Below, in pieces: positions 1 through 64,000 of a DNA stretch of 64,000 nt. The stretch comes from a gamma proteobacterium symbiont of Taylorina sp. (GTDB taxonomy: Bacteria > Pseudomonadota > Gammaproteobacteria > GRL18), in NCBI GenBank assembly GCA_025655455.1, contig JAHXIV010000007.1:124001-188000 (forward strand). The letters are read 5' to 3'. Position 1 is the stretch's first letter. Each line of letters begins with the position of its first letter. The notes beneath the pieces are model-generated. The model made no database searches. It had not been told where the DNA came from and saw nothing but the letters and a program-made list of their open reading frames with translations. Both the position numbers and the translations under genes were made by a program.

Positions 1-2348
1 GCCAGGCCTTTTAATTTTTGTAATAATTTAAGTTCCTGTTGTTTAATCACCAGATCATTTGCTTGAAATTGATCACCATAAAACAAGCCGATGGGTTTCT
101 TTTTAACCATAATGGGTAAAATAATAAAACTCTTCGCCTCAATAATCTGCTGATACCAGGCGGGAATTTTCTTAATAATTTTTTCATCGCTTGAATCTGA
201 AATACAAATATCAATACCTTTATCCAAAGCTAAATGAAAAACATCTAACTTATGTTTTAAAGGAAATTTAAATTGAGAGAGGAATGCATTATTAATCCCA
301 TAGCCAAATTTGGCTTCCATTATTTTCTTGCTGTTATTTACCATGCAGACGGCAGCATGATCAAATTTAAAGGCTCTTTGCATGACCTCCATACAGAGTC
401 TGAAAATATCTGTGACGCTATAGCTCTCTTCTAACAGTGCGCTGATATCCTCAATGCCGGCATTAAGGATGCTTATAGGATCATTACCCACCTCTTCTAC
501 AATAATTTGAATGTTTTTATCGTCAGGCTTTATCAGTATGGTTTGTTCTGCTCCCATGATGACCGTTTTGTCGGCAGTTTCCTCATCTTCCTGATTAAGA
601 CCTTCAATAATAGAGGATTTGGACATATTAATATTTAATATTGAATTGAGTTCATTTAAATCATCTTTTGCCTGATCAGCCAATCCTGTGAGATCGCTGT
701 CTTTTAATTTAAGTTGTGGTGTGTACTCCCGCCATAGTTTAACTGATTGTTTTCTCCAGTCAGAACCGCTGCTGTTTTCAATCAGAGAGGTGAGTTCATT
801 GGAGAGACTGGTTATGGCATGCATTTTTTCTTCATTATTCAATTGCATGCGTTTATTATTGGCCTTGGCATTATAGGGATTGATGGTATTAACAATATAA
901 TAGGGCAACTCCCATTCTTTGGCTATTGCTACGCCTAAACGACTATAGGTGACTCCCAGGACCTGAATAGCGGCATTTTCTTCATTTGATTTTTTATCAG
1001 CAACCAACTGTTCAATTTCTAATGATTCTTCATTGAAATAGAAAATACTGAGTAGTTTTCCAAGATTATGAAAAATACCGCTGAGAAAAACCTCTTCTTT
1101 ATTTTGCAGCTCTATTTTATCTGCCAGGTTTTTTGCAAAAACACCACTATATAAGCAGGAAACGACCTGATCTTTTAACTGTTTTGCCTGTGCTTTATCG
1201 TGCAGGTGGTCAATGAGAATTAAACTGACAGCAATGGAACGAATTGCATCAAAGCCCAGCATCATGACTGCACGGGATATGGTTTTAACTTCACCACCGC
1301 TGCGACGATAATATGCAGAATTAACAATCTTAAGAATTTTATTGGTTAAGGCAAAATCTTCAACAATGGCTCCTGCCAGCTCATTAAATCCCTTTTCATC
1401 TTCATCAACAATTTTATTAATTTTAAACAACGATTCTGACAGTGCAGGAAAATCTTTTTTTCGCTTCATTCGCCTGAGCAAAAACTCAACAGTGACATCC
1501 TGGTTTTTACTGGACTGATTAATAGAACTGGACTGGGTCTCCAGATAGTCATCAATTGCTGTATTAAATTCTGTTGTACTCTGGTAACGATTCGCTAATT
1601 TTTTATCAATTGCCTTTAAAATAATACTTTCAAATTTATCATCAATATCAGTATTAAATTTTGAGGGGACAGCCAGTGATTCATGCAGTACTTTTTTTAT
1701 AATCAGCTTAATACTGTTAGCTTTAAATGCAGATTGTCCGGTCAGCATTTCATAGAGAATAATTCCCATCGCATAAGAGTCATTACTGGCACTAAGAGAT
1801 TGTTCACGAATATATTCAGGGGGCATATATCGCGGGGTACCAAAAAAGCCATCCGTTTTGGTTTTTTGACCTGAAAGTATACGGGCAATACCAAAGTCCA
1901 TTATTTTGGCCACATTTTCATCATTAATGAGAATGTTATCAGGTTTTAAATCACAATGAATGATATTTTGCTCGTTTGCATGACTGATAGCTTCAATGGC
2001 GGGTTTTAATAATCCCAGAGCATTACTAACCGACATCATTCCCTGCTGCTTCATTATGTCAGTGAGTAATTGCCCACTAACATACTCAAACACAAGATAG
2101 GGATTTTGCTGTTCATCTTCCCCTGCTTCATAAATTGAAACGATATTAGGATGGATCATCTTGGAAATAGTACGAGCTTCTTTAAGCAGCAGTTCTTTGG
2201 TGTCAACAACATTGCTCAGGTTTTTTATATGCAGGGTTTTAATGGCAACATTTCTTTGCAATACAGGATCGATGGCAAGATGGACAACACCTTGTGTTCC
2301 CTTACCCAACTCCCTTATCAGGTTAAAGCGTCCTATTTTTTTAGCCAC
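1..2348 (-). CDS. Ser/Thr protein kinase - HDOD - GAF signalling protein (C-terminus off window)
   Basis: Read on the minus strand from a GTG start (codons TAA and TAG lie in frame just upstream) and open to the window edge, over 780 residues. The N-terminal third is a Hanks-type kinase: glycine loop LGKGTQGVV, VAIK lysine near residue 37, catalytic HCDLKPDN, DFG, and MPPE in the activation segment. HRD is HCD, so the arginine linked to activation-loop control is absent. The middle third reads as an HDOD domain (SAYYRRSGGEVKTISRAVMM, then IFHNLGKLL). The C-terminal part looks like a GAF domain. Likely a cytoplasmic kinase coupling a small-molecule or redox signal to phosphorylation; targets cannot be read. 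Divergent from the cupin-Rof gene. Confidence 0.85.
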   Translation of the reverse strand, partial: MAKKIGRFNLIRELGKGTQGVVHLAIDPVLQRNVAIKTLHIKNLSNVVDTKELLLKEARTISKMIHPNIVSIYEAGEDEQQNPYLVFEYVSGQLLTDIMKQQGMMSVSNALGLLKPAIEAISHANEQNIIHCDLKPDNILINDENVAKIMDFGIARILSGQKTKTDGFFGTPRYMPPEYIREQSLSASNDSYAMGIILYEMLTGQSAFKANSIKLIIKKVLHESLAVPSKFNTDIDDKFESIILKAIDKKLANRYQSTTEFNTAIDDYLETQSSSINQSSKNQDVTVEFLLRRMKRKKDFPALSESLFKINKIVDEDEKGFNELAGAIVEDFALTNKILKIVNSAYYRRSGGEVKTISRAVMMLGFDAIRSIAVSLILIDHLHDKAQAKQLKDQVVSCLYSGVFAKNLADKIELQNKEEVFLSGIFHNLGKLLSIFYFNEESLEIEQLVADKKSNEENAAIQVLGVTYSRLGVAIAKEWELPYYIVNTINPYNAKANNKRMQLNNEEKMHAITSLSNELTSLIENSSGSDWRKQSVKLWREYTPQLKLKDSDLTGLADQAKDDLNELNSILNINMSKSSIIEGLNQEDEETADKTVIMGAEQTILIKPDDKNIQIIVEEVGNDPISILNAGIEDISALLEESYSVTDIFRLCMEVMQRAFKFDHAAVCMVNNSKKIMEAKFGYGINNAFLSQFKFPLKHKLDVFHLALDKGIDICISDSSDEKIIKKIPAWYQQIIEAKSFIILPIMVKKKPIGLFYGDQFQANDLVIKQQELKLLQKLKGL

Positions 2349-2456
2349 TATCTATTACTCAAATTCCATGACAGATAGAGTATCTATTAGGATCCATACT
2401 CCACCTTATTCCTGTCCTGTGTTAAACTCAAATATTATTATATTAAAAAAAACAAC

Positions 2457-3071
2457 ATGTCGTATATTACTCAATTCAATGCTAATGCGCAATTTTCCAC
2501 AACTGAACGTTGTGATATTAATGAGTTATTGAATAGTCCACTGGACAGTGATTGCTCCATTGCTCAGGCATCTGTTGCGCCCGGTATTGTAACACAACTT
2601 CATGCTGTCAAAAATACTATTGAACGCTATGTTATCCTTGCAGGGGAAGGACGGGTTTTTATTAATGATCAGCCGCCTGAAATAGTTAAAAAATTTGATG
2701 TCATCTGTATACCTGAAAATGTGCCTCAAAAAATTGAAAATACGAGCCAGACAGAGCTGATTTTTTTATGTATTTGTACTCCCCGTTTTGAGCAAAAAAA
2801 TTATCAAAACCTTGAAGTTTACCAAAGCATCTCCTGCGCCATGCATAGTGAGTTGGAACTTGCTATTATGCATGGCAATATTTTAAATATCCAATTGAAA
2901 ACTTTGACAAACGAACAATCATCCAGCAAGGATAAAGTAATACCGTATGATATTATCAGCAGAAAAGGGGAAGGAGAATTTTTACTGGCTTTCAATCAGG
3001 CAGATAAGGCAATAGAAGTACGCCTTGATCAGATTAAATATTTTGAAATTATTCGGAAACAGGGCTCTTGA
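2457..3071 (+). CDS. Cupin domain fused to a Rof-like (Rho-binding antiterminator) domain
   Basis: 204 residues. Residues about 35-110 are a single cupin barrel (GIVTQLHAV, YVILAGEGRVFI, IPENVPQKIENT); only one of the usual motif-1 histidines remains and the motif-2 histidine is Gln, so metal binding is doubtful. Residues about 121-199 follow the Rof/YaeO pattern: YQSISC, LELAIMHGNILNIQLKT, DIISRKGEGEFLL, then EVRLDQIKYFE. E. coli Rof is a free-standing protein of about 84 residues that binds Rho and inhibits termination. I infer a ligand-sensing cupin attached to a Rho inhibitor. No clear ribosome-binding site precedes the ATG. Divergent from the kinase gene. Confidence 0.75.
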   Translation: MSYITQFNANAQFSTTERCDINELLNSPLDSDCSIAQASVAPGIVTQLHAVKNTIERYVILAGEGRVFINDQPPEIVKKFDVICIPENVPQKIENTSQTELIFLCICTPRFEQKNYQNLEVYQSISCAMHSELELAIMHGNILNIQLKTLTNEQSSSKDKVIPYDIISRKGEGEFLLAFNQADKAIEVRLDQIKYFEIIRKQGS

Positions 3072-3085
3072 GTAACAAAAAATCA

Positions 3086-3132
3086 GCACAAATGATTTTA
3101 AGTCATTTTTATGTTACTTAAATCATTCGTGC
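3086..3132. terminator. Hairpin downstream of the cupin-Rof gene
   Basis: Arms 3086-3103 and 3116-3132 (ACTTAAATCATTCGTGC on the right) pair over about 17 bases with one mismatch and one bulge. A T-run follows within GCCAATTTTTTTGGC. This fits a factor-independent terminator for the upstream gene, although the T-run begins a few bases after the stem. Confidence 0.45.
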
Positions 3133-3175
3133 CAATTTTTTTGGCTGTGGGCACTTCTAAGTAACTTAAATTTTT

Positions 3176-3231
3176 CCAGCATCATTATGTAGTTGTTATG
3201 TTGCTACAAATGATGCTGGCTGAAGGCTCTT
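3176..3231 (+). repeat. Palindromic dispersed repeat copy (tail CTGAAGGCTCTT)
   Basis: CCAGCATCATTATGTAG (3176-3192) pairs with CTACAAATGATGCTGG (3204-3219). It is followed by GCTGAAGGCTCTTG, the tail shared with the other repeat copies in this window. The stem sequence differs from the copies at 30.7, 48.5 and 62.7 kb. Confidence 0.5.
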
Positions 3232-3290
3232 GAAGTTTTATTAAATAGTACTAAAATTAACTTAGTTGTAGTTAGAGGTGGTATTTAAGT

Positions 3291-4259
3291 ATGGTAATCG
3301 TCCAATTAATAAAAATCACTCCAATTATGGTGTTCTGTCTTATTGTTTCCAACTCTTATGTGAGTGCCTCGACTGAAACTGGTTTCAACAAAGAACCTGT
3401 CTATCCAATTCCTGACATTAAAATTAATAATCCGGCTGAAGTTAAACTAGGGCGGAAATTATTTCATGATGTACGTCTCTCTGCGAACAATACTTTTTCC
3501 TGTGCATCCTGTCATTTGCTGGCAAATATGGGAGTTGACAGTCTTCCTGTAGCGATAGGGATTAATGGGCTGAAAGGAGTACGCAATACGCCGACTGTTT
3601 ATAATAGTAGTTTATCGTTTAGACAATTTTGGGATGGCCGTGTAAAAACTCTGGAAGAACAGGCCAGAGGTCCGATTAACAATCCGGTCGAAATGGCTTC
3701 CAACTGGCAGGAAGTGCTCACAAAATTAGGCAAAGATCCCTGGTATCAACAACAATTTAGGATAATTTATCCTGCTGGTCTGACAGCAGCAAATATTACA
3801 AAAGCCATTGCGGTGTTTGAACGAACTCTGCTTACCCCTGACAGCCCATTTGATCAATATCTTAAAGGCGATAATAGTGCAATTAATGCAGAAACCAGAG
3901 AAGGTTATTATTTATTTAAATCTTATGGTTGTGCCTCTTGTCATCAGGGCGTTTTACTGGGTGGAAATATGTATGAGAAGCTGGGTGTTGTAAAAAAATA
4001 TTATACATCTGAGCGTAATGATTCTGACTATGGGCGTTTTGAACAAAGCGGCATCAATGAACACAAGCATGAATTTAAAGTGCCGGGCTTAAGAAATGTG
4101 GCACTTACTGCACCTTACCTCCATAATGGTTCTGTTCCCACTTTGGAAGATGCCATTATTATTATGGGTAAATATCAGCTAGGACGACATATTCCTGAGC
4201 AGGATGTGAAGAAAATCATATTATTTTTAAAGTCATTAACAGGGAAAATAAAACCTTAG
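3291..4259 (+). CDS. Di-haem cytochrome c peroxidase family protein (MauG/CcpA type)
   Basis: 322 residues with an N-terminal signal peptide (hydrophobic to about residue 26), so periplasmic. Two CASCH haem c motifs lie at residues 71-75 and 214-218, in the spacing of bacterial di-haem peroxidases, with family signatures LGRKLFHDVRLS and GVRNTPTVYN. Enzymes of this family reduce H2O2 with electrons from c-type cytochromes, or carry out MauG-like oxidations. An AGAGGTGG ribosome-binding site lies about 12 bases before the ATG. The stop is followed after one base by the ATG of a membrane sensor kinase, so the two are probably co-transcribed. Confidence 0.9.
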   Translation: MVIVQLIKITPIMVFCLIVSNSYVSASTETGFNKEPVYPIPDIKINNPAEVKLGRKLFHDVRLSANNTFSCASCHLLANMGVDSLPVAIGINGLKGVRNTPTVYNSSLSFRQFWDGRVKTLEEQARGPINNPVEMASNWQEVLTKLGKDPWYQQQFRIIYPAGLTAANITKAIAVFERTLLTPDSPFDQYLKGDNSAINAETREGYYLFKSYGCASCHQGVLLGGNMYEKLGVVKKYYTSERNDSDYGRFEQSGINEHKHEFKVPGLRNVALTAPYLHNGSVPTLEDAIIIMGKYQLGRHIPEQDVKKIILFLKSLTGKIKP

Positions 4260-4260
4260 A

Positions 4261-7164
4261 ATGAAGCAAAATAATATAGAAAGAAGGCTGCCATTTTATT
4301 ACTGGCTTGTTATTTTGACCTGTATTGCTCTGGTATTTTTCTTTTTTATTCAATCACAAAGTAATAATAATAGTGAGTTAAAAAAAATTAGTTCAGGTAT
4401 TACAGAATTAATTAATTTAAACTCACAGCTGAGTGATGCATTGGTGCAGAATTATTCCGGACTGATCAACCACTATGATGAACTGGTTGATAGTTTTGAT
4501 CTGCTGGAAAGAAAAAGTGGGGAGTTTATTTATAATACAAAGTTGTTAAACTACACTGAATTAGAATTATTGTGGCAGGACTATCAGCAAGCCTTAAGCA
4601 GTAAACAGCAATCCCTTGAACATTATAAATCACATTATGCCATATTAAAAAATTCTCAGGCATATTTTTTCCTTGTGAGTTATCAACTGGAAGCATATAT
4701 AACAAAAATACCTGATAGGACTGATCTTGAAATAATTTTTCACTTTATCAATCATGTCAATAAAGCCATTATATTTCATCTGAAAATAAACCCGGAAAAT
4801 ATTATTAAGGTTGAGCAGTTGTCAAAGCAATTTCCTCAAGATGCTGAGATAAGCATATTATTGGAAAATCTGTTTACCCACACTAATATTATTATGGCCT
4901 TACAAGCTGAAGTGAATGAGATGATATCTCTGACTCATAGGACTAAAACCAAAGAGTTGCTTGATGAAATATTTCAACAATACCTGCGTATCTATGAACA
5001 GGAGGATCAAAAAGCAGTCTATTATAAAATGGCGATGTTAATCGTTGCAATATTTCTTGCCTTAGCCATTTTATTCTCCTTTTACCGGCAAAATAAAATT
5101 CTTAATAAACTCAGTGATACCATTGATGCACTGGACTTTCAACAATTTGCACTCAACCAGCATGCTATTGTCAGTGAAACAGATGTCAGGGGCGATATTA
5201 CTTATGTCAATGACAAATTTTGTAAAATTTCCGGTTATTCAGAACAAGAACTTATTGGAAAAAATCATCGTATTATTAAATCAGATGAGCACTCAGATAG
5301 TATCTTTAAAAATCTCTGGCGAACAATTGCCAATGGAAGGGTCTGGCATGGACAAGTCAAAAACCGGGCAAAAAATGGTCGTTATTATTGGGTCAATGCC
5401 ACCATTGTTCCCTTTCTTAATAAAAAAGGAAAACCATTCAGATATATCTCTATACGAACGGATATTACACAACAAAAAGATAATGAAGCACAATTAGCAG
5501 AAAAAAATCAGTTTATGCTTGAAGATATCAGCATACGTAAAGAAACAGAACAGGCATTGCAGCTGGCCAGGCAAAAAGCAGAAGAACATAGTCGGCAGAA
5601 GAGTGATTTTCTATCTAATATGAGCCATGAATTACGCACCCCTATGAATGCAATTATCGGCTTAAGTTATCTGACTTTAGAGACAGATCTGAATGAGCTA
5701 CAGCATAATTATATAGAAAAAATCTATTCATCATCAAAAGTGCTGCTGGATTTAATTAATGATATTCTGGATGTATCAAAAATTGAAGCTGGTAAGTTAA
5801 ATATTGAAAAAGTAGAATTTAAAATAGAAACCATTATTAAACAGTTATTTCATGTTACACAAATCAAGGCTGTAGAAAAAGATCTGACTCTTCATTACTA
5901 TTTATGCCCGGCTATTCCTAAAGTATTAATTGGTGATTCATTGCGGATCACTCAGGTACTGACCAATCTGATTTATAATGCCATCAAATTTACACCGTCG
6001 GGTCATATTATGGTTAATATTACTCAACTTGAACAGACTCAATCGGATACAAATCCAGAGCAAATCTATTTAAAATTTGAAGTATGTGATACAGGTATTG
6101 GCCTTAGCCGGAAACAGCAGGAAAAATTATTTTCGGCATTTACACAGGCAGATACTTCAACCACAAGAGAATATGGTGGAACAGGATTAGGTTTAAGTAT
6201 TAGTAAAAATCTAGTGACATTAATGCAGGGTGAAATTGGTGTATTCAGCAAAAAAGGAGAAGGCAGTCAGTTTTATTTTACTCTACCCCTAATTCTCACA
6301 GATGCAAAGTCCAGTGCAAATGAAATCAGTCCTGAAGGGCAATATTTAAAAAATATTTTTATTATTGATGATTCAAAGATACATAATCAACTGATACAAA
6401 GGATGCTTGAGACTCTGGGGATTCAATATCAATCATTTGATCGTTCTATTAGTACCGCTAATCTTGCTCAGATTATTTCTGATAAGACAGAAATAATCTG
6501 TATAATAAACAGCCATACTCTGCTTGATAACGCAAAATTGTTATTACAATTAAAACAACTGCATGAAAATAAAGTCCCCTTCTCATTGATCCTGACTGCT
6601 TATGATATTACTCGTATCAACTTACCTGAACTGGCTTATCAATCGGTTGTTGTTTTAGATGACCCCTTATTACCTTCCTCTTTTATAAAATCTTTGCTGC
6701 AAAAACAAAGTTCTGCTAAGGATGAACTGGCCAAGAAAGATAAAGTGAGTAAGAAAAGGGTGAAGGCTGATTTTAATCAGGCTCAGATTTTATTAGTAGA
6801 GGATAACAAGGTTAATCAAATGGTAGCCAGCGCTTTATTGAAACGATTTAATCTGGATATCAGCATTGCCAATAACGGGCAGGAGGCCGTTGAGCTATTT
6901 GCTTCTCAGTCCAGAGATAATAAACACTATCAGATAATCTTTATGGATATTCAAATGCCCGTTATGGATGGTATTGAAGCCACAAAAGCCATACGTCAGG
7001 ATCAAGTGAATCATGGTAATAATATTCCTATTGTTGCCTTAACTGCGCATGCACTGGCAGAAGAAAGAGAACGTTGTGTTAGTGCCGGAATGAATGCACA
7101 TCTGACCAAACCAATTGATCCGGATGCTTTGCTGTCTGCACTGACGCAATATCTAGATCATTAG
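4261..7164 (+). CDS. Hybrid sensor histidine kinase (DAHL - PAS - HisKA - HATPase - REC - REC)
   Basis: 967 residues. A membrane segment at about 13-31 and another near 258-276 flank a helical periplasmic region resembling the DAHL domain (KSHYAILKNSQAYF). A PAS/PAC domain follows (about 290-405), then HisKA with SHELRTPMN (His about 456), HATPase_c (N-box NLIYNAIKF, DTGIGLS, GGTGLGLS), a degenerate receiver (IFIIDDSKIHNQ, where the Asp acceptor site reads as Asn), and an intact receiver (LLVEDNKVNQ, phospho-acceptor Asp896 in MDIQMPVMDG). No output domain, so it must signal to a partner. Its position one base after the peroxidase gene suggests it senses oxidant or redox state in the periplasm. 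Confidence 0.9.
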   Translation: MKQNNIERRLPFYYWLVILTCIALVFFFFIQSQSNNNSELKKISSGITELINLNSQLSDALVQNYSGLINHYDELVDSFDLLERKSGEFIYNTKLLNYTELELLWQDYQQALSSKQQSLEHYKSHYAILKNSQAYFFLVSYQLEAYITKIPDRTDLEIIFHFINHVNKAIIFHLKINPENIIKVEQLSKQFPQDAEISILLENLFTHTNIIMALQAEVNEMISLTHRTKTKELLDEIFQQYLRIYEQEDQKAVYYKMAMLIVAIFLALAILFSFYRQNKILNKLSDTIDALDFQQFALNQHAIVSETDVRGDITYVNDKFCKISGYSEQELIGKNHRIIKSDEHSDSIFKNLWRTIANGRVWHGQVKNRAKNGRYYWVNATIVPFLNKKGKPFRYISIRTDITQQKDNEAQLAEKNQFMLEDISIRKETEQALQLARQKAEEHSRQKSDFLSNMSHELRTPMNAIIGLSYLTLETDLNELQHNYIEKIYSSSKVLLDLINDILDVSKIEAGKLNIEKVEFKIETIIKQLFHVTQIKAVEKDLTLHYYLCPAIPKVLIGDSLRITQVLTNLIYNAIKFTPSGHIMVNITQLEQTQSDTNPEQIYLKFEVCDTGIGLSRKQQEKLFSAFTQADTSTTREYGGTGLGLSISKNLVTLMQGEIGVFSKKGEGSQFYFTLPLILTDAKSSANEISPEGQYLKNIFIIDDSKIHNQLIQRMLETLGIQYQSFDRSISTANLAQIISDKTEIICIINSHTLLDNAKLLLQLKQLHENKVPFSLILTAYDITRINLPELAYQSVVVLDDPLLPSSFIKSLLQKQSSAKDELAKKDKVSKKRVKADFNQAQILLVEDNKVNQMVASALLKRFNLDISIANNGQEAVELFASQSRDNKHYQIIFMDIQMPVMDGIEATKAIRQDQVNHGNNIPIVALTAHALAEERERCVSAGMNAHLTKPIDPDALLSALTQYLDH

Positions 7165-7182
7165 TGTCTAAAACTGTAGTAT

Positions 7183-9552
7183 CTAAAATAAGTCATATTG
7201 TACATTGAGTATTTTTTGTAAAGAGGTTCCTTTAACCATTAAAATAGCATCGACTACGGGCGCAATTTGTTTTTCTATATAATGCTCATAGTTCAGTGCC
7301 TGTTTATTGTATTCAATTGGTTCAGGACCATTATAGGTGATAACGTATTCTATCCAGCCTCCATATTGGTATCGCTCCAGTGGATGACCACATTCTTTGG
7401 CATAAATTTCAGATTTAATTGCAGCCTGTGCATGGGGGGGAATATTTTTCTTATAATCAGATAATTTTTGTCTGAGTCTTTTTCTATAAATCAGTTGTTC
7501 ATCATATTGTCCTGATCTTAAATTGCTGACAATCTCTATTAGATATTCCTCATAGGCTACGTCATTAAATATCCTCTGATATATTTCTTTTTGCACCTCA
7601 CGTGATAATTGTGTCCAGTCGCTTCTTATGCTTTCCAGACCTTTGAAAATAATTTCAAAATTCTTTTTTCCATCTTTTGCTTGTTTATGAAGTATACCAG
7701 CATAACGTTTTTTGCTGCCTTTATCTGAACCGCGGATGGTCGGCATAAAAAAACGTTTAAAATGAGTTTCATATTCCATTTCAAGAGCAGATGTTATTTG
7801 GTATTTTTCAACTAGCTGGTGCTGCCAGTATTGATTCACTTTTTCCACCAGCTGCAGGCCAATTTTATCAGCAATATTTTGTTCTTTTGCATCACATAAT
7901 GACACAAAAATGGAGTCGGTATCACCATAAATAACATCATAACCTTCTTCTTCAATCAAAGCAGCAGACTGCTTCATGATTTCATGTCCTCTCAGAGTGA
8001 TTGAACTGGTTAATCGTGCATCATGTACACGGCAGCCTGAAGTGCCCAATACACCATAAAATGAGTTCATAATGATCTTGATGGCCTGTGATAAAGTTTT
8101 ATTCTTTTGCTGTTTTGCCCTGTCTCTGGCCTGCCATAAAGATTGAATGATTTCAGGTAAAATAAATTCATTGCGTGAAAAGCTTACCCCGTTAAAACCT
8201 GCTATACAGTCTTTTTTGTCCAGCTTTTCGGCTTGAATCCGTGCATAAGGATCAACACAAAAAGTACGAATTATTGAGGGATACAAGCTCTTATAGTCAA
8301 GTACCAGAACGCTGTCATACAAGCCGGGTTTAGAACTCATTACATAACCACCGGGAGCAGATAAGGTTTCACTTCTATCATTAATATCTGGGGCAACAAA
8401 ACCTTTGCGGTGCAGCAGGGGTAAATAGAGATTATCAAAAGCAGCTACAGAGCCACCGTTTCTGTCCATCTCAAGTCCGGTTAGCCTTGCACGCTCAATG
8501 GCAAAGGTAATTAAATCTGCCTGTTCAAAAATGTCCAGGACTAATTGGCAGTCTTCAAGATTGTAAGCAGCCAAAGCCTGTTTGTCTGCAAAAAAAAGGC
8601 GTTGAATTTCTTTTGCCTTGTGTAAGGGGTCATTATTTTTTTTCGTGTCAATCAACTTTCCCCGTCCCAGCAGTTCACGAGCTACTGACTCCAGTGAAAA
8701 GCTGGGAAAATTCAAGGTAGCATTCTTTAGTGTATCAATACCATCCAATACAACTCGGCCGGGGATGAGTAAAAAGAAATGCTCCTGCTCTGTGCGTGCT
8801 TTTCGCCATACCGGCAGACTTTCTGATCGTCCAATGGCCAGGGATATTTTCAGGCTGTCTGCTTTTCTTTGTAAAAAACGAAAGTCAAAATTAATGATAT
8901 TCCAGCCGATAATAATATCTGCATCCTTGTCAAGCAGGAGATCGATAAAACGCAGCATTAATGTTTTCTCATGTTTGAAATATTCAATCTCCTGAGTATT
9001 TTTAAACTCCTCCTTATCGTCTATCATTAAGGTAATGTGCCATTGTTGACAGAGTAATGAAATAGAATAGAGTGCCTGACTGTTATAATCAGTTTCAATA
9101 TCCAATGACATTATTTTTAATTGAGGCTTATATCTCTCAGTACAGGGATGCGTTTTTATTTTTGCATTGATGATGAGCAGTTCAAAAGAGTGTTTCTCCT
9201 GCCTGATTGGCGGATGATTATCAGCAGTTTCAATAGTGACCGGTCCGGTCAAAAATCGTTCAGTTAAAAAACGCTCTACCGGCCTGATATCGGCTTCATA
9301 ATGTTTTATATTTGCCTGTTGTAATAATTCTCTTGCCTGATATAAAACCTGCTGCGAGTTAAAATAAACACCTGATACCGGCTGATGATCAAAGTCTTTT
9401 AATTGTAATGGTTTTATTGTTATGCCCATAAAACAGGCGAGTAGTTGTATAACCTGTGGAGAGTCCGCCTGTTGGATAAAAAAAATAGCCTGCTGGTTTT
9501 CAATAAGAACATGTACCGGGCCATCATGACTTGAGAACCATAAATCCAGCAC
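7183..9552 (-). CDS. polB: DNA polymerase II (family B)
   Basis: 789 residues from the first usable start (GTG), close to E. coli Pol II (783). Exonuclease motif LDIETD, polymerase motif A LDYKSLYPSIIRTF, motif B KIIMNSFYGVLG and motif C YGDTDSIFV are intact, as are MPTIRG and GSKKRYAG. It is a repair and translesion polymerase with proofreading. The start is odd. The reading frame continues upstream into residues AFLLTRQWRDTARG, which match the Pol II N-terminus, back to the TAG at 9640-9642, with no ATG, GTG or TTG in that stretch, so the real N-terminus lies upstream of 9552 (see findings). Convergent with the hybrid kinase gene. Confidence 0.95.
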   Translation of the reverse strand: MLDLWFSSHDGPVHVLIENQQAIFFIQQADSPQVIQLLACFMGITIKPLQLKDFDHQPVSGVYFNSQQVLYQARELLQQANIKHYEADIRPVERFLTERFLTGPVTIETADNHPPIRQEKHSFELLIINAKIKTHPCTERYKPQLKIMSLDIETDYNSQALYSISLLCQQWHITLMIDDKEEFKNTQEIEYFKHEKTLMLRFIDLLLDKDADIIIGWNIINFDFRFLQRKADSLKISLAIGRSESLPVWRKARTEQEHFFLLIPGRVVLDGIDTLKNATLNFPSFSLESVARELLGRGKLIDTKKNNDPLHKAKEIQRLFFADKQALAAYNLEDCQLVLDIFEQADLITFAIERARLTGLEMDRNGGSVAAFDNLYLPLLHRKGFVAPDINDRSETLSAPGGYVMSSKPGLYDSVLVLDYKSLYPSIIRTFCVDPYARIQAEKLDKKDCIAGFNGVSFSRNEFILPEIIQSLWQARDRAKQQKNKTLSQAIKIIMNSFYGVLGTSGCRVHDARLTSSITLRGHEIMKQSAALIEEEGYDVIYGDTDSIFVSLCDAKEQNIADKIGLQLVEKVNQYWQHQLVEKYQITSALEMEYETHFKRFFMPTIRGSDKGSKKRYAGILHKQAKDGKKNFEIIFKGLESIRSDWTQLSREVQKEIYQRIFNDVAYEEYLIEIVSNLRSGQYDEQLIYRKRLRQKLSDYKKNIPPHAQAAIKSEIYAKECGHPLERYQYGGWIEYVITYNGPEPIEYNKQALNYEHYIEKQIAPVVDAILMVKGTSLQKILNVQYDLF

Positions 9553-9639
9553 AATACCTCTGGCAGTATCACGCCATTGGCGAGTTAATAGAAAAGCATC
9601 TGTTGCATGGTTAATAGAATTATTTTGGATCGGTTTAAT

Positions 9640-9876
9640 CTATTTTTCTGCTGATTTGATTTTTAAATCCATCAGGTTGGCATTGGCAACGAAGTGGAGT
9701 ACGACACCGCAGCTGATAAAAAATATCACACTGGCAATGGCACTGGCAAAGATTGGGGAATCTGAGCCATAATTATTCCACCAGTAAACACCGAAGATAA
9801 CTGTTCCCAGTGCCATTAAATAACAAAAAACAGCAAAGAAGAAAGAAATTTTTTGACCAATTTTTCTATTTTTCAT
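9640..9876 (-). CDS. Small two-TM membrane protein, unknown function
   Basis: 78 residues starting MKNRKIGQKISFFF, with two predicted transmembrane helices (FAVFCYLMALGTVIFGVYW and ASAIASVIFFISCGVVLHF) and a short basic tail. I chose the ATG at 9876 because TATGGAAC lies just upstream and this avoids overlap with the SbcC-like gene; an in-frame start at 9954 would add 26 residues. Its TAG stop is in frame with the upstream extension of polB. I do not recognise the family. It lies between an SbcC-like ATPase and polB on the same strand, so it is probably in the same operon. Confidence 0.65.
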   Translation of the reverse strand: MKNRKIGQKISFFFAVFCYLMALGTVIFGVYWWNNYGSDSPIFASAIASVIFFISCGVVLHFVANANLMDLKIKSAEK

Positions 9877-9904
9877 AAAGTTCCATAGATTTGATAAGAA
9901 GTGA

Positions 9905-11704
9905 TTAAGCCTCTTTTTGTATGATATCCCGTTCACAAATAATTGTTTTTGCAAAATTGATATTGTCTGGAAAAGTCTGAGCTATAACCCACACCTGGGT
10001 TAAGTCCTGACTAAGCTGAGGCAACTCCTGTAATGATTTTTCAGTCCTTTCTTCATCAAAAAATGCAAAAGGTTCATCTAAAATCATAAATTGACGACTA
10101 TGTACTTTACGTCTCACCATTTCCTGAGAAAGTGCCAGGCGCACAGCCAACATGATCTGGCGCTGTGTGCCGCTGGATATTTCATCCAGTTCCATAAAGT
10201 CATACTTGTTATTGGAAAAAATCCGGACGGTTAAATCCTCATCTATTTGCAGACGCTCATAGCGACTTTCAGTAAAGAGCGGCAGAGTCTTACTGACATG
10301 CTCACGCAGTGTTTGGTTAAAACAGGTTGAGAGGTGTTTAGTTGCACCGATGAGCAATTGTGAAGAAAGTACCCTGGTTTTATTTTTGGCCTCTATCTCA
10401 CTCATCTGAGCCTGGTATTCAGTTATTTTTTTCTGTATTTCATTGAGTTGTTTGATACGTTCACGTTCAATCACTAAAGCACTGGATAATTTAATGACTT
10501 GATCATGCTGATTTTTTTGCTGCTGAGTCAAAAAAACTAAATCATCCTGAGTAAAGTTGTTTATTTCTTCCTCACTGACCTGACCGGTGGTCAGCTGATT
10601 CATTTTTTTTATGCGCAGTTCATCAGCATCAATGGCGCGGGCAATATCCAGCTTATGCATTTTCTGCGAGAGTTTAATGCCGCTTATATCCAGAGTTTTA
10701 ATATTTTTATTATGACCGATAACAGGCAGCCATAATAATAAAAACAGAATAGCTGAAAGTGCACTGATATAAAGAAGATAGGGGGAATAGGTTGCTGTGA
10801 ACTGTGGGAAATTGCTTTGTAAAAGACTGCTTATTTCACCATGTACAGGTTCACCCGGCATCATGACCAGACTGAACCACAAAATTAAACTCACTACCGC
10901 CAGAACAAATAATAAAAAGCGTGAAAATGATCCGCTTTCTTTTTTGCTGAGTGAGCGACTCAGCTTGGTCGATATTGTTTTGTATTCCTTGATATTAGCC
11001 TGATACTCGGTCAGTGTGCTATCTGTTTGAGTCTTATTTTGGGAAGCAATATTATGTTCTGATACTAATGAATCCAGCTGCAGGGCATCAATATCCAGCT
11101 CATTAATTTCTTCTTTCAATGCAGCTGTCTGCTGCTTAATTTCATCGCTGAGATTATTATCTTTTTCTATATCCTGCAGCACTTCCTGATAGCAATGTTC
11201 CAGAGTGGAAATTCCAGCCATACTTTTTAAGGTGTAACTATGGGGATGAGGTGTTGTTATTTCTCTTTGCGCCAAATAAAATGACTCGATAAATTCTTCA
11301 AATTTGATGGCTGTAATATCATACAGGGCTTTTTCAACAGACTCGATGCCGCGGGCAATTGGATTTGAAATATCATTGACATTATATAACTTGGCAGAAT
11401 GGTTACCTGCAAAATCCAGCATCCGTGAAATTGCAAACTGCTCATTTTCTGTGTCGGTTGTGTTTTTTGTGAAGTAGAGGGTAACGCTGCATTCACTGGC
11501 TCCCCAGCGGATAATTTTTTTTAGTTTTTTATCGTCAATAGAAAAGGTGCGTCCAAATAGTGCAAAACAGATGGTTTCGCCTATGGTGCTTTTGCCGGAT
11601 TCGTTAAAACCGCTAATGGCAATGATACCTTCTTCCGGTATGTCATTCAGTTCTAATTTTTCAAATTTGAGTACATTTTTTGCACTGATGCTATTAATTA
11701 TCAT
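9905..11704 (-). CDS. SbcC/Rad50-like AAA ATPase with a central membrane hairpin
   Basis: 599 residues. Walker A GFNESGKST near residue 33 and MIINSISAKNVLKFEKLEL at the N-terminus are typical of SbcC/RecF-type ATPases; the C-terminal part has signature LDEISSGTQRQIMLAVRLA and Walker B FMILDEPFAFFDEE. Between coiled-coil segments it carries two strongly hydrophobic stretches (FLLFVLAVVSLILWFSLVMM and LLYISALSAILFLLLWLPVI), which would tether the coiled coil to the membrane. No SbcD-type nuclease is next to it. Overlaps the upstream 65-residue gene by 4 bases (ATGA), so they are translationally coupled. Possible role in DNA-end handling at the membrane is inference. Confidence 0.8.
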   Translation of the reverse strand: MIINSISAKNVLKFEKLELNDIPEEGIIAISGFNESGKSTIGETICFALFGRTFSIDDKKLKKIIRWGASECSVTLYFTKNTTDTENEQFAISRMLDFAGNHSAKLYNVNDISNPIARGIESVEKALYDITAIKFEEFIESFYLAQREITTPHPHSYTLKSMAGISTLEHCYQEVLQDIEKDNNLSDEIKQQTAALKEEINELDIDALQLDSLVSEHNIASQNKTQTDSTLTEYQANIKEYKTISTKLSRSLSKKESGSFSRFLLFVLAVVSLILWFSLVMMPGEPVHGEISSLLQSNFPQFTATYSPYLLYISALSAILFLLLWLPVIGHNKNIKTLDISGIKLSQKMHKLDIARAIDADELRIKKMNQLTTGQVSEEEINNFTQDDLVFLTQQQKNQHDQVIKLSSALVIERERIKQLNEIQKKITEYQAQMSEIEAKNKTRVLSSQLLIGATKHLSTCFNQTLREHVSKTLPLFTESRYERLQIDEDLTVRIFSNNKYDFMELDEISSGTQRQIMLAVRLALSQEMVRRKVHSRQFMILDEPFAFFDEERTEKSLQELPQLSQDLTQVWVIAQTFPDNINFAKTIICERDIIQKEA

Positions 11705-11898
11705 ACCCAGCCGTCTTGTTTAAGAATAATAAGTTTGGCAAGAGCCAAATTTTGTGCCTCTTCAAAGGCTGTATCATCAAAACCCTCATCTGAGTTCATG
11801 CGCCGCTCTTTTTCTTTATGACAAAAGTTTGTAAATTCATCAACAGTTGACCAGCTTTCAGCCATATTGAGAGGTTTTGTCTTGCTAGCTTCTATCAT
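11701..11898 (-). CDS. Conserved small acidic protein, unknown
   Basis: 65 residues (MIEASKTKPLNMAESW, then DEFTNFCHKEKERRMNS), soluble, no motif I recognise. The stop overlaps the start of the SbcC-like gene by 4 bases (ATGA), the arrangement of coupled genes, so it is likely a partner or regulator of that ATPase. Real because of the overlap and continuity of the operon; function unknown. Confidence 0.6.
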   Translation of the reverse strand: MIEASKTKPLNMAESWSTVDEFTNFCHKEKERRMNSDEGFDDTAFEEAQNLALAKLIILKQDGWV

Positions 11899-11917
11899 AT
11901 CTGATTATCTCCCGATG

Positions 11918-12280
11918 CTAATTCAACTTTCTTTCATGCCCGGCATCTTTTAGTTTTTGCAAATAATCCAGCCACATTTTTTCCTGATTTTTTCCATAAT
12001 CATAAAACAGATCCCAGGAAAAGATACCACTGTCATGACCATCGGTAAATGTAATTTTAATTGCATAATTACCAACCGGCTCCATGGATTCAATATTGAC
12101 ATTTTCTTTACCGATCTGAAGTGTTTCTTCTCCAGGTGCATGCCCTCTTACTTCTGCTGAAGGGGAATGAACACGTAAAAATTCACTGCTCAAATGAAAT
12201 CGTGATCCTTCATCAAATGCAATTTCAAGTTCATGCGATTTTTTATGAAAATTAATTTCTACTGGTGTTGGTGTTGACAT
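11918..12280 (-). CDS. DUF971 / GBBH-like N-terminal domain protein
   Basis: 120 residues with the DUF971 pattern: VEINFHKKSHELEIAFDEG, LSSEFLRVHSPSAEVRGHAP, VGNYAIKITFTDGHDSGIFSWDL. This domain is found at the N-terminus of gamma-butyrobetaine hydroxylases and as stand-alone proteins, often next to hslUV, as here (15 bases downstream of hslU). The family has been linked to Fe-S cluster handling; the exact role here is not visible. Confidence 0.85.
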   Translation of the reverse strand: MSTPTPVEINFHKKSHELEIAFDEGSRFHLSSEFLRVHSPSAEVRGHAPGEETLQIGKENVNIESMEPVGNYAIKITFTDGHDSGIFSWDLFYDYGKNQEKMWLDYLQKLKDAGHERKLN

Positions 12281-12294
12281 AATATTACCTTAAT

Positions 12295-13644
12295 TTACAA
12301 TATATAACGGGAAAGATCTTCGTTCTCAGCCAGTTCTCCGAGTTGATCATCAACATACTGACCGTCAATATTCAAACTTTCACCGGACTTATCACAGGCT
12401 TCAAATGAAATAGACTCAAGCAGACGTTCCATAATAGTATGTAGACGCCGGGCACCTATGTTTTCTGTAGATTCATTGACGGTAAAGGCAACTTCAGCAA
12501 TTCTTTCTATGGCACTTTGCTCAAATTTCAGTGTTAAATTTTCAGTGTTCATCAGAGCAATATACTGCTCTGTTAATGAGGCATCAGGTTCAACAAGAAT
12601 ACGACTGAAATCTTCCACATCCAGTGCTCTCAGCTCAACACGAATAGGTAAGCGTCCCTGTAGTTCAGGGATCAGATCTGAGGGCTTGGATAAGTGAAAA
12701 GCTCCGGAACAAATAAATAAAACATGATCCGTTTTTATCATACCATGTTTGGTGGATACTGTACTGCCCTCAACCAGCGGTAATAAATCACGCTGCACGC
12801 CTTCTCTGGATACTTCCGGGCCGTGACCTTCACTACGGGTGGCAATTTTGTCAATTTCATCAAGAAATACAATGCCGTTCTGTTCAACATTGTCAATTGA
12901 CTGCTGTTTAATATCTTCCTCGTTGAGGAGTTTACCGGCTTCTTCTTCTGTTAAGATCTTCATGGCTTCTTTAACATTCAACTTACGCTGTTTTGTTTTT
13001 CCACTTCCACCAAGATTTTGAAACATGCCCTGCAGTTGATTGGTCATCTCTTCCATACCGGGAGGTGCCATAATTTCTACACCAATGGCAGGTGCCTGGA
13101 CATCAACTTCGATTTCCTTGTCATCCAGCTTGCCTTCACGCAGCATTTTTCGAAATTTCTGGCGTGTTGTGTTTTCTGTTGTTGGTGAGTCTGTTTGCCA
13201 GCCATCATGATTACCTGAAGCTTCCCGAGCCGGAGGTAATAATATATCCAATACACGCTCTTCTGCTGCATCCAGTGCACGACTCTGCACTTTTTCCATT
13301 GCCTGCTCACGAGTCATTTTCATTGACACATCCAGAAGATCGCGGATAATTGAATCAACATCACGACCAACATAGCCTACTTCAGTAAACTTTGTTGCTT
13401 CGATTTTAATAAAAGGGGCATTAGAAAGGCGTGCCAGACGTCTGGCAATTTCAGTTTTACCGACGCCTGTCGGGCCAATCATAAGAATGTTTTTTGGCGT
13501 TATTTCACTATTTAAAGGCGCTTCAACCTGACTTCTACGCCAGCGATTTCTTAATGCAATTGCCACTGCTCTTTTTGCATCTGCCTGTCCAATAATGTGT
13601 TTATCCAGTTCCTGAACAATTTCTCTGGGTGTCATTTGAGACAT
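12295..13644 (-). CDS. hslU: ATP-dependent protease ATPase subunit HslU
   Basis: 449 residues, full length. N-terminus [20 protein letters not shown], Walker [16 protein letters not shown], Walker [11 protein letters not shown], pore motif GYVGRDVDS, and a C-terminus ending SRYIL, the tail that docks on HslV. HslU unfolds substrates and feeds them to the HslV protease chamber. Starts three bases after the hslV stop on the same strand. Confidence 0.97.
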
Positions 13645-13647
13645 TGA

Positions 13648-14211
13648 CTATTTTAACTCCTGTTTAGATTCTTCTATATCCAGCACTTCAATGGTGTGAT
13701 TATGGTTGGTATAAATACAGATATCACCTGCGATGGTCAGCCCCTTTTCAACAATTTCCCGTGCACTTAAGTCAGTATTATCCAGCAAAGCTCTGGCTGC
13801 TGACTGTGCAAAAGGACCGCCTGAACCAATTGCTATCAGCCCTTCTTCCGGTTCAATCACATCACCATTTCCAGTAATAATTAAAGAAGCGCTATCATCT
13901 GCAACGGCAAGGAGTGCTTCCAGTTTTCTCAGAGAGCGCTCTGTACGCCAGTCTTTTGCTAATTCCACAGCGGAGCGCACCAATTGACCACGGTGTTTTT
14001 CTAATTTTGCTTCAAAACGCTCGAATAAGGTAAAGGCATCTGCAGTTCCTCCAGCGAATCCGGAAATGACCTTGCCATGAAATAAACGCCGTACCTTGCA
14101 GGCATTGCCCTTCATAATGGTGTTACCCAGGGAAACCTGACCATCACCGCCAATGACCACTTGATTTCCGCGACGCACAGAAAGGATTGTTGTTCCTCTA
14201 TATTGTTCCAA
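13648..14211 (-). CDS. hslV: ATP-dependent protease peptidase subunit HslV
   Basis: 187 residues. The N-terminal MEQYRG is followed by [10 protein letters not shown], so processing would expose Thr7 as the catalytic nucleophile. [14 protein letters not shown] and [16 protein letters not shown] are family hallmarks. First gene of the hslVU-DUF971 operon; a possible heat-shock promoter lies upstream. Confidence 0.97.
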
Positions 14212-14256
14212 TGTATTTATCCTGATTATTCTATAGTTTTAAGTTATACAAGTAGC

Positions 14257-14284
14257 AGATAAGGGTTTTTCCCCTAAAATCAAG
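14257..14284 (-). promoter_or_regulatory. Possible sigma-32-type promoter of hslV
   Basis: On the minus strand CTTGATT is followed after about 12-13 bases by CCCTTATCT, close to the sigma-32 boxes CTTGAAA and CCCCATNT, about 46 bases upstream of the hslV ATG. hslVU is a heat-shock operon in E. coli, so the site makes sense, but the match is imperfect. Confidence 0.4.
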
Positions 14285-14590
14285 CTCTATTTTAAAGTTT
14301 ACTGTTCAGCATAGAAATATGTACTTTTTATTTGACTGAAAAATAACTGAAGAAGATGTTCGGATCATGGTGGAGGTAACCTGAGAGGTTGAGGGTTGAA
14401 TATTGTCTGTCCTGTCAAAAAAGAGCATAATGAGCTCAATAAGCTATGGAAATCATACAGTGATAGCTCTTTTATTGAATCATTTTGCACAATTACTGTT
14501 CTTTGAGGAAAATTGAAAGCTCATCCAGTCTGGCTTATAAAAAAAGCAAATTCCTTAAATAAGATAAACTTATGTAAGTCACGCGTCAAT

Positions 14591-14649
14591 GTCCAACAGA
14601 CATTTATACGTAATGCTTCGCACAACGCATAAATTCTAAGACGTTAGCA
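14591..14649 (+). repeat. attC-like site (integron recombination site candidate)
   Basis: A 59-base segment begins GTCCAAC (fits RYYYAAC) and ends GTTAGCA (GTT core, imperfect RRRY). Inside, ATTTATACG pairs with CGCATAAAT with one mismatch around a short loop. Size and layout match a short attC; a small gene follows 17 bases later, as in a cassette. The upstream gap from 14285 shows nothing else I can name. Confidence 0.4.
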
Positions 14650-14666
14650 CTACAAAGGGGTAGTTT

Positions 14667-14867
14667 ATGGAAATAAATTTTGAGTGTAAAAAATGTAGTG
14701 GAATATTTGACTCTGATGTCGGAATAATAAAAATGGATGAACGAACGTTTAGACCTGATTTTGAAAAATCTATCATGTGTCCAAAATGTGGCATTCGTAC
14801 AATTGATGAAGTTTTACTGACAGAATTAGGTCAATCTCAAATGACTGAAGCTACTATGTATATTTAA
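14667..14867 (+). CDS. Small zinc-ribbon-like protein (cassette-type)
   Basis: 66 residues with two CxxC pairs: FECKKCSGIF at the N-terminus and IMCPKCGIRTIDE in the middle, suggesting a single Zn ribbon. AAAGGGG upstream serves as the ribosome-binding site. Flanked on both sides by attC-like sequence, consistent with a one-gene integron cassette. Function unknown. Confidence 0.65.
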   Translation: MEINFECKKCSGIFDSDVGIIKMDERTFRPDFEKSIMCPKCGIRTIDEVLLTELGQSQMTEATMYI

Positions 14868-14979
14868 ACTTTGCGATAAAATCAATAATTGGAAAAGCAA
14901 TATATGAGACATATTCCTGAAAGAGATTGCTCCGCATTTTATCCCTGCGATGTGCGAGGCTTAACTGCTGGCGTTAGAA
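14863..14979 (+). repeat. attC-like site 2 (GGCTTAACTGCTGGCGTTAG end)
   Basis: The right end GGCTTAACT followed by GCGTTAGAA is very close to the L-prime/R-prime end of many integron attC sites (GGCTTAACTC then GCGTTAGG). The left boundary is less clear; ATTTAAAC at the end of the small gene is the best candidate, and TGCGATAAAAT pairs partly with ATTTTATC inside. The next gene starts 40 bases later. Confidence 0.45.
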
Positions 14980-15018
14980 AACCATAATATCAGCACCCCA
15001 TAATTTAAGGAATTAACA

Positions 15019-15564
15019 TTGCAAATTAGAAAATCAACGGAATCAGAATGCAAAGAAATACTGAATATTCATAACCAAGCTTTTGGTGAAAAAAAAGGTC
15101 AGGTAATTTCAAAACTTGTCGAAGACTTGCTGAATGATAAATCAGCAATGCCTATTCTGTCGTTAGTTGCGTTAGAGAACGAAAGGATAATTGGACACAT
15201 TCTCTATACTAAGGTAACAATCACTCAAACCGAGTTAGCAATATCAGCTCAGATACTTGCTCCGCTAGCAATACTCCCTGAAGAGCAGAAAAAAGGCATT
15301 GGTGAAAAGCTTATCAACGAAGGCATAAGACAATTAAAGGAACTTGGAACAGAATTAGTGTTCGTTCTTGGACATCCAAGCTATTATCCTCGTTGTGGTT
15401 TTTTCCCCGCTGGAGAAAAAGGCTTTGAAGCCCCATATCCAATCCCGGAAGAACATGCAGCTGCATGGATGGTTCAATCTCTGAATGGTGATGCTTTAGA
15501 AACAGCAAACGGCAAAGTTCAATGCTCAAACATTCTAAATGAACCTCAACACTGGAGAGAGTGA
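15019..15564 (+). CDS. GNAT family N-acetyltransferase (YhbS-like)
   Basis: 181 residues starting at a TTG with AAGGA 7-8 bases upstream. Typical GNAT fold: LVALENERIIGHILYTKV, LAPLAILPEEQKKGIGEKLI (acetyl-CoA loop, Q/RxxGxG/A as KKGIGEK), and VLGHPSYYPRCGFFPA, the YhbS-type C-terminal motif. It would acetylate an amine or small substrate in the cytoplasm; the substrate cannot be read. Lies within an integron-cassette-like stretch, where such acetyltransferases are common. Confidence 0.9.
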   Translation: MQIRKSTESECKEILNIHNQAFGEKKGQVISKLVEDLLNDKSAMPILSLVALENERIIGHILYTKVTITQTELAISAQILAPLAILPEEQKKGIGEKLINEGIRQLKELGTELVFVLGHPSYYPRCGFFPAGEKGFEAPYPIPEEHAAAWMVQSLNGDALETANGKVQCSNILNEPQHWRE

Positions 15565-15573
15565 TTTTGCTAA

Positions 15574-15756
15574 CAAATTGCTGTTACTGAACTAAAGCAA
15601 GCATTTTTTGATTCCGTAGAAGATTATCTTGAAGTATGTAAAACCACACGGAAAACTCCACAAAAACCTTATTCAGGCAAGTTAATATCATCGAGCCTTG
15701 CAACACTCGTTACAGACTATCACGCTATCAAATGCCTAATGGAGATACCCATATAG
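15574..15756 (+). pseudogene. Remnant of a HicB-family antitoxin gene
   Basis: This frame reads ELKQAFFDSVEDYLEVCK, then KTPQKPYSGKL, matching the conserved middle of HicB antitoxins (AFxxAVDDYLExC, KPYSGKF). The N-terminal half is missing and the C-terminal ribbon-helix-helix is scrambled before a TAG. No HicA is present. It starts ten bases after the acetyltransferase stop. From 15757 to 15950 I see only a small hairpin at 15887-15903. Confidence 0.6.
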
Positions 15757-15950
15757 GAAAGCTTCCCTGTAAACACATGCGGGTCAAATTTTGTCAACTT
15801 CAAAATTCTTTGATCTATCATGGATGTGCTTAAGCATCCCCGGTAAGCAACGATTCCTTATCAGTTACGGATGACTAACACCACTCCCGAATGTCCCTTT
15901 CGGTTGTAGAACTAATATTAAGTACGTAATTATGTGAAGAACCAAGGTGA

Positions 15951-16937
15951 CTATATTGCCTGATAAGAAGAATCTGACATTTTTCTGGCAACGTTGATTG
16001 CATAGTGCAGGCTACTGGTACTGGCTTTACCTGTTGCCGCTAAATCAAGTGCCGTGCCATGGTCAACGGAAGTACGGATAATAGGCAGTCCCAATGTGAT
16101 ATTAACAGCCTTCCCGAAGCCCTGATATTTAAGAACCGGCAATCCTTGATCATGGTACATGGCCAGAACAGCATCAGCCTGTGATAAATTATTCTTATTA
16201 AAGAGTGTATCTGCCGGTAACGGGCCGGTTAAATTAATACCCTGATTTTTTAAATGTTCAATGACAGGAATAATGGTCTCTAATTCCTCTGTACCCAGAT
16301 GTCCATCCTCGCCGGCATGTGGATTGAGGCCGCAAACCAGAATGTGAGGATTACTCAGGCCAAACTTTGTTTCTAAATCATGATTAAGTATTTGAATGAC
16401 TTGCGTCAGGCTGGCCTGAGTAATTGCATCAGGAACATCTTTCAGGGGAAGGTGAGTGGTTGCTAATGCCACACGCATTTCTTCTGTTGCCAGCATCATG
16501 ACAACTTTATCGCGGGCGGTTTTTGCTGCCAGATATTCAGTATGTCCGGTGAAAGGAATGCCGGAACGGTTGATAATACCTTTATGGATCGGACCGGTTA
16601 TCAAGGCATCAAAGACACCATCAAGACAGCCCTGAACGGCCTGATCCAGGGTTTTTAAAACATAGGAGGCATTATGAACATTTAATCTGCCGGGGATGGC
16701 AGGTTCTGTCAATGATACCGGTTGATAATAGAGCAGTCCCTGACCGGAAGGCTGGCTGACCTGCTTATCATAGCGTATCAGCCTGATTGATTGATCCAGT
16801 TGGCTGGCTCTTTCCTGGATCAGTTGCGGATCAGCAATTAGTACTAATTGAAAATTATGTACCTGCTGCGCATAGTCAATACAAAGATCAGGACCTATAC
16901 CAGCAGGTTCTCCCGGTGTAACGGCTAGAGTATGCAA
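15951..16937 (-). CDS. pdxA: 4-hydroxythreonine-4-phosphate dehydrogenase
   Basis: 328 residues, full length. N-terminus [15 protein letters not shown]; metal-binding His in FTGHTEY, HAGEDGH and [16 protein letters not shown]; substrate region [18 protein letters not shown]. It oxidises and decarboxylates 4-phosphohydroxy-L-threonine in pyridoxal phosphate synthesis. Eleven bases after surA on the same strand, the usual lptD-surA-pdxA order; rsmA and apaG, which commonly follow, are elsewhere in this window. Confidence 0.96.
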
Positions 16938-16948
16938 TTTTTTGTTAT

Positions 16949-18253
16949 TTAAGAGTTATTCAAACGCATTTCAACAAAGGCTTCATCACGAATGCGGTGA
17001 TAAAATATTTCTTTCTCTTCAGCAATTTTGCGTGATTTTAGGGCATCACGTGCTTTACTGCGCAATACTTCATCTGCATCATCATGTGTGCGGCGTCCTA
17101 ATACTTCAATGATATGGTAACCGAAGTTTGTTTGAACTATTTCACTTAGCTCTCCAATTTGCAGGCCTTGCAGAGCTTCATCAAATTCTGAAACCATTGT
17201 CCCGGGTTTGAACCAGCCAAGATCACCACCTTTGCTGGCAGAAGAAGTATCTTCAGAATGAGCCTTCGCCATGGTGGTAAAGTCTTCACCATTGATGATT
17301 CGAGTGCGTATTTCACCCAAGCGGATTTTAACACGCTCATGATCGTCAACAATGGATGGTTTTATCAGGATATGACGAGCATTGGTCTGTGTGACCAAAT
17401 GGGTATTGCCTCCTTTTTTATCTACCACCGTAATGATGTGGAATCCACTGGAACTGCGTATGGGATTGGATATGTCACCCTTGTCCATTTGTTTAATAAC
17501 CTCAGTAAAGATACTGGGTACCTCACCGCTTTTACGCCAGCCCAGATCGCCGCCTTCTAAGGCATTTTGTCCATCAGAAACAGCCAGCGCTGTTTGACTA
17601 AAGTCTTTCCCTGAGCGTAATAGTTTTACTATTTCAGAAGCCTTGCTTTGTGCGGCTTTAATGACTTGCGGTGAAGAGGCTTCCGGTATGGCAATTAATA
17701 TTTGCCTCAGGTGATATGATTGTTCAAGCCCACCCTGTTTGTTAATGTTAAATAGAAAATTATCAATTTCCTGCTCGGAAATAGTAATTTTATTAACCAC
17801 ATTGCGTTGAATGAGTCGCTTAAGCAAAATTTGTTTTTTTATTTCATCACGAAAATGTTGAAAACTAATGCCCTGCTGATGCAAACTTTGTCTAAACTCA
17901 CTGATGGAAAGATTATTTTGTGCGGCGATACGGTTAATGGCGAGATTAAGAGTGGTGTCATCAACTTTAATACCTGTGCGATTGGCCATATCTATCTGAA
18001 TCCTTTCCAATATCATACGATCCAGAACCTGCTTGCTCAACACACTGGCAGAGGGGAGTTTAGCCTGTTGTTTTTTTAGATTATTAACGATTACATTGAA
18101 TTCTTCTCTGAGTTCTAATTGTGTAATGACATCTTCATTAACAATGGCAACGATATTATCCAAAGGCACAATATTTTCAGCCTGAATATTAAGGCTCATA
18201 AAGAGAAGTGCATAGAAAGCATAATAATATTTTTGTTTTATATAGAAGAACAT
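16949..18253 (-). CDS. surA: Periplasmic chaperone / peptidyl-prolyl isomerase SurA
   Basis: 434 residues. Signal peptide ([13 protein letters not shown]), N-terminal chaperone domain ([18 protein letters not shown]), and two parvulin domains ([19 protein letters not shown] and [20 protein letters not shown] with FGYHIIEV). It escorts outer-membrane proteins, including LptD, across the periplasm. Located 27 bases after lptD, consistent with one operon. Confidence 0.95.
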
Positions 18254-18279
18254 TTTAAATCCTATCGTTTTTCAGGTAA

Positions 18280-21006
18280 TTAATTTTCCCAGGGTTCAAA
18301 GCCGGGGATATCATCAGCTAAACTTGCGCTGCTGAGTGAGCCGGTACGCTGTGCTATGGAACCCAGGCCTTTAAACTGAAACTGTAACATTATTGAATTA
18401 TCTGCATCAGAATAATAGTCTGACTGTTCACGTCCCAAAACCAGGCGTACTGCATAGCAGCAGCTATCATATTCTATGCCGACTTTAGATTCCAGTGTAT
18501 AAGCATCTCGTTCATCATCGGGATTTATACTGGCACTGGCATCATAAAGAGAATAATACCAGTGTGCCAGTGCACGCCACTGAGGTGCAATTGCCCAATA
18601 AGTTGATAGTTCGAGTTGTTCATAGCCGTCTTTACTATCATAAGCATCATTGCGATAGGAATAATCAAAATTAGCAATATGATAGGCATCAGATTTATAT
18701 TGCAGGCGGTAACGGCTTTGTTCAGTACTACCATTATTATGCGGGTCATAAAGTATTGAATAGCCAGTATACCAGTTCTGTGTGAACTGGCTGGTGAGTT
18801 CTGCTGCTATACTGGAGCTGGATTCTGTATCATTTGAAGATTGTATCGGATTACCTTTAGAGTCATATCTTAAGGTCACTTCTCGATCATTAAAGTAATA
18901 GATTTGTCCTATAGAGGCTTTGAAGCGTTCTGCACCGGATTTATCATCTATAAAACGTGTGGTCACTGCCGCCGTCAGTTGATTGGCATCTCCCAGTCGG
19001 TCAACACCTGTGAAACGATTTTCACGAAATAGTTGATTAAAACTGAAAGTCGCAATACTGGTATCAAATAAAGGGATGTCATCCTGATCTTTTGCCGGTA
19101 CATTCAAGTAGAACAATCTGGGTTCCAGAGTTTGTTTTAACGGGCTGTCAAATAAGCTCAGTTCTTTATCAAAAAAGAGACCACTGTCCAGGCTGAATAT
19201 CGGGGCGATTCTATTGGGCGAATCATTATCCCAGTTGTCGCTTCTATTGGGATCAGTATCCTCATTATCCAGTTGATAAGTGGCCATATCCAGACTGAGC
19301 TTGGGAATGATAAAACTATAACTATTTCTATAAGGCACGCTCAGATAAGGTTTTAAAAACAGGCGACTTGATTCAACTCGTTGATCCTGAGAGTCCTGCC
19401 AGTTTTGGGCAAACATAACAAATTCAGATTCAAGTCCTGCATTGATATCAAAACCACTGACGGAATAGACTTCATGAGCTGAAAGGGTTAATTGGGGCAG
19501 GCGACTATAGGTATGAGACGAATGCTGAAGTTCCTGATAACCCTGCAGTCGAGCCATAAAATTAAAGAAAGAGCCATTGTAATTTAAGCGGCCTTCGCGG
19601 AGTAGGTGGGATTCACTTTTATCTCTCAGATTATTAGCAAAATCCTCCAGGTAATAATTGTCTGATACATAATTATAATCAATGTTTCCACGCCATCCGT
19701 TTGCCCAGCTGGTGCGCTGCTGTAAACTGAATGCACCACGATTTTTAGAAATGTCTTGAGGTGTTATTTTATTGTTATCTGTAATATCATCCGGAGCAAC
19801 GCCTCCTTCTCTCAAACTGACTTCACTGGCATCACGTTTATCATCATAGATGCTGTCATTCAGCCATTCAGCATAAATCTCACCGGAATGGCGCTCACTC
19901 AAATAACGGTACTCCCCGCCCAGCATTAAGCCTCGCTTAGAGAATAATTGTGGTGTGATTGTCGCATCCTGATCAGGGGCGATATTGAAGTAGTAGGGGG
20001 TAGCCAGTTCAAAGCCGTTGTTATCGGATGTACCGACATGGGGCATTAAAAAACCGCTCTGGCGTTCATCATTGAGAGGAAAACGGATATAGGGTGTGTA
20101 GAAAACAGGCACGTCTTTAAATCTTATTGTAGCATGTGAACCTTCACCATAGCCTTCCTCAGTGTAAAGTTCCATTTTGTCCGCACTAATGACCCAGTCC
20201 TGATCACCGGCAGGGCAGGTTGAATATGTCACATTTTCCAGATTTACTTCACCAGGTTTAAAATGAATACTGCTGGCCACACCCTGAGCAGGTCTTGCAG
20301 GTAATTGATAATGAGTATTATCAATTTTCCCACTGCGTTCATCTGTTTGATAACTAGCCATATCTCCCTGAAGAATCAGACCTGGTTTAGTGATAACAAC
20401 ATTGCCCTGTGCATCAAATACACCGGTTATTTTATTATAATCAACGATATCGGAAACCAGCTGCTGAGAATTCTGAGTAACGATCACATTACCTGTAAAA
20501 TGAATCTGACTTCTATCGGGGGTGATTGCATGATCGGCTTCAATATTGGTTTCATCATTTTGTGAGAATGGACTTTGACCCAGATGTTGATTTTCTACCT
20601 GGGGCGCACAATTTGAGCCTGTTGTGTTTATAGTAGATGAGTGGGAATTTGTTGTCTGCATTGTTGTGGTTACAGTATTGACAGATGATGGTTTAGCAGC
20701 AGCGGGTTCTTCTTTAATAACAGGAGAAGGAATAATTGTATTTTGGGAGGAAGGTTCAGGCTCTGAGACTGATGGCAGCTCTGCAGGAACAATTTTTATG
20801 CTTCCGTCTACAGAGGATACAGGTGTGTTTTTCCTATCAGAAACAGCACAATTCCATTTTTCATTAGCAATAGGTTGACATTGCCAGGCAGGTGGAGAAA
20901 AAGTTTCTGCCCCTGCGTTGCCTGCTATATTAAAAAAAAGAAATATTGCAAGCAGCGGAGTATTAAATTGAGATATTAAGTTTTTATTGATGGTCAACGT
21001 AGTCAT
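18280..21006 (-). CDS. lptD: LPS-assembly outer-membrane protein LptD
   Basis: 908 residues. Signal sequence ending near NAGAETFSPP, an OstA/LptA-like beta-jellyroll (EADHAITPDRSQIHFTGNV, LVSDIVDYNKITGVFDAQGN), then a long beta-barrel rich in aromatic strands. Cysteines near SNCAPQ and in the barrel region SCCYAVRLVLG could form the inter-domain disulfides. Inserts LPS into the outer leaflet. A Ser/Pro/Thr-rich linker (about residues 60-130) makes it longer than E. coli LptD (784). Confidence 0.95.
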   Translation of the reverse strand: MTTLTINKNLISQFNTPLLAIFLFFNIAGNAGAETFSPPAWQCQPIANEKWNCAVSDRKNTPVSSVDGSIKIVPAELPSVSEPEPSSQNTIIPSPVIKEEPAAAKPSSVNTVTTTMQTTNSHSSTINTTGSNCAPQVENQHLGQSPFSQNDETNIEADHAITPDRSQIHFTGNVIVTQNSQQLVSDIVDYNKITGVFDAQGNVVITKPGLILQGDMASYQTDERSGKIDNTHYQLPARPAQGVASSIHFKPGEVNLENVTYSTCPAGDQDWVISADKMELYTEEGYGEGSHATIRFKDVPVFYTPYIRFPLNDERQSGFLMPHVGTSDNNGFELATPYYFNIAPDQDATITPQLFSKRGLMLGGEYRYLSERHSGEIYAEWLNDSIYDDKRDASEVSLREGGVAPDDITDNNKITPQDISKNRGAFSLQQRTSWANGWRGNIDYNYVSDNYYLEDFANNLRDKSESHLLREGRLNYNGSFFNFMARLQGYQELQHSSHTYSRLPQLTLSAHEVYSVSGFDINAGLESEFVMFAQNWQDSQDQRVESSRLFLKPYLSVPYRNSYSFIIPKLSLDMATYQLDNEDTDPNRSDNWDNDSPNRIAPIFSLDSGLFFDKELSLFDSPLKQTLEPRLFYLNVPAKDQDDIPLFDTSIATFSFNQLFRENRFTGVDRLGDANQLTAAVTTRFIDDKSGAERFKASIGQIYYFNDREVTLRYDSKGNPIQSSNDTESSSSIAAELTSQFTQNWYTGYSILYDPHNNGSTEQSRYRLQYKSDAYHIANFDYSYRNDAYDSKDGYEQLELSTYWAIAPQWRALAHWYYSLYDASASINPDDERDAYTLESKVGIEYDSCCYAVRLVLGREQSDYYSDADNSIMLQFQFKGLGSIAQRTGSLSSASLADDIPGFEPWEN

Positions 21007-21233
21007 TTTTTAATTTCAAGCTTGGTCTGTTGATCTTTCATTTATCACATAATTTTGGCTAATTCTAGCATTGTTCAATAGACTCTGTCGAACACGTATT
21101 GAGATTGTATTATATGATGTATTTCTTGATCTTAATCATTTTTAAAAATAATGATTTTCTGTTATCATAAACCTCATTTTATGGGGTTTCTATAAATAAA
21201 AATACATAACAGCAAGTAAAGAAGATAATATTG

Positions 21234-22202
21234 ATGATGACAGAATTAGAAAAATTTGACAATAGTCTGATTGGCAAATCTCCTGAACTGAATAGTGTGA
21301 AATGGGCGGCAAAAATTACAGCAGCTTCAGATGTGACCGTACTGATTCGAGGCGAAAGCGGTAGCGGCAAAGAAATTTTTGCTAAAGTCATCCATAATGA
21401 AAGCACCAGAAAATCACAGGCAATGATTTCTGTTAACTGTGCTGCGATTCCAGAAAATCTGGCAGAATCAATGTTGTTTGGACATATTAAAGGCTCTTTT
21501 ACCGGTGCAATATCCAATCAGTCCGGTTATATTCAATCCGCAGATAAAGGTACTTTGTTTTTAGATGAAGTGGGGGAGTTGCCTCTTTCCATACAGGCAA
21601 AATTATTACGTTTTCTGGAATCAGCAGAATGCCAGAGAGTAGGTTCAAGCCAAGCTGAGAAAGTTAATGTGCGTATTATTGCTGCAACTAATCGTGATCT
21701 GCATGAAGAAATCAGCAAGGGTAATTTTCGGGAAGATTTATTTTATCGTTTACACATTGTTCCATTAGATGTGCCGCCGCTACGTGAGCGTACAGGTGAT
21801 GTACAGTTATTGTTAACACATTTTACCAATTTGCTGGCCGGACAGTATAATGTCCAGCCGTCGGTTTATAGTAAAAAAGCCATTAAGCATCTAACAAACT
21901 ACTCGTGGCCCGGTAATATCCGTGAATTAAGAAATTTATGCGAAAGAATGAGTATTTTATTGCCGGGAAAATCTATTGACATTGACAATCTACCTCCTGA
22001 AATAAAAAATGCTCAACAGTATGCTGTACAGAAATTTCTGGTTTCTTTACCCGACTCCGGCTTGTCACTGGAAAATGTAGAAATTGATTTGATTCAACAG
22101 GCACTCAGCAAGACATTGGGCAATCGTAGTAAAGCAGCCAGACTTCTCGGTCTCACCAGAGATACTCTATTATACCGTATGAAAAAATATTCATTGAGTT
22201 GA
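21234..22202 (+). CDS. Sigma-54-dependent activator without an N-terminal sensory domain
   Basis: 322 residues. AAA+ sigma-54 interaction domain: Walker A GESGSGKE, GSFTGA loop (usual GAFTGA, with Ser for Ala), Walker B GTLFLDEVGEL, R-fingers in FREDLFYRL and PPLRER; C-terminal Fis-type helix-turn-helix NRSKAARLLGLTRDTLLYRM. No receiver or GAF domain, as in PspF, so control would be by a partner protein. I used ATG 21234; TTG 21231 and ATG 21237 also possible. Divergent from lptD. Target not identifiable. Confidence 0.9.
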   Translation: MMTELEKFDNSLIGKSPELNSVKWAAKITAASDVTVLIRGESGSGKEIFAKVIHNESTRKSQAMISVNCAAIPENLAESMLFGHIKGSFTGAISNQSGYIQSADKGTLFLDEVGELPLSIQAKLLRFLESAECQRVGSSQAEKVNVRIIAATNRDLHEEISKGNFREDLFYRLHIVPLDVPPLRERTGDVQLLLTHFTNLLAGQYNVQPSVYSKKAIKHLTNYSWPGNIRELRNLCERMSILLPGKSIDIDNLPPEIKNAQQYAVQKFLVSLPDSGLSLENVEIDLIQQALSKTLGNRSKAARLLGLTRDTLLYRMKKYSLS

Positions 22203-22231
22203 TTATTAGTAGTTCGGGTACATAGTCTGTA

Positions 22232-22849
22232 CTACCATTCAATCCCTTCCTGAGCTTTAATTCCCTGATTAAATGCATGTTTAATGGTGTTAATTTCACT
22301 GACTGTATCGGCTATTTCAAGCAGCTCTTTTGTCGCACCACGACCGGTAATGATGATGTTTTGATGCATGGGGCGATTCCTGATGGCAGTGATTACTTCA
22401 TTGATATCCAGATACTGATATTTAAATAGATAGGTGAGTTCATCCAGTACAATAAGCCGACAGTTTGTGTCTGTAAAAAAGGGGGATATATCCTGCCAGA
22501 TTGCCTGTGCCGCCTGCTTATCTTTTGCAAAGTTCTGGGAGTCCCAGGTGAAGCCGGTATCCATGGTAAAAGTAGTTAAATTAGGATTTGAGGCAAAGAA
22601 AGCAGATTCACCACAATCCCATTGCCCTTTAATAAATTGTGCCAGAACACAATGATGCTCATGTCCCAGACTTCTCAGCAAAGTACCTAATGCTGAAGTT
22701 GTTTTCCCCTTGCCATTGCCGGTAATGACAATCACTACGCCCCGTTCAATATCAGCCTGTTCAATTTTTGCATCAACGACTTCTTTATGTTTCTGCATGC
22801 GTTTATTATGTCTTTGTGCTCTTGAGTCTGTCATTGGTATGGTCTTCAT
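22232..22849 (-). CDS. cobO: Cob(I)yrinic acid a,c-diamide adenosyltransferase
   Basis: 205 residues. P-loop GNGKGKTTSALGTLLRSLGH, LAQFIKGQWDCGESAFF, LIVLDELTYLFKYQYL and IIITGRGATKEL are diagnostic of CobO/BtuR. Adds the adenosyl group to corrinoids in the cytoplasm. Convergent with the sigma-54 activator gene. No other cobalamin gene is in the window, so it may serve salvage. Confidence 0.95.
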   Translation of the reverse strand: MKTIPMTDSRAQRHNKRMQKHKEVVDAKIEQADIERGVVIVITGNGKGKTTSALGTLLRSLGHEHHCVLAQFIKGQWDCGESAFFASNPNLTTFTMDTGFTWDSQNFAKDKQAAQAIWQDISPFFTDTNCRLIVLDELTYLFKYQYLDINEVITAIRNRPMHQNIIITGRGATKELLEIADTVSEINTIKHAFNQGIKAQEGIEW

Positions 22850-22868
22850 TTATTTTTTGTGATTTAGA

Positions 22869-22935
22869 ATGAAAGCCCTCAGCAAATAAAATTTGTCGCT
22901 GTCGCTTTGCTAACATTTTTTATAGCAAAGAAAGA
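22869..22935 (-). repeat. Palindromic dispersed repeat copy
   Basis: Read on the minus strand: CTTTGCTATAAAAAATGTTA, then GCAAAGCGACAGCGACAAA, then TTTATTTGCTGAGGGCT. The stem is CTTTGCTA / TAGCAAAG. About 85% identical by eye to the copy at 63940-64000. Lies between cobO and queC. Confidence 0.6.
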
Positions 22936-23030
22936 TAGAGAAAAATTTTATGTTTGATGAGAGATTGCTTTGATTTTACAGTATACTCTCTATATTTACA
23001 GCTTCAGTATCTTATTTGGAATGATAGAAT

Positions 23031-23717
23031 ATGAGTAAAGCATTAGTCGTTTTATCCGGAGGACAGGATTCCACAACCTGTTTGTACTGGGCAATTAATG
23101 AATTCGGGCATGAAAATGTTTCGAGTTTAAGCTTTGATTACGGGCAGCGTCATAAAATTGAATTAGAGTCTGCAAAAAAAGTGGCTGAAATTGCAGCGGT
23201 TGTTCATGAAATTTTACCTATTAATACTTTTTCTGCACTAGGCGGCAATGCTCTAACCGATGATATTAAAATAGAGATGGAAGAAAATAGAGGACACTTG
23301 CCTAACACTTTTGTGCCGGGTAGAAATCTTATTTTTCTAACCTTTGCGGCTGCTTATGCTTATACTCATGCCATAGAAAATCTGGTGATTGGTGTTGCTC
23401 AAACTGACTATAGCGGCTATCCTGACTGTCGTGAAGGTACGCTTAATTCTCTGGAACAAACGCTGCGACTGGGTATGGAATCCAGTGTCACCATACATAG
23501 TCCATTAATGAATCTCAATAAAGCTGATATAGTAGAGCTGGCGGTTAAGCTGGGTGCAATGGATGCGATGGCCTATACTCATACCTGTTATAATGGTCAG
23601 CAGCCGCCCTGTCAAAAATGTCAGGCCTGTTTATTACGGGCAAAAGGTTTTTCCGAGGCCAATATTGCTGATCCATTAATTGAACGATGTCAATTTTTTC
23701 GCAACCTGAAAGCTTAA
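23031..23717 (+). CDS. queC: 7-cyano-7-deazaguanine (preQ0) synthase
   Basis: 228 residues. PP-loop LVVLSGGQDSTTCLYWA, FVPGRNLIFLTFAAAYA, and the C-terminal zinc cluster (CYNGQQPPCQKCQACLLRA, four Cys). Converts 7-carboxy-7-deazaguanine to preQ0 for queuosine. Followed at once by the QueD-type fusion gene; the two form a queuosine operon. Confidence 0.97.
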   Translation: MSKALVVLSGGQDSTTCLYWAINEFGHENVSSLSFDYGQRHKIELESAKKVAEIAAVVHEILPINTFSALGGNALTDDIKIEMEENRGHLPNTFVPGRNLIFLTFAAAYAYTHAIENLVIGVAQTDYSGYPDCREGTLNSLEQTLRLGMESSVTIHSPLMNLNKADIVELAVKLGAMDAMAYTHTCYNGQQPPCQKCQACLLRAKGFSEANIADPLIERCQFFRNLKA

Positions 23718-23719
23718 AA

Positions 23720-24856
23720 ATGACTGATAAAATTTACTATATTGCCAGTGCTTCTTTTGAAGCTGCCTGTCAAATTAATATTCTGCCTGAAATACATCCT
23801 GCCGCACAATTACATGGACATAGTTACAATGCCTCTGTTCGAATTCCCTTCGCCACATTGGATGATGAACTCAGTTTTATCCGTGAGAGAAAGGAAGCGG
23901 TGAATTTTCTTAAAGATCATCTGCAATCAACTGTTAAACCACTGAATTACACCTTTTTAAACCAGAAAATCCCTGTCCCAACAGATGAAAATCTGGCTCG
24001 CTGGATCCATAGAGAGATTAGCTCTTCTGAAATAAGTCGCTCTGCAATTGATCGCGTGGCGATCCAAAGTACTGATGATTCAGGGGTTGATCTGGACAAT
24101 AATAACCAGGCTCATATCTGGCGCAGATATCGTTTTGAAGCAGCTCATCAATTGCCCAATGTACCTGCAGGACATCCGTGCGGTCGTATGCATGGTCATG
24201 GTTTTGAAGTTATCCTGCATGCCAATCAGGATCTTAAACAGGCTTACGATGAGGAGGATATGGGCATTGATTTTGTGCATATTGATGAATATTGGGAAAA
24301 ATTACATGAGCAACTGGATTACAATTGTCTGAATGATATTAATGGCCTGGAGAATCCTACTTCTGAAGTATTAGCACACTGGATATGGCAGCAGCTTAAA
24401 ACTGATTTCACGCAATTGTCCTGGGTGACTGTTTATGAAACACATACCTCCGGTTGTCATTACAATGGAGATCATTATCGAATCTGGAAAGAGCAGCGCT
24501 TTGAAAGTGCCTTAAAATTATCTCAGGTTGGGGAGAATGATAAGCGTAGAAGACTGCATGGACATAGTTATTTAATCCGTCTGCACCTTACCGCGGAACT
24601 AGATGAGGTGATGGGCTGGACGGTTGATTATGGTGATGTTAAAAGCCTGTTTAGTCCAATTTATGATCAGCTTGATCATCATCGTCTGGACTTGCTTGAA
24701 GGCATGGAAGAGGCAAATGTCACCCATTTGCTCTACTGGATTAAAGACAAAATGGCGGATGTCCTGCCACAGTTGGATCGCATTGATCTATTCGAAACAC
24801 CGGGTTGTGGTGCCATTCTCTGCTGGGGTGAAGAAGGGCCGGCATTGCCCGACTGA
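23720..24856 (+). CDS. queD: Three-domain 6-carboxytetrahydropterin synthase (QueD/PTPS) fusion
   Basis: 378 residues against about 120 for ordinary QueD: three PTPS-fold units in tandem. Domain 1 (1-118): FEAAC, HGH at 32-34, no catalytic Cys, N-Y for D-H. Domain 2 (about 134-250): FEAAH, Cys154 in GHPCGRMHGH, zinc ligands complete, but the Asp-His pair is D200-Y201. Domain 3 (about 256-378): no AAH histidine or catalytic Cys, but HGH at 280-282 and intact D319-H320. In PTPS enzymes the Cys and the Asp-His pair meet at a subunit interface, so domains 2 and 3 may form one composite site. I start at ATG 23720; ATG 23687, overlapping queC, is in frame. Confidence 0.9.
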   Translation: MTDKIYYIASASFEAACQINILPEIHPAAQLHGHSYNASVRIPFATLDDELSFIRERKEAVNFLKDHLQSTVKPLNYTFLNQKIPVPTDENLARWIHREISSSEISRSAIDRVAIQSTDDSGVDLDNNNQAHIWRRYRFEAAHQLPNVPAGHPCGRMHGHGFEVILHANQDLKQAYDEEDMGIDFVHIDEYWEKLHEQLDYNCLNDINGLENPTSEVLAHWIWQQLKTDFTQLSWVTVYETHTSGCHYNGDHYRIWKEQRFESALKLSQVGENDKRRRLHGHSYLIRLHLTAELDEVMGWTVDYGDVKSLFSPIYDQLDHHRLDLLEGMEEANVTHLLYWIKDKMADVLPQLDRIDLFETPGCGAILCWGEEGPALPD

Positions 24857-24900
24857 CAGAAAAAAGAGATAAAGGGGAAGATAAAGTTTAAGGTTTAAAC

Positions 24901-24984
24901 CTACATTCTTGGGGGTGGTGAAACACGCAGCACCTCTTCAATGGTTGTAAGACCACATGCTATTTTATTCGCCCCATTCATTAG
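24901..24984 (-). pseudogene. C-terminal scrap of a GspE/PilB-type secretion ATPase
   Basis: The frame reads MNGANKIACGLTTIEEVLRV followed by a short tail and TAG. GLTTIEEVLRV is the very conserved C-terminus of type II secretion / type IV pilus ATPases. Nothing of the rest of the gene is present, so this is a fragment left after deletion. Short, hence moderate confidence. Confidence 0.35.
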
Positions 24985-25142
24985 CAAACACAAATAGTTT
25001 ATCATTAGTTATATCATCACCATGTGCGACATCATTTCTTATGTTAATTCATTCATTAATTGGAGATAAATCTGAGGTCTTTATAAAAAGTTTATGTAAT
25101 AGCTCTTCCTTCACAGAATTTTTTTTGATTAAACTTGTTTTT
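24965..25142 (-). pseudogene. Broken HEPN-like gene remnant
   Basis: The frame reads SVKEELLHKLFIKTSDLSP, a TGA, then INIRNDVAHGDDITNDKLF and FANEWGE to a stop. INxRNDxAHGD is typical of HEPN domain proteins of toxin-antitoxin or defence systems. Interrupted by a stop and lacking its N-terminus. It overlaps the secretion-ATPase fragment in another frame. From 25143 to 25330 I see no gene, only a hairpin at 25260-25276. Confidence 0.35.
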
Positions 25143-25259
25143 TAGAATTAATCTACAATGATCTTCTGATAATAGGAAGAAAATGGCAGTTATATGGAAG
25201 TTGAAATAAAAACAACGCAAACTCCTAATTGCTGGAATAGGTCTTTCCAGCACATCATT

Positions 25260-25276
25260 CCGAATGTTCACTTCGG
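25260..25276 (+). terminator. Hairpin CCGAA / TTCGG followed by T-run
   Basis: CCGAATGTTCACTTCGG followed by TTGTTTTT has terminator shape. A near-identical sequence (CCGAATGTCCCTTTCGGTTG) occurs at 15887-15906 in the other accessory gap, so both may be the same mobile-element scar rather than true terminators. Confidence 0.35.
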
Positions 25277-25330
25277 TTGTTTTTCTGTCATATGAAACGT
25301 AGGTAATATTGTGATAGCTTTAAATTAAAA

Positions 25331-26602
25331 CTATACAATAGTTTTTTGTTCTTCTGTATTGTCGGCAGTATCTTTAGAATGGTAATTCTTTAATTGCTCT
25401 ACCAGTGAGTCCAGTAATGAAGAGGAATCCTTTTCTAATTGTTTCATTTCATCAGAATGTAAAAGCTGATTCATCTCTTTTAATAAATTACTGACATCTT
25501 TTTCAGGTTCCTTAAACTTATGCAGTGCAAAAGGATTCTGAAAAAGATGATCAAGATCTCTAATAAACCGACTCATTTCTTTCAATCCGGACTGCTCACC
25601 TCTACCCTGAGTATCACCTGATTCTACCTCTGGCTGAGATTGATAATTACTATAGGTGCTGATGGCAACCTGTCGATTCTCCTGATAATCCATGTTTAAT
25701 GAAAAGCGAGTGAGTTCTTTACTATCAAAATCCATTTTTAATGCATTATCAAACGCCTTTTGAATATTACCTGAGAAAAAACTGTCTGATATTTTGGCCA
25801 CTTCTTTTAATAAATCATCAATTGCCTTTTGTTCCCCCTCATCCAGCTCACCCTGTACCTGATATGATAAACCTGTGCTAGCGGAAATACTCCTTGAAGC
25901 GCTATAGGAAACTCCTTCTTCACCACGGGAATAACTATGTGTTGACTCGGCACTTTGTTGTTTGAATAAATCGATTAGTACTTTATCACCATCATTAGTT
26001 ATAATCTCAACGCTGGTATTTTCATTACGTGAATAACTACTCTGCATAGAAGCCTGCTTGACTTGATTCAGCTCTTTCTGCTCCTCTGCATCATCATTTA
26101 CAACACCGTTAACCTGATCTTCCAAACGTTGTAAGCCCTGCTGAATGAGATCATAGGTTGAATCAATATCAGTTTTTACCTTGCCATTGAGCACATCAAG
26201 GCTTTCCAGAATATCCCTAGCCTCTGCAAAACCTCGTTCAATACCTTCTCTTGCCTTAGCCATTAATTCTGTTTGCTGGTCTTTATCCTGTTCTGATAAG
26301 ATCCGTCCAGAAACAAAGCCCAGAATACGTTCAGAAACTTTTTCGGGGGTAAAATCCTGTGCCTGAAGTCCCTTCAGTTCAATGCCTTCTTCACCAAAGC
26401 GTTGTTTAAGTTTATCGGCAATCTGGCGGTTGAGTAAGGCCTGCGTTTTCTCAGGAGTCAAAACCCCAATAGAAACATTATCGTTAGCTTTTGCATTAAC
26501 AGAACCGGGTACTGAATTTTGTTTGGTGCGAACTCCAGAATACATTAGATTCTTGTTTAAAGAATTTAATAGTCCGATATTTCCTGTTAACGGGGTGCTC
26601 AT
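25331..26602 (-). CDS. DUF5610 domain protein
   Basis: 423 residues, soluble and highly charged, with AGGAG six bases before the ATG. Residues about 50-110 (ALLNRQIADKLKQRFGEEG, DFTPEKVSERILGFVSGRI) match the DUF5610 pattern as I recall it. The rest is rich in Ser, Gln and acidic residues with predicted helices and a Ser/Tyr-rich stretch (SYSRGEEGVSYSASRSIS). Monocistronic. Function unknown. Confidence 0.7.
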   Translation of the reverse strand: MSTPLTGNIGLLNSLNKNLMYSGVRTKQNSVPGSVNAKANDNVSIGVLTPEKTQALLNRQIADKLKQRFGEEGIELKGLQAQDFTPEKVSERILGFVSGRILSEQDKDQQTELMAKAREGIERGFAEARDILESLDVLNGKVKTDIDSTYDLIQQGLQRLEDQVNGVVNDDAEEQKELNQVKQASMQSSYSRNENTSVEIITNDGDKVLIDLFKQQSAESTHSYSRGEEGVSYSASRSISASTGLSYQVQGELDEGEQKAIDDLLKEVAKISDSFFSGNIQKAFDNALKMDFDSKELTRFSLNMDYQENRQVAISTYSNYQSQPEVESGDTQGRGEQSGLKEMSRFIRDLDHLFQNPFALHKFKEPEKDVSNLLKEMNQLLHSDEMKQLEKDSSSLLDSLVEQLKNYHSKDTADNTEEQKTIV

Positions 26603-26854
26603 TTTTTACTCCTAATCCTAAGGAACAGGAGCAAGGGGTTCTAAAAAAAATTTTTATGGATCCCTAAACATCTGCTGTTCCGGTATTGATGTTAAATCTG
26701 TATCCGATAGCTGTTGCTTATCTCAAACAGTACCCTGAGTCTATTGGCGTCTGAAAGTAAGATTTCTTTATTTTTTTCCCTTAATGGCTGTTCATTCTAT
26801 CTAAAATGAGATATATTAACCAACTTTAATATATCTCTATTTTTCGAATAGTCT

Positions 26855-27874
26855 ATGAGGTCTGTAATGCGTCGTCGTGTAGAAATCAAACCCAATGAAC
26901 ATCAATTTTATGTGGAATCCAATGAAACGGTTCTTGATGCAGCACTAAGGCAAGGTATTAATCTACGTTATGGATGTCGTAATGGTGCCTGTGGTGCCTG
27001 TCAGGGTAAAGTACTGCAGGGCGAATTGCATTATGATGAAGATCCTGTTGCCTTGTCCGATGATGATAAGGCTGAAAATCTGGCCTTGTTCTGTGCTGCT
27101 TTCCCTGACACTGATTTGGTTATTGAAGTTGAAGAAGTCGATCTGGGTGATGCCATTGAAATTAAAACCCTGCCTTGTCGTGTACAGAAAATGAATCGTC
27201 TTGCTGATGATGTCATGCAGCTTTTTATAAAATTACCTTCTTCTGAGCGTCTGCAGTTTCTATCCGGGCAATATATTGATATTTTGTTAGAAGATGGACG
27301 TCATCGCAGTTTTTCTATTGCCAATGCTCCTCATAATGATGAATTTCTTGAATTGCACATTCGTCTTGTTGATAAAGGCCTGTTTACGCCAAAAGTTTTC
27401 AATAACATGCAGGAAAAAGATTTACTGCGTATTGAAGGACCGCACGGTAGTTTTTTCTATCATGAAGATTCTGCAAGAGATCTTTTGCTTATGGCTGGTG
27501 GAACCGGCTTTGCACCGATAAAAGGCATTATTGAACACTTGATTGAAGAAAAAGTCACTCGACCTGTTTATCTATACTGGGGAGCACGTTCTGAAACTGA
27601 TCTGTATTTAAAAGATATGGCTGAAAAGTGGGCTGCTGAAAATGATAATATTCACTTTATTCCTGTATTGTCGGAGGCTGATAACAGCTGGTCAGGTAAG
27701 ACGGGCTATGTTCATACAGCAGTATTAGATGATTTTGAAGACTTAAATCCATTTGATATTTATGTTTGCGGTCCTCCAGTGATGATTATGGCGGCTAAAG
27801 AACAATTTCAGACAAAAGGTATGGATACGGCTAGTTTTTATTATGACTCTTTTGATTTTGCCGGAGATCATTAA
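26855..27874 (+). CDS. 2Fe-2S ferredoxin - FAD/NAD reductase (CDP-6-deoxy-delta-3,4-glucoseen reductase-like)
   Basis: 339 residues. An N-terminal plant-type ferredoxin domain (YGCRNGACGACQGKV, fourth Cys in LFCAAF) is followed by an FAD domain (HRSFSIAN for RxYS, then GPHGSFFY) and an NAD domain (LLLMAGGTGFAPIKGI, YVCGPPVMI). It passes electrons from NAD(P)H to an oxygenase or other acceptor. In gammaproteobacteria such genes often sit with ubiD or stand alone, as here; substrate unknown. ATG 26867 is an alternative start. Convergent with hemD. Confidence 0.85.
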   Translation: MRSVMRRRVEIKPNEHQFYVESNETVLDAALRQGINLRYGCRNGACGACQGKVLQGELHYDEDPVALSDDDKAENLALFCAAFPDTDLVIEVEEVDLGDAIEIKTLPCRVQKMNRLADDVMQLFIKLPSSERLQFLSGQYIDILLEDGRHRSFSIANAPHNDEFLELHIRLVDKGLFTPKVFNNMQEKDLLRIEGPHGSFFYHEDSARDLLLMAGGTGFAPIKGIIEHLIEEKVTRPVYLYWGARSETDLYLKDMAEKWAAENDNIHFIPVLSEADNSWSGKTGYVHTAVLDDFEDLNPFDIYVCGPPVMIMAAKEQFQTKGMDTASFYYDSFDFAGDH

Positions 27875-27879
27875 GATTA

Positions 27880-28704
27880 TTAAAGGTATTGGTTCTCCTG
27901 CCATTCAAGAACCCCTTTTATCAAAGCCTCATTACTTGCCTTTGCTGCAACAATAATCTGGCTGGTAAACCCTGATGAGCGGGCATTTGAATGCATTTCT
28001 TCCGTCACAACAACCAGGGGAGTAGCGATTAGTTGTTGATAATAGCTTTGATCAGGCAGTTCTGAAAATATTTCAACTAGATTATTTAAGCCTTCATTAC
28101 TGGTGATGGTAATAATATCAGGTGTACAAGCTTCCCGCTTTGAACTGTTCCAGATGGCATCAATTGTCTTAGTGTCAACTGCTGGCCTTGAGCGCTGATA
28201 AACTTCAGCATAATGAACAATGGCGCCTCTCTGTTTTAATGTATCAGCTAAGAGTTCACGTCCGCCGACCCCTCTATAAATAATAAACTGCTTATGATCC
28301 ACATTACTCCTGGTTAAGCCACTATGTGCTAACAAGGCTTCGCTATTGTACTGTTCTACAGGATAAATATCTGCATTGCGGCCGCTGATTTGTTGCAATT
28401 TTTTAGCGCTGGCTTGTCCGATAGTGACTAACTTAAGCTGCGCAGGAATTTCCCCTCGTTTAAGTAGTTCTGCTATTCCATATTCAACCGCATTGGGACT
28501 GATGAAAACAGCATAATCTATTCGCTTGATATTATTGAGCAAAGCAGAAGTTTTACGGTTGATATGGACGGGGTTGATTTCAATTAGAGGAAAAAGGATT
28601 GCTTGTCCGCCCTGTTCTGTAATGAGTTCACTCAGAGATTTTGTCTGATGAGCAGGACGGGTAACTAATATTTTAAGACCATTTAAAGCTGGCTTTTGCT
28701 GCAT
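27880..28704 (-). CDS. hemD: Uroporphyrinogen-III synthase
   Basis: 274 residues. LNGLKILVTRPAHQTKSLSE, DYAVFISPNAVEYGI, LVTIGQASAKKL, IIYRGVGGRELLADTLKQRG and ITITSNEGLNNL match HemD, a divergent family. Cyclises hydroxymethylbilane with D-ring inversion for haem, sirohaem and cobalamin. hemC is not adjacent. Confidence 0.88.
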   Translation of the reverse strand: MQQKPALNGLKILVTRPAHQTKSLSELITEQGGQAILFPLIEINPVHINRKTSALLNNIKRIDYAVFISPNAVEYGIAELLKRGEIPAQLKLVTIGQASAKKLQQISGRNADIYPVEQYNSEALLAHSGLTRSNVDHKQFIIYRGVGGRELLADTLKQRGAIVHYAEVYQRSRPAVDTKTIDAIWNSSKREACTPDIITITSNEGLNNLVEIFSELPDQSYYQQLIATPLVVVTEEMHSNARSSGFTSQIIVAAKASNEALIKGVLEWQENQYL

Positions 28705-28721
28705 TGAAAAAATTATAAATG

Positions 28722-29117
28722 CTATTTATTCTGCTTAAAACCGAATACAAAGTCATATTGATTACCATGTTGATCCTGACCACTGCCATGACCCTGGTTA
28801 ATATTTCCGCTAAAGGCTTCAAATGTGCCGTCAATATTTAGATTATTTTCACAAGATAAATTAAAGGTTCCCTTCCTACCCCAGTATATTTTATAATTCC
28901 AGTTTAAGTAGGCCTTTCCATTACAGTCTGCATCAGTAGAAGTCTTTGCGTTGATGAGGATATCACCGCTACCCTTTTCATTATAAATAAAGGTGCCGGT
29001 GATTGTTTCTTTACTGGTTTCAGAAGAGGCAGAGAAGTGATAGTCAGCAACACAGCCGGAAATTAATAGCAAAGAGACAATAATAAAAGACAATGATATT
29101 CTATAAAATATTTTCAT
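28722..29117 (-). CDS. Small lipoprotein, unknown
   Basis: 131 residues with a signal peptide and lipobox LISGC near residue 22. The mature part is a predicted beta-rich domain (TITGTFIYNEKGSGDILINA, FNLSCENNLNIDGTFEAFSG). Membrane-anchored in the periplasm or outer membrane. Next to another lipoprotein gene; family not recognised. Confidence 0.7.
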   Translation of the reverse strand: MKIFYRISLSFIIVSLLLISGCVADYHFSASSETSKETITGTFIYNEKGSGDILINAKTSTDADCNGKAYLNWNYKIYWGRKGTFNLSCENNLNIDGTFEAFSGNINQGHGSGQDQHGNQYDFVFGFKQNK

Positions 29118-29135
29118 TAATGGTTTCCAGTTAGA

Positions 29136-29720
29136 TTATTTTGCGTACCTTGAGCCGTATTGAGCAGGGTTACTGACAAAGTCAGATATTTTTTCAGAAA
29201 TTGAGACAGCATCCTGTCTAATGGTTTCTTCATTAGAAAATTTATCAAATAAGGGGTTAATAAACGCGGTATATTCAAAGATTCTGCGCTCTGCCAGAAT
29301 GGTGTTGTTGTTTGATACACTGGCATAAAGAAATGTTCTTGCTGCTGAACCGCTGTTGCCCGGGAAAAAGAATCTACCGTCAAAATCACCACCATGGAGT
29401 ATTTCCAGATTAATACTGACAGCAATATCATAGGATTCAGTTTCGTATTTCCATGCTGGATTATGTGCCTGGATAAAGGACTTTATGTCTTTTTTAAGCA
29501 TGGGGCAATAATTGTCAGCAAACTCTTTTTCCAAACCACTGATTATTGCATCTGAGCAGTTCATCTCCAGTTTGAATGAGTTAATTTGTTCGGATGAATA
29601 TTTTTCATGTACTGCTGAAAACTTAGGGTAATTTTGTACCTGTGGATCAGCAAAGCCGGAACCACAACCTGATAATGCCGCTGAGATGATAAGCAGAATA
29701 AAATAGTTAAGATATTTCAT
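29136..29720 (-). CDS. Lipoprotein with a DUF4410-like domain
   Basis: 194 residues; lipobox ALSGCGSG. The mature part (YDIAVSINLEILHGG, NSGSAARTFLYASVSN, TILAERRIFEYTAF) resembles DUF4410-type periplasmic lipoproteins, though I am not certain. Upstream gene of a two-lipoprotein unit, 18 bases before the smaller lipoprotein; divergent from rsmA. Confidence 0.65.
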   Translation of the reverse strand: MKYLNYFILLIISAALSGCGSGFADPQVQNYPKFSAVHEKYSSEQINSFKLEMNCSDAIISGLEKEFADNYCPMLKKDIKSFIQAHNPAWKYETESYDIAVSINLEILHGGDFDGRFFFPGNSGSAARTFLYASVSNNNTILAERRIFEYTAFINPLFDKFSNEETIRQDAVSISEKISDFVSNPAQYGSRYAK

Positions 29721-29804
29721 CAGAAACCTTCTTGTTAAGGGGTAAAAAACATTTTATTCGCATTATAGTATAATCCACTAATAATTACCTAATATAATCT
29801 TATC

Positions 29805-29847
29805 AGGAACGTGAATGAAATAATCAGGTTATTTCATTCACGTTCCT
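29805..29847. promoter_or_regulatory. Perfect 19-bp inverted repeat with 5-base loop upstream of rsmA
   Basis: AGGAACGTGAATGAAATAA pairs perfectly with TTATTTCATTCACGTTCCT around TCAGG. It lies 25 bases before the rsmA ATG and 84 bases from the divergent lipoprotein start. There is no T-run in the rsmA direction. It could be a leader hairpin, an operator or a transposon scar. Confidence 0.6.
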
Positions 29848-29872
29848 TAGTCAGTATTTTGGATAATAATAA

Positions 29873-30682
29873 ATGACAGCTAATGCATTAAAACATAAAG
29901 CCAGGAAAAGATTTGGGCAAAATTTTCTTCATGATCCAAACATTATTCAACGTATTATTCAATCAATAGCAGTGACAGACAAGCAGCATATTGTTGAAAT
30001 AGGACCAGGTAAGGGAGCTTTAACAGAATATCTTGTGCAACTCTGCGCTAAACTGGATGTGATAGAGCTTGACAGGGATCTCATCCCTATTCTTGAACAA
30101 CAATTTGAACATTGTAATAATTTTCAAATCCATAATGCCGATGCTTTACAGTTTGATTTTTCTGTATTGAGCCAAAATAATAAACTCAGGCTGGTAGGGA
30201 ATCTGCCCTATAATATTTCAACACCGCTTATATTTCATTTGCTGGAGAATATCAGTATTATTCATGATATGCATTTTATGTTGCAAAAAGAAGTGGTGGA
30301 GCGCTTAACGGCTTGTCCGGGGACAAAGATTTATGGTCGTTTAAGTATTTTAGTGCAATATTTATGTCATGCTGAACAATTATTTATTGTTCACCCTGGC
30401 GCTTTTAGCCCCGCACCTAAAATTGACTCTGCCATCATTCAACTGACGCCGAGGACACATACGGCAAGCCTGGTCAATGCCACATTAGATAATTTATCAT
30501 TTGTTGCCAGATCGGCTTTTTCACAACGCAGAAAAACTTTACGTAATAATTTGAAAACGATTCTGACGCCTGAGCAAATAATGCAATGCGATATTGATCC
30601 TGCAAGACGTGCTGAAACGTTGAATATTGATGAGTTTGTTAAATTAACCAATCAGTATGCAAAAATAAATAGTGATATTTAA
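29873..30682 (+). CDS. rsmA: 16S rRNA (adenine1518/1519-N6)-dimethyltransferase
   Basis: 269 residues. HKARKRFGQNFLHDPNII, SAM motif VEIGPGKGALTEYL, NLPYNISTPLIFHLL (catalytic NLPY), and AFSQRRKTLRNNL. Dimethylates two adenines near the 3-prime end of 16S rRNA. Normally follows pdxA; here on the opposite strand about 13 kb away, with apaG two genes downstream. Confidence 0.97.
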   Translation: MTANALKHKARKRFGQNFLHDPNIIQRIIQSIAVTDKQHIVEIGPGKGALTEYLVQLCAKLDVIELDRDLIPILEQQFEHCNNFQIHNADALQFDFSVLSQNNKLRLVGNLPYNISTPLIFHLLENISIIHDMHFMLQKEVVERLTACPGTKIYGRLSILVQYLCHAEQLFIVHPGAFSPAPKIDSAIIQLTPRTHTASLVNATLDNLSFVARSAFSQRRKTLRNNLKTILTPEQIMQCDIDPARRAETLNIDEFVKLTNQYAKINSDI

Positions 30683-30735
30683 TGTAAAAATTCATAACTG
30701 CTTGTATTTTTATAAAATTAACTATATTCTCAATC

Positions 30736-30838
30736 ATGCTTTTATCAAACATAAACTTGCTCACTGTCTTATTTGCAGGTGAAGATGTTTGCAAAATGAC
30801 AGCGGGCGAGTTTATTGGCTGAGGGCTCTTATCTAATA
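30736..30838 (+). repeat. Palindromic dispersed repeat copy
   Basis: CACTGTCTTATTTGCA (from about 30762) pairs with TGCAAAATGACAGCG across GGTGAAGATGTT, followed by GGCTGAGGGCTCTTATC. Very similar to the copy at 48461-48560. Between rsmA and comFB-like gene. Confidence 0.65.
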
Positions 30839-30864
30839 TAAAATTAATTTCTTTTGGGGGTGTT

Positions 30865-31164
30865 ATGCGCTTTGATTCGATTCATAATTATTATGAAACT
30901 CTGATTGTAAGGGAGTTAATGCAGTGCTTCGTAGAAGATATTAGACATATTGACGAAGATTATTTGCAGGATATTGCCTGTATCGCTTTAAATATGTTGC
31001 CTGCAAGATATGTAAGACATGATGTTGACATGGCATTTTTCCTCACTTCTGAAGAACGTTCAGAAATGGATGCTGCTGTGACAAAAGCGGTTGCAACGGC
31101 TAAAGTTCATGTCGATGAGCAAAATGATGCTGAAGACAGACCCAATACCTTTCAACAGGTTTAA
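30865..31164 (+). CDS. ComFB family protein
   Basis: 99 residues, strong GGGGGTG ribosome-binding site. NYYETLIVRELMQCF, DEDYLQDIACIALNMLPARYV and RHDVDMAFFLTSEE match late-competence ComFB family proteins; the family has been linked to cyclic di-nucleotide signalling in cyanobacteria. Role here unknown. Same direction as apaG, 21 bases upstream. Confidence 0.85.
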   Translation: MRFDSIHNYYETLIVRELMQCFVEDIRHIDEDYLQDIACIALNMLPARYVRHDVDMAFFLTSEERSEMDAAVTKAVATAKVHVDEQNDAEDRPNTFQQV

Positions 31165-31185
31165 TACCCGAGTATAAGGCTTTTA

Positions 31186-31581
31186 ATGAACACTTCATCT
31201 GATAATATTGAACAATACAATATTTCAATTAACGTGGCTGTACAATATATTAAAGAGCAATCATCGCCTGCTGAACATCGATATGTTTTTTCGTATACTA
31301 TTAATATTTTAAATAAGGGATCTGCTGCTGTACAACTCATATCACGTCATTGGATTATTACTGATGCTGAGGGTAAAGCGGAGGAAGTTAAGGGAATTGG
31401 TGTGGTGGGAGAACAACCCCTGTTGAATCCAGGTGAAGATTATACATATACGAGTGGTACTATTATCAGAACTCCTGTCGGCAGTATGCAGGGCAGTTAT
31501 CAAATGAAAGCCTCAGACGGTCAAATGTTTGATGCTGAAATTGAGCCGTTTACCTTAAGCTTGCCCGGCTTTTTACATTAA
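31186..31581 (+). CDS. apaG: ApaG domain protein
   Basis: 131 residues: AVQYIKEQSSPAEHRYVFSY, RHWIITDAEGKAEEVKGIGVVGEQP, LNPGEDYTYTSGTII and GSYQMKASDGQMFDAEIEPF, the full ApaG pattern. A fibronectin-like fold linked to Mg2+/Co2+ tolerance in Salmonella. AAGG precedes the ATG. Confidence 0.93.
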   Translation: MNTSSDNIEQYNISINVAVQYIKEQSSPAEHRYVFSYTINILNKGSAAVQLISRHWIITDAEGKAEEVKGIGVVGEQPLLNPGEDYTYTSGTIIRTPVGSMQGSYQMKASDGQMFDAEIEPFTLSLPGFLH

Positions 31582-31607
31582 CATTTTTCAGACTGAGTAA
31601 AGGTATT

Positions 31608-31787
31608 ATGGAAAGAACTATTAAACCAATCAAACAATATATATTCAGTTTCTTTGCTATGATCGTGACTTTGCTGTCATTTATACTATTGTCATTACAA
31701 ATTACTTTTATCAGTATCTTATGGGTTTTCAATAGTTCTCTTAATTATTTTAATCATAAATTAGCGGATCATGAAGCCGGTCAATAA
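31608..31787 (+). CDS. 59-residue single-TM protein
   Basis: A short ORF with AAAGG five bases before the ATG: MERTIKPIKQY, a long hydrophobic stretch (FSFFAMIVTLLSFILLSLQI plus more), then NHKLADHEAGQ. Lies 26 bases after apaG and 21 bases before lptG on the same strand, so plausibly translated in that operon. Not recognised. Confidence 0.5.
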   Translation: MERTIKPIKQYIFSFFAMIVTLLSFILLSLQITFISILWVFNSSLNYFNHKLADHEAGQ

Positions 31788-31808
31788 TTGATAGGCCATT
31801 AGTCAATA

Positions 31809-32873
31809 ATGAATATCCTTGATCGCTATATTATTAAAACTGTTCTTATCTCAACTCTGCTGTTTTTATTAATTATCATGTCTTTATATGGTTTTATTGC
31901 TTTGTCTGATGCATTTAAATCAATTGGGAAAAATGCTTTTACCACTTCAGATGCTTTTTATTATACCCTGCTGACAATGCCTCGACGAATTTATGAACTT
32001 TATCCATTTTCGGTACTGCTGGGTACAATGATGGGACTGGGTGCATTGAATAGTAATAGTGAACTGGTTGTGATTCGTGCAGCAGGAGTTTCCATTGCAC
32101 AAATTATTCTATCTATTATGAAAGGTGCTTTTATACTGGCGTTAGTTATGTTTTTATGGGGTGAATACATTGTTCCTGTGACAGAAAATGCAGCTGAAAA
32201 CCATTATCTGAAGAAAGTACATGGAGCAACAAGTATTAGAACAAAAAATGCTATCTGGGTTCGCGATAAAAGCCACTTTACAAAAATTTCCGCTATTACT
32301 CCGAATAAAGAATTAATTAATGTGAGTATTTTTACTTTTAATACAGATAAGACGCTTAAAGTGAGTACCCTGGCGAAGAAGGCTGACTATAATGGAAAAA
32401 ATTGGATTTTACATGATGTTAAACAAACCTTCATCACTAAAGACAAGCTCATTGTTAATAAAATTGATAAAGCACGCTGGCCGACATTACTTAATCTGGA
32501 GTTAGTTGAAGCAATTATTTCTAAACTACAATTCTTACCCGCATCCGGGCTTTATCACTATGCCAGTTACCTGGATAATAATGGTCTGGATAGTAAGCAA
32601 TACTGGATGGCTTTCTGGAATAAGATCATTGCACCATTTTCAATTGTTGCAATGCTTCTGTTTGCGGTTCCATTTATGTTTGACTCTTCACGTACTAATA
32701 ATATTGGGAACCGCTTAATGATGGGGGTTTTTATCGGTGTCACATTTACTATTGCGAATCAAATTACTGCTCAACTTGGGCTTGTCTATCATATCAGTCC
32801 TCTTATTAGTGCCACACTGGTTACTCTGCTGACCTTTATAGCTGCGTTTTTTCTCATTCGACGAATCAATTAA
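31809..32873 (+). CDS. lptG: LPS export ABC transporter permease LptG
   Basis: 354 residues. ILDRYIIKTVLISTLLFLL at the N-terminus, six membrane helices with a periplasmic jellyroll between helices 3 and 4, YPFSVLLGTMMGLGALNSNSELVVIRAAG and PFSIVAMLLFAVPFMFDSSR. LptG rather than LptF by N-terminus and length. Works with LptF and LptB2 to pull LPS from the inner membrane; lptF is not adjacent. Confidence 0.92.
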   Translation: MNILDRYIIKTVLISTLLFLLIIMSLYGFIALSDAFKSIGKNAFTTSDAFYYTLLTMPRRIYELYPFSVLLGTMMGLGALNSNSELVVIRAAGVSIAQIILSIMKGAFILALVMFLWGEYIVPVTENAAENHYLKKVHGATSIRTKNAIWVRDKSHFTKISAITPNKELINVSIFTFNTDKTLKVSTLAKKADYNGKNWILHDVKQTFITKDKLIVNKIDKARWPTLLNLELVEAIISKLQFLPASGLYHYASYLDNNGLDSKQYWMAFWNKIIAPFSIVAMLLFAVPFMFDSSRTNNIGNRLMMGVFIGVTFTIANQITAQLGLVYHISPLISATLVTLLTFIAAFFLIRRIN

Positions 32874-32965
32874 ATTGAAGAATGTTGATTATTTTAGATA
32901 AGTATTTCATCATTTCATTAAATAGCAATTAACTATTTTAATTAAAGCCGCTATAATAATGACTT

Positions 32966-33730
32966 ATGGCAACTATTATAGAATTTACTAGAGGTAATGA
33001 AGCTAACAGGGAGCGATGGCTAACACCATTGAGGCTTCTCTTCGCTTGTTTGCTTCTGTGTTTTTGTCTGGTAAAGCCATCGATAGCTGGAAATAATTAT
33101 AATAATCATGATTTTCGTTCCATGCCGTTTATTGAGATGATGGTGAGCATGATGAAGGCTATGAATGATATGATGAATAACAATAACAGCAACTATGTTC
33201 CAGGCCTGGGTTCCTTACCCTATTCACCTGGTATGGCTATGGTGCCGGGCATGGCTAATGGCTTAGGCGGCTTCAATAATCTGCCTATGTCTCCTGCAGG
33301 AACTATCCCCCTGAATAATTTAATGACAAATGGTCAGACCAATTTTTTATCTGATAATTTTCAGACGGGGCAGAATTCACAGAATATAAATAATGTCAGT
33401 GATTTTTGGAATCCAAAACAGTTGGTTAATAATACTTCTTCGACGTCAAATTCGGTGTTTAGTAATAATACCTATAAGGCAAATAGTATTAACGGCATCT
33501 GGCAGTCACTTTCCGGTGATGTTATTGCCATTTACAAAAACAGCTACTTTATCTGGACAGATGGTAAGAATCGAAAGCTTGCCGGGCGTTTGTTAATTAA
33601 AGGCAATAATCTGGTTGCCTATTTCCCTGACAGTAAGAAAAAATTATATTTCCAGTTTTATAAAGAAGTTGGACAGTTCATTGTGCGCGACCAGACTTCC
33701 CGAATTTATACCTTTAAGCGGCTACATTAG
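32966..33730 (+). CDS. Secreted Asn/Gly/Met-rich protein, unknown
   Basis: 254 residues. Basic N-terminus then a hydrophobic segment (LLFACLLLCFCLVKPSIA) ending in AGNN looks like a signal peptide. Residues about 45-175 are low complexity (NDMMNNNNSN, PGMAMVPGMANGLGGFNN); the C-terminal 80 residues form a compact predicted beta domain (INGIWQSLSGDVIAIYKNSY, FQFYKEVGQFIVRDQ). The 3-prime end overlaps the RAYT-like gene on the other strand by 17 bases. Confidence 0.65.
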   Translation: MATIIEFTRGNEANRERWLTPLRLLFACLLLCFCLVKPSIAGNNYNNHDFRSMPFIEMMVSMMKAMNDMMNNNNSNYVPGLGSLPYSPGMAMVPGMANGLGGFNNLPMSPAGTIPLNNLMTNGQTNFLSDNFQTGQNSQNINNVSDFWNPKQLVNNTSSTSNSVFSNNTYKANSINGIWQSLSGDVIAIYKNSYFIWTDGKNRKLAGRLLIKGNNLVAYFPDSKKKLYFQFYKEVGQFIVRDQTSRIYTFKRLH

Positions 33731-34556
33731 CTCTTTTTACTGTTCTGCTGACCGTACTATAATGTACACCAAAATGATCGCCTATTTGTTTAAGTGTATA
33801 GTTACCTGTGCCATAAGCCTTAACTATGGCTTTTTGTGTATTATTACATTGTGTAGAAAAGGATGTTAATGGCTTGACCTTTTTAGTCCTGCGTTTTCTT
33901 GCCTTGTCCATGACTTTGCCGCTGGCCAGTTGTTTTTTCCATTTATGTACAAATTTATTACTGCCTAATAATATTTGTCCCTGAATGTTTTTCATTAAGT
34001 TAAAGTCTTTATCATATTGATTGATTTTTTTAAGCAATATTTTTTGTGATCGCTTTTTTTGTTTGGAAAAGCAGCTTAATACTTCTGTCGTCTTTAACCA
34101 GTCAGGTTTATCAACCATTCCGATAGAAGCACGGTAACTGCTCCATTTCCATTTTTTCATATTTTGCACTATCTGCATCTGTATCGGCATGGATAATACA
34201 TGTTGTATCACTGCTTCAAATGAATGTTCAGCTTCTACCAGCACCGCTTTAAAACGGCCATGAAAAATATTTCCAGTCCTGTTATATCTGGCATTATAAC
34301 GCTGGGTATAAATGCCATTGAGTTGCCGCATACCTTTGGATAAATTAGCCTTAGATGTTTTGATAAATAATTGATATGAATCAGATAACAGGTTATAAGC
34401 ATAAACTTCCCAATGCATACGATTAATGACTTCTTCCAGGATAGTGATAAATTCTTGTCTGTCTTTAGTACTATTAAAAATTGGTTCACCTTCAATTCCC
34501 TTAGAACTTATATAATAATAGGCTCCTGAAAATTCGATGCGTACTGGTCTAGCCAT
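33714..34556 (-). CDS. RAYT-like (Y1/REP-associated) transposase relative lacking HUH and Tyr residues
   Basis: 280 residues. N-terminus MARPVRIEFSGAYYYISSKG, then LSKGMRQLNGIYTQRYN and RTGNIFHGRFKAVLVE, the layout of REP-associated tyrosine transposases, and a C-terminal helix-turn-helix (YTLKQIGDHFGVHYSTVSRT). The usual NHxH metal motif reads DSYQL, and the usual RYxHLNPV tyrosine region reads QHVLSMP, so neither catalytic element is visible. The frame is intact, suggesting selection for DNA binding rather than transposition. A repeat tail lies just upstream. Confidence 0.8.
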   Translation of the reverse strand: MARPVRIEFSGAYYYISSKGIEGEPIFNSTKDRQEFITILEEVINRMHWEVYAYNLLSDSYQLFIKTSKANLSKGMRQLNGIYTQRYNARYNRTGNIFHGRFKAVLVEAEHSFEAVIQHVLSMPIQMQIVQNMKKWKWSSYRASIGMVDKPDWLKTTEVLSCFSKQKKRSQKILLKKINQYDKDFNLMKNIQGQILLGSNKFVHKWKKQLASGKVMDKARKRRTKKVKPLTSFSTQCNNTQKAIVKAYGTGNYTLKQIGDHFGVHYSTVSRTVKRANVAA

Positions 34557-34570
34557 AATTATTCCTTATA

Positions 34571-34588
34571 AAACTGAAGGCTCTTTAT
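34571..34588 (+). repeat. Partial dispersed repeat tail next to the RAYT-like gene
   Basis: AAACTGAAGGCTCTTTAT carries the tail shared by the repeats at 3.2, 30.8 and 62.8 kb, placed 14 bases upstream of the RAYT-like start. No full stem is visible. Confidence 0.4.
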
Positions 34589-34747
34589 AAAAAATGTAGA
34601 CTATATTTTGAAATTACGCTAATTTATTTTACAATTAAATAAAACTTATTAGTTAAGATGCCGGATCGAAGTCAAATGTCCTCAGGATTGTACTTGATTG
34701 ATTACTGATATTATTTGACTCCGCCCCTTACCATTGGGATTATAGTA

Positions 34748-35167
34748 ATGAGCCATAGCAATAAAAAAGTTCAGAAAACTGATTCAGAAAATATCCGTTT
34801 AGATAAATGGCTATGGGCAGCGCGTTTCTATAAAACACGCTCTCTGGCAACAGAAGCTGTTAAAGGCGGCAAGGTTCATCTTAATAATCAACGTGTTAAA
34901 CCCAGTCATAGTGCTGAAATCGGCCATACGATCAGAGTCAAAAAAGACTCCATTGAGCAAACAATTGTTATTAAGCAGCTATCAAGTAAACGTGGTCCTG
35001 CCAGTGTTGCACAAACGCTTTATGAAGAAACAACAGAAAGTATTGAATTAAGAGAAAAGCGCAATCAGGAAAGAAAGGCAATTTATGCCGGGATGCCGCA
35101 ATACGACAGCAGACGCCCCAGTAAAAAAGATCGACGTAAAATTATTCAGTTTAAACAGGAGCGTTAG
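34748..35167 (+). CDS. hslR: Ribosome-associated heat shock protein Hsp15 (S4 domain)
   Basis: 139 residues. S4 domain IRLDKWLWAARFYKTRSLAT then GGKVHLNNQRVKPS, and the basic C-terminal tail typical of Hsp15. Binds stalled 50S subunits carrying nascent chains. I chose ATG 34748 with GGGA eight bases upstream; TTG 34715 is the upstream alternative. The end overlaps the DUF455 gene by 17 bases. Confidence 0.9.
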   Translation: MSHSNKKVQKTDSENIRLDKWLWAARFYKTRSLATEAVKGGKVHLNNQRVKPSHSAEIGHTIRVKKDSIEQTIVIKQLSSKRGPASVAQTLYEETTESIELREKRNQERKAIYAGMPQYDSRRPSKKDRRKIIQFKQER

Positions 35168-35984
35168 CTTTTTGCGTTTTATATTCTAAGTCCAGGCGTT
35201 CCAGCTCCTGCATTTCCTGTAAACTAAAACCTGCTTTTATACGAGCCTCTCGATTAAAAGGACCTTTAGGGGTTGATTTAAGATATTTTTTCATCAGAGT
35301 AAAAAACATTTTATCTGAATCTACTTTTTCCTGTTCACAGCGATATCGAAACCAGCGTGCACCTGCATTGACATGACCAATTTCATCATTGGCAATAATG
35401 ATCAATGAATCGGCAGTGTCTTTATCACCCAGTTCACGAAATTTTTCAACGGAAAAAGGTACCACATCTAAAGCTCTTGCCTCCAGTACGCGGTGAACGA
35501 TTGCCATACGAGCCATCAGATCATTTGCTGTAGTGACAGCCATTTTCCATAGTTCGTCATGTACTGGAAAATCACCATAATCATAGCCCATATCATTTAA
35601 ACTTTTTCTCAACAGGTAAAAATGATGAGTTTCCTCTTTTGCTGTTTTGACCCAGTCGTCGTAGTATTCTTTAGGTAAATGTCGATAACGATAGATACTA
35701 TCCCAGGCCAGATTAACCGCTGTTAATTCTATATGAGTTAATGCATGGATAAGTGCTGCCCGCTGTTGTATTGATTTAAAGCCTCTTTTTTTTACTTTTT
35801 TAACTTCAACAAATACTGGTTTCTCCAGACGGCCGGGAATATCCAGCTGTAATGGGGGATCACCGTCATGCCACTCAAGGGAGCCGGCTTCCCAGTCACC
35901 TGTAATCTGCAGACTAAGCTGCAATTTTTTATCCGGATCATTGCTTAAAAAACAGTTTTTTGCTTCCTGATATAAATTTTTCAT
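35151..35984 (-). CDS. DUF455 family ferritin-like protein
   Basis: 277 residues. Four-helix di-iron-type residues in ALTHIELTAVNLAWD, AKEETHHFYLL, VLEARALDV and NDEIGHVNAGARWF. The family is related to MiaE-like and other ferritin-like oxygenases; no substrate is established that I can name. Convergent with hslR. Confidence 0.88.
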   Translation of the reverse strand: MKNLYQEAKNCFLSNDPDKKLQLSLQITGDWEAGSLEWHDGDPPLQLDIPGRLEKPVFVEVKKVKKRGFKSIQQRAALIHALTHIELTAVNLAWDSIYRYRHLPKEYYDDWVKTAKEETHHFYLLRKSLNDMGYDYGDFPVHDELWKMAVTTANDLMARMAIVHRVLEARALDVVPFSVEKFRELGDKDTADSLIIIANDEIGHVNAGARWFRYRCEQEKVDSDKMFFTLMKKYLKSTPKGPFNREARIKAGFSLQEMQELERLDLEYKTQKANAPV

Positions 35985-36213
35985 GGGCAGTTAAAGTATA
36001 TTGACAAAATCTAATTATATCGTAGTATAAGTATATACAATAGATTTTATTTTTTTAATAGAAGATTTTGCCGTAGCCACAGTTCCCGGACGGATCCTTT
36101 TTTGATCCTAAATCATTGTCAAAAGAAAATATGCAGGCTCTATTATCCGGCTTCTCACAACCTTATCGTGTTGTTCATATTGGTTGTAATAGAAATTAAC
36201 AGAGTATAGCCAA

Positions 36214-39200
36214 ATGAAATTTGCAGATTTATACCAAAAATTAATTTTTATTTTACTGTGGTTAATTATTTCAAATATCCGGGCTGAAATTATAACTGAC
36301 GGTACAGTGGGTGCTGTAGCCAAACTCAATGGTCCGGACTATGTTATTGACCAGGAACTCGGTAGTCGAGTGGGCAATAATCTCTTTCATAGTTTTAAAA
36401 ACTTTGATATCAAAACCTATAATGGTGTGAGTGAAAGTGCCACTTTTACCGGCTCCAGTGATATTGGCAATGTCATTAGCCGGGTGACAGGTGGTCAGAT
36501 GTCAAATATTGACGGCTTACTCAAATCCGAAATCGGCAATGCTGATTTTTACTTCCTCAATCCTGCTGGAATCATGTTTGGTATTAATGCCAGAATTGAT
36601 GTCCCGGCTGCTTTTCATGTTAGTACTGCTGATGAATTACAGCTGGACGATGGTAGTATATTTAGTGTATCTGATCTTGCTAATAGTACCTTGACTATGG
36701 CTCAGCCAGAGGCTTTTGGTTTTTTAAAAGCACAGCCTGCCAGTTTAGTTATTAATGGCAGTGAACTTGAGTTCCAGGCTGAGAGCCATGTTTCTTTTAG
36801 TGCTAAAGATATTCGTATTTCCGGTACAGATTCAACTATGAACCAGTTGATCAGTAAGGGAGGTCATTTCAGTTTAACTGCAGTAGGTGAAACAAAAGGA
36901 GAGATACCTTTTACAAATGAATTAAAGGTTTCTCCGGCTGGTGCTCTATTAATTGAAAATACTCTGCTCAGTGCTTCAGGATCACAACCCGGTATGATTA
37001 CAATGCAGGGAGGCTCCTTAACTCTGGATCAAGGATCTATCATAACCGCGAAGTCGGAGGAAGGTCTCAATGATCATAAAAGTGGTGTATTTGTTATAAC
37101 ATCAGGAGATGTCATTCTGGACAATGGCTCTTCTCTTAATGCTAATAATTTAAATAATACTGGCATAGCAGATAAAGAAAGTGGGGTTTTTATTACGACA
37201 TTGGGAGATGTTATTATTAATAATAAGGCTGCTATTAATGCCAATGTGACAGGAAACGGGGTTGGTCGAAAAATCAATATTAAGGCAAAAAATATTACCA
37301 TTAGTAATGGTGGATACCTCGATTCACGCACATCTGATAATAGCAGTCTGCCCGGCGGTATAGAAATAGAGGCTGATGAAACTGTGACGGTGACGGGCAA
37401 AATTTTTAAGGATCAATGGACTACTGTCAGTCACATACAGACAGAAAGTGCTGTTATTCAGGCAGAAGGGACAGAAAACCTAAGAGTGACAGGCGGCATC
37501 AAGATTCAAGCAGCAGAGTTAATTTTATCTGACAGTGGAACTATTCAATCAAATATAATGGATTATGGTGTTATACAAGATAAAAAACCAGATGAGAATC
37601 ACCCTGATGCAATTGATATAGAAGTCAATCAATTGAATATCAAAGAGGATGGATCAATTTTAACTATTAATAAAGATGCAAAGGATGCAGGTGACATTTC
37701 AATTAAAGCTGCTGAAAGAATAACCCTTGATGGAAAGCATAGTGATATCTTTGCTACTGCGGGTACTGGTCAGGGATCAAACATCCGAATTAATACTAAT
37801 ACTTTAGCAATGAGAAATGGAGCTCGTATTAGCATAGGTGGCCTTACTGGTGATGTAAGCAGTGGTCATTATGGAAATCTTTATGTTAATGCCAGTAATA
37901 TTCAATTAAAAGAAGGATCTGTCTTTGATGCATCCAAATATCGATATAGTATGGCAACAACAGGAGATATTTTTCTTGTGGCCAGGGAAACGATTCTATT
38001 TGATGGATATGCTCGTGATGATATGGGATATCCCATTCACAGTGGTATTTATGCTGAATTTTTTGGTGATGCTGGAGAAGTGGGTAATATTAATATCAGC
38101 TCCGATCAACTGCTGCTTGTCAATGGAGGTAGTATTACGGCCAAAAATAAATCTACTAATCCATTGAGTGATGGTGCTGATATTACAATTAATACCCGTG
38201 ATCTTAACTTAAAAAGCACAATTGCAGGTAGCTTTACCATGGAAGGAGCCGGTTTGAGTGAGATTCTAACCATTACAGCAAGAGATCGCTGGTTTAGTGA
38301 AGGGAGCAATGTTGGTAATAGTGGTCACATCAATATCAATGCCACAGGCAATATAGTGGTAGATGGCAATAATGTTCCTCCTTCTGATGACTCTATTGGT
38401 ATTACATTGAGAGTCGATGGCGGTTCTACTATCCAGAACAGGAATAAATCCGGAATTTCCGGTGACATTAATATTACAGCAAAACATCTTATTGTTAAGA
38501 ATAACGGTCATATTCGTTCTGAAACCATTTCAGGGCATGCAGGTGACATTAACCTTAATGTGGAACAGCTGGATTTTCATGGCGGTCTCATATCATCATC
38601 AACTGAAGGGGATAATGCTGCAGGTAATATTGAGATTATTGCGCATCATTCTATTAATCTCTTTATTGAACCAGAGAGTATAATTGAACAGTCTGGAATG
38701 ACATTGCTTACTTCCTTGAGTGAGGGGGCTGGAGATGCCGGTTCTATCAGCATAGCAAGCCCTGTTGTTAAGCTTTTAGATGGAGCCTTAATTGGTGCAA
38801 GTAGTCACAATAGCGGAGATGGCGGTACTATTTTAATTGATGCAGAAACAATGTCCCTAAAAAATAGCAGTCAAATATTAGCGCCTGCACACTCATCCGG
38901 AAATGCCGGGAAGATTTATATCACAGCGGATAAGCTGACTTTAACCGGAAAAAATAGTGGTATTGCCACCAGTGCTGTTGCAGAAGGTAACGCAGGAATA
39001 ATATCAATTAAAGCAAATAAATTGCAACTTAATGATTATTCAGGGATTGTCAGTCAGGCTACTGAAACTGCATCAGGTCAGGCAGGTAACATTAATATTC
39101 AATCCAGACAGATTGAACTATTAGATAACGGATTCATTAGTATCAAACACTTCGGTACTCTTTCTGAAAAAAAATTGAATGGCTTGACAACAGGCAATCT

Positions 39201-40011
39201 CAGCATTACAACCAATACTTTAGAACTATCCCAGAAATCTCAAATTGGTGCTCAATCAATAGTTAATGTACCTGCGAGCAATATCCAGTTACAGATAAAT
39301 GAACGTTTGTTAGTGACAGAAAGCAGTAAAATTACGACTGCTGCCAATACCAATAATGGTGGTGATATTAATATTATTGGTAATGGTAGCATCATTCTGC
39401 AAGATGGACAGGTTAGTACCTCCACAAATGGCGGCAATGGTGGAGATATCACTCTCAATACAAATATCTTAGTGCTTGATGGTGGCTTTATCCGTGCAAA
39501 TACGGCAGCAGGAAGTCAGGGTGGGGATATTCGTATTGATGTTCCCTATCTGCTCACTCGAAATTCTATCCTGCCTAAAATTGGCGGTACTGAAGAACAA
39601 ATATTTGAGCCTGGAAGCGGTCGAAATGTGATCCAGGCGGCAGCACCGGAAGGTAATCCCGGAATGCTATCCATTTCTTCACCTGAAATGGACATCAATG
39701 CTTCATTAGGCGTTTTATCCAGTAATTTTATGGTTGTGACACCAATAGCAGATGATCCCTGCTCTGCAGCAAATAGAAAAAGATCCAGCACACTGGTTTC
39801 AGCCGGTCGAGGTGGTGTTCCAGCTAAACCCAAAGATCCATCAGTTGTCTCTTTTGCTGGTGCCAGGCTGGATCAATTACTTAGAAATAGTAAAACGAAA
39901 TCATCTGACGCATTATATAAAGAAAAACAGAATGATATACCCACTATAGTAGTGCAATCATCAGGACATCATATGGATAGATATGCTTGTCAATCAATGG
40001 AGTTATTTTGA
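36214..40011 (+). CDS. Two-partner-secretion exoprotein (filamentous haemagglutinin N-terminal domain)
   Basis: 1265 residues. Signal peptide, then the TPS secretion domain (ITDGTVGAVAKLNGPDYVID, LFHSFKNFDIKT, NADFYFLNPAGIMFG), then a long right-handed beta-helix of short repeats (GGDINI, GDITLNTN). A C-terminal segment DDPCSAANRKRSSTLVSAG is typical of a subgroup of these proteins. Secreted through a TpsB pore, but no tpsB lies nearby. Possible adhesin. Preceded by a 229-base gap with a weak GGATC/GATCC hairpin only. Confidence 0.88.
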   Translation: MKFADLYQKLIFILLWLIISNIRAEIITDGTVGAVAKLNGPDYVIDQELGSRVGNNLFHSFKNFDIKTYNGVSESATFTGSSDIGNVISRVTGGQMSNIDGLLKSEIGNADFYFLNPAGIMFGINARIDVPAAFHVSTADELQLDDGSIFSVSDLANSTLTMAQPEAFGFLKAQPASLVINGSELEFQAESHVSFSAKDIRISGTDSTMNQLISKGGHFSLTAVGETKGEIPFTNELKVSPAGALLIENTLLSASGSQPGMITMQGGSLTLDQGSIITAKSEEGLNDHKSGVFVITSGDVILDNGSSLNANNLNNTGIADKESGVFITTLGDVIINNKAAINANVTGNGVGRKINIKAKNITISNGGYLDSRTSDNSSLPGGIEIEADETVTVTGKIFKDQWTTVSHIQTESAVIQAEGTENLRVTGGIKIQAAELILSDSGTIQSNIMDYGVIQDKKPDENHPDAIDIEVNQLNIKEDGSILTINKDAKDAGDISIKAAERITLDGKHSDIFATAGTGQGSNIRINTNTLAMRNGARISIGGLTGDVSSGHYGNLYVNASNIQLKEGSVFDASKYRYSMATTGDIFLVARETILFDGYARDDMGYPIHSGIYAEFFGDAGEVGNINISSDQLLLVNGGSITAKNKSTNPLSDGADITINTRDLNLKSTIAGSFTMEGAGLSEILTITARDRWFSEGSNVGNSGHININATGNIVVDGNNVPPSDDSIGITLRVDGGSTIQNRNKSGISGDINITAKHLIVKNNGHIRSETISGHAGDINLNVEQLDFHGGLISSSTEGDNAAGNIEIIAHHSINLFIEPESIIEQSGMTLLTSLSEGAGDAGSISIASPVVKLLDGALIGASSHNSGDGGTILIDAETMSLKNSSQILAPAHSSGNAGKIYITADKLTLTGKNSGIATSAVAEGNAGIISIKANKLQLNDYSGIVSQATETASGQAGNINIQSRQIELLDNGFISIKHFGTLSEKKLNGLTTGNLSITTNTLELSQKSQIGAQSIVNVPASNIQLQINERLLVTESSKITTAANTNNGGDINIIGNGSIILQDGQVSTSTNGGNGGDITLNTNILVLDGGFIRANTAAGSQGGDIRIDVPYLLTRNSILPKIGGTEEQIFEPGSGRNVIQAAAPEGNPGMLSISSPEMDINASLGVLSSNFMVVTPIADDPCSAANRKRSSTLVSAGRGGVPAKPKDPSVVSFAGARLDQLLRNSKTKSSDALYKEKQNDIPTIVVQSSGHHMDRYACQSMELF

Positions 40012-40078
40012 ATTGTTTTTGCTGATATTTTTGGAAAACAAGATTAATGAACCTTTAATTAATGGTGAAGGTATGTAC

Positions 40079-40307
40079 TCCAGCATAGAGGTTCCGATTT
40101 TATTGCAGGAATATCAAGTGAAACTATTGACAGTTCCAGTGGTGCTGCTGGTAATGAACGGCAGGAATTCAGATAACAGAAGATCCCTGCTCAGCAATTA
40201 ATAGAAAAAAGTCCAGTACATTGGTTTTAGATGCTCTTGGTGGTGTTCCAACAAAGCCGCAAGGTCCGTCAGCCATTTCGTTTGGAGGAGACAGATTAGA
40301 TCAATGA
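40079..40307 (+). pseudogene. Decayed C-terminal tail of a second TPS exoprotein
   Basis: Two frames read GSDFIAGISSETIDSSSGAA and, after a frameshift, ITEDPCSAINRKKSSTLV then GGVPTKP, closely matching the end of the intact exoprotein upstream (DDPCSAANRKRSSTLV, GGVPAKP). It ends RLDQ-stop. So a paralogous copy was once here in tandem. The rest of the 40012-40531 gap shows no gene. Confidence 0.65.
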
Positions 40308-40531
40308 CTAAATATTATGAGTAAATAATGTATAATTAGCTGGTTATTAGATCCGGGTGAAGCCGATCAATCTTTTGATGTAAAAAGGAGCAGTGATACT
40401 GCTTATTTATGTATTTATAAAGACCATTAATACGGGTATATAATATGGGTGGATATTCCGCAGTATCATGTCTATAATTAGCGATGAAAGAATATAAGTA
40501 AGAAAATTCCTATAGAGGGATATTGTATCTC

Positions 40532-43096
40532 ATGCGTTTGCAGACAAAGGTATTTGTTACCACCTTTATTATTTTTCTATTGCACTTTATTGTAGACACC
40601 TATGTTGGTCAAAGCCAGATCAAAGCGGATGTTATTAATAATATTAAGGAAAATGCACGTACTATTCGTGGTTTATTGATGTCATATCGAGGCGTCTATC
40701 AAAAAATCTTCATAAACCATCATATCCCTATTACCGATCAAACCATCGAATTTTTACCAGCTCATGCTGTTAGCCGTATATCCAAAGATTTTACTCAATG
40801 GGTTGATACAGGTCTCACCTTTAATAGTGTCTCTGAACAACCCAGAAATCCCGACAATAAGGCTGATAGTATCGAATTAGAGGCTATCCGGTTTTTTCGT
40901 CAGAATGAGGATGAAATTGAACGATTTGTTCCCTTTAATAATAGTGCAGGGGAACATTTTTATCATTTTAGCCAGCCTATTATTATTAAACCTCGCTGTA
41001 TAAAATGTCATGGAAAGAAAGAAGATGCGCCTATCAGCATTCAACAGCGATATGATACCGCCTATAATTATAAAATTGGTGATTTGCGCGGTATTATGAG
41101 CATCAAGCTTCCCGCAGAAATTATCGAGCAAAGAAGTAATGAACTCTTTAAACATAATATTGCTATCCACTTATCGGGTATGTTGTTTTCTTTTATCCTC
41201 ATAGCCTTATTACTGAACCATACGATACTATCACGCATAAAAATATTAAGAGAGGGATCCAAGCAGCTGGCTGAAGGTCTTTATGACACACAAATTCAAT
41301 TATCCGGGCATGATGAACTGACCAAAATGGGTCAAACATTCAATCATATGGCGCGGACTATTTCCCAGAGAGAGCAGCAGCAGATAAAAGCAAAGCAGCA
41401 ATTAGAACAATCTGCTCTACAGCTGTCTGAATTGAACAATAAAATGCGTATGCTGCTTGAGTCTACCGGAGAAGGGATTTTTGGTGTTGACTTAAATGGT
41501 CAATGTACTTTTGTGAATCATGCAGCTTTGGAGATGTTTGGTTTTTCTTTAGCAGAACTTGAAGGCAAAGAAATGCATCCTCTGACTCATCATACCCATA
41601 AGGATGGTTCAGAATTTCACGCAAAAGATTGTCCGATTTATCATGCTTTTCGTGCTGGACAGCCCCGCCATATTAATGATGATTATTTCTGGCGTAAGGA
41701 TAATAGTCATTTCCCGGTGCAATATTCAGCTTATCCTATTTATAATGATAATTGGGAAATAAGCGGTACTGTTGTCGTCTTTAGAGATATGACTGAACAG
41801 CTTGCAGCTGCTGATAAAATTAGTTTTCTTGCCTCACATGACCCTCTTACCGGTTTATTAAATCGCTATTCCTTTGAACAAAAATTAAACTATGCTTTGC
41901 AAACAGTACAGTTTGAAGAAATACAACATGCGATCTGTTATCTTGATCTTGACCAGTTTAAAGTCATTAATGATACCTGTGGTCATCTGGCTGGTGATGA
42001 AATGCTCAAAGTGGTCGCTCGTTTATTACAAGATAATATTCGAGAAAATGATACTTTGGCCCGTTTGGGAGGAGATGAATTCGGTCTTATCCTGGAACAG
42101 CATTCGATAGAACAGGCTGCTGAATTGGCTCAAAAAATCTGTGATAGTATTAAGGGCTTTCATTTTGTCTGGCAAGATAAAATTTTTAATGTGGGCGTCA
42201 GTATTGGTCTTACATCTATTACAAAAGAAACTATATCAGCACAAAGTCTCATGAGTGCAGTTGATACTGCCTGTTATGTGGCAAAAGACAAAGGACGTAA
42301 TCAAATTCATATCTGTCAGCTTGATGATGCGGAAACAGCAAAACATCAGGACGAAATGCATTGGGTTTCAGAAATAAAAAAAGCTCTGGAAGAAGATCGC
42401 TTTGTTATTTATAAACAGGCTATTATACCTTCGGATCCTCATCATAGTGAGAACCAGCATTTTGAAATTTTAATTCGCATGAAGGATAAACTTGGCAATA
42501 TTATTCCACCCGGTGCCTTTCTTCCAGCAGCAGAGCATTATGATCTGATTGGAGACATCGATCGCTGGGTGATTCAAACCAGCTTTAAATGGCTGGCTGG
42601 AAAACAGGATGAGAAAGAAACCATAGATTTTTGCTCGATCAATTTGTCAGGTCAGTCCATCGGCAATAATAAACTGTATCAGTTTATTATTGAGCAGCAG
42701 GAAAAATGGGAAATTAAGCCTGATTCTATCTGTTTTGAGATCACTGAAAATGCTGCAATTACTCATATTGATCAGGCCATTTCATTTATTAATCAACTGA
42801 GTGAAAAAGGTTTCTTATTTGCACTGGACGACTTTGGTACGGGTATGTCTTCATTCTCATATTTGAAAAATCTGCCGGTTGATTTTCTAAAAATTGATGG
42901 TAGTTTTGTTAAAGATATTTTAGATGATCCCATTGATCGGGCAATGATAAAATCGATTAATGAAATTGGACATATCTTAGGATTAAAAACTATTGCTGAG
43001 TATGTTGAAAACTCTTCTATTCAGGCTGAGTTGGTTGCAATGAAAATAGACTATTTGCAGGGATATGGCATAGAAAAGCCACAACCATGTGATTAA
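40532..43096 (+). CDS. Haem-sensing (DUF3365) - HAMP - PAS - GGDEF - EAL protein
   Basis: 854 residues. TM1 at the N-terminus, periplasmic DUF3365/Tll0287-like domain with one haem c motif CIKCH, TM2 (HLSGMLFSFILIALLLNHTI), HAMP, PAS, GGDEF with intact RLGGDEF, and EAL. The EAL signature itself reads EIL, but ITEN, DDFGTG, LKIDGSF and QGYGIEKP are kept, so activity is possible. Likely couples periplasmic redox or gas sensing to c-di-GMP turnover. TTG 40523 is an alternative start. Confidence 0.9.
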   Translation: MRLQTKVFVTTFIIFLLHFIVDTYVGQSQIKADVINNIKENARTIRGLLMSYRGVYQKIFINHHIPITDQTIEFLPAHAVSRISKDFTQWVDTGLTFNSVSEQPRNPDNKADSIELEAIRFFRQNEDEIERFVPFNNSAGEHFYHFSQPIIIKPRCIKCHGKKEDAPISIQQRYDTAYNYKIGDLRGIMSIKLPAEIIEQRSNELFKHNIAIHLSGMLFSFILIALLLNHTILSRIKILREGSKQLAEGLYDTQIQLSGHDELTKMGQTFNHMARTISQREQQQIKAKQQLEQSALQLSELNNKMRMLLESTGEGIFGVDLNGQCTFVNHAALEMFGFSLAELEGKEMHPLTHHTHKDGSEFHAKDCPIYHAFRAGQPRHINDDYFWRKDNSHFPVQYSAYPIYNDNWEISGTVVVFRDMTEQLAAADKISFLASHDPLTGLLNRYSFEQKLNYALQTVQFEEIQHAICYLDLDQFKVINDTCGHLAGDEMLKVVARLLQDNIRENDTLARLGGDEFGLILEQHSIEQAAELAQKICDSIKGFHFVWQDKIFNVGVSIGLTSITKETISAQSLMSAVDTACYVAKDKGRNQIHICQLDDAETAKHQDEMHWVSEIKKALEEDRFVIYKQAIIPSDPHHSENQHFEILIRMKDKLGNIIPPGAFLPAAEHYDLIGDIDRWVIQTSFKWLAGKQDEKETIDFCSINLSGQSIGNNKLYQFIIEQQEKWEIKPDSICFEITENAAITHIDQAISFINQLSEKGFLFALDDFGTGMSSFSYLKNLPVDFLKIDGSFVKDILDDPIDRAMIKSINEIGHILGLKTIAEYVENSSIQAELVAMKIDYLQGYGIEKPQPCD

Positions 43097-43108
43097 GAAA
43101 AAAACTCT

Positions 43109-43951
43109 ATGGCAAAAAATATTATCAACCAATGGGATCCTGATTTCCTTAATTCATCTCTAATATTTTCTGATCTGAATATTTTATTAAAAAACACACC
43201 GCTGACTGATTGGCCCGGTTGTTCAGGTTTACTGGCTCTGCTGGATAAACCTGTTATCCTGTCCAGTGGTCAGCAACTGGATATGCGGGTGCAGGATAAA
43301 ACACTCCCGTTTCCGGAAATGGGGTATGAAGAACGGGTTTATAAAAAAGGCATTATCAGTACTCGTGAGCAAAACTGGCATGATCTGTTTAATGCCTTTA
43401 TCTGGCTTTTGTTTCCAAAAACAAAAATATTGCTTAATTCACTGCATATGCAGGAATTACAGCGACAGCCAGGCAAAAAAAGGACCCCTGCGCGTGATGC
43501 TATTACCCATTTAGATGAGTCCGGGATTATTATTGCCAGCTCGGATGAAAACCTGATAAATCACCTGAAAAATCATCAATGGCAGACACTTTTCGTGCAA
43601 TCTCGTTCATGCTGGTCTCAGCAGGGAAATAATAGCCATCAGCTAAAAAATAACAGCATTGGTGCTTTTGTCTTTGGTCACGGGATGTATGAGAAAGCCT
43701 TAAAGCCCTTTATAGGTTTTACTGGAAAGGCTTATTGTATTAAGGTGGATAACAATTTTTATCAAAATGATAAAATGACACAATATGCTGTTCTTGATAA
43801 TCTCTTGTGCAATGATCTTCAAAAGAAACGCTCACTTTCTAATTCAGATCATCTCTCACCAATCCCTATTTTAGGCGTTCCCGGCTGGTCAGAGGAAAAC
43901 AAAGATCCTGATTATTATAATAATAAAGCTTATTTTCGGGCTAAATTATAG
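43109..43951 (+). CDS. DUF3025 domain protein
   Basis: 280 residues; NWHDLFNAFIWLLFPKTKILLN is the hallmark of DUF3025, with later NHQWQTLFVQ and GHGMYEKALKPFIGFTGKA. Twelve bases after the GGDEF-EAL gene, so probably co-transcribed. Function unknown. Confidence 0.85.
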   Translation: MAKNIINQWDPDFLNSSLIFSDLNILLKNTPLTDWPGCSGLLALLDKPVILSSGQQLDMRVQDKTLPFPEMGYEERVYKKGIISTREQNWHDLFNAFIWLLFPKTKILLNSLHMQELQRQPGKKRTPARDAITHLDESGIIIASSDENLINHLKNHQWQTLFVQSRSCWSQQGNNSHQLKNNSIGAFVFGHGMYEKALKPFIGFTGKAYCIKVDNNFYQNDKMTQYAVLDNLLCNDLQKKRSLSNSDHLSPIPILGVPGWSEENKDPDYYNNKAYFRAKL

Positions 43952-44105
43952 GAACTTGAACTGATATTGGTACAGACAAGTGACGAAATGCGGTTCTGGA
44001 ATGAACTAATTTATATATATGGACTATTTGATATTAATCATATATCCTTTGCAGAAGGTGTTACAGCAACATCTTGAATAATCACTTCGTTGCCGGAGAT
44101 TCTTT

Positions 44106-44405
44106 ATGTTTGAAAATACTGCGATTAAAATAACTACAAGTAAATTTGCGAGCACATCAGCATCATTATTACCGGGTTCTTTGATTCTGATTAGTGGAGT
44201 TGTTGTCTGGCGACTCTGGTACAAACAGGGACAGTTACAAACTAAAACCAGTGAACTCAGTGATGAACTAAAATATCTGAAAAAACAAATGGCTGAAATC
44301 AAAGCTACTAGTAAAGCAGATAGCGAGTCAGTAGCGCCACTCTCATCATCTCTTAAAAAAATGGCACGTTTTAATCCATGGTCTACAGCCAAAAGCAATA
44401 GTTAG
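44106..44405 (+). CDS. Small membrane protein with a coiled coil
   Basis: 99 residues with GGAG before the ATG: one membrane segment (LPGSLILISGVVVWRLWY) followed by a coiled coil (KTSELSDELKYLKKQMAEIK) and a basic tail. Gly-containing TM then aromatic/basic residues recalls the small proteins of the 48-61 kb cluster. Not recognised. Confidence 0.55.
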   Translation: MFENTAIKITTSKFASTSASLLPGSLILISGVVVWRLWYKQGQLQTKTSELSDELKYLKKQMAEIKATSKADSESVAPLSSSLKKMARFNPWSTAKSNS

Positions 44406-44427
44406 TATTGAAATATCACCCTCTATG

Positions 44428-44943
44428 TTAGGCTAGTGGTCGACCGTCTTGTACTCTTGTCAACTCTAGAAGATTCTCTATTGCATGAATATTTTCAGGA
44501 ACCGGATCATTTTTTGGATTATACCATATAGCTTGTATCCCACTATCTAAAGCACCTATTACATCCTTTTCTAATCCATCGCCTATCATAATTACCTCAG
44601 ATTTACTCGCTCCTAGATCCCTGAGGATATGATCATAAAACTCATGGCTTGGCTTCTTTAGCCCCAACGTTCTATAACAATAGATATTTTCGATGTATTG
44701 ATTGATCCCTACTCTACTTAGTGCCTTGCGAATTTGCTGTTCATTGGTACTAATTGAATTTGTTGCCAAATGACAATGACTATTTTTATTTAAAATAGCC
44801 AAGAGTTTATTTGCTCCATTCACTTCATAAACCTCTTCCCATTCACACATGGGTATTTGATTCTCTGGTTGATCCACCATAAGAGTATCTCCCCAATCAA
44901 ATAGATAATGTTTGAAATTCATCGAACTCATACTTTCAAGCAT
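44428..44943 (-). CDS. HAD family hydrolase
   Basis: 171 residues. Motif I LFDWGDTLMVD, motif II region ATNS, motif III lysine in GLKKPSHEFY and motif IV MIGDGLEKDVIGALDSG. A soluble phosphatase of the small-cap type, substrate unknown. Confidence 0.85.
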   Translation of the reverse strand: MLESMSSMNFKHYLFDWGDTLMVDQPENQIPMCEWEEVYEVNGANKLLAILNKNSHCHLATNSISTNEQQIRKALSRVGINQYIENIYCYRTLGLKKPSHEFYDHILRDLGASKSEVIMIGDGLEKDVIGALDSGIQAIWYNPKNDPVPENIHAIENLLELTRVQDGRPLA

Positions 44944-45015
44944 AACATATATTATCTGCTCATAGTAAATACTAATTTAGTCGCAAATCTAAACTATATC
45001 TAATAGGTAACTTCT

Positions 45016-45047
45016 CAAAAAGTCTGTGCATTTAAACAGCACAGACC
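45016..45047 (-). terminator. Factor-independent terminator (minus strand)
   Basis: On the minus strand GTCTGTGC-TGTTTAAAT-GCACAGAC is followed by TTTTT: an 8-bp perfect stem, 9-base loop, T5. It would end transcription of the decayed gene at 45.06-45.31 kb. Confidence 0.6.
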
Positions 45048-45049
45048 TT

Positions 45050-45308
45050 ACCCTGCAGTAATTCAGGTAGATATGGGATCAATTTTATCCTCTTCAGTCT
45101 AATCCCGGTAAAATAATTGGGTGGTACCAGCCCTGTTCTGTTTGCAATGGGTTTAAAATATTGAATAAATCGGCAGTAAAGACCACTTTGAGTCCCCTCA
45201 TGATAATGCGACCAAATTTTAACCTTTTTACTTTTATAACTTCTGAAACTGTTTGCCTGTTAAATGTTCCATCTATTCCAGAAGTTTGCTAAATTTTGCC
45301 GGAGTCAT
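45050..45308 (-). pseudogene. Decayed ORF, possibly an insertion-sequence transposase
   Basis: On the minus strand AAGGAG is correctly placed before an ATG: MTPAKFSKLLE, stop, MEHLTGKQFQKL, stop. The start resembles N-termini of IS1595-type transposases, but this is a guess. Further on another frame is open (IIMRGLKVVFTADLFNIL). A terminator follows. No intact gene in the 44944-45394 gap. Confidence 0.35.
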
Positions 45309-45394
45309 TATCATCTCCTTAATCAGTATGTCTATGTTTTTAGTATAGCAACACTGTTAAGGAACATAGCCAATTATTTAGTTCAGAGAAAATT

Positions 45395-46744
45395 ATGTTT
45401 AAAAATAATATCAAAGAGTTATCAAAGAAAGTTAGTGCAATTGTTGATAATATCTCAATGCCAATAACTACAACAAAAATTGCTATAACCGGCTTAAGTC
45501 GTTCAGGCAAGACAATATTTATTACATCTCTGATCGAACAATTACTTCTTCAGAAAAAAATCACACCAATTACATCCAGGAAACAACCATTTAATGTAAC
45601 TATCAAATCTCCCACTACATTGATTAAACGCTTTGATTATTATTCATTAAAAAAAATAATCAAAGAATATCATCAATGGCCTGATGGCACAGATGATATA
45701 ACATCAACTATATTAGAGTTTGAAACTAAAAACCGCTATAGTTTTTTAAACAATTCAAAATTCAGGATTGAATTAATCGACTACCCGGGTGAGTGGATAC
45801 TTGATATTGCAATGATGGGTTTATCGTATGAGCAGTGGTCTGAAAAAACAATAAACTGGATGAAAAATATTGATGAAGAAATTGTGAAAGAATATTTAAA
45901 TAGCATTCACAAATTATCAGATAAAAGCAAAGGTGAAGGCATTGAAAACAATATCCACCAACAATACTCAAGTATGCTCTCATTTCTCAAAAAAAACCAT
46001 TATTCAAATCTGACACCAGGACGATTTTTGATGCCATCAGATTTGGCTCATGACCCGATTTTATGCTTTGCTCCAATTAGTCAGTCCGATTCATCATTAC
46101 ACCAGGTATTTAAAGAACGTTATGAGTACTATCTTGAAAATATCGTAAAAAATATTCAACTGGAACATTTTAGAGGCTTTGATCGGCAAATTGTTTTAAT
46201 TGATATTATCGAAGCACTTCAAAATGGTCACAATTGTTATTCAGATATGAAAGATGGTCTGCGTAATATGATGTCACTTTATGATCATAGAAATAAAAAT
46301 TTTATATCTCAGTGGTTCAGCTCTTCTATAAGAAAAGTAATCTTTGTTGCAACTAAAGCTGATTTAATAACTTCATCACAACACAATAACTATAGTGCCC
46401 TGTTAAACGAAATGGTTGAAGACATTAGAAAAAAAATGGATGTTGATCATATTAAGACTGATACGCATATTATTTCTTCTGTTAAGTGTACAGAAACTGT
46501 TCTTCGAGAGCATGATGGGAAGAATTTACCCTGTATTCAGGGGATATCATCAACAGAAAAGAAAAAAATTGTTCTTTATCCGGGTGAAATGCCGCATTCA
46601 TTCCCATCACCACAGGAATGGGATACCAGGGCATATAATTATGAAGTGTTTTTACCTTCCAATATTTCTTATAAAGATAACATTCCTTTTGATCATATTA
46701 ATATGGACAAGGTCGTTGACTCGATGATTGGTGAACTTCTATGA
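45395..46744 (+). CDS. ycjX: YcjX-like P-loop ATPase (DUF463)
   Basis: 449 residues. P-loop ITGLSRSGKTIFITSLIEQ, then LIDYPGEWILDIAMM and VIFVATKADLITSS, the nucleotide-binding motifs of the YcjX family; FLMPSDLAHDPILCFAP is another family block. In E. coli ycjX and ycjF belong to the phage-shock response. Overlaps ycjF by 4 bases (ATGA). Confidence 0.92.
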   Translation: MFKNNIKELSKKVSAIVDNISMPITTTKIAITGLSRSGKTIFITSLIEQLLLQKKITPITSRKQPFNVTIKSPTTLIKRFDYYSLKKIIKEYHQWPDGTDDITSTILEFETKNRYSFLNNSKFRIELIDYPGEWILDIAMMGLSYEQWSEKTINWMKNIDEEIVKEYLNSIHKLSDKSKGEGIENNIHQQYSSMLSFLKKNHYSNLTPGRFLMPSDLAHDPILCFAPISQSDSSLHQVFKERYEYYLENIVKNIQLEHFRGFDRQIVLIDIIEALQNGHNCYSDMKDGLRNMMSLYDHRNKNFISQWFSSSIRKVIFVATKADLITSSQHNNYSALLNEMVEDIRKKMDVDHIKTDTHIISSVKCTETVLREHDGKNLPCIQGISSTEKKKIVLYPGEMPHSFPSPQEWDTRAYNYEVFLPSNISYKDNIPFDHINMDKVVDSMIGELL

Positions 46745-47784
46745 CAACAAAGCCTTTTAAAGTTATTATTGATAACAATTCTAAAGAAGATACAATCGAC
46801 CCCCCAATAGCACCACGCACTTTTGAACCGGATCCGGAATTAGACAAAATAATCACTACCATTGATGAAGTGGGAGCTGGTAGTATCGAAAATTCTGGAT
46901 TTTACAAAATAATCCAACTTCTTGGCAGTCTATCAGGGATTTTCTTGTCGCTTATTTTGTTTGTATTTATTTCGCTATTCGCCCATACAATCGACAATCT
47001 TAGCAATCTCTTTCAATCTGCTCGCCTATCCGATTATTTATATATTTCAGGCTTGCTTGTATTTCTATCGGCATTAGCAATGAATATCATTTCAAACTTA
47101 AAGCAATTAAGACAACTACAGGCTGTCAGTCGACTTAAACAAAGATTCAATAAGCAGCAAAAAAATCCAACCGATGATACATTAATTTTAAGCAATGAAC
47201 TCCTTTTGTATTTTAAAAAAAATAAAGTAACTGAATTTCATGAACATTTTGATGAAACTAAACAAAAAATTAATACGACACAAAATTATTGTGAAATTTA
47301 CGACATACTGGATAATATATTGCTAGCCCCTTTGGATGAAAAAGCCAGGGTACTGATACATAAAGCATCACTTCAGGCTGCATTTTCTACCGCCATCTCA
47401 CCTATACCTCTTATTGATATGATTATAATTATCTGGAGAAGTTTAAAATTAGCAACAGATATATCCAAACTCTATGGCTATAGAACAGGTGGTTTAACCA
47501 GTGTTTTATTGTTGAAGCAAGGGGTAATCAATGTGATTTTTGCTGGCGTATCTGAACTAACACTACAACTAACAAATGAAATAACCAGTGCATCAGTTGT
47601 ACACAAAATTTCACATTCTGCAGGCCAGGGTATCGCAAATGGTATCCTGTTAACCAGACTCGGATATGGAATTTTAGATGCTTGCAGACCCTTAAAATTA
47701 TCAGGGAAAAGAGAAAATATTGCTAAATCAATTGTTGAATCATTGAAGAATTCATTCAAAACAAAAGAAGAAACAATAGTTTAG
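46741..47784 (+). CDS. ycjF: YcjF-like inner-membrane protein (DUF697)
   Basis: 347 residues with two membrane helices (IFLSLILFVFISLFAHTIDN and LYISGLLVFLSALAMNIISN) and a C-terminal DUF697 domain (KASLQAAFSTAISPIPLIDM, IIWRSLKLATDISKLYGYRT). Partner of YcjX by fused reading frames. Confidence 0.9.
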   Translation: MTTKPFKVIIDNNSKEDTIDPPIAPRTFEPDPELDKIITTIDEVGAGSIENSGFYKIIQLLGSLSGIFLSLILFVFISLFAHTIDNLSNLFQSARLSDYLYISGLLVFLSALAMNIISNLKQLRQLQAVSRLKQRFNKQQKNPTDDTLILSNELLLYFKKNKVTEFHEHFDETKQKINTTQNYCEIYDILDNILLAPLDEKARVLIHKASLQAAFSTAISPIPLIDMIIIIWRSLKLATDISKLYGYRTGGLTSVLLLKQGVINVIFAGVSELTLQLTNEITSASVVHKISHSAGQGIANGILLTRLGYGILDACRPLKLSGKRENIAKSIVESLKNSFKTKEETIV

Positions 47785-47952
47785 AATTCTTTAATTTGTT
47801 AACGAATAGATATGATGCAATTAAAGTGCTGACAGATTTATAGGGTGAAGTAAATGTTCACAATAGCTATTGTGTTGTGTGATTATTTAACAGATTTACT
47901 CACTGGTAGTAATTATGAAAGTTACCCCCAGTGAGTGGACGGGATGTTTATC

Positions 47953-48150
47953 TTATGCTGTTTGGGGGGCTTCTTCTGCTGTTTCCTCAGCTTTCTTAAA
48001 CATACTAGTCACTTTTTTTGTCAGGGTACCAGCACCAGATGTGATTTTACCACCTGTATCTCCAAGTAACTGCTTGCTTGATTCATCTTTTACAACATAA
48101 GTAATTACTGAACCGGTGACTATTCCAAGTAAAAAAGGCATAACGGGCAT
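47953..48150 (-). CDS. DUF5132/PacL-like small membrane protein
   Basis: 65 residues, AGGAG six bases before the ATG. Single N-terminal membrane segment MPFLLGIVTGSVITYVV with GxxxG spacing, then a helical charged tail (GAGTLTKKVTSMFKKAEETA). Same architecture as the proteins at 57.06 and 60.58 kb; comparable to mycobacterial PacL partners of P-type ATPases. Divergent from the transporter-ATPase genes that follow. Confidence 0.65.
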   Translation of the reverse strand: MPVMPFLLGIVTGSVITYVVKDESSKQLLGDTGGKITSGAGTLTKKVTSMFKKAEETAEEAPQTA

Positions 48151-48460
48151 ATCAATCTCCTAATGGTTTGTAAATATAAAAGTATATATAGATTGTGCTA
48201 TTCAAGCTAACTATATATACTTTATAACATATATAGTAAGATAACTGCAAATAAAAAGTCTCTTTATTACGTGTGTTAAAGTTGAATTCCACATGCCGAC
48301 GGTATTAACGGCTGTTTAGCTGTGGGAAATAGAGACATAAATCAGACAAAGAAAAGTCTGTGAGGCAGTTTTTTTAACATATTTCAATGGTTGGGCTTGC
48401 TTATGCTTGTCTAAGCTGAAAAATAACTGGATAATATATACGCTGGAATCAATATAAGAC

Positions 48461-48560
48461 TCTCATCAAACATAAAACCGCCCACTGTCTTATTTGCAGG
48501 TGAAGATGTTTGCAAAACGACAGCAGGCAATTTTATTGGCCGAGGATTCTTATCAAACAT
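48461..48560 (+). repeat. Palindromic dispersed repeat copy
   Basis: CACTGTCTTATTTGCA (from about 48483) pairs with TGCAAAACGACAGCAG across GGTGAAGATGTT, followed by TTGGCCGAGGATTCTTATC. The centre is nearly identical to the copy at 30.76 kb. It ends just before the SDF-type transporter gene. The rest of the 48151-48577 gap is AT-rich promoter-like DNA without a gene. Confidence 0.65.
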
Positions 48561-48577
48561 AACCTGAGGAGGGGTGA

Positions 48578-49846
48578 ATGATTAAAAATTTTATAGAATT
48601 AATAGAGCAACACTTATGGTGGATATCGCTTTTATCTTTAACCACTGGCATATTCTGGGCAGATCAATCTCCAACATTTGCCTACTCAGTCAGTGATGCA
48701 ATGGAAAGCTTTATCGATGGCTATAGCTATTTTGCCCCGATAGCAATCTATTTAATTTTAACCCCCACGCTTACTAAGCTGATGTTAAGCGAAGCTCGTG
48801 GCAAAGACTTTGCAAAATACACTATTAAGTGGTTTGTTGTTGCCCGAATGATTGCCTGTGTATATGGTGTTATCTGGACCGCTATTGCCTTTGGACTGCC
48901 ATTATATTCATCCGTTGACGGCTTGTCAGAAGCGATTAAAGAGTCTTTAACTTCTCTTGGGTGGATGTTAACGCATAGCGTTTATTTTTATGCTATTTAT
49001 GCTTCCATTCTTACCGTTTTTATTGCATATAGAATTCCTAAGCTCGCTGACACCCTGGCAAAAGGTGTCGATCTTATCGAGTATCTGGGGCAGTTTATTG
49101 TACCCATTATCCCCTTCCTGATGATGGCTATTGGTGCTTATGTCACTATTTTACCTGAGCTTCTTGCAGAAAGTTTAGGACCCGAGATGGGTAATGTTAG
49201 TGTAAACACAGTAGCCATACTGGGTTTTCCGGTAGATATAACTACACCATTAGGGATGATTTTGCTGTATGTCCTGAGTGCCTTATTGACCGGATTTATT
49301 AGTGGAACCTGGCATGTTGGTTTACTTATTTTAGTCAAGCGTGCAAAACCGGATTTTTCTCTAAAAGAATACTTTTCTGTTTACTGGATAAAAGTTTATC
49401 CCATGCTATGGGCAACTTCTTCCGAAGCACTGGGAACACCACTTAATCTTCATATGATAAAAAAATTCTGCCCTGGCATTCCTGATGAAGTACGCCAGTT
49501 TGTAGTTGGTACTGGTTCATTTCTTAATATCAATGGCACCATTATTAATGTCTTTCTGATGACGGGTCTTGTAGCTACCATATTAAATATTGATATTTCA
49601 CTACTACAACTGCTGCTGTGTATTCCTATCGTATTTTTAATTGGTTATGGAGTGCCTGGCATACCCGGTGAATTAATACTTTTTGGTGGGCCGGTAGCAC
49701 TTTCTATGGGTGTGTCCCCCGAGTTAATGCCAGTATTTCTGGGTTTATTTATTGGTCTGCAGATAGGCTTGCCTGATTCGTTTCGAACGGCAGCCAATTC
49801 CACTGATGAGTGCTTATGTGCTATTATTCTTAACAAGCGATATTAA
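48578..49846 (+). CDS. Remote SDF (dicarboxylate/amino acid:cation symporter) family transporter
   Basis: 422 residues, about eight membrane segments plus re-entrant hairpins; strong GAGGAGGGG ribosome-binding site. Motifs align with SDF transporters: ATSSEALGTPLNLHMIKKF (HP1, usual TSSSAATLP), FLNINGTIINVF (usual NMDGTA), and LPDSFRTAANSTDECLCAII (HP2/TM8, usual RFRTMVNVTGD). Substrate residues differ, so the cargo may not be a dicarboxylate. Upstream of the first P-type ATPase, same strand. Confidence 0.75.
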   Translation: MIKNFIELIEQHLWWISLLSLTTGIFWADQSPTFAYSVSDAMESFIDGYSYFAPIAIYLILTPTLTKLMLSEARGKDFAKYTIKWFVVARMIACVYGVIWTAIAFGLPLYSSVDGLSEAIKESLTSLGWMLTHSVYFYAIYASILTVFIAYRIPKLADTLAKGVDLIEYLGQFIVPIIPFLMMAIGAYVTILPELLAESLGPEMGNVSVNTVAILGFPVDITTPLGMILLYVLSALLTGFISGTWHVGLLILVKRAKPDFSLKEYFSVYWIKVYPMLWATSSEALGTPLNLHMIKKFCPGIPDEVRQFVVGTGSFLNINGTIINVFLMTGLVATILNIDISLLQLLLCIPIVFLIGYGVPGIPGELILFGGPVALSMGVSPELMPVFLGLFIGLQIGLPDSFRTAANSTDECLCAIILNKRY

Positions 49847-49855
49847 TACTGTTTA

Positions 49856-49879
49856 ATCTTCCGCAATATTGCAGAAGAT
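49856..49879. promoter_or_regulatory. 24-bp near-perfect palindrome before P-type ATPase 1
   Basis: ATCTTCCGCAAT / ATTGCAGAAGAT pair with one mismatch and no loop. It lies 10 bases after the transporter stop and 40 bases before the ATPase start. Without a T-run it is more like an operator than a terminator. Confidence 0.45.
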
Positions 49880-49918
49880 CATTCATCATTGCTATTATTA
49901 ATTAAAGGAAGTTACACC

Positions 49919-52045
49919 ATGGTTCAATTTGGAATGATACTGGTTTTTGCCGGTGCAACTGCTGCGCCTTATGTAAAAAAAATGCTGACTAAGGCTAAAA
50001 GTAAAGTAGAGATTAAAAAAATAGCAGACTCGTCAAGTACGAATATGTCACAGGAAACAGATACTGAATTGGCTATTGAAGCTATTGAAGCTAATGAAGA
50101 ACGACATAAATATCGTTTTCTTATGACGACAGGAACCATGGGTGTTGCTGTAATAGCCCAAACCAGCCTGCCCTGGCTTTTGCCTGTCAGTTATCTGTTA
50201 ATCGGTTATTTCTCGTTCAATATTTTTCAGGAAGCGGCAAACGCTCTATTTAAAGAAAAAAGAATCCAGGTTGATATCCTTGATACCGGGGTGATTTTGT
50301 TGACATTGCTCTTCGGGCAGCTGGCCGCGGCGGCATTCATGGTCTGGATTATTGACCTTGCAGACATGCTGCTGCAAAAAACCACCAAGAAATCACGTAA
50401 CTATATAACCGACATATTTGGTGAACAGCCCCGTTTTGCCTGGTTACTCGTTGATGGCACAGAAGTCCGGGTCGAAGTAAAGGACTTGAAACAAGATGAT
50501 ATTGTCATCGTTGGTACGGGCGAACAGATACCTGTTGACGGGGTTATCATCGAAGGCGGAGCCATGATTGATCAGCAAAGCCTCACCGGTGAATCTGTTC
50601 CGGCAGATAAACATGAGAATGAACAGGTTTTTGCTACCACTGTGATAGTTGCCGGAAAGATTAAGGTTAAAGTACAGGAAACGGGTGAAAATACCCTGGC
50701 ATCTCAAGTGATATCAATTATCAATGAAGCTTCCAACTATGATGTCAAGTTGCAGTCTGTTGGTGAAAAAATAGCAGATAAAATGGTTGTACCAACCATG
50801 GGTCTGGGCGCCCTGGGATACGCAATGGTCGGACCAGGTGCCTTACTTGCCATCATAAATGCTGATTATGGTACTGGCATCCGTATAGCAGCTCCCATCG
50901 CATTACTGGCTTCATTGGGTAACGCCGCAAAAAATGGCATCCTGATTAAACATAGTGAAGTCGTCGAAAAACTAAAAGACATTGATGTTGTACTATTTGA
51001 TAAAACGGGTACTTTGACCCAGGAAGTACCGACTGTATCCAGAATTGTAACGGCAGATGAAACGTATAACGAAGAAAAAATCCTGTTTTGCACGGCAACC
51101 GCCGAACAAAAATTTTCTCATCCGATTGCCGCCGCTATTTTGCAGAAAGCCAGAGATGAAAATATAGAATTAGCAGAATATGATGAGTCTCAATATCATG
51201 TTGGTCTGGGTATTGAAGTAGAAATTGGCGAGGACTGGATTAAGGTGGGTAGTCCCCGCTATATGGAAAGTGAAAATATCAAGATTCCAAAAAAGATTAA
51301 AGCAGCATTAAAAGAGACCGGTAAGCGTGGGCAATCGGCGATATTGACGGCGATCAATAACAAAGTGGCGGGCATGATTGAGCTGCAATCCACAGTAAGA
51401 GAGGAAGCCGCCGATGTCATAGCTGATTTAAGACGCTTAGGCATTAAAGAAATTGTTGTTATTTCAGGTGATAGTGAAGAACCCACCAAAGAGCTTGCAC
51501 GTCAGCTCAACATTGATCGCTATTTTGCCGGAGTACTTCCTAATGAAAAAGCCGATTATGTGAAATTACTACAGGATGAAGGCAAGAAAGTAATGATGGT
51601 TGGCGATGGCATTAATGATTCTGCTGCTCTTTCTCATGCTGAAATTGGCGTCTCATTAAAAGGTGCATCTACCATTGCGGTTGATGTTGCTGATGTGATC
51701 TTCATGGATGGCTCTCTTACCAAATTTCATTATCTGTTTGAGGTTGCTGACAACCTGCAAAAAAATGTAAAAAGAAGCTTTCTGATGATTGCAATTCCGA
51801 ACACGGTTTGTATTGTCGGTGCCTTTATGGGATTTTTTGGACTAAAAGCTTCACTGGTTCTGAATAATGGTTTCAATCTGGTTGCCGCTGCAAATGGAAT
51901 GCTGCCCTATACTGAAATAGAAAAAAGAAAGGAAAAAAGCAAACTTGAGCATAAAGAAGATAAAGAAGATAAAGAAGATAAAGAAGATAAAGAAGATAAA
52001 TCGACGGTCAAAAGACTTATTAAATATATATATATTCATAAGTAG
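49919..52045 (+). CDS. P1B-like P-type ATPase 1, no HMA domain, atypical TM6
   Basis: 708 residues from ATG 49919 (AAGGAAG upstream). N-terminal Gly/Ala membrane segment, then the MA-MB hairpin, actuator domain LTGESVPADK, phosphorylation site DKTGTLT, HP motif FSHPIAAAIL, and GDGINDSAAL, so catalytically complete. The TM6 site, normally SCPCALVISTP, reads DYGTGIRIAAP: Cys-Pro-Cys becomes Tyr-Gly-Thr. No metal-binding Cys pairs at the N-terminus. C-terminal KED repeats. Cargo cannot be inferred from standard P1B motifs. Confidence 0.9.
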   Translation: MVQFGMILVFAGATAAPYVKKMLTKAKSKVEIKKIADSSSTNMSQETDTELAIEAIEANEERHKYRFLMTTGTMGVAVIAQTSLPWLLPVSYLLIGYFSFNIFQEAANALFKEKRIQVDILDTGVILLTLLFGQLAAAAFMVWIIDLADMLLQKTTKKSRNYITDIFGEQPRFAWLLVDGTEVRVEVKDLKQDDIVIVGTGEQIPVDGVIIEGGAMIDQQSLTGESVPADKHENEQVFATTVIVAGKIKVKVQETGENTLASQVISIINEASNYDVKLQSVGEKIADKMVVPTMGLGALGYAMVGPGALLAIINADYGTGIRIAAPIALLASLGNAAKNGILIKHSEVVEKLKDIDVVLFDKTGTLTQEVPTVSRIVTADETYNEEKILFCTATAEQKFSHPIAAAILQKARDENIELAEYDESQYHVGLGIEVEIGEDWIKVGSPRYMESENIKIPKKIKAALKETGKRGQSAILTAINNKVAGMIELQSTVREEAADVIADLRRLGIKEIVVISGDSEEPTKELARQLNIDRYFAGVLPNEKADYVKLLQDEGKKVMMVGDGINDSAALSHAEIGVSLKGASTIAVDVADVIFMDGSLTKFHYLFEVADNLQKNVKRSFLMIAIPNTVCIVGAFMGFFGLKASLVLNNGFNLVAAANGMLPYTEIEKRKEKSKLEHKEDKEDKEDKEDKEDKSTVKRLIKYIYIHK
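51951..52000 (+). repeat. 9-bp tandem repeat, about 5.5 copies
   Basis: Unit ATAAAGAAG repeated in frame, coding a Lys-Glu-Asp run at the end of ATPase 1. Copy-number change would keep the frame and alter only tail length. Confidence 0.9.
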
Positions 52046-52195
52046 GGTGTGATGATTTTAGATGTATAGTAGCGGGTAGCGACCTCACCGCTACCCATCA
52101 TAGTCAAGCAAATCTGCAATCTATTGTATTTTCTGACATAGGGGTAGGGGAAGTAAAAATGAAGAATCTATGGGGATACAGATGCAATAGAAAAA

Positions 52196-52627
52196 TCAGG
52201 CAATCTCTTTAACTGTTTCTTGCTCTGGTTCTTCGGCTTTGAGAAGGTTGGCAACAAAGCCAAGCTCATCTTTATATTGTGGTATCTCAGGAATATCCCA
52301 GGTTTTTCCAACAATACGGGCGAGTATGTTATTCATCCAGGGTTTATTTGATTGCGCTTTATGTAGAATAAATTGATAATTTTCCTCATCGCCCAAGATT
52401 TCAAAACCATCCAGGGCAACCTCAATCGCTTCTTCTTCTCCATAAAGTGTGACCTTTACAAAGGCGGTGTGTTGATCCAGGTCGTAAAGAATATCTGAAA
52501 ATTCTGCAACACCTTTAAGCAGGATATTAGCGACTGATACGACTAATATTTTTGGTGTTAATTTTGCTCCTACTTTTACTGTTCGTTTTAATAGGTTGCT
52601 TTTTAATAAATTACTTTTAAAACCCAT
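52196..52627 (-). CDS. Unknown 143-residue protein in the ATPase cluster
   Basis: AAGGAAGG before ATG. N-terminus with duplicated SNLLK, basic, then a moderately hydrophobic helix (KLTPKILVVSVANILLKG) and a mixed alpha/beta C-terminal part (AFVKVTLYGEEEAIEVALDG, KTWDIPEIPQYKDELGF). No family recognised. Convergent with ATPase 1, same strand as the DoxX fusion. Confidence 0.6.
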   Translation of the reverse strand: MGFKSNLLKSNLLKRTVKVGAKLTPKILVVSVANILLKGVAEFSDILYDLDQHTAFVKVTLYGEEEAIEVALDGFEILGDEENYQFILHKAQSNKPWMNNILARIVGKTWDIPEIPQYKDELGFVANLLKAEEPEQETVKEIA

Positions 52628-52805
52628 TTTATCCTTCCTTCTGTGATAAACCTAATTAACTCAGTTAAATCTAGTTAGAGTGACTAAGTAGATTCAGCCG
52701 GGTTTTTTAGGATAAATTATTATTATAAACTGCTGCTTCAGCTTGAGGTGCTTGTATTTGGGTAGGTATATGAGATACCCACCCGCTGTGTCGTGCACTT
52801 GAGGC

Positions 52806-53948
52806 TCAAGCGTGTTGCGGAGTCCAACTGCTTCCCCCGGGGCCGATGGGCCCGAATTCATCGTCTGGATTTTTCCCGGAATCAGTCTTATGGTCTTCTG
52901 AGTCACTCTTTTCAGAGTCCATTTTGGCTTCTTCTTCGGGATCCTTGTCAAACCCAAGCTTGCGCGCAATGACGGCGTCGGCACTGTAAGGGCCAGGGCC
53001 TTTGATGACCAGCCATAAGAAAATGATAACATACAAGACCTGAGGCAGATACAAAAACCAATCCAGCCAATCGAGAGGGCCGAGTCCTGGTGGAATTACG
53101 AAGGGAATCTCAACTGTTACAATGGCTACGATCATCGCAAATGCCAGCGCAATGGAAAAGAATGTTGACATGAACCCGACGGTAAGAAGGGCACCGCCGG
53201 CAAGTTCGAGCCAGGCTAAAACAAGAGACATGAACTTTGGAAAAGGTAAGCCTGTCGCAATCATCGCAGCTAACAGGCCGTTCCAATGCGAAACCATGAA
53301 CAGCTTGTTCCAGCCGGAAATTGCAAAGAACAAACCCATAGATACTCGTGCTAACAGGACTGGGAACCATTCCCAGCGAGGCTCTCCCTGCAGCATTATT
53401 CGGAACAGATATTTAATTCGCGCCATAAAATCGAAAGGTGCGACTTCTTTCCCGCTATCATTATCAATTAATCGTGAACCTTCGGTCAAACTGGAGATCA
53501 TTTTTCGTCCTGACAAATCGACACTTAATACCAGTGATGCCATTAACCAGTTTCCTGTTACCAGAGAGCCTGTCAGTGCTAAGCCTGCCAGGATACCCAG
53601 GGGTGAGTTATGTTTAGGTTTTTCGAATAGATATCGGGTGCGCAGCCAGTTGTAAGCACTGTAGCCAATAACCGGCACAGAGACGAGCATCAGCGGGGGA
53701 TACCATATTCCTGCTGCCGACAGACCCAGAGCCGCACGTGCGGCAAGCGCTGAGCGCTTTATCTGGATAGGGTCACCACTGGCCATGACCGGTGGATCCT
53801 GTTCTTCGGGATCGGAATGGGGTGTGTCCGGGGTTGGTTGGGAAGAGGCTTGCGTGGCCAGACGTCTGCGACGAAAGTGCTCCTCCGCCAGTCCGAACAG
53901 TCCACCCCCGGCTATAGCCAGAGGTGCGAGAACAATAAAGGGAATCAT
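52806..53948 (-). CDS. DoxX-like protein with a P-type-ATPase-like N-terminal membrane region
   Basis: 380 residues from ATG 53948 (AGGAAG upstream; GTG 53954 is in frame). N-terminal Gly-rich segment (PLAIAGGGLFGLAEEHFRRR), then four hydrophobic stretches (GLSAAGIWYPPLMLVSVPVI and on) that resemble the region before the actuator in both ATPases here (for example GLSLIGTWFYAPLLPIAGVA). The C-terminal half is a DoxX/DoxD domain (ARVSMGLFFAISGWNKLF, LAWLELAGGALLTVGF). The tail is acidic and Pro/Gly-rich. The gene is visibly richer in G+C than its neighbours. Confidence 0.75.
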   Translation of the reverse strand: MIPFIVLAPLAIAGGGLFGLAEEHFRRRRLATQASSQPTPDTPHSDPEEQDPPVMASGDPIQIKRSALAARAALGLSAAGIWYPPLMLVSVPVIGYSAYNWLRTRYLFEKPKHNSPLGILAGLALTGSLVTGNWLMASLVLSVDLSGRKMISSLTEGSRLIDNDSGKEVAPFDFMARIKYLFRIMLQGEPRWEWFPVLLARVSMGLFFAISGWNKLFMVSHWNGLLAAMIATGLPFPKFMSLVLAWLELAGGALLTVGFMSTFFSIALAFAMIVAIVTVEIPFVIPPGLGPLDWLDWFLYLPQVLYVIIFLWLVIKGPGPYSADAVIARKLGFDKDPEEEAKMDSEKSDSEDHKTDSGKNPDDEFGPIGPGGSSWTPQHA

Positions 53949-54184
53949 CAGCACTTCCTATTAAAATAAAAGAGTTAAGGAATATAACAAGTGTTAAAGG
54001 TATTCTCATTAATCTAAATTAATAAAAAAGAAATCAATAAAACTAAACTATATATGATTATAGAGATAGACTGTATTCACTGAACTTGTATCTTACTGCA
54101 AAAAACAACTAGAATAAAGGCTTAAGTATGAAAAAAATGAACAATTATATTTGTTTATCTCAATATAGTCGTAGTTTAGGCTGA
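53941..54184. repeat. Diverged direct repeat, copy A (promoter plus leader ORF)
   Basis: Shares with copy B (54521-54740): GGAATCATCAG, AATATAACAAGTGTTA about 40 bases later, and a leader ORF with AATTATATTTGTTTATCTCA. Spacing of the landmarks is nearly the same in both copies. Spans the gap between the DoxX fusion and the DUF2892 gene. Confidence 0.6.
54128..54184 (+). CDS. 18-codon leader ORF, copy A
   Basis: MKKMNNYICLSQYSRSLG then TGA, with AAGG seven bases before the ATG. Similar in sequence to the 31-codon ORF that runs into P-type ATPase 2 (ICLxQYS shared). Here no plus-strand gene follows, so it may be a relic. Confidence 0.35.
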   Translation: MKKMNNYICLSQYSRSLG

Positions 54185-54283
54185 ACGTGATGATGTTGCG
54201 GTCTATAATCCGGGTGATGGGATGTCTCTATGAGGGTAGGGGAGAGATGATGCCCGCTTTTCAGGACGGGCAAATAGCTGCGA

Positions 54284-54487
54284 TTAAGCCATCTCAGCGC
54301 AAGATTTTAATCCCATTTTCTCAAAGATCATTGTTGCAGGACAAAAGCCTGTAAATGATGATTGAAACAGGTTGAAACCTACGAATGCAGTTAATAATAG
54401 CCAGTAAGGGCTTGCATAATAGGCTAAAAGTAAGCTGCCCAGAATAAATGAACCTGCCAAAGCGGTAGTCATTCTTTCAGAAGTCAT
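54284..54487 (-). CDS. DUF2892 (YgaP-TM-like) small membrane protein
   Basis: 67 residues, AGGAGAAC before ATG. TALAGSFILGSLLLAYYAS and LLTAFVGFNLFQSSFTGFCP then ATMIFEKMG match DUF2892 inner-membrane proteins, often linked with sulfur or rhodanese functions. Inserted between the two copies of the duplicated leader region. Confidence 0.85.
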   Translation of the reverse strand: MTSERMTTALAGSFILGSLLLAYYASPYWLLLTAFVGFNLFQSSFTGFCPATMIFEKMGLKSCAEMA

Positions 54488-54520
54488 TATTAGTTCTCCT
54501 CATCTTAATTTATTGGTTGT

Positions 54521-54740
54521 TCAATATAGTACAAGAACGATGGAGGGAATCATCAGAATCCCCAAATCTGAATTTAACATATATATAGAATATAACAAGT
54601 GTTAAGGTATTATATATGACTATGAATATAGGGTGTACTTAACAGCTTTAGTGTTTTATTATATGGAACCATCATGATAAAAGTTGAAGCATGGAAAAAA
54701 TAGATAATAATATTTGTTTAACCCAATATAGCGAGGGTTA
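54521..54740. repeat. Diverged direct repeat, copy B, with a decayed DoxX-fusion start
   Basis: On the minus strand from 54553 the frame reads MIPSIVLVLY then stop, a clear relic of the DoxX-fusion N-terminus (MIPFIVLAPLA). The following AATATAACAAGTGTTA and leader ORF match copy A. So a unit of DoxX-fusion start, promoter and leader was duplicated. Confidence 0.6.
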
Positions 54741-54786
54741 TGGCTGTAGAATATTCCCTTTTGCTGCAGATTTTCTGCAATGCTGA
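54691..54786 (+). CDS. 31-codon leader ORF overlapping P-type ATPase 2
   Basis: Reads MEKIDNNICLTQYSEGYGC then a short Phe-rich end finishing in Cys and TGA; three Cys in all. Its last seven bases overlap the ATPase start (AATGCTGA). The ATPase ATG has no ribosome-binding site and is preceded by TGCAGA-TTT-TCTGCA (54765-54779), so translation of this leader may be needed to start the ATPase. Confidence 0.5.
   Translation: MEKIDNNICLTQYSEGYGCRIFPFAADFLQC
54765..54779 (+). promoter_or_regulatory. Hairpin directly before the ATPase 2 start codon
   Basis: TGCAGA pairs with TCTGCA around TTT, and the ATG begins at the next base. It would hide the ribosome-binding region until the leader ORF is translated. 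Confidence 0.45.
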
Positions 54787-56936
54787 TACAAATATTATTA
54801 TTCGGAGGCGGTGTGATTTTTGGCACAAGAAGTACCCGATATCTTCAAAATCGCCAACTTATAAATAACACCCTAAACAAAGGCCAGCCTTCTAAACCCA
54901 AACTTAAAGTCAAGCCGTCCAGTCTCTATCAAAAAACCAAAACCGGTATACTTGCAGCTAAAGATATCATTAAGATTTCCATGAGCGGTGGTGAGTTGCG
55001 TGATCAACACATTAAACAGATGACTATTGTGGATGAGAATCATCAGTTGGATGCCTCTGCTATTTCCTCAGAAAGAAAACTGAATAAAAGCATTAAAGGA
55101 TCGATAGGCTTAATGGGTCTATCCCTGATAGGCACCTGGTTCTATGCTCCCTTGCTGCCCATAGCTGGTGTTGCCACGCTCTATATTTTTACTCCTGTTT
55201 TTAAGAAATTATTTCAAAATCTGAAGAAAGGGCATATAACCACCGAGCTTATTGAAATTATTTCTGTGATTAGTCTCCTGGCATCAGGATTTTTCTTTTT
55301 GGCAATTTTCATCACTTTTACAAGTTTATTGTGTCAAAAACTGCTGACTCGAACCGAACAGCATTCACATAAACAATTAATTAATAGTTTTAGCCAAAAA
55401 CAACAATCTGTATGGGTGCTAAAAGAATGTTCTGAAGTTGAGATACCTTTAGCGGAGGTAAAAAAACAGGATATAGTGGTAGTCAATGCAGGTGAGATTA
55501 TTCCGGTTGACGGCATGATAATAGAGGGATTAGCAAGTGTTGACCAGCACGGCCTGACAGGAGAGTCAAAATCCATAGAGAAAGAAGCTGGAGGAAAGGT
55601 TTTTGCCTCTACCCTGGTATTAGGCGGGCGAATTCTGATTAAAGTAGAAAATACTGGTGCGGATACCAATGCGGCAAAAATTGGGCTAATCCTGGAAAAA
55701 ACACAGGAATATAAAGAAAGCCTGCGTTTACGAGGCAAACAGATAGCCGATGATTTCATTGCGCCAACCCTGGTTGTCAGTGGCTTAACCTTGCCCTTGC
55801 TTGGCCCAAGCGCGGCGATGGCTATTATCTGGACTGCTTTTGGTTACAATATGAAATTGTATGGGCCGATTAGTGTATTAAATTTTTTACACATTATGGC
55901 AGTAAATGGCATATTGATAAAGGATGGACGCTCACTGGAAATGTTGCAAAAAGTGGATACCCTGGTATTTGATAAAACCGGCACATTGACCATGGAGCAG
56001 CTACTGCTTAGCCGTCTCCATCCACTTGAACCTTTTGATGAAACGACTTTGCTAACTTACGCTGCGGCCGCTGAATATCGACAAACCCATCCCATTGCCA
56101 GGGCTATACTCACAGCAGCAGAACAACGTGAGATGGATTTGCCCGACATTGAAGAAACTGCATGCAAGATTGGATACGGTATTGAAGTCAAAATTGATAC
56201 AAAGCTTGTACAGGTAGGCAGTGCAAAGTATATGGAACAACAGGATATACATTTTTCAGATCAGATTCAGAGCTTAAAAACCGAATCTGATGACAGGGGG
56301 CACTCGCTTGTGTATGTTGCTGTCGATGGAGCACTAGCCGGAATGCTGGAATTACAACCTTGTATTCGCCCGGAAGCCCAAGAAATTATTGATTATGTAA
56401 AAGCCCAGGGTATTTCAGTCACCATTATTTCTGGTGATCACGAGCAACCGACTCGCCAGCTTGCCAATGAATTAGGCATAGAACATTATTTTTCTGAAAC
56501 ACTACCTGATAAAAAAGCAGAACTGATTGCCAGGCTGCGTAAAGAAGGAAAATTTGTCGCTTATGTCGGTGACGGAATTAATGATGCCATCGCCTTAAAA
56601 CAGGCCAATGTATCCATCTCGTTACGCGGTGCTTCAAGTGTCGCTACTGATACCGCCCAGATTATTTTGATGGATGGTGATTTAAAGAAATTAAAATCCT
56701 TATTCGAAATTTCCAGATTCTTTGAAGCCAATATGCGTACTAATTATTTAACCTCAATAATACCCGGTGCAATTACTCTGGCGGGTGTGTTTCTCTTCAA
56801 TATGGGACTCGCTGGCGGTATGCTTGTCTATTTCAGTGCAAAAATGGTGGGTCTGACGAATGCCATGCTGCCGTTGCTAAAACATGAAAATAAGCAGGCA
56901 ATAGCTGAAATAGAGCAGGTCAAAGAGCAGGAATAA
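54780..56936 (+). CDS. P1B-like P-type ATPase 2, no HMA domain, atypical TM6
   Basis: 718 residues. N-terminus MLIQILLFGGGVIFGTRSTR, then soluble linker, MA-MB hairpin, actuator LTGESKSIEKEAGG, DKTGTLT, HP motif QTHPIARAIL, GDGINDAIAL: a complete catalytic core. TM6 reads AFGYNMKLYGP where other P1B pumps have SCPCALVISTP, so Cys-Pro-Cys becomes Phe-Gly-Tyr. Paralogue of ATPase 1 in overall layout but well diverged. Start overlaps the leader ORF. Followed by a PacL-like gene. Confidence 0.9.
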   Translation: MLIQILLFGGGVIFGTRSTRYLQNRQLINNTLNKGQPSKPKLKVKPSSLYQKTKTGILAAKDIIKISMSGGELRDQHIKQMTIVDENHQLDASAISSERKLNKSIKGSIGLMGLSLIGTWFYAPLLPIAGVATLYIFTPVFKKLFQNLKKGHITTELIEIISVISLLASGFFFLAIFITFTSLLCQKLLTRTEQHSHKQLINSFSQKQQSVWVLKECSEVEIPLAEVKKQDIVVVNAGEIIPVDGMIIEGLASVDQHGLTGESKSIEKEAGGKVFASTLVLGGRILIKVENTGADTNAAKIGLILEKTQEYKESLRLRGKQIADDFIAPTLVVSGLTLPLLGPSAAMAIIWTAFGYNMKLYGPISVLNFLHIMAVNGILIKDGRSLEMLQKVDTLVFDKTGTLTMEQLLLSRLHPLEPFDETTLLTYAAAAEYRQTHPIARAILTAAEQREMDLPDIEETACKIGYGIEVKIDTKLVQVGSAKYMEQQDIHFSDQIQSLKTESDDRGHSLVYVAVDGALAGMLELQPCIRPEAQEIIDYVKAQGISVTIISGDHEQPTRQLANELGIEHYFSETLPDKKAELIARLRKEGKFVAYVGDGINDAIALKQANVSISLRGASSVATDTAQIILMDGDLKKLKSLFEISRFFEANMRTNYLTSIIPGAITLAGVFLFNMGLAGGMLVYFSAKMVGLTNAMLPLLKHENKQAIAEIEQVKEQE

Positions 56937-57061
56937 AAATATGCTGCTGTTGCTTTGCCATCATCCTGAATCCTTTAATGACTTGATTTTATCTGTTTAT
57001 AGAACTAAAGTAATGGATTATGTTATAAATTCTATTTAACTTAGTATTAAAGGTGATTATT

Positions 57062-57292
57062 ATGGGTTTACATTTAGTTCCTTTCCTCATTGGTGCAGCA
57101 GTAGGTTCTGTGATGACTTATATTTATAAAGATAAAGCCAGCCAGAAAAAAATAAAAGATGTAACACAAGATGCTTCTGATAAAGTAAAAGCGGCAGCAC
57201 AAGATAGTTCTGATAAAGTAAAATCAGCGGCACAGGATGCTTCTAAAAAAGTGAAATCTTTTGTCAAACCTGATAAAGTTGACGAAGAGTAG
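57062..57292 (+). CDS. DUF5132/PacL-like protein with 11-residue LEA-like repeats
   Basis: 76 residues from ATG 57062 (AAAGGTG upstream). Membrane segment LVPFLIGAAVGSVMTYIYKD, then three near-identical 33-base units (57167-57265) coding QDASDKVKAAA-type 11-mers as in group 3 LEA or YtxH-like proteins. 125 bases after ATPase 2, same strand; likely its small partner. Confidence 0.7.
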   Translation: MGLHLVPFLIGAAVGSVMTYIYKDKASQKKIKDVTQDASDKVKAAAQDSSDKVKSAAQDASKKVKSFVKPDKVDEE

Positions 57293-57505
57293 AAAAATTG
57301 CTGATTTAGGGGGAGATGTATCACAAAAACAGATTTTTTAAAGTGAACACTTTATTGTTAGTTTTACCCAATCCGTTGGATTACTAAAGTATATAAAGCT
57401 ATATTGCTGTCCAGATAAACATTGACTCTCAGTTTCCTGGATAATAATCAGAGCATAGAGGGATCTAAATGACTTTTTATGTTTTTAACATTTTTCGAGG
57501 ACTTC

Positions 57506-57748
57506 ATGATGGATCCTGTTAGTCAGTATGTAATATCAAAAGGTGTAGCTGCTTGTGCTACAAAAGCGGGCGTTGCTACAAAAGCTTGTATTGCAAAATT
57601 TAGCTCTGCAGCAAAATCGGCTTCTACAAAAGCAGCTACTTCTGCAAAAGGATCAGCTAAGGCAGCTACTTCAAAAGCAGGAGCTTCCGCATCCCGTAGC
57701 GACTGTGGAGCATCATGTGGATCAATTTCCGAAGCAGGCGCACCTTAG
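57506..57748 (+). CDS. Ala/Lys/Ser-rich small protein with a Cys-containing end
   Basis: 80 residues, GAGG before ATG. DPVSQYVISKGVAACATKAG, then Ala/Lys/Ser repeats (STKAATSAKGSAKAATSKAG) and a C-terminal SRSDCGASCGSISEAGAP. No membrane segment. Facing a cyclic-peptide-type ABC exporter across 215 empty bases. Could be a secreted or modified peptide, or a nucleoid-like basic protein; function unknown. Confidence 0.55.
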   Translation: MMDPVSQYVISKGVAACATKAGVATKACIAKFSSAAKSASTKAATSAKGSAKAATSKAGASASRSDCGASCGSISEAGAP

Positions 57749-57963
57749 GGGGGCTATCCAAAAATAACTTCCCGATCCTGCTTGTCCTATTATCTATATT
57801 CTGCGTTGTAGCAAGAGTTACGTAGAACGTCTATGCGCCCCTGTAAATACAAGCTGACCAACCGAATACGGGAGGTTAATCTGAGTAGTTATGGAAATTC
57901 AATGGCATTTTTCAATCTATAAATTGGGAATATTGGTGTTTTGATTCTGGTGATTGGCACTCA

Positions 57964-59628
57964 CTAAATTCGGTTAACCATTCTTCCTTCTTCCATTTTC
58001 AATAGTCGATCAGCGACATGAAAATAATGATCGTCGTGGGTAACGGCAACCACTGTTTTACCCATTGCTTTAATCTCGGGTAATAATTTTTCATAAAAAT
58101 ATTGGCGGAACTGAGGATCCTGATCCGCAGCAAACTCATCCATGACCAGAATAGGCTTGTCTTCCAGAATGGTAGCAATAAAGGCAAGTCGTTTTCTTTG
58201 TCCAGTTGACAGGCTGGTTCGGGTGAAACCGCCATTCTGATATTCTACCTTGTCCTGCATTTTCATCTTTTTTAGCCAGTAATTGACTTTTTCACTATCA
58301 ATGTTTTCTATGCCGTAGAATTTGTCAAAAAGATGAAAATCGGTAAAAATAGCAGAAAACAAGTCGCGGTAGGCAGGGTAACTGGTTTTATCAATAGCGA
58401 TGGAATCAACAAACAGATTGTTGTTTTCAGGATAATACAAACCTGTCAATAGCTTGAGGTAGGTTGATTTACCACTTCCGTTACCGCCAATAATGAATAA
58501 TAACTCTCCTTTATAGATCGTTTCATTAAAAGGGCCAGCGGTGAAGTCAGAACGATTCTTAAGGTCAGAGCTAGAGTCAGTGGGGTAGGTAAAACTGACA
58601 TTTTTCATGCTTATTTCTTTAAAATCAGAGAAAATAAGATTACTGCATTCTTCTTCTTTCTCATCATCATCATTAGGCCTGGAAAATGCCTTGCTAATGA
58701 CTTGATCCATTTCTGCCTCAAGACTAACCAGTTCGTCAATAGACAGGTTAACTCTATTTAATACAGGCATAATGTTAATCAAAATAGCAATCGGCCCAGT
58801 AATAAACAGGATAGTTGAGGATATTTTGTAGATATTATCTGTTTGGATTTCACTGATACTGGGAATAACAAAAATAAGCACGGGTAACAAGGTATAAACA
58901 AGAATGCGCCCATGTCCCCAGAGCCTGGACTCCTGTTTGCCGACTTCTAACTTGATTTTTTCTATTTCAGCTGATTCTGTAGCTATATTTTGTAAAATCG
59001 CCTGACCTTTTTTGCGATTTATTTTGACTTCTTTAAAACCGTTGATCAGATGTGAAATGGATTTAAAGTAACTCGTTTCCTTCTGCTTGACTTCCTGTAA
59101 CAATGCCTTAATATGTTTGGTTTTTGCCAGAAACAGAGCAGCAGAGACAAGAATACCTGCCATGCTGATTAAAAAGCTTGGGAAAGAAATATAAGCCAGA
59201 TACAGAAAAGAAAAGATCAACAATACAGACATCTGTGCAGCCCCCGTGATCTGGGGAATCGCCTGGGATATCAGCATATCGCTTTGCGTAAAGCGGGCAT
59301 ACAGGCTATTACTTCCCTGCTCTTCCATAAAAGGCAATTCGACTTGCTGAATTTTGCGGGTCAGGCGAATTCTTACATTATAAATGGCATCTTCAATGGT
59401 AATAATAGCCCGCTCAAAAGCAAACCACTGGGCATAAAGAAAGAGTGCGAAGGCAACCATATACAGCCAAAAATATTGAGTCAGGTTTTCATTGTCAGCA
59501 ACTGCCTGGGTTGCATGGTTGACAATACCCAGAAGCAGGCTATTGGCAATACCGGCAATGGCAACGATCAACAGGATTTGCTTATAGGGTTTGCTGGTTT
59601 CTTTTTCGATGAACTGAATCAATCGCAT
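57964..59628 (-). CDS. Cyclic-peptide-export type ABC transporter (fused permease and ATPase)
   Basis: 554 residues. N-terminal six-helix membrane domain, then an ABC ATPase: Walker A IIGGNGSGKSTYLKLLTGLY, signature TSLSTGQRKRLAFIA, Walker B ILVMDEFAADQDPQFR, H-loop VAVTHDDHYF. STGQRKRL and DEFAADQDP are typical of the SyrD/PvdE/YojI subfamily that exports siderophore precursors, lipopeptides or microcin J25. No peptide synthetase or modification enzyme is near. Confidence 0.9.
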   Translation of the reverse strand: MRLIQFIEKETSKPYKQILLIVAIAGIANSLLLGIVNHATQAVADNENLTQYFWLYMVAFALFLYAQWFAFERAIITIEDAIYNVRIRLTRKIQQVELPFMEEQGSNSLYARFTQSDMLISQAIPQITGAAQMSVLLIFSFLYLAYISFPSFLISMAGILVSAALFLAKTKHIKALLQEVKQKETSYFKSISHLINGFKEVKINRKKGQAILQNIATESAEIEKIKLEVGKQESRLWGHGRILVYTLLPVLIFVIPSISEIQTDNIYKISSTILFITGPIAILINIMPVLNRVNLSIDELVSLEAEMDQVISKAFSRPNDDDEKEEECSNLIFSDFKEISMKNVSFTYPTDSSSDLKNRSDFTAGPFNETIYKGELLFIIGGNGSGKSTYLKLLTGLYYPENNNLFVDSIAIDKTSYPAYRDLFSAIFTDFHLFDKFYGIENIDSEKVNYWLKKMKMQDKVEYQNGGFTRTSLSTGQRKRLAFIATILEDKPILVMDEFAADQDPQFRQYFYEKLLPEIKAMGKTVVAVTHDDHYFHVADRLLKMEEGRMVNRI

Positions 59629-59760
59629 ATTTTAAAAATGTCCTAGTCTTGAATAGATACATTATATAGAAATCGAATGGAAAAAGGGAGTTTCACAAAA
59701 CCAGATGCTGTATCTCTTGGCCGTAGCCAATTATGAGGTCAGGTTATAGATTACAGGCTG

Positions 59761-60519
59761 CTAGCAAACCATGCTTTTATCAAATTCACCCATGTCTGCA
59801 AGTTTTTCTTCGTCAAGAATATACAGTCTTTTATGGTGACATTCAATCAGGCCTAGGTTACGAAACTGACGCAGGATACGATTAACATGTACATTGGTTA
59901 ATCCAACAGCATCACCAATGTCTTCCTGAGTCGGAGGAAAAACAACGCTGTTGGTTTCGGGGTCATAATTTCGGTTCAAATGTTCACGTGTGCGGTGAAA
60001 CAATTCCAGTAATAAAAAGGCAATACTTTCATAGGCATCCTTTCTGCTCCGAAATGCCTGATGTTGCTGGCATAAATTCATGTCTTTGGATCCCATCGAA
60101 GCAAGGCGTAATGCCAATGTGGGATTCTCTTCAAGCATTTCCTGCAGCCGGCTGCGTGGGAAACCACAAACAATCGATTCAGTGAGGGCTGAGACTGAGT
60201 GTGAAACCATACCCTTTTGATCCGTCTGAAAGCCAATAAAATCGCCGGGCAGAGCAAATCTGAGAATTTGACGTTTTCCTTCTCTGGAGGTCTGATGCAT
60301 AGCCATCCAACCATCAAACAGCGTATAAACATAATCCGTTACACTTTCTTCATGGTATAAAAGGGTTTTAGCTGGTACAACAAACTGTTGATCTCGATAT
60401 TTTTGTGTCCATTCAAGGCGCTCAGGAGGTATGCCCTGAAACAAAGCCAGCTTCCGGATAGGGCATTGGTTGCATGCTGTATGCGGCTGTTTGCGTATTC
60501 GAATAGATTTTTGCTTCAT
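59761..60519 (-). CDS. Crp/Fnr family transcriptional regulator
   Basis: 252 residues. An N-terminal CNQCPIR cluster precedes a cyclic-nucleotide-type sensor domain (VPAKTLLYHEES, FALPGDFIGF) and a C-terminal winged helix-turn-helix (TQEDIGDAVGLTNVHVNRIL). The two N-terminal Cys recall Fnr but I do not see the full four-Cys set. Likely controls the membrane-platform genes around it. Confidence 0.88.
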   Translation of the reverse strand: MKQKSIRIRKQPHTACNQCPIRKLALFQGIPPERLEWTQKYRDQQFVVPAKTLLYHEESVTDYVYTLFDGWMAMHQTSREGKRQILRFALPGDFIGFQTDQKGMVSHSVSALTESIVCGFPRSRLQEMLEENPTLALRLASMGSKDMNLCQQHQAFRSRKDAYESIAFLLLELFHRTREHLNRNYDPETNSVVFPPTQEDIGDAVGLTNVHVNRILRQFRNLGLIECHHKRLYILDEEKLADMGEFDKSMVC

Positions 60520-60582
60520 TTAATTTTTCACAATCATGATTTTTATATGGGAAGCCGATAAATCACAGTATCGGCGTTCTGT

Positions 60583-60936
60583 TTATCTTTCTTCAGCAGC
60601 TTGTTTTGCCCGTTCCATTATGACTGAAATGACAGGTATGCTAAATTTGCCGCCTGTCTCCCGCAATCGTTCTAACAAGATATCAACGGGTGGCTCGGAG
60701 AGTTGTTCATAATTATAGATACCGATGGTATCCAGTGCTTCTGCCAATTTAGGACCGACACCCTTCAGCTGACTAAGGTCATCACGTATTTCTTTTAAGG
60801 ACTCTTTTTTGGTTAATGACTTTTTTCCAGTTTCATTCTCTTCATCACCATGCGTTTTTTTCGCCATATAAGAGTTATACAGTTTGTCAGCAGCCCAACC
60901 AACAGAGACACCAGCTAAAAATACCAATATATTCAT
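60583..60936 (-). CDS. Membrane-anchored helix-hairpin-helix protein
   Basis: 117 residues, AGGGGAA before ATG. Short N-terminal Gly-containing membrane segment NILVFLAGVSVGWAADKLY, charged linker, then a helix-hairpin-helix domain (LSQLKGVGPKLAEALDTIGI, NYEQLSE). The anchor resembles those of the DUF5132-like proteins at 48 and 57 kb. The HHH unit may mediate protein or nucleic-acid contacts. A perfect palindrome lies 24 bases upstream. Confidence 0.75.
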   Translation of the reverse strand: MNILVFLAGVSVGWAADKLYNSYMAKKTHGDEENETGKKSLTKKESLKEIRDDLSQLKGVGPKLAEALDTIGIYNYEQLSEPPVDILLERLRETGGKFSIPVISVIMERAKQAAEER

Positions 60937-60959
60937 ATATTCCCCTTCAAGTTTAAGGT

Positions 60960-60981
60960 TACAGTTTTAGCTAAAACTGTA
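60960..60981. promoter_or_regulatory. Perfect 22-bp palindrome, candidate operator
   Basis: Centred on TTTTAGCTAAAA, with outer arms TACAG and CTGTA, zero loop. It lies 24 bases upstream of the helix-hairpin-helix gene start. Perfect dyad symmetry fits a dimeric repressor or activator site. The rest of the 60937-61458 gap is AT-rich with no gene; TTCTATAGG is repeated directly near 61.22 kb. Confidence 0.55.
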
Positions 60982-61458
60982 CTTTGACCCATTGAGATGA
61001 ATTATTTTCCATCCGTTTATTTCAAATGATTAATAATATTAAAAATTTATTTCTAACTGGGTGCAGCGTAATTTGTCTAATATTTGTAAGCCTCTAAATT
61101 TTTTCATAATATCCTCTAAAACGAATATAGTGATTGCCATTATTATACTTATTTAGCTATAATTTAGTTGCTACGTTGAGTATTCTACTTTAACAGAGAT
61201 AATGATACAAGCACTAGCACTTCTATAGGTTTCTATAGGCATTGCCAGGTATTTTCACATACCAATACAAAGGTGAAAAAATTTACGCCTACGTATGAAA
61301 TTAGTGCAGTGTATAGTTAAGTATAATATAGGTTTTGGCATATTTTATAATTAATGATAAGGCACGGAGACTTCCTTCCGTCATAATGTCAAACCATTTA
61401 TTGAGAATAATGCTCTTAAAGCGAGCCTGGAATAATAAAATATCACAAAGGAAATACT

Positions 61459-62649
61459 ATGATAAATCTGCAAGTTGCCGAACGGGTACGCCCGATGAAT
61501 CCATCCACGACTTCATCTCTTGCTGCCCGAACAGCTGAATTGCGTGCTGCAGGACATGATATTATAGGCATGGGTGCAGGCGAGCTTGATTTCGATACTC
61601 CAGAACATATAAAGCAGGCTGCTAAAGATGCAATTGACAGGGGCTTTACAAAATATACTGCTGTTGATGGTATCCCTGAGCTAAAACAGGCCGTTATCAA
61701 TAAGTTTGCCAGAGAAAACAATCTTGAATACAATATGAAACAGGTGATGATTTCGTCTGGCTGTAAACAGACCCTCTATAACTTGGCTCAGGCCGTCCTT
61801 AATGAAGGTGATGAGGTCATTATTCCTGTACCTTACTGGGTCTCCTATCCTGATATTGTCAAGCTAGCTGGTGGTCGTCCTGTTTTTATCAACGCAGATA
61901 TTAAACAGGGATTTAAAATCACCCCGAGGCAGCTGGACGCGGCGCTTACTGATAAAGCCCGTCTTATATTTATTAATAGCCCGTCGAATCCGGCAGGCGT
62001 TCACTATACACCCGATGAGCTGGCTGAACTGGGAGCCATTCTGGAGCAATATCCCAAAGTGATTGTTGCTACTGATGATATTTATGAACACATGTTATGG
62101 GAAGGAACACCTTTTAAAAATATCCTGAATATGTGTCCTGCCCTGTATGAACGTGGTTTTGTACTTAATGGGGTGTCCAAGGCTTACTCAATGACGGGAT
62201 GGCGTATTGGCTATGTTGCCGGATCTGAATTACTGATACAAAAAATGAAAACCATACAGTCACAAAGTACCTCTAATCCTTCATCTATCTCTCAATATGC
62301 CGCCCTTGCTGCCATTGAGGGAGATCAGTCCTTTGTTGAGAAAGTGGTTACAACGCTCAAGGATCGACATGACTTTATCTATAGTGCTCTGCTGGAAATA
62401 GAAGGTGTTAAGTGTTTGCCTTGCCAGGGTACTTTCTATATTTTACCCAATGTAGAACAAGTGATGGCGCGTTTGGGGATTAGTAATGATGTTAAATTCA
62501 GTGAATTTCTGCTTGAAAAAGCACAGATAGCAGTAGTCCCTGGTTCTGCTTTTGGTGCGCCTGGTTATATACGACTTTCTTTTGCAACCAGTATGAAAAA
62601 TCTTCAGGAAGCCATGAAACGATTGCATGAAGTGCTTGATCCTGATTGA
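61459..62649 (+). CDS. PLP-dependent class I aminotransferase (aspartate aminotransferase-like)
   Basis: 396 residues with AAGGAA before ATG. Family marks: PSTTSSLAARTAELRAAGHD, FTKYTAVDGIPELKQAV, INSPSNPAGVHYT (Asn contact), and the PLP lysine in NGVSKAYSMTGWRIGYVAG, then PGSAFGAPGYIRLSFA. Subgroup I-beta aspartate/prephenate aminotransferase type. Cytosolic amino-acid metabolism; monocistronic. Confidence 0.93.
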   Translation: MINLQVAERVRPMNPSTTSSLAARTAELRAAGHDIIGMGAGELDFDTPEHIKQAAKDAIDRGFTKYTAVDGIPELKQAVINKFARENNLEYNMKQVMISSGCKQTLYNLAQAVLNEGDEVIIPVPYWVSYPDIVKLAGGRPVFINADIKQGFKITPRQLDAALTDKARLIFINSPSNPAGVHYTPDELAELGAILEQYPKVIVATDDIYEHMLWEGTPFKNILNMCPALYERGFVLNGVSKAYSMTGWRIGYVAGSELLIQKMKTIQSQSTSNPSSISQYAALAAIEGDQSFVEKVVTTLKDRHDFIYSALLEIEGVKCLPCQGTFYILPNVEQVMARLGISNDVKFSEFLLEKAQIAVVPGSAFGAPGYIRLSFATSMKNLQEAMKRLHEVLDPD

Positions 62650-62700
62650 TGAGATCAAATATTTTAAGGCATTTAAGGACTGCCACAAAATAAAATTGCA

Positions 62701-62812
62701 TTTATAAGCTTTCAGTTGCCATTCTATCAAAGCTTCCGCTGTCTTATTTGCAATTTGGACATGTTTGCCAAGCGACAGCGGCACACAATATTTGCTGAAG
62801 GCTCTATGTCAT
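62701..62812 (+). repeat. Palindromic dispersed repeat copy
   Basis: CCGCTGTCTTATTTGCAA pairs with TTTGCCAAGCGACAGCGG, followed by ATTTGCTGAAGGCTCTATG. Same family as 30.7 and 48.5 kb, placed just after the aminotransferase stop. From 62813 to 63409 I see no gene: AT-rich DNA with ATCAAT motifs near 62.93 kb. Confidence 0.65.
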
Positions 62813-63409
62813 TTTGTTTTTGCTTTTTGTTCTGGGATAGCACAGGAACAAGCAAAGTATAAGGTGAGCAAACAGCATCACTATAGTGCGTATTTTTAAC
62901 CATTAATGTTAAAAGTTAATATCAATAATTAATCAATATTAATCTGCATTGATATGTTTCGTTTGCTGTATATATTAATGTTCAGATATAGACAATTATT
63001 TTTGTTATTATTATGCGTATATTTATCGTAACACTACTTATTTTTCTACTCATGACTTATTTCTACAAGGAAAATTCTTACCTTGTAAAGAGATAGAGTA
63101 TTCCTGGCTGTTCTTCATGTAATAAGCTTAATTAACAGACACATAGATAATTTCTATTAATGATCTATGCAGCTCATGACATAACTAAGCCAAGGTATTA
63201 ATATCTGCCATATTCCAACATTAAAATATATATTCTTAATCTATGTTTATTCATAACAATTGGCAGATGTAGAATATAATTTAATCTATGTTAAATAATA
63301 TATGATTTGCCTCAAGTAACATTGCCGCCTCAAGAAACACGAATAAAAATCAATAATAATAATAAATCAATAACAATAAATTTAATTAAACCAAGGGGGT
63401 TTATAAACC

Positions 63410-63928
63410 ATGTCAAAAATAAGTCGACGGAATTTTTTAAAAAGTTCTGGTGCAGTCGCAGCTATCCCGTTAATGGGTTCCGCAGGCAATGCTCTGGCAA
63501 AAGAGAATAGCCAGCTGCCGGATACTGGAATTATGCTGGATTACCCGGAAACAACGGTGAGCAATCTGAGTAAGCTGCCTGTTAATAAAGCTATTAATTT
63601 CCACTTCCCCGATAACAGTTCACCTTGTGCCGTGATTCGTATGGGTCATGCAGTGTCCGGTGGTGTTGGGCCTGACAAGGATATTGTTGCCTACAGCATT
63701 CAATGCAACCATATGGGTTGTCCTCTCAACTATGATACAACTACGCGCACGTTTAAATGCTCATGCCATTTCAGCACGTTTGACAGCGAAAAAACCGGTC
63801 AAATGGTAACCGGTCAAGCGACTGAAGATCTGCCCCGCATCCTGTTGTCTTACGACAAGGCATCAGGTGATATTAAAGCGGTGGGTGTTGATGGTTTGAT
63901 CTTTGGTCGCCAGGCAAATGTAGTGTAA
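63410..63928 (+). CDS. aioB: Arsenite oxidase small subunit (Rieske protein)
   Basis: 172 residues, AAGGGGG before ATG. Twin-arginine signal SRRNFLKSSGAVAAIPLMG, then a Rieske cluster (CNHMGCPLNYDTTTRTFKCS with the second CxxH as CSCHFS), and the AioB-specific end QATEDLPRILLSYD, VDGLIFGRQANVV. In the periplasm it takes electrons from AioA, the molybdenum subunit oxidising arsenite. aioB usually precedes aioA, which would lie beyond the window. Confidence 0.88.
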   Translation: MSKISRRNFLKSSGAVAAIPLMGSAGNALAKENSQLPDTGIMLDYPETTVSNLSKLPVNKAINFHFPDNSSPCAVIRMGHAVSGGVGPDKDIVAYSIQCNHMGCPLNYDTTTRTFKCSCHFSTFDSEKTGQMVTGQATEDLPRILLSYDKASGDIKAVGVDGLIFGRQANVV

Positions 63929-63939
63929 CGATACTGTTA

Positions 63940-64000
63940 AGAGCCTTCAGTAAATGAAATTTATCACTGTCGCTTTGCTAATATTTTTTATAGCAAAGAA
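63940..64000 (-). repeat. Palindromic dispersed repeat copy (runs to window edge)
   Basis: AAGAGCCTTCAGTAAATGAA, then TCACTGTCGCTTTGCTA and TAGCAAAGAA: inverted orientation, nearly the same as the copy at 22869-22935. Begins 12 bases after the aioB stop, so it could act as a terminator or separate aioB from the next gene. Confidence 0.6.

Follow-up and report, generated by a model that had tools for sequence, protein, structure and literature searches.

The window, a 64,000-nucleotide stretch of a gammaproteobacterial symbiont genome, holds within 13 kb a group of membrane protein genes around two P-type ATPases. A1 (49919-52045, forward strand) was assigned as a P1B-derived ATPase without an HMA domain from its profile match, motifs and position in the tree; its start was placed at the ATG common to its orthologues, the TTG open reading frame beginning at 49889. 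A2 (54780-56936, forward strand) is likewise P1B-derived and HMA-less, and carries an N-terminal Gly-rich transmembrane helix (TM0). Both ATPases are full-length, their TIGR01525 scores were 448.8 and 394.8 bits (curated cut-off 346.25 bits), and profile searches gave no HMA match in either, in agreement with the preliminary description, which had called them HMA-less and P1B-like. The AF2 model of A2 had a mean pLDDT of 71, with CopA and ZntA as the best PDB folds. In TM4, A1 carries YGTGIRIAAPIA, and A2 has FGY in place of CPC and retains the second Pro (GPIS). A likeness of the short 'PIS' motif to lipid flippases was considered and is not claimed; the fold matches favour P1B.

Related ATPases were collected with the presence of DKTGTLT and GDGIND as the entry requirement. 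The CPC/SPC/TPC motif of TM4 was absent from all 87 members, as was the GMxCxxC HMA motif. CPC was present in six of six canonical P1B ATPases compared, and the tree split the CPC-less family from the same six with an SH-aLRT support of 100%. The TGE motif was invariant among the aligned members, the catalytic motifs were intact and the HP motif was kept. A1 represents the earliest-branching subtype, and its homologue in Ca. Albibeggiatoa is 60.6% identical. By motifs and tree, A1 and A2 belong to a distinct, large, undescribed P1B-derived family in which the soft-metal site has been lost and the phosphorylation cycle kept. The family has in common with CopA and ZntA the TIGR01525 match above cut-off, the fold, the catalytic motifs and the HP motif, but it has neither the HMA domain nor CPC/SPC/TPC, and adds the N-terminal Gly-rich helix and up to 22 paralogues per genome. 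Because the metal site was lost in a P1B lineage that radiated afterwards, the automatic annotation of these genes as 'heavy metal translocating' is probably misleading.

In most of the family ATPases the N-terminus is a Gly-rich anchor that looks uncleaved, with basic residues after it. A first transmembrane segment was detected in 67 of the 87 ATPases and compared with 333 other N-terminal segments from the same loci. The ATPases had 2.1 Gly per 17 residues of this segment (0.86 in the others) and 5.2 K/R in the 20 residues after it (1.7 in the others), enrichments whose p-values are overstated because the sequences are related. The common Gly-rich segment, which had been noticed in several proteins of the locus, is thus real and general. 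Cleaved signal peptides had been named as a finding that would count against the platform proposed earlier; the anchors lack a positive n-region and any clear cleavage site, and so have the appearance of uncleaved N-out anchors, not of signal peptides.

Two small single-pass Gly-rich anchor proteins are also encoded, the YtxH-like s1 (65 aa; 47953-48150, reverse strand) and its paralogue s2 (76 aa; 57062-57292, forward), which contains 3 repeats of 11 residues. The label 'DUF5132-like' given to them earlier was dropped: neither matched PF17195 (DUF5132), for which the control genomes gave no match either, and one of the two had a YtxH match of 26.3 bits, below the cut-off of 37.5. For one small anchor protein the sequence match for the anchor was weak (0.010). 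In Ca. Thiothrix singaporensis a homologue of s1 (L190:1129-1374) is encoded next to a family ATPase. The DoxX fusion (52806-53954, reverse) joins an ATPase N-terminal membrane module to a DoxX domain (51 bits); as proposed earlier, its membrane region is ATPase-like, residues 63-161 aligning with the part of the ATPase profile that covers the first membrane helices (hhalign 94.6%, E 6.8e-8). Four related MAGs carry it at 80-87% conservation; outside the window's relatives it was seen in only one more MAG, so it was rejected as a widespread component. ATPase modules without a pump, namely the DoxX fusion and truncated ATPases, occur in MAG-124 as well as in the window's family; Thiothrix gave a weaker match.

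In related MAGs a 143-aa protein (52196-52627, reverse) is syntenic with the DoxX fusion, and a distant relative of the SDF dicarboxylate symporters (48578-49846, forward) with A1. The SDF match (61.8 bits) covers the C-terminal half only. The core syntenic in these MAGs comprises A2, the DoxX fusion, the 143-aa protein, A1, the SDF relative and the small anchor. The former DUF2892 protein was matched by profile as a YgaP-like transmembrane domain protein (54284-54487, reverse), and the ABC exporter, with transmembrane and nucleotide-binding domains (57964-59628, reverse), and the Crp/Fnr-type regulator (59761-60519, reverse; best NCBIfam match FnrL, 94.8 bits, below cut-off) were confirmed. 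The anchored helix-hairpin-helix (HHH) protein (60583-60936, reverse; orthologue in genome G007) stood in part: its Gly-rich N-terminal anchor had a weak match (0.0024), but its HHH region fell below the Pfam cut-offs. A Lys/Ala-rich open reading frame with a terminal Cys (57479-57748, forward), previously listed as a small protein of the platform, is of doubtful membership and may not be a gene, no homologue being detected in any locus fetched. Before s1 lie genes for a single-TM coiled-coil-like protein (44106-44405, forward) and a YcjX GTPase (DUF463) and DUF697 protein (45395-47784, forward).

The open reading frames of the proposed 13-kb platform are real, but its scope was too narrow. 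Searches and fetched stretches, from which genes were counted, gave eight family ATPases in the window's genome, which has at least two such clusters (C3 and C4), the 13 kb being one of them. The operator-like repeat GAATATAACAAGTGTTAA (53980-53997) lies 26 nt upstream of the DoxX fusion; a second copy (54588-54605) lies between A2 and the YgaP-like gene, 101 nt upstream of the latter. Only 3 matches with up to 3 mismatches occurred in 305 kb, the third 62 nt upstream of the family ATPase A3 on C3. These sites are also denoted TTAACANNTGTTATATTC.

Among the genes of the second ATPase cluster is that of Bbp, a MamK-like actin known as the 'big bacteria protein' (C4:89021-90034), and this link, which gives the locus its meaning, had been missed in the preliminary description. 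The protein belongs to the MamK family and is 60-66% identical to Bbp of giant bacteria (61% to Electrothrix gigas, 62-65% to Thiomargarita, 65% to Desulfonema magnum), close to the proteins described by Geelhoed et al. 2023 (PMC10580974). Its closest solved structure is MamK (E 2e-74), and as with the MamK cytoskeleton of magnetosomes a TM-coiled-coil partner is encoded alongside the actin. However, it scored 382.1 bits against NF040964 (MamK), under the curated cut-off of 400, and groups with Bbp; judged by the actin, a magnetosome identity was therefore rejected. In about 20 loci a conserved gene for the TM-coiled-coil adaptor lies directly upstream of bbp, and the coiled-coil-like protein of the window is a paralogue of this adaptor. 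DUF697 paralogues also sit in the bbp cluster, SPFH/Band-7 proteins lie near bbp clusters, and Ca. Thiothrix singaporensis encodes a 59.6% identical homologue of the ABC exporter near its bbp. In E. gigas, a Kelch-like protein encoded upstream of bbp has an anchor supported by sequence match (7e-6), with 40% identity over 42 residues to the N-terminal anchor of an E. gigas ATPase.

The ATPase family was found in 31 of 34 named Bbp-positive genomes, including those of Thiomargarita, Thioploca, Parabeggiatoa, Thiothrix, Desulfonema and Electrothrix gigas. Overall it occurred in 34 of 37 Bbp genomes (three had none) versus 1 of 35 genomes in which the only MamK-like proteins were distant ones. 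An even draw of 369 Gammaproteobacteria, spanning 271 genera, held 4 Bbp genomes; all 4 carried ATPases (Fisher p 9e-8), as did 4 of the 365 Bbp-negative genomes. Desulfonema magnum alone had Bbp in a draw of 375 Desulfobacterota, and none of the other 374 had the ATPases. The cable-bacterium family was represented by 74 genomes; only that of E. gigas had Bbp, and 3 of the 73 Bbp-negative genomes carried ATPases. The genomes with ATPases and without Bbp were G158, G163, G199, G350, G485, G486 and G490. In these samples the pump family is nearly confined to Bbp genomes, those of giant or filamentous sulfur bacteria, cable bacteria and a few kin. Genes for Bbp and the ATPases were adjacent in Thiotrichales BB31, Thiomargarita, Thiotrichaceae S015_18 and Mariprofundaceae.

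A conserved gene neighbourhood, proposed earlier as a check, was found in part: the ATPases recur in Gammaproteobacteria, Desulfobacterota and Zetaproteobacteria, with small Gly-rich anchors alongside in some lineages, but outside the window's family most of them are scattered and stand alone, no conserved operon was found, and no Pfam family occurred more than 5 times in 120 flanking proteins. The flanks held AMP-binding (5/120, versus 1/122 in a distance control from the same loci) and PP-binding proteins (4/120), as well as acyl-CoA dehydrogenases, EgtD-like methyltransferases and large multi-domain synthase-like open reading frames; against the distance control this biosynthetic signal is suggestive but weak.

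Because the pumps occur almost only in genomes encoding Bbp, CPC-less pumps may be part of the way very large bacteria organise their membranes. MamK positions magnetosomes, and Bbp filaments could likewise position a compartment in large or filamentous cells. The locus would then be one of several gene clusters of a Bbp-linked membrane system, with the radiated P1B-derived ATPases, phosphorylation cycle retained and soft-metal site gone, at its core. The Gly-rich helix, N terminus outside and basic residues inside, would pack the pumps, the DoxX fusion, the HHH protein, the small anchors and the Kelch-like protein into a common membrane domain or internal compartment, which the small TM-coiled-coil adaptor would connect to Bbp filaments. 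The common compartment, its positioning by Bbp and the transport of a substrate that is not a soft metal (a hard cation, a proton or an organic molecule, for instance) are what we infer. We favour this Bbp-linked system tentatively, giving it somewhat less than an even chance. A stronger form, in which the compartment or domain is new, is energised by these ATPases, uses the anchor as an address tag and contributes to giant size, seems to us rather unlikely.

Shared ecology with horizontal transfer, by which ATPases and Bbp spread among sulfidic-mat bacteria with unrelated jobs, is unlikely as the whole explanation and could yield part of the pattern: repeated bbp transfer between Gammaproteobacteria and Desulfobacterota was inferred by Geelhoed et al. 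(PMC10580974), gene exchange among filamentous mat bacteria is documented (PMC6390638), and many unrelated genes adjoin the ATPases. Yet the family is missing from almost all other genomes of both even draws, in several lineages the two genes lie close together, and the ATPase anchor recurs in the Kelch-like protein of the E. gigas bbp cluster. The biosynthetic flanks would fit pumps that handle secondary metabolites or lipids, each copy suited to its adjoining pathway; with the small gap of 5 versus 1 and most copies lacking such a neighbour, we consider this improbable.

The metal-efflux platform proposed earlier, by analogy with mycobacterial PacL, is decidedly improbable, although pumps and anchors may still form a platform. 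PacL1-CtpC is a zinc efflux platform in which PacL carries a C-terminal metal-binding motif (PMC9374683). The window's system resembles it in its small single-pass anchors encoded with P-type ATPases, and SPFH/Band-7 proteins near bbp would also fit, but it lacks the CPC site (87/87) and the metal-binding tail, s1 and s2 having no such Cys/His sequence. DUF1490 (E up to 1) and DUF6110 had no match in the window's proteins, and beside A1 and A2 only the Fnr-like regulator was recognised, no metal-responsive one. In the ferrosome (Fez) a P-type ATPase likewise serves as an organelle pump, but no DUF4405 (FezC-type) match was found among the window proteins scanned, and a ferrosome identity was rejected. 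Degenerate, non-transporting ATPases acting as regulators would account for the lost ion site and the truncated copies; this appears very improbable, the retained phosphorylation-cycle motifs implying selection for that cycle.

Returning to the Bbp-linked system, Bbp is one gene proposed as a basis of bacterial gigantism, with no conserved partners so far known to us. A pump family that tracks Bbp through three groups provides candidate partners and a possible targeting signal. Compared with Geelhoed et al. 2023, who mention 'ATPase' only in the context of actin, the links of Bbp to P-type ATPases, a small adaptor and a common anchor, as read from the sequences, are new. Several observations speak against the proposed system: the scattered ATPase genes outside the window's family, the genomes that have the ATPases or Bbp but not both, and the report that Ca. 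Thiomargarita magnifica lacks Bbp while some cells of normal size have it (PMC10580974). So do CPC-less relatives of the ATPases, with an N-terminus of another type, seen on a plasmid of Methylobacterium radiotolerans.

All open reading frames listed in the preliminary description were present in the window, which is part of contig C3 in a gammaproteobacterial genome of 4.5 Mb. Profile searches placed the P-type ATPases A1 (49919-52045) and A2 (54780-56936) above the P1B subfamily cut-off with no HMA domain match, in agreement with their description as HMA-less. The ATPase-like membrane region reported for the DoxX protein was confirmed by two alignments: residues 63-161 match the initial membrane helices in the ATPase profile (hhalign E = 6.8e-8), and residues 3-151 match a truncated ATPase paralogue encoded on C4, a second contig of the genome (2e-13); judged by these alignments, the protein is a fusion of an ATPase-type membrane module to DoxX. 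Neither of the small Gly-rich anchor proteins s1 (47953-48150) and s2 (57062-57292) is DUF5132, as had been suggested. The s2 gene contains three tandem 33-nt repeats (57149-57247) encoding 11-residue Lys/Ala/Asp repeats. Near-identical copies of an inverted-repeat element, TAACA-N2-TGTTA, were found at 53980-53997, 54588-54605 and C3:193427, upstream of the DoxX fusion, a YgaP-like gene and the further ATPase A3, and these were the only 3 matches within 305 kb.

All 87 family members, collected by a criterion that included DKTGTLT and GDGIND, lacked the CPC motif; a stretch containing Gly (FGY, FGN, YGT) usually stands in its place, and the second Pro is mostly kept. All six canonical P1B ATPases from the same loci carried CPC and scored at most 411 bits, versus at least 651 bits for family members. 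A maximum-likelihood tree separated the two groups at 100% SH-aLRT, with subtypes common to the window's genome and giant bacteria, and A1 among the earliest-branching. The AlphaFold model of A2 (pLDDT 71, pTM 0.60; residues 1-93 of low confidence) best matched CopA and ZntA. A first transmembrane (TM) segment was detected near the N-terminus of 67 of the 87 members and, like the segment proposed in the preliminary description, is Gly-rich with basic residues after it. Positive charge is absent from the first five residues of the window proteins, which argues against the anchors being cleaved signal peptides. A CPC-less ATPase on Methylobacterium radiotolerans plasmid pMRAD05 (L244:3344-5797; TM4 LGTGIRMAAPLA), annotated as a heavy-metal ATPase, has an N-terminus that differs from the family's; since such relatives lie outside the set, their sequences suggest that the CPC-less lineage extends beyond the anchored group linked to Bbp. 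The family may have been described earlier outside the open-licence literature.

The window locus is one of several ATPase clusters in the genome, which holds 8 complete ATPases of the A1/A2 type spread over C3 and C4. It also has a truncated copy and an ATPase with CPC that is fused to a DUF697-like region. The last (L027:1906-4695, C4) is a canonical P1B ATPase whose N-terminal extension resembles nearby DUF697 proteins, with orthologues in related MAGs. Two adjoining HSP70-like proteins of 620 and 956 aa are encoded directly beside ATPase A4 (C3:211161-216000).

An actin of the MamK family is encoded in the C4 cluster; it scored 382 bits with NF040964, for which the cut-off is 400, and its best match in the PDB was MamK (E = 2e-74). 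In the scan of named genomes it shared 60-66% identity with proteins from Thiomargarita, Thioploca, Ca. Parabeggiatoa and Ca. Albibeggiatoa, a range that also covers Ca. Thiothrix singaporensis, Desulfonema magnum, Ca. Electrothrix gigas and Zetaproteobacteria, and by sequence it is placed with the "big bacteria protein" (Bbp) of Geelhoed et al. 2023 (PMC10580974). Recurrence in other genomes, the check proposed in the preliminary description, was found for the ATPases and, in related MAGs, for the core of the locus. A profile built from 15 HMA-less ATPases gave family matches in 31 of the 34 named genomes selected for carrying Bbp (at ~60% identity or more), at 1-22 copies each, counts that a canonical ATPase scoring close to threshold may occasionally inflate; presence is robust because the best matches lie far above canonical scores. 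Genomes with only distant MamK-like proteins gave no family member (0/4). For the large draws, scoring covered only the best three candidates from each genome. Among 369 evenly drawn Gammaproteobacteria, ATPases occurred in 4/4 Bbp genomes versus 4/365 others (Fisher p = 9e-8, a value that ignores relatedness and is to be taken as effect size). A Desulfobacterota draw (n = 375) held neither ATPases nor Bbp outside D. magnum, its centre. Among 74 genomes of the cable-bacterium family, Bbp was found only in E. gigas, which has four ATPases, and three Bbp-negative genomes hold one to three each. Most genomes compared are MAGs; absence calls hinge on completeness. Isolates BB4, BB34 and BB36 are among the related MAGs of the window's family. 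Related MAGs keep A2, the DoxX fusion, a 143-aa protein, A1, the SDF relative and the small anchor in synteny. ABC exporter, regulator and HHH genes also accompany this core in G007, and two other related MAGs (G012, G005) carry both cluster kinds on a single contig, ~40 kb apart.

Family ATPases lie within a few kb of bbp in Thiotrichales BB31, a Thiomargarita MAG, Thiotrichaceae S015_18 and a Mariprofundaceae MAG. In E. gigas, the Kelch-like protein whose gene lies upstream of bbp starts with MFIEVCLLSLGVFASSELYKKI and one of the ATPases with MFIETCLVCFGLLTGSELYQKI; the two N-termini matched at E = 7e-6 and 7e-7. A single-TM coiled-coil-like protein is encoded just upstream of bbp in ~20 loci, one of them zetaproteobacterial, and has a paralogue in the window (44106-44405). 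An ATPase gene of Ca. Thiothrix singaporensis adjoins a gene for a YtxH-like anchor related to s1, and the bbp region of this genome also has a homologue of the window's ABC exporter (59.6% identity) and SPFH, solute-binding, C45 and DUF697 genes. SPFH and solute-binding genes flank ATPases in two Desulfobacterota MAGs, one also with DUF697 genes.

The simplest reading of the observed sequence relations and co-occurrence is a modular system, in which working parts of several kinds (pump, DoxX, HHH, Kelch) would share one common membrane anchor. The anchored proteins would assemble in a membrane domain or compartment, which Bbp may position; we infer the compartment and this positioning, as we would any ATPase substrate. 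The metal-efflux platform proposed earlier fits less well, as loss of the CPC site from the family ATPases makes soft-metal efflux unlikely; the loss does not prove another substrate.

Neighbour analysis of family ATPases found no conserved operon outside the window's family and a weak excess there of AMP-binding and carrier-protein genes. Genes of both kinds, along with large multi-domain synthase-like ones, adjoin family ATPases in L102, L103, L108, L209, L211 and L218, stretches drawn from several giant-bacterium and related genomes. In two unrelated families, EgtD-like histidine methyltransferases are encoded beside family ATPases (L109:2877-3824, L112:3573-4589), and another lies near ATPase A5 of the window's genome. 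The C4 bbp/ATPase cluster (L027:14965-18795, L028:10478-13887) holds what we take, from reading the sequences, to be two EgtB-like proteins, an EgtD-like methyltransferase, two SelD-type proteins, one flavoprotein-fused, and a glycosyltransferase-like protein; together these look like ergothioneine and selenoneine biosynthesis.
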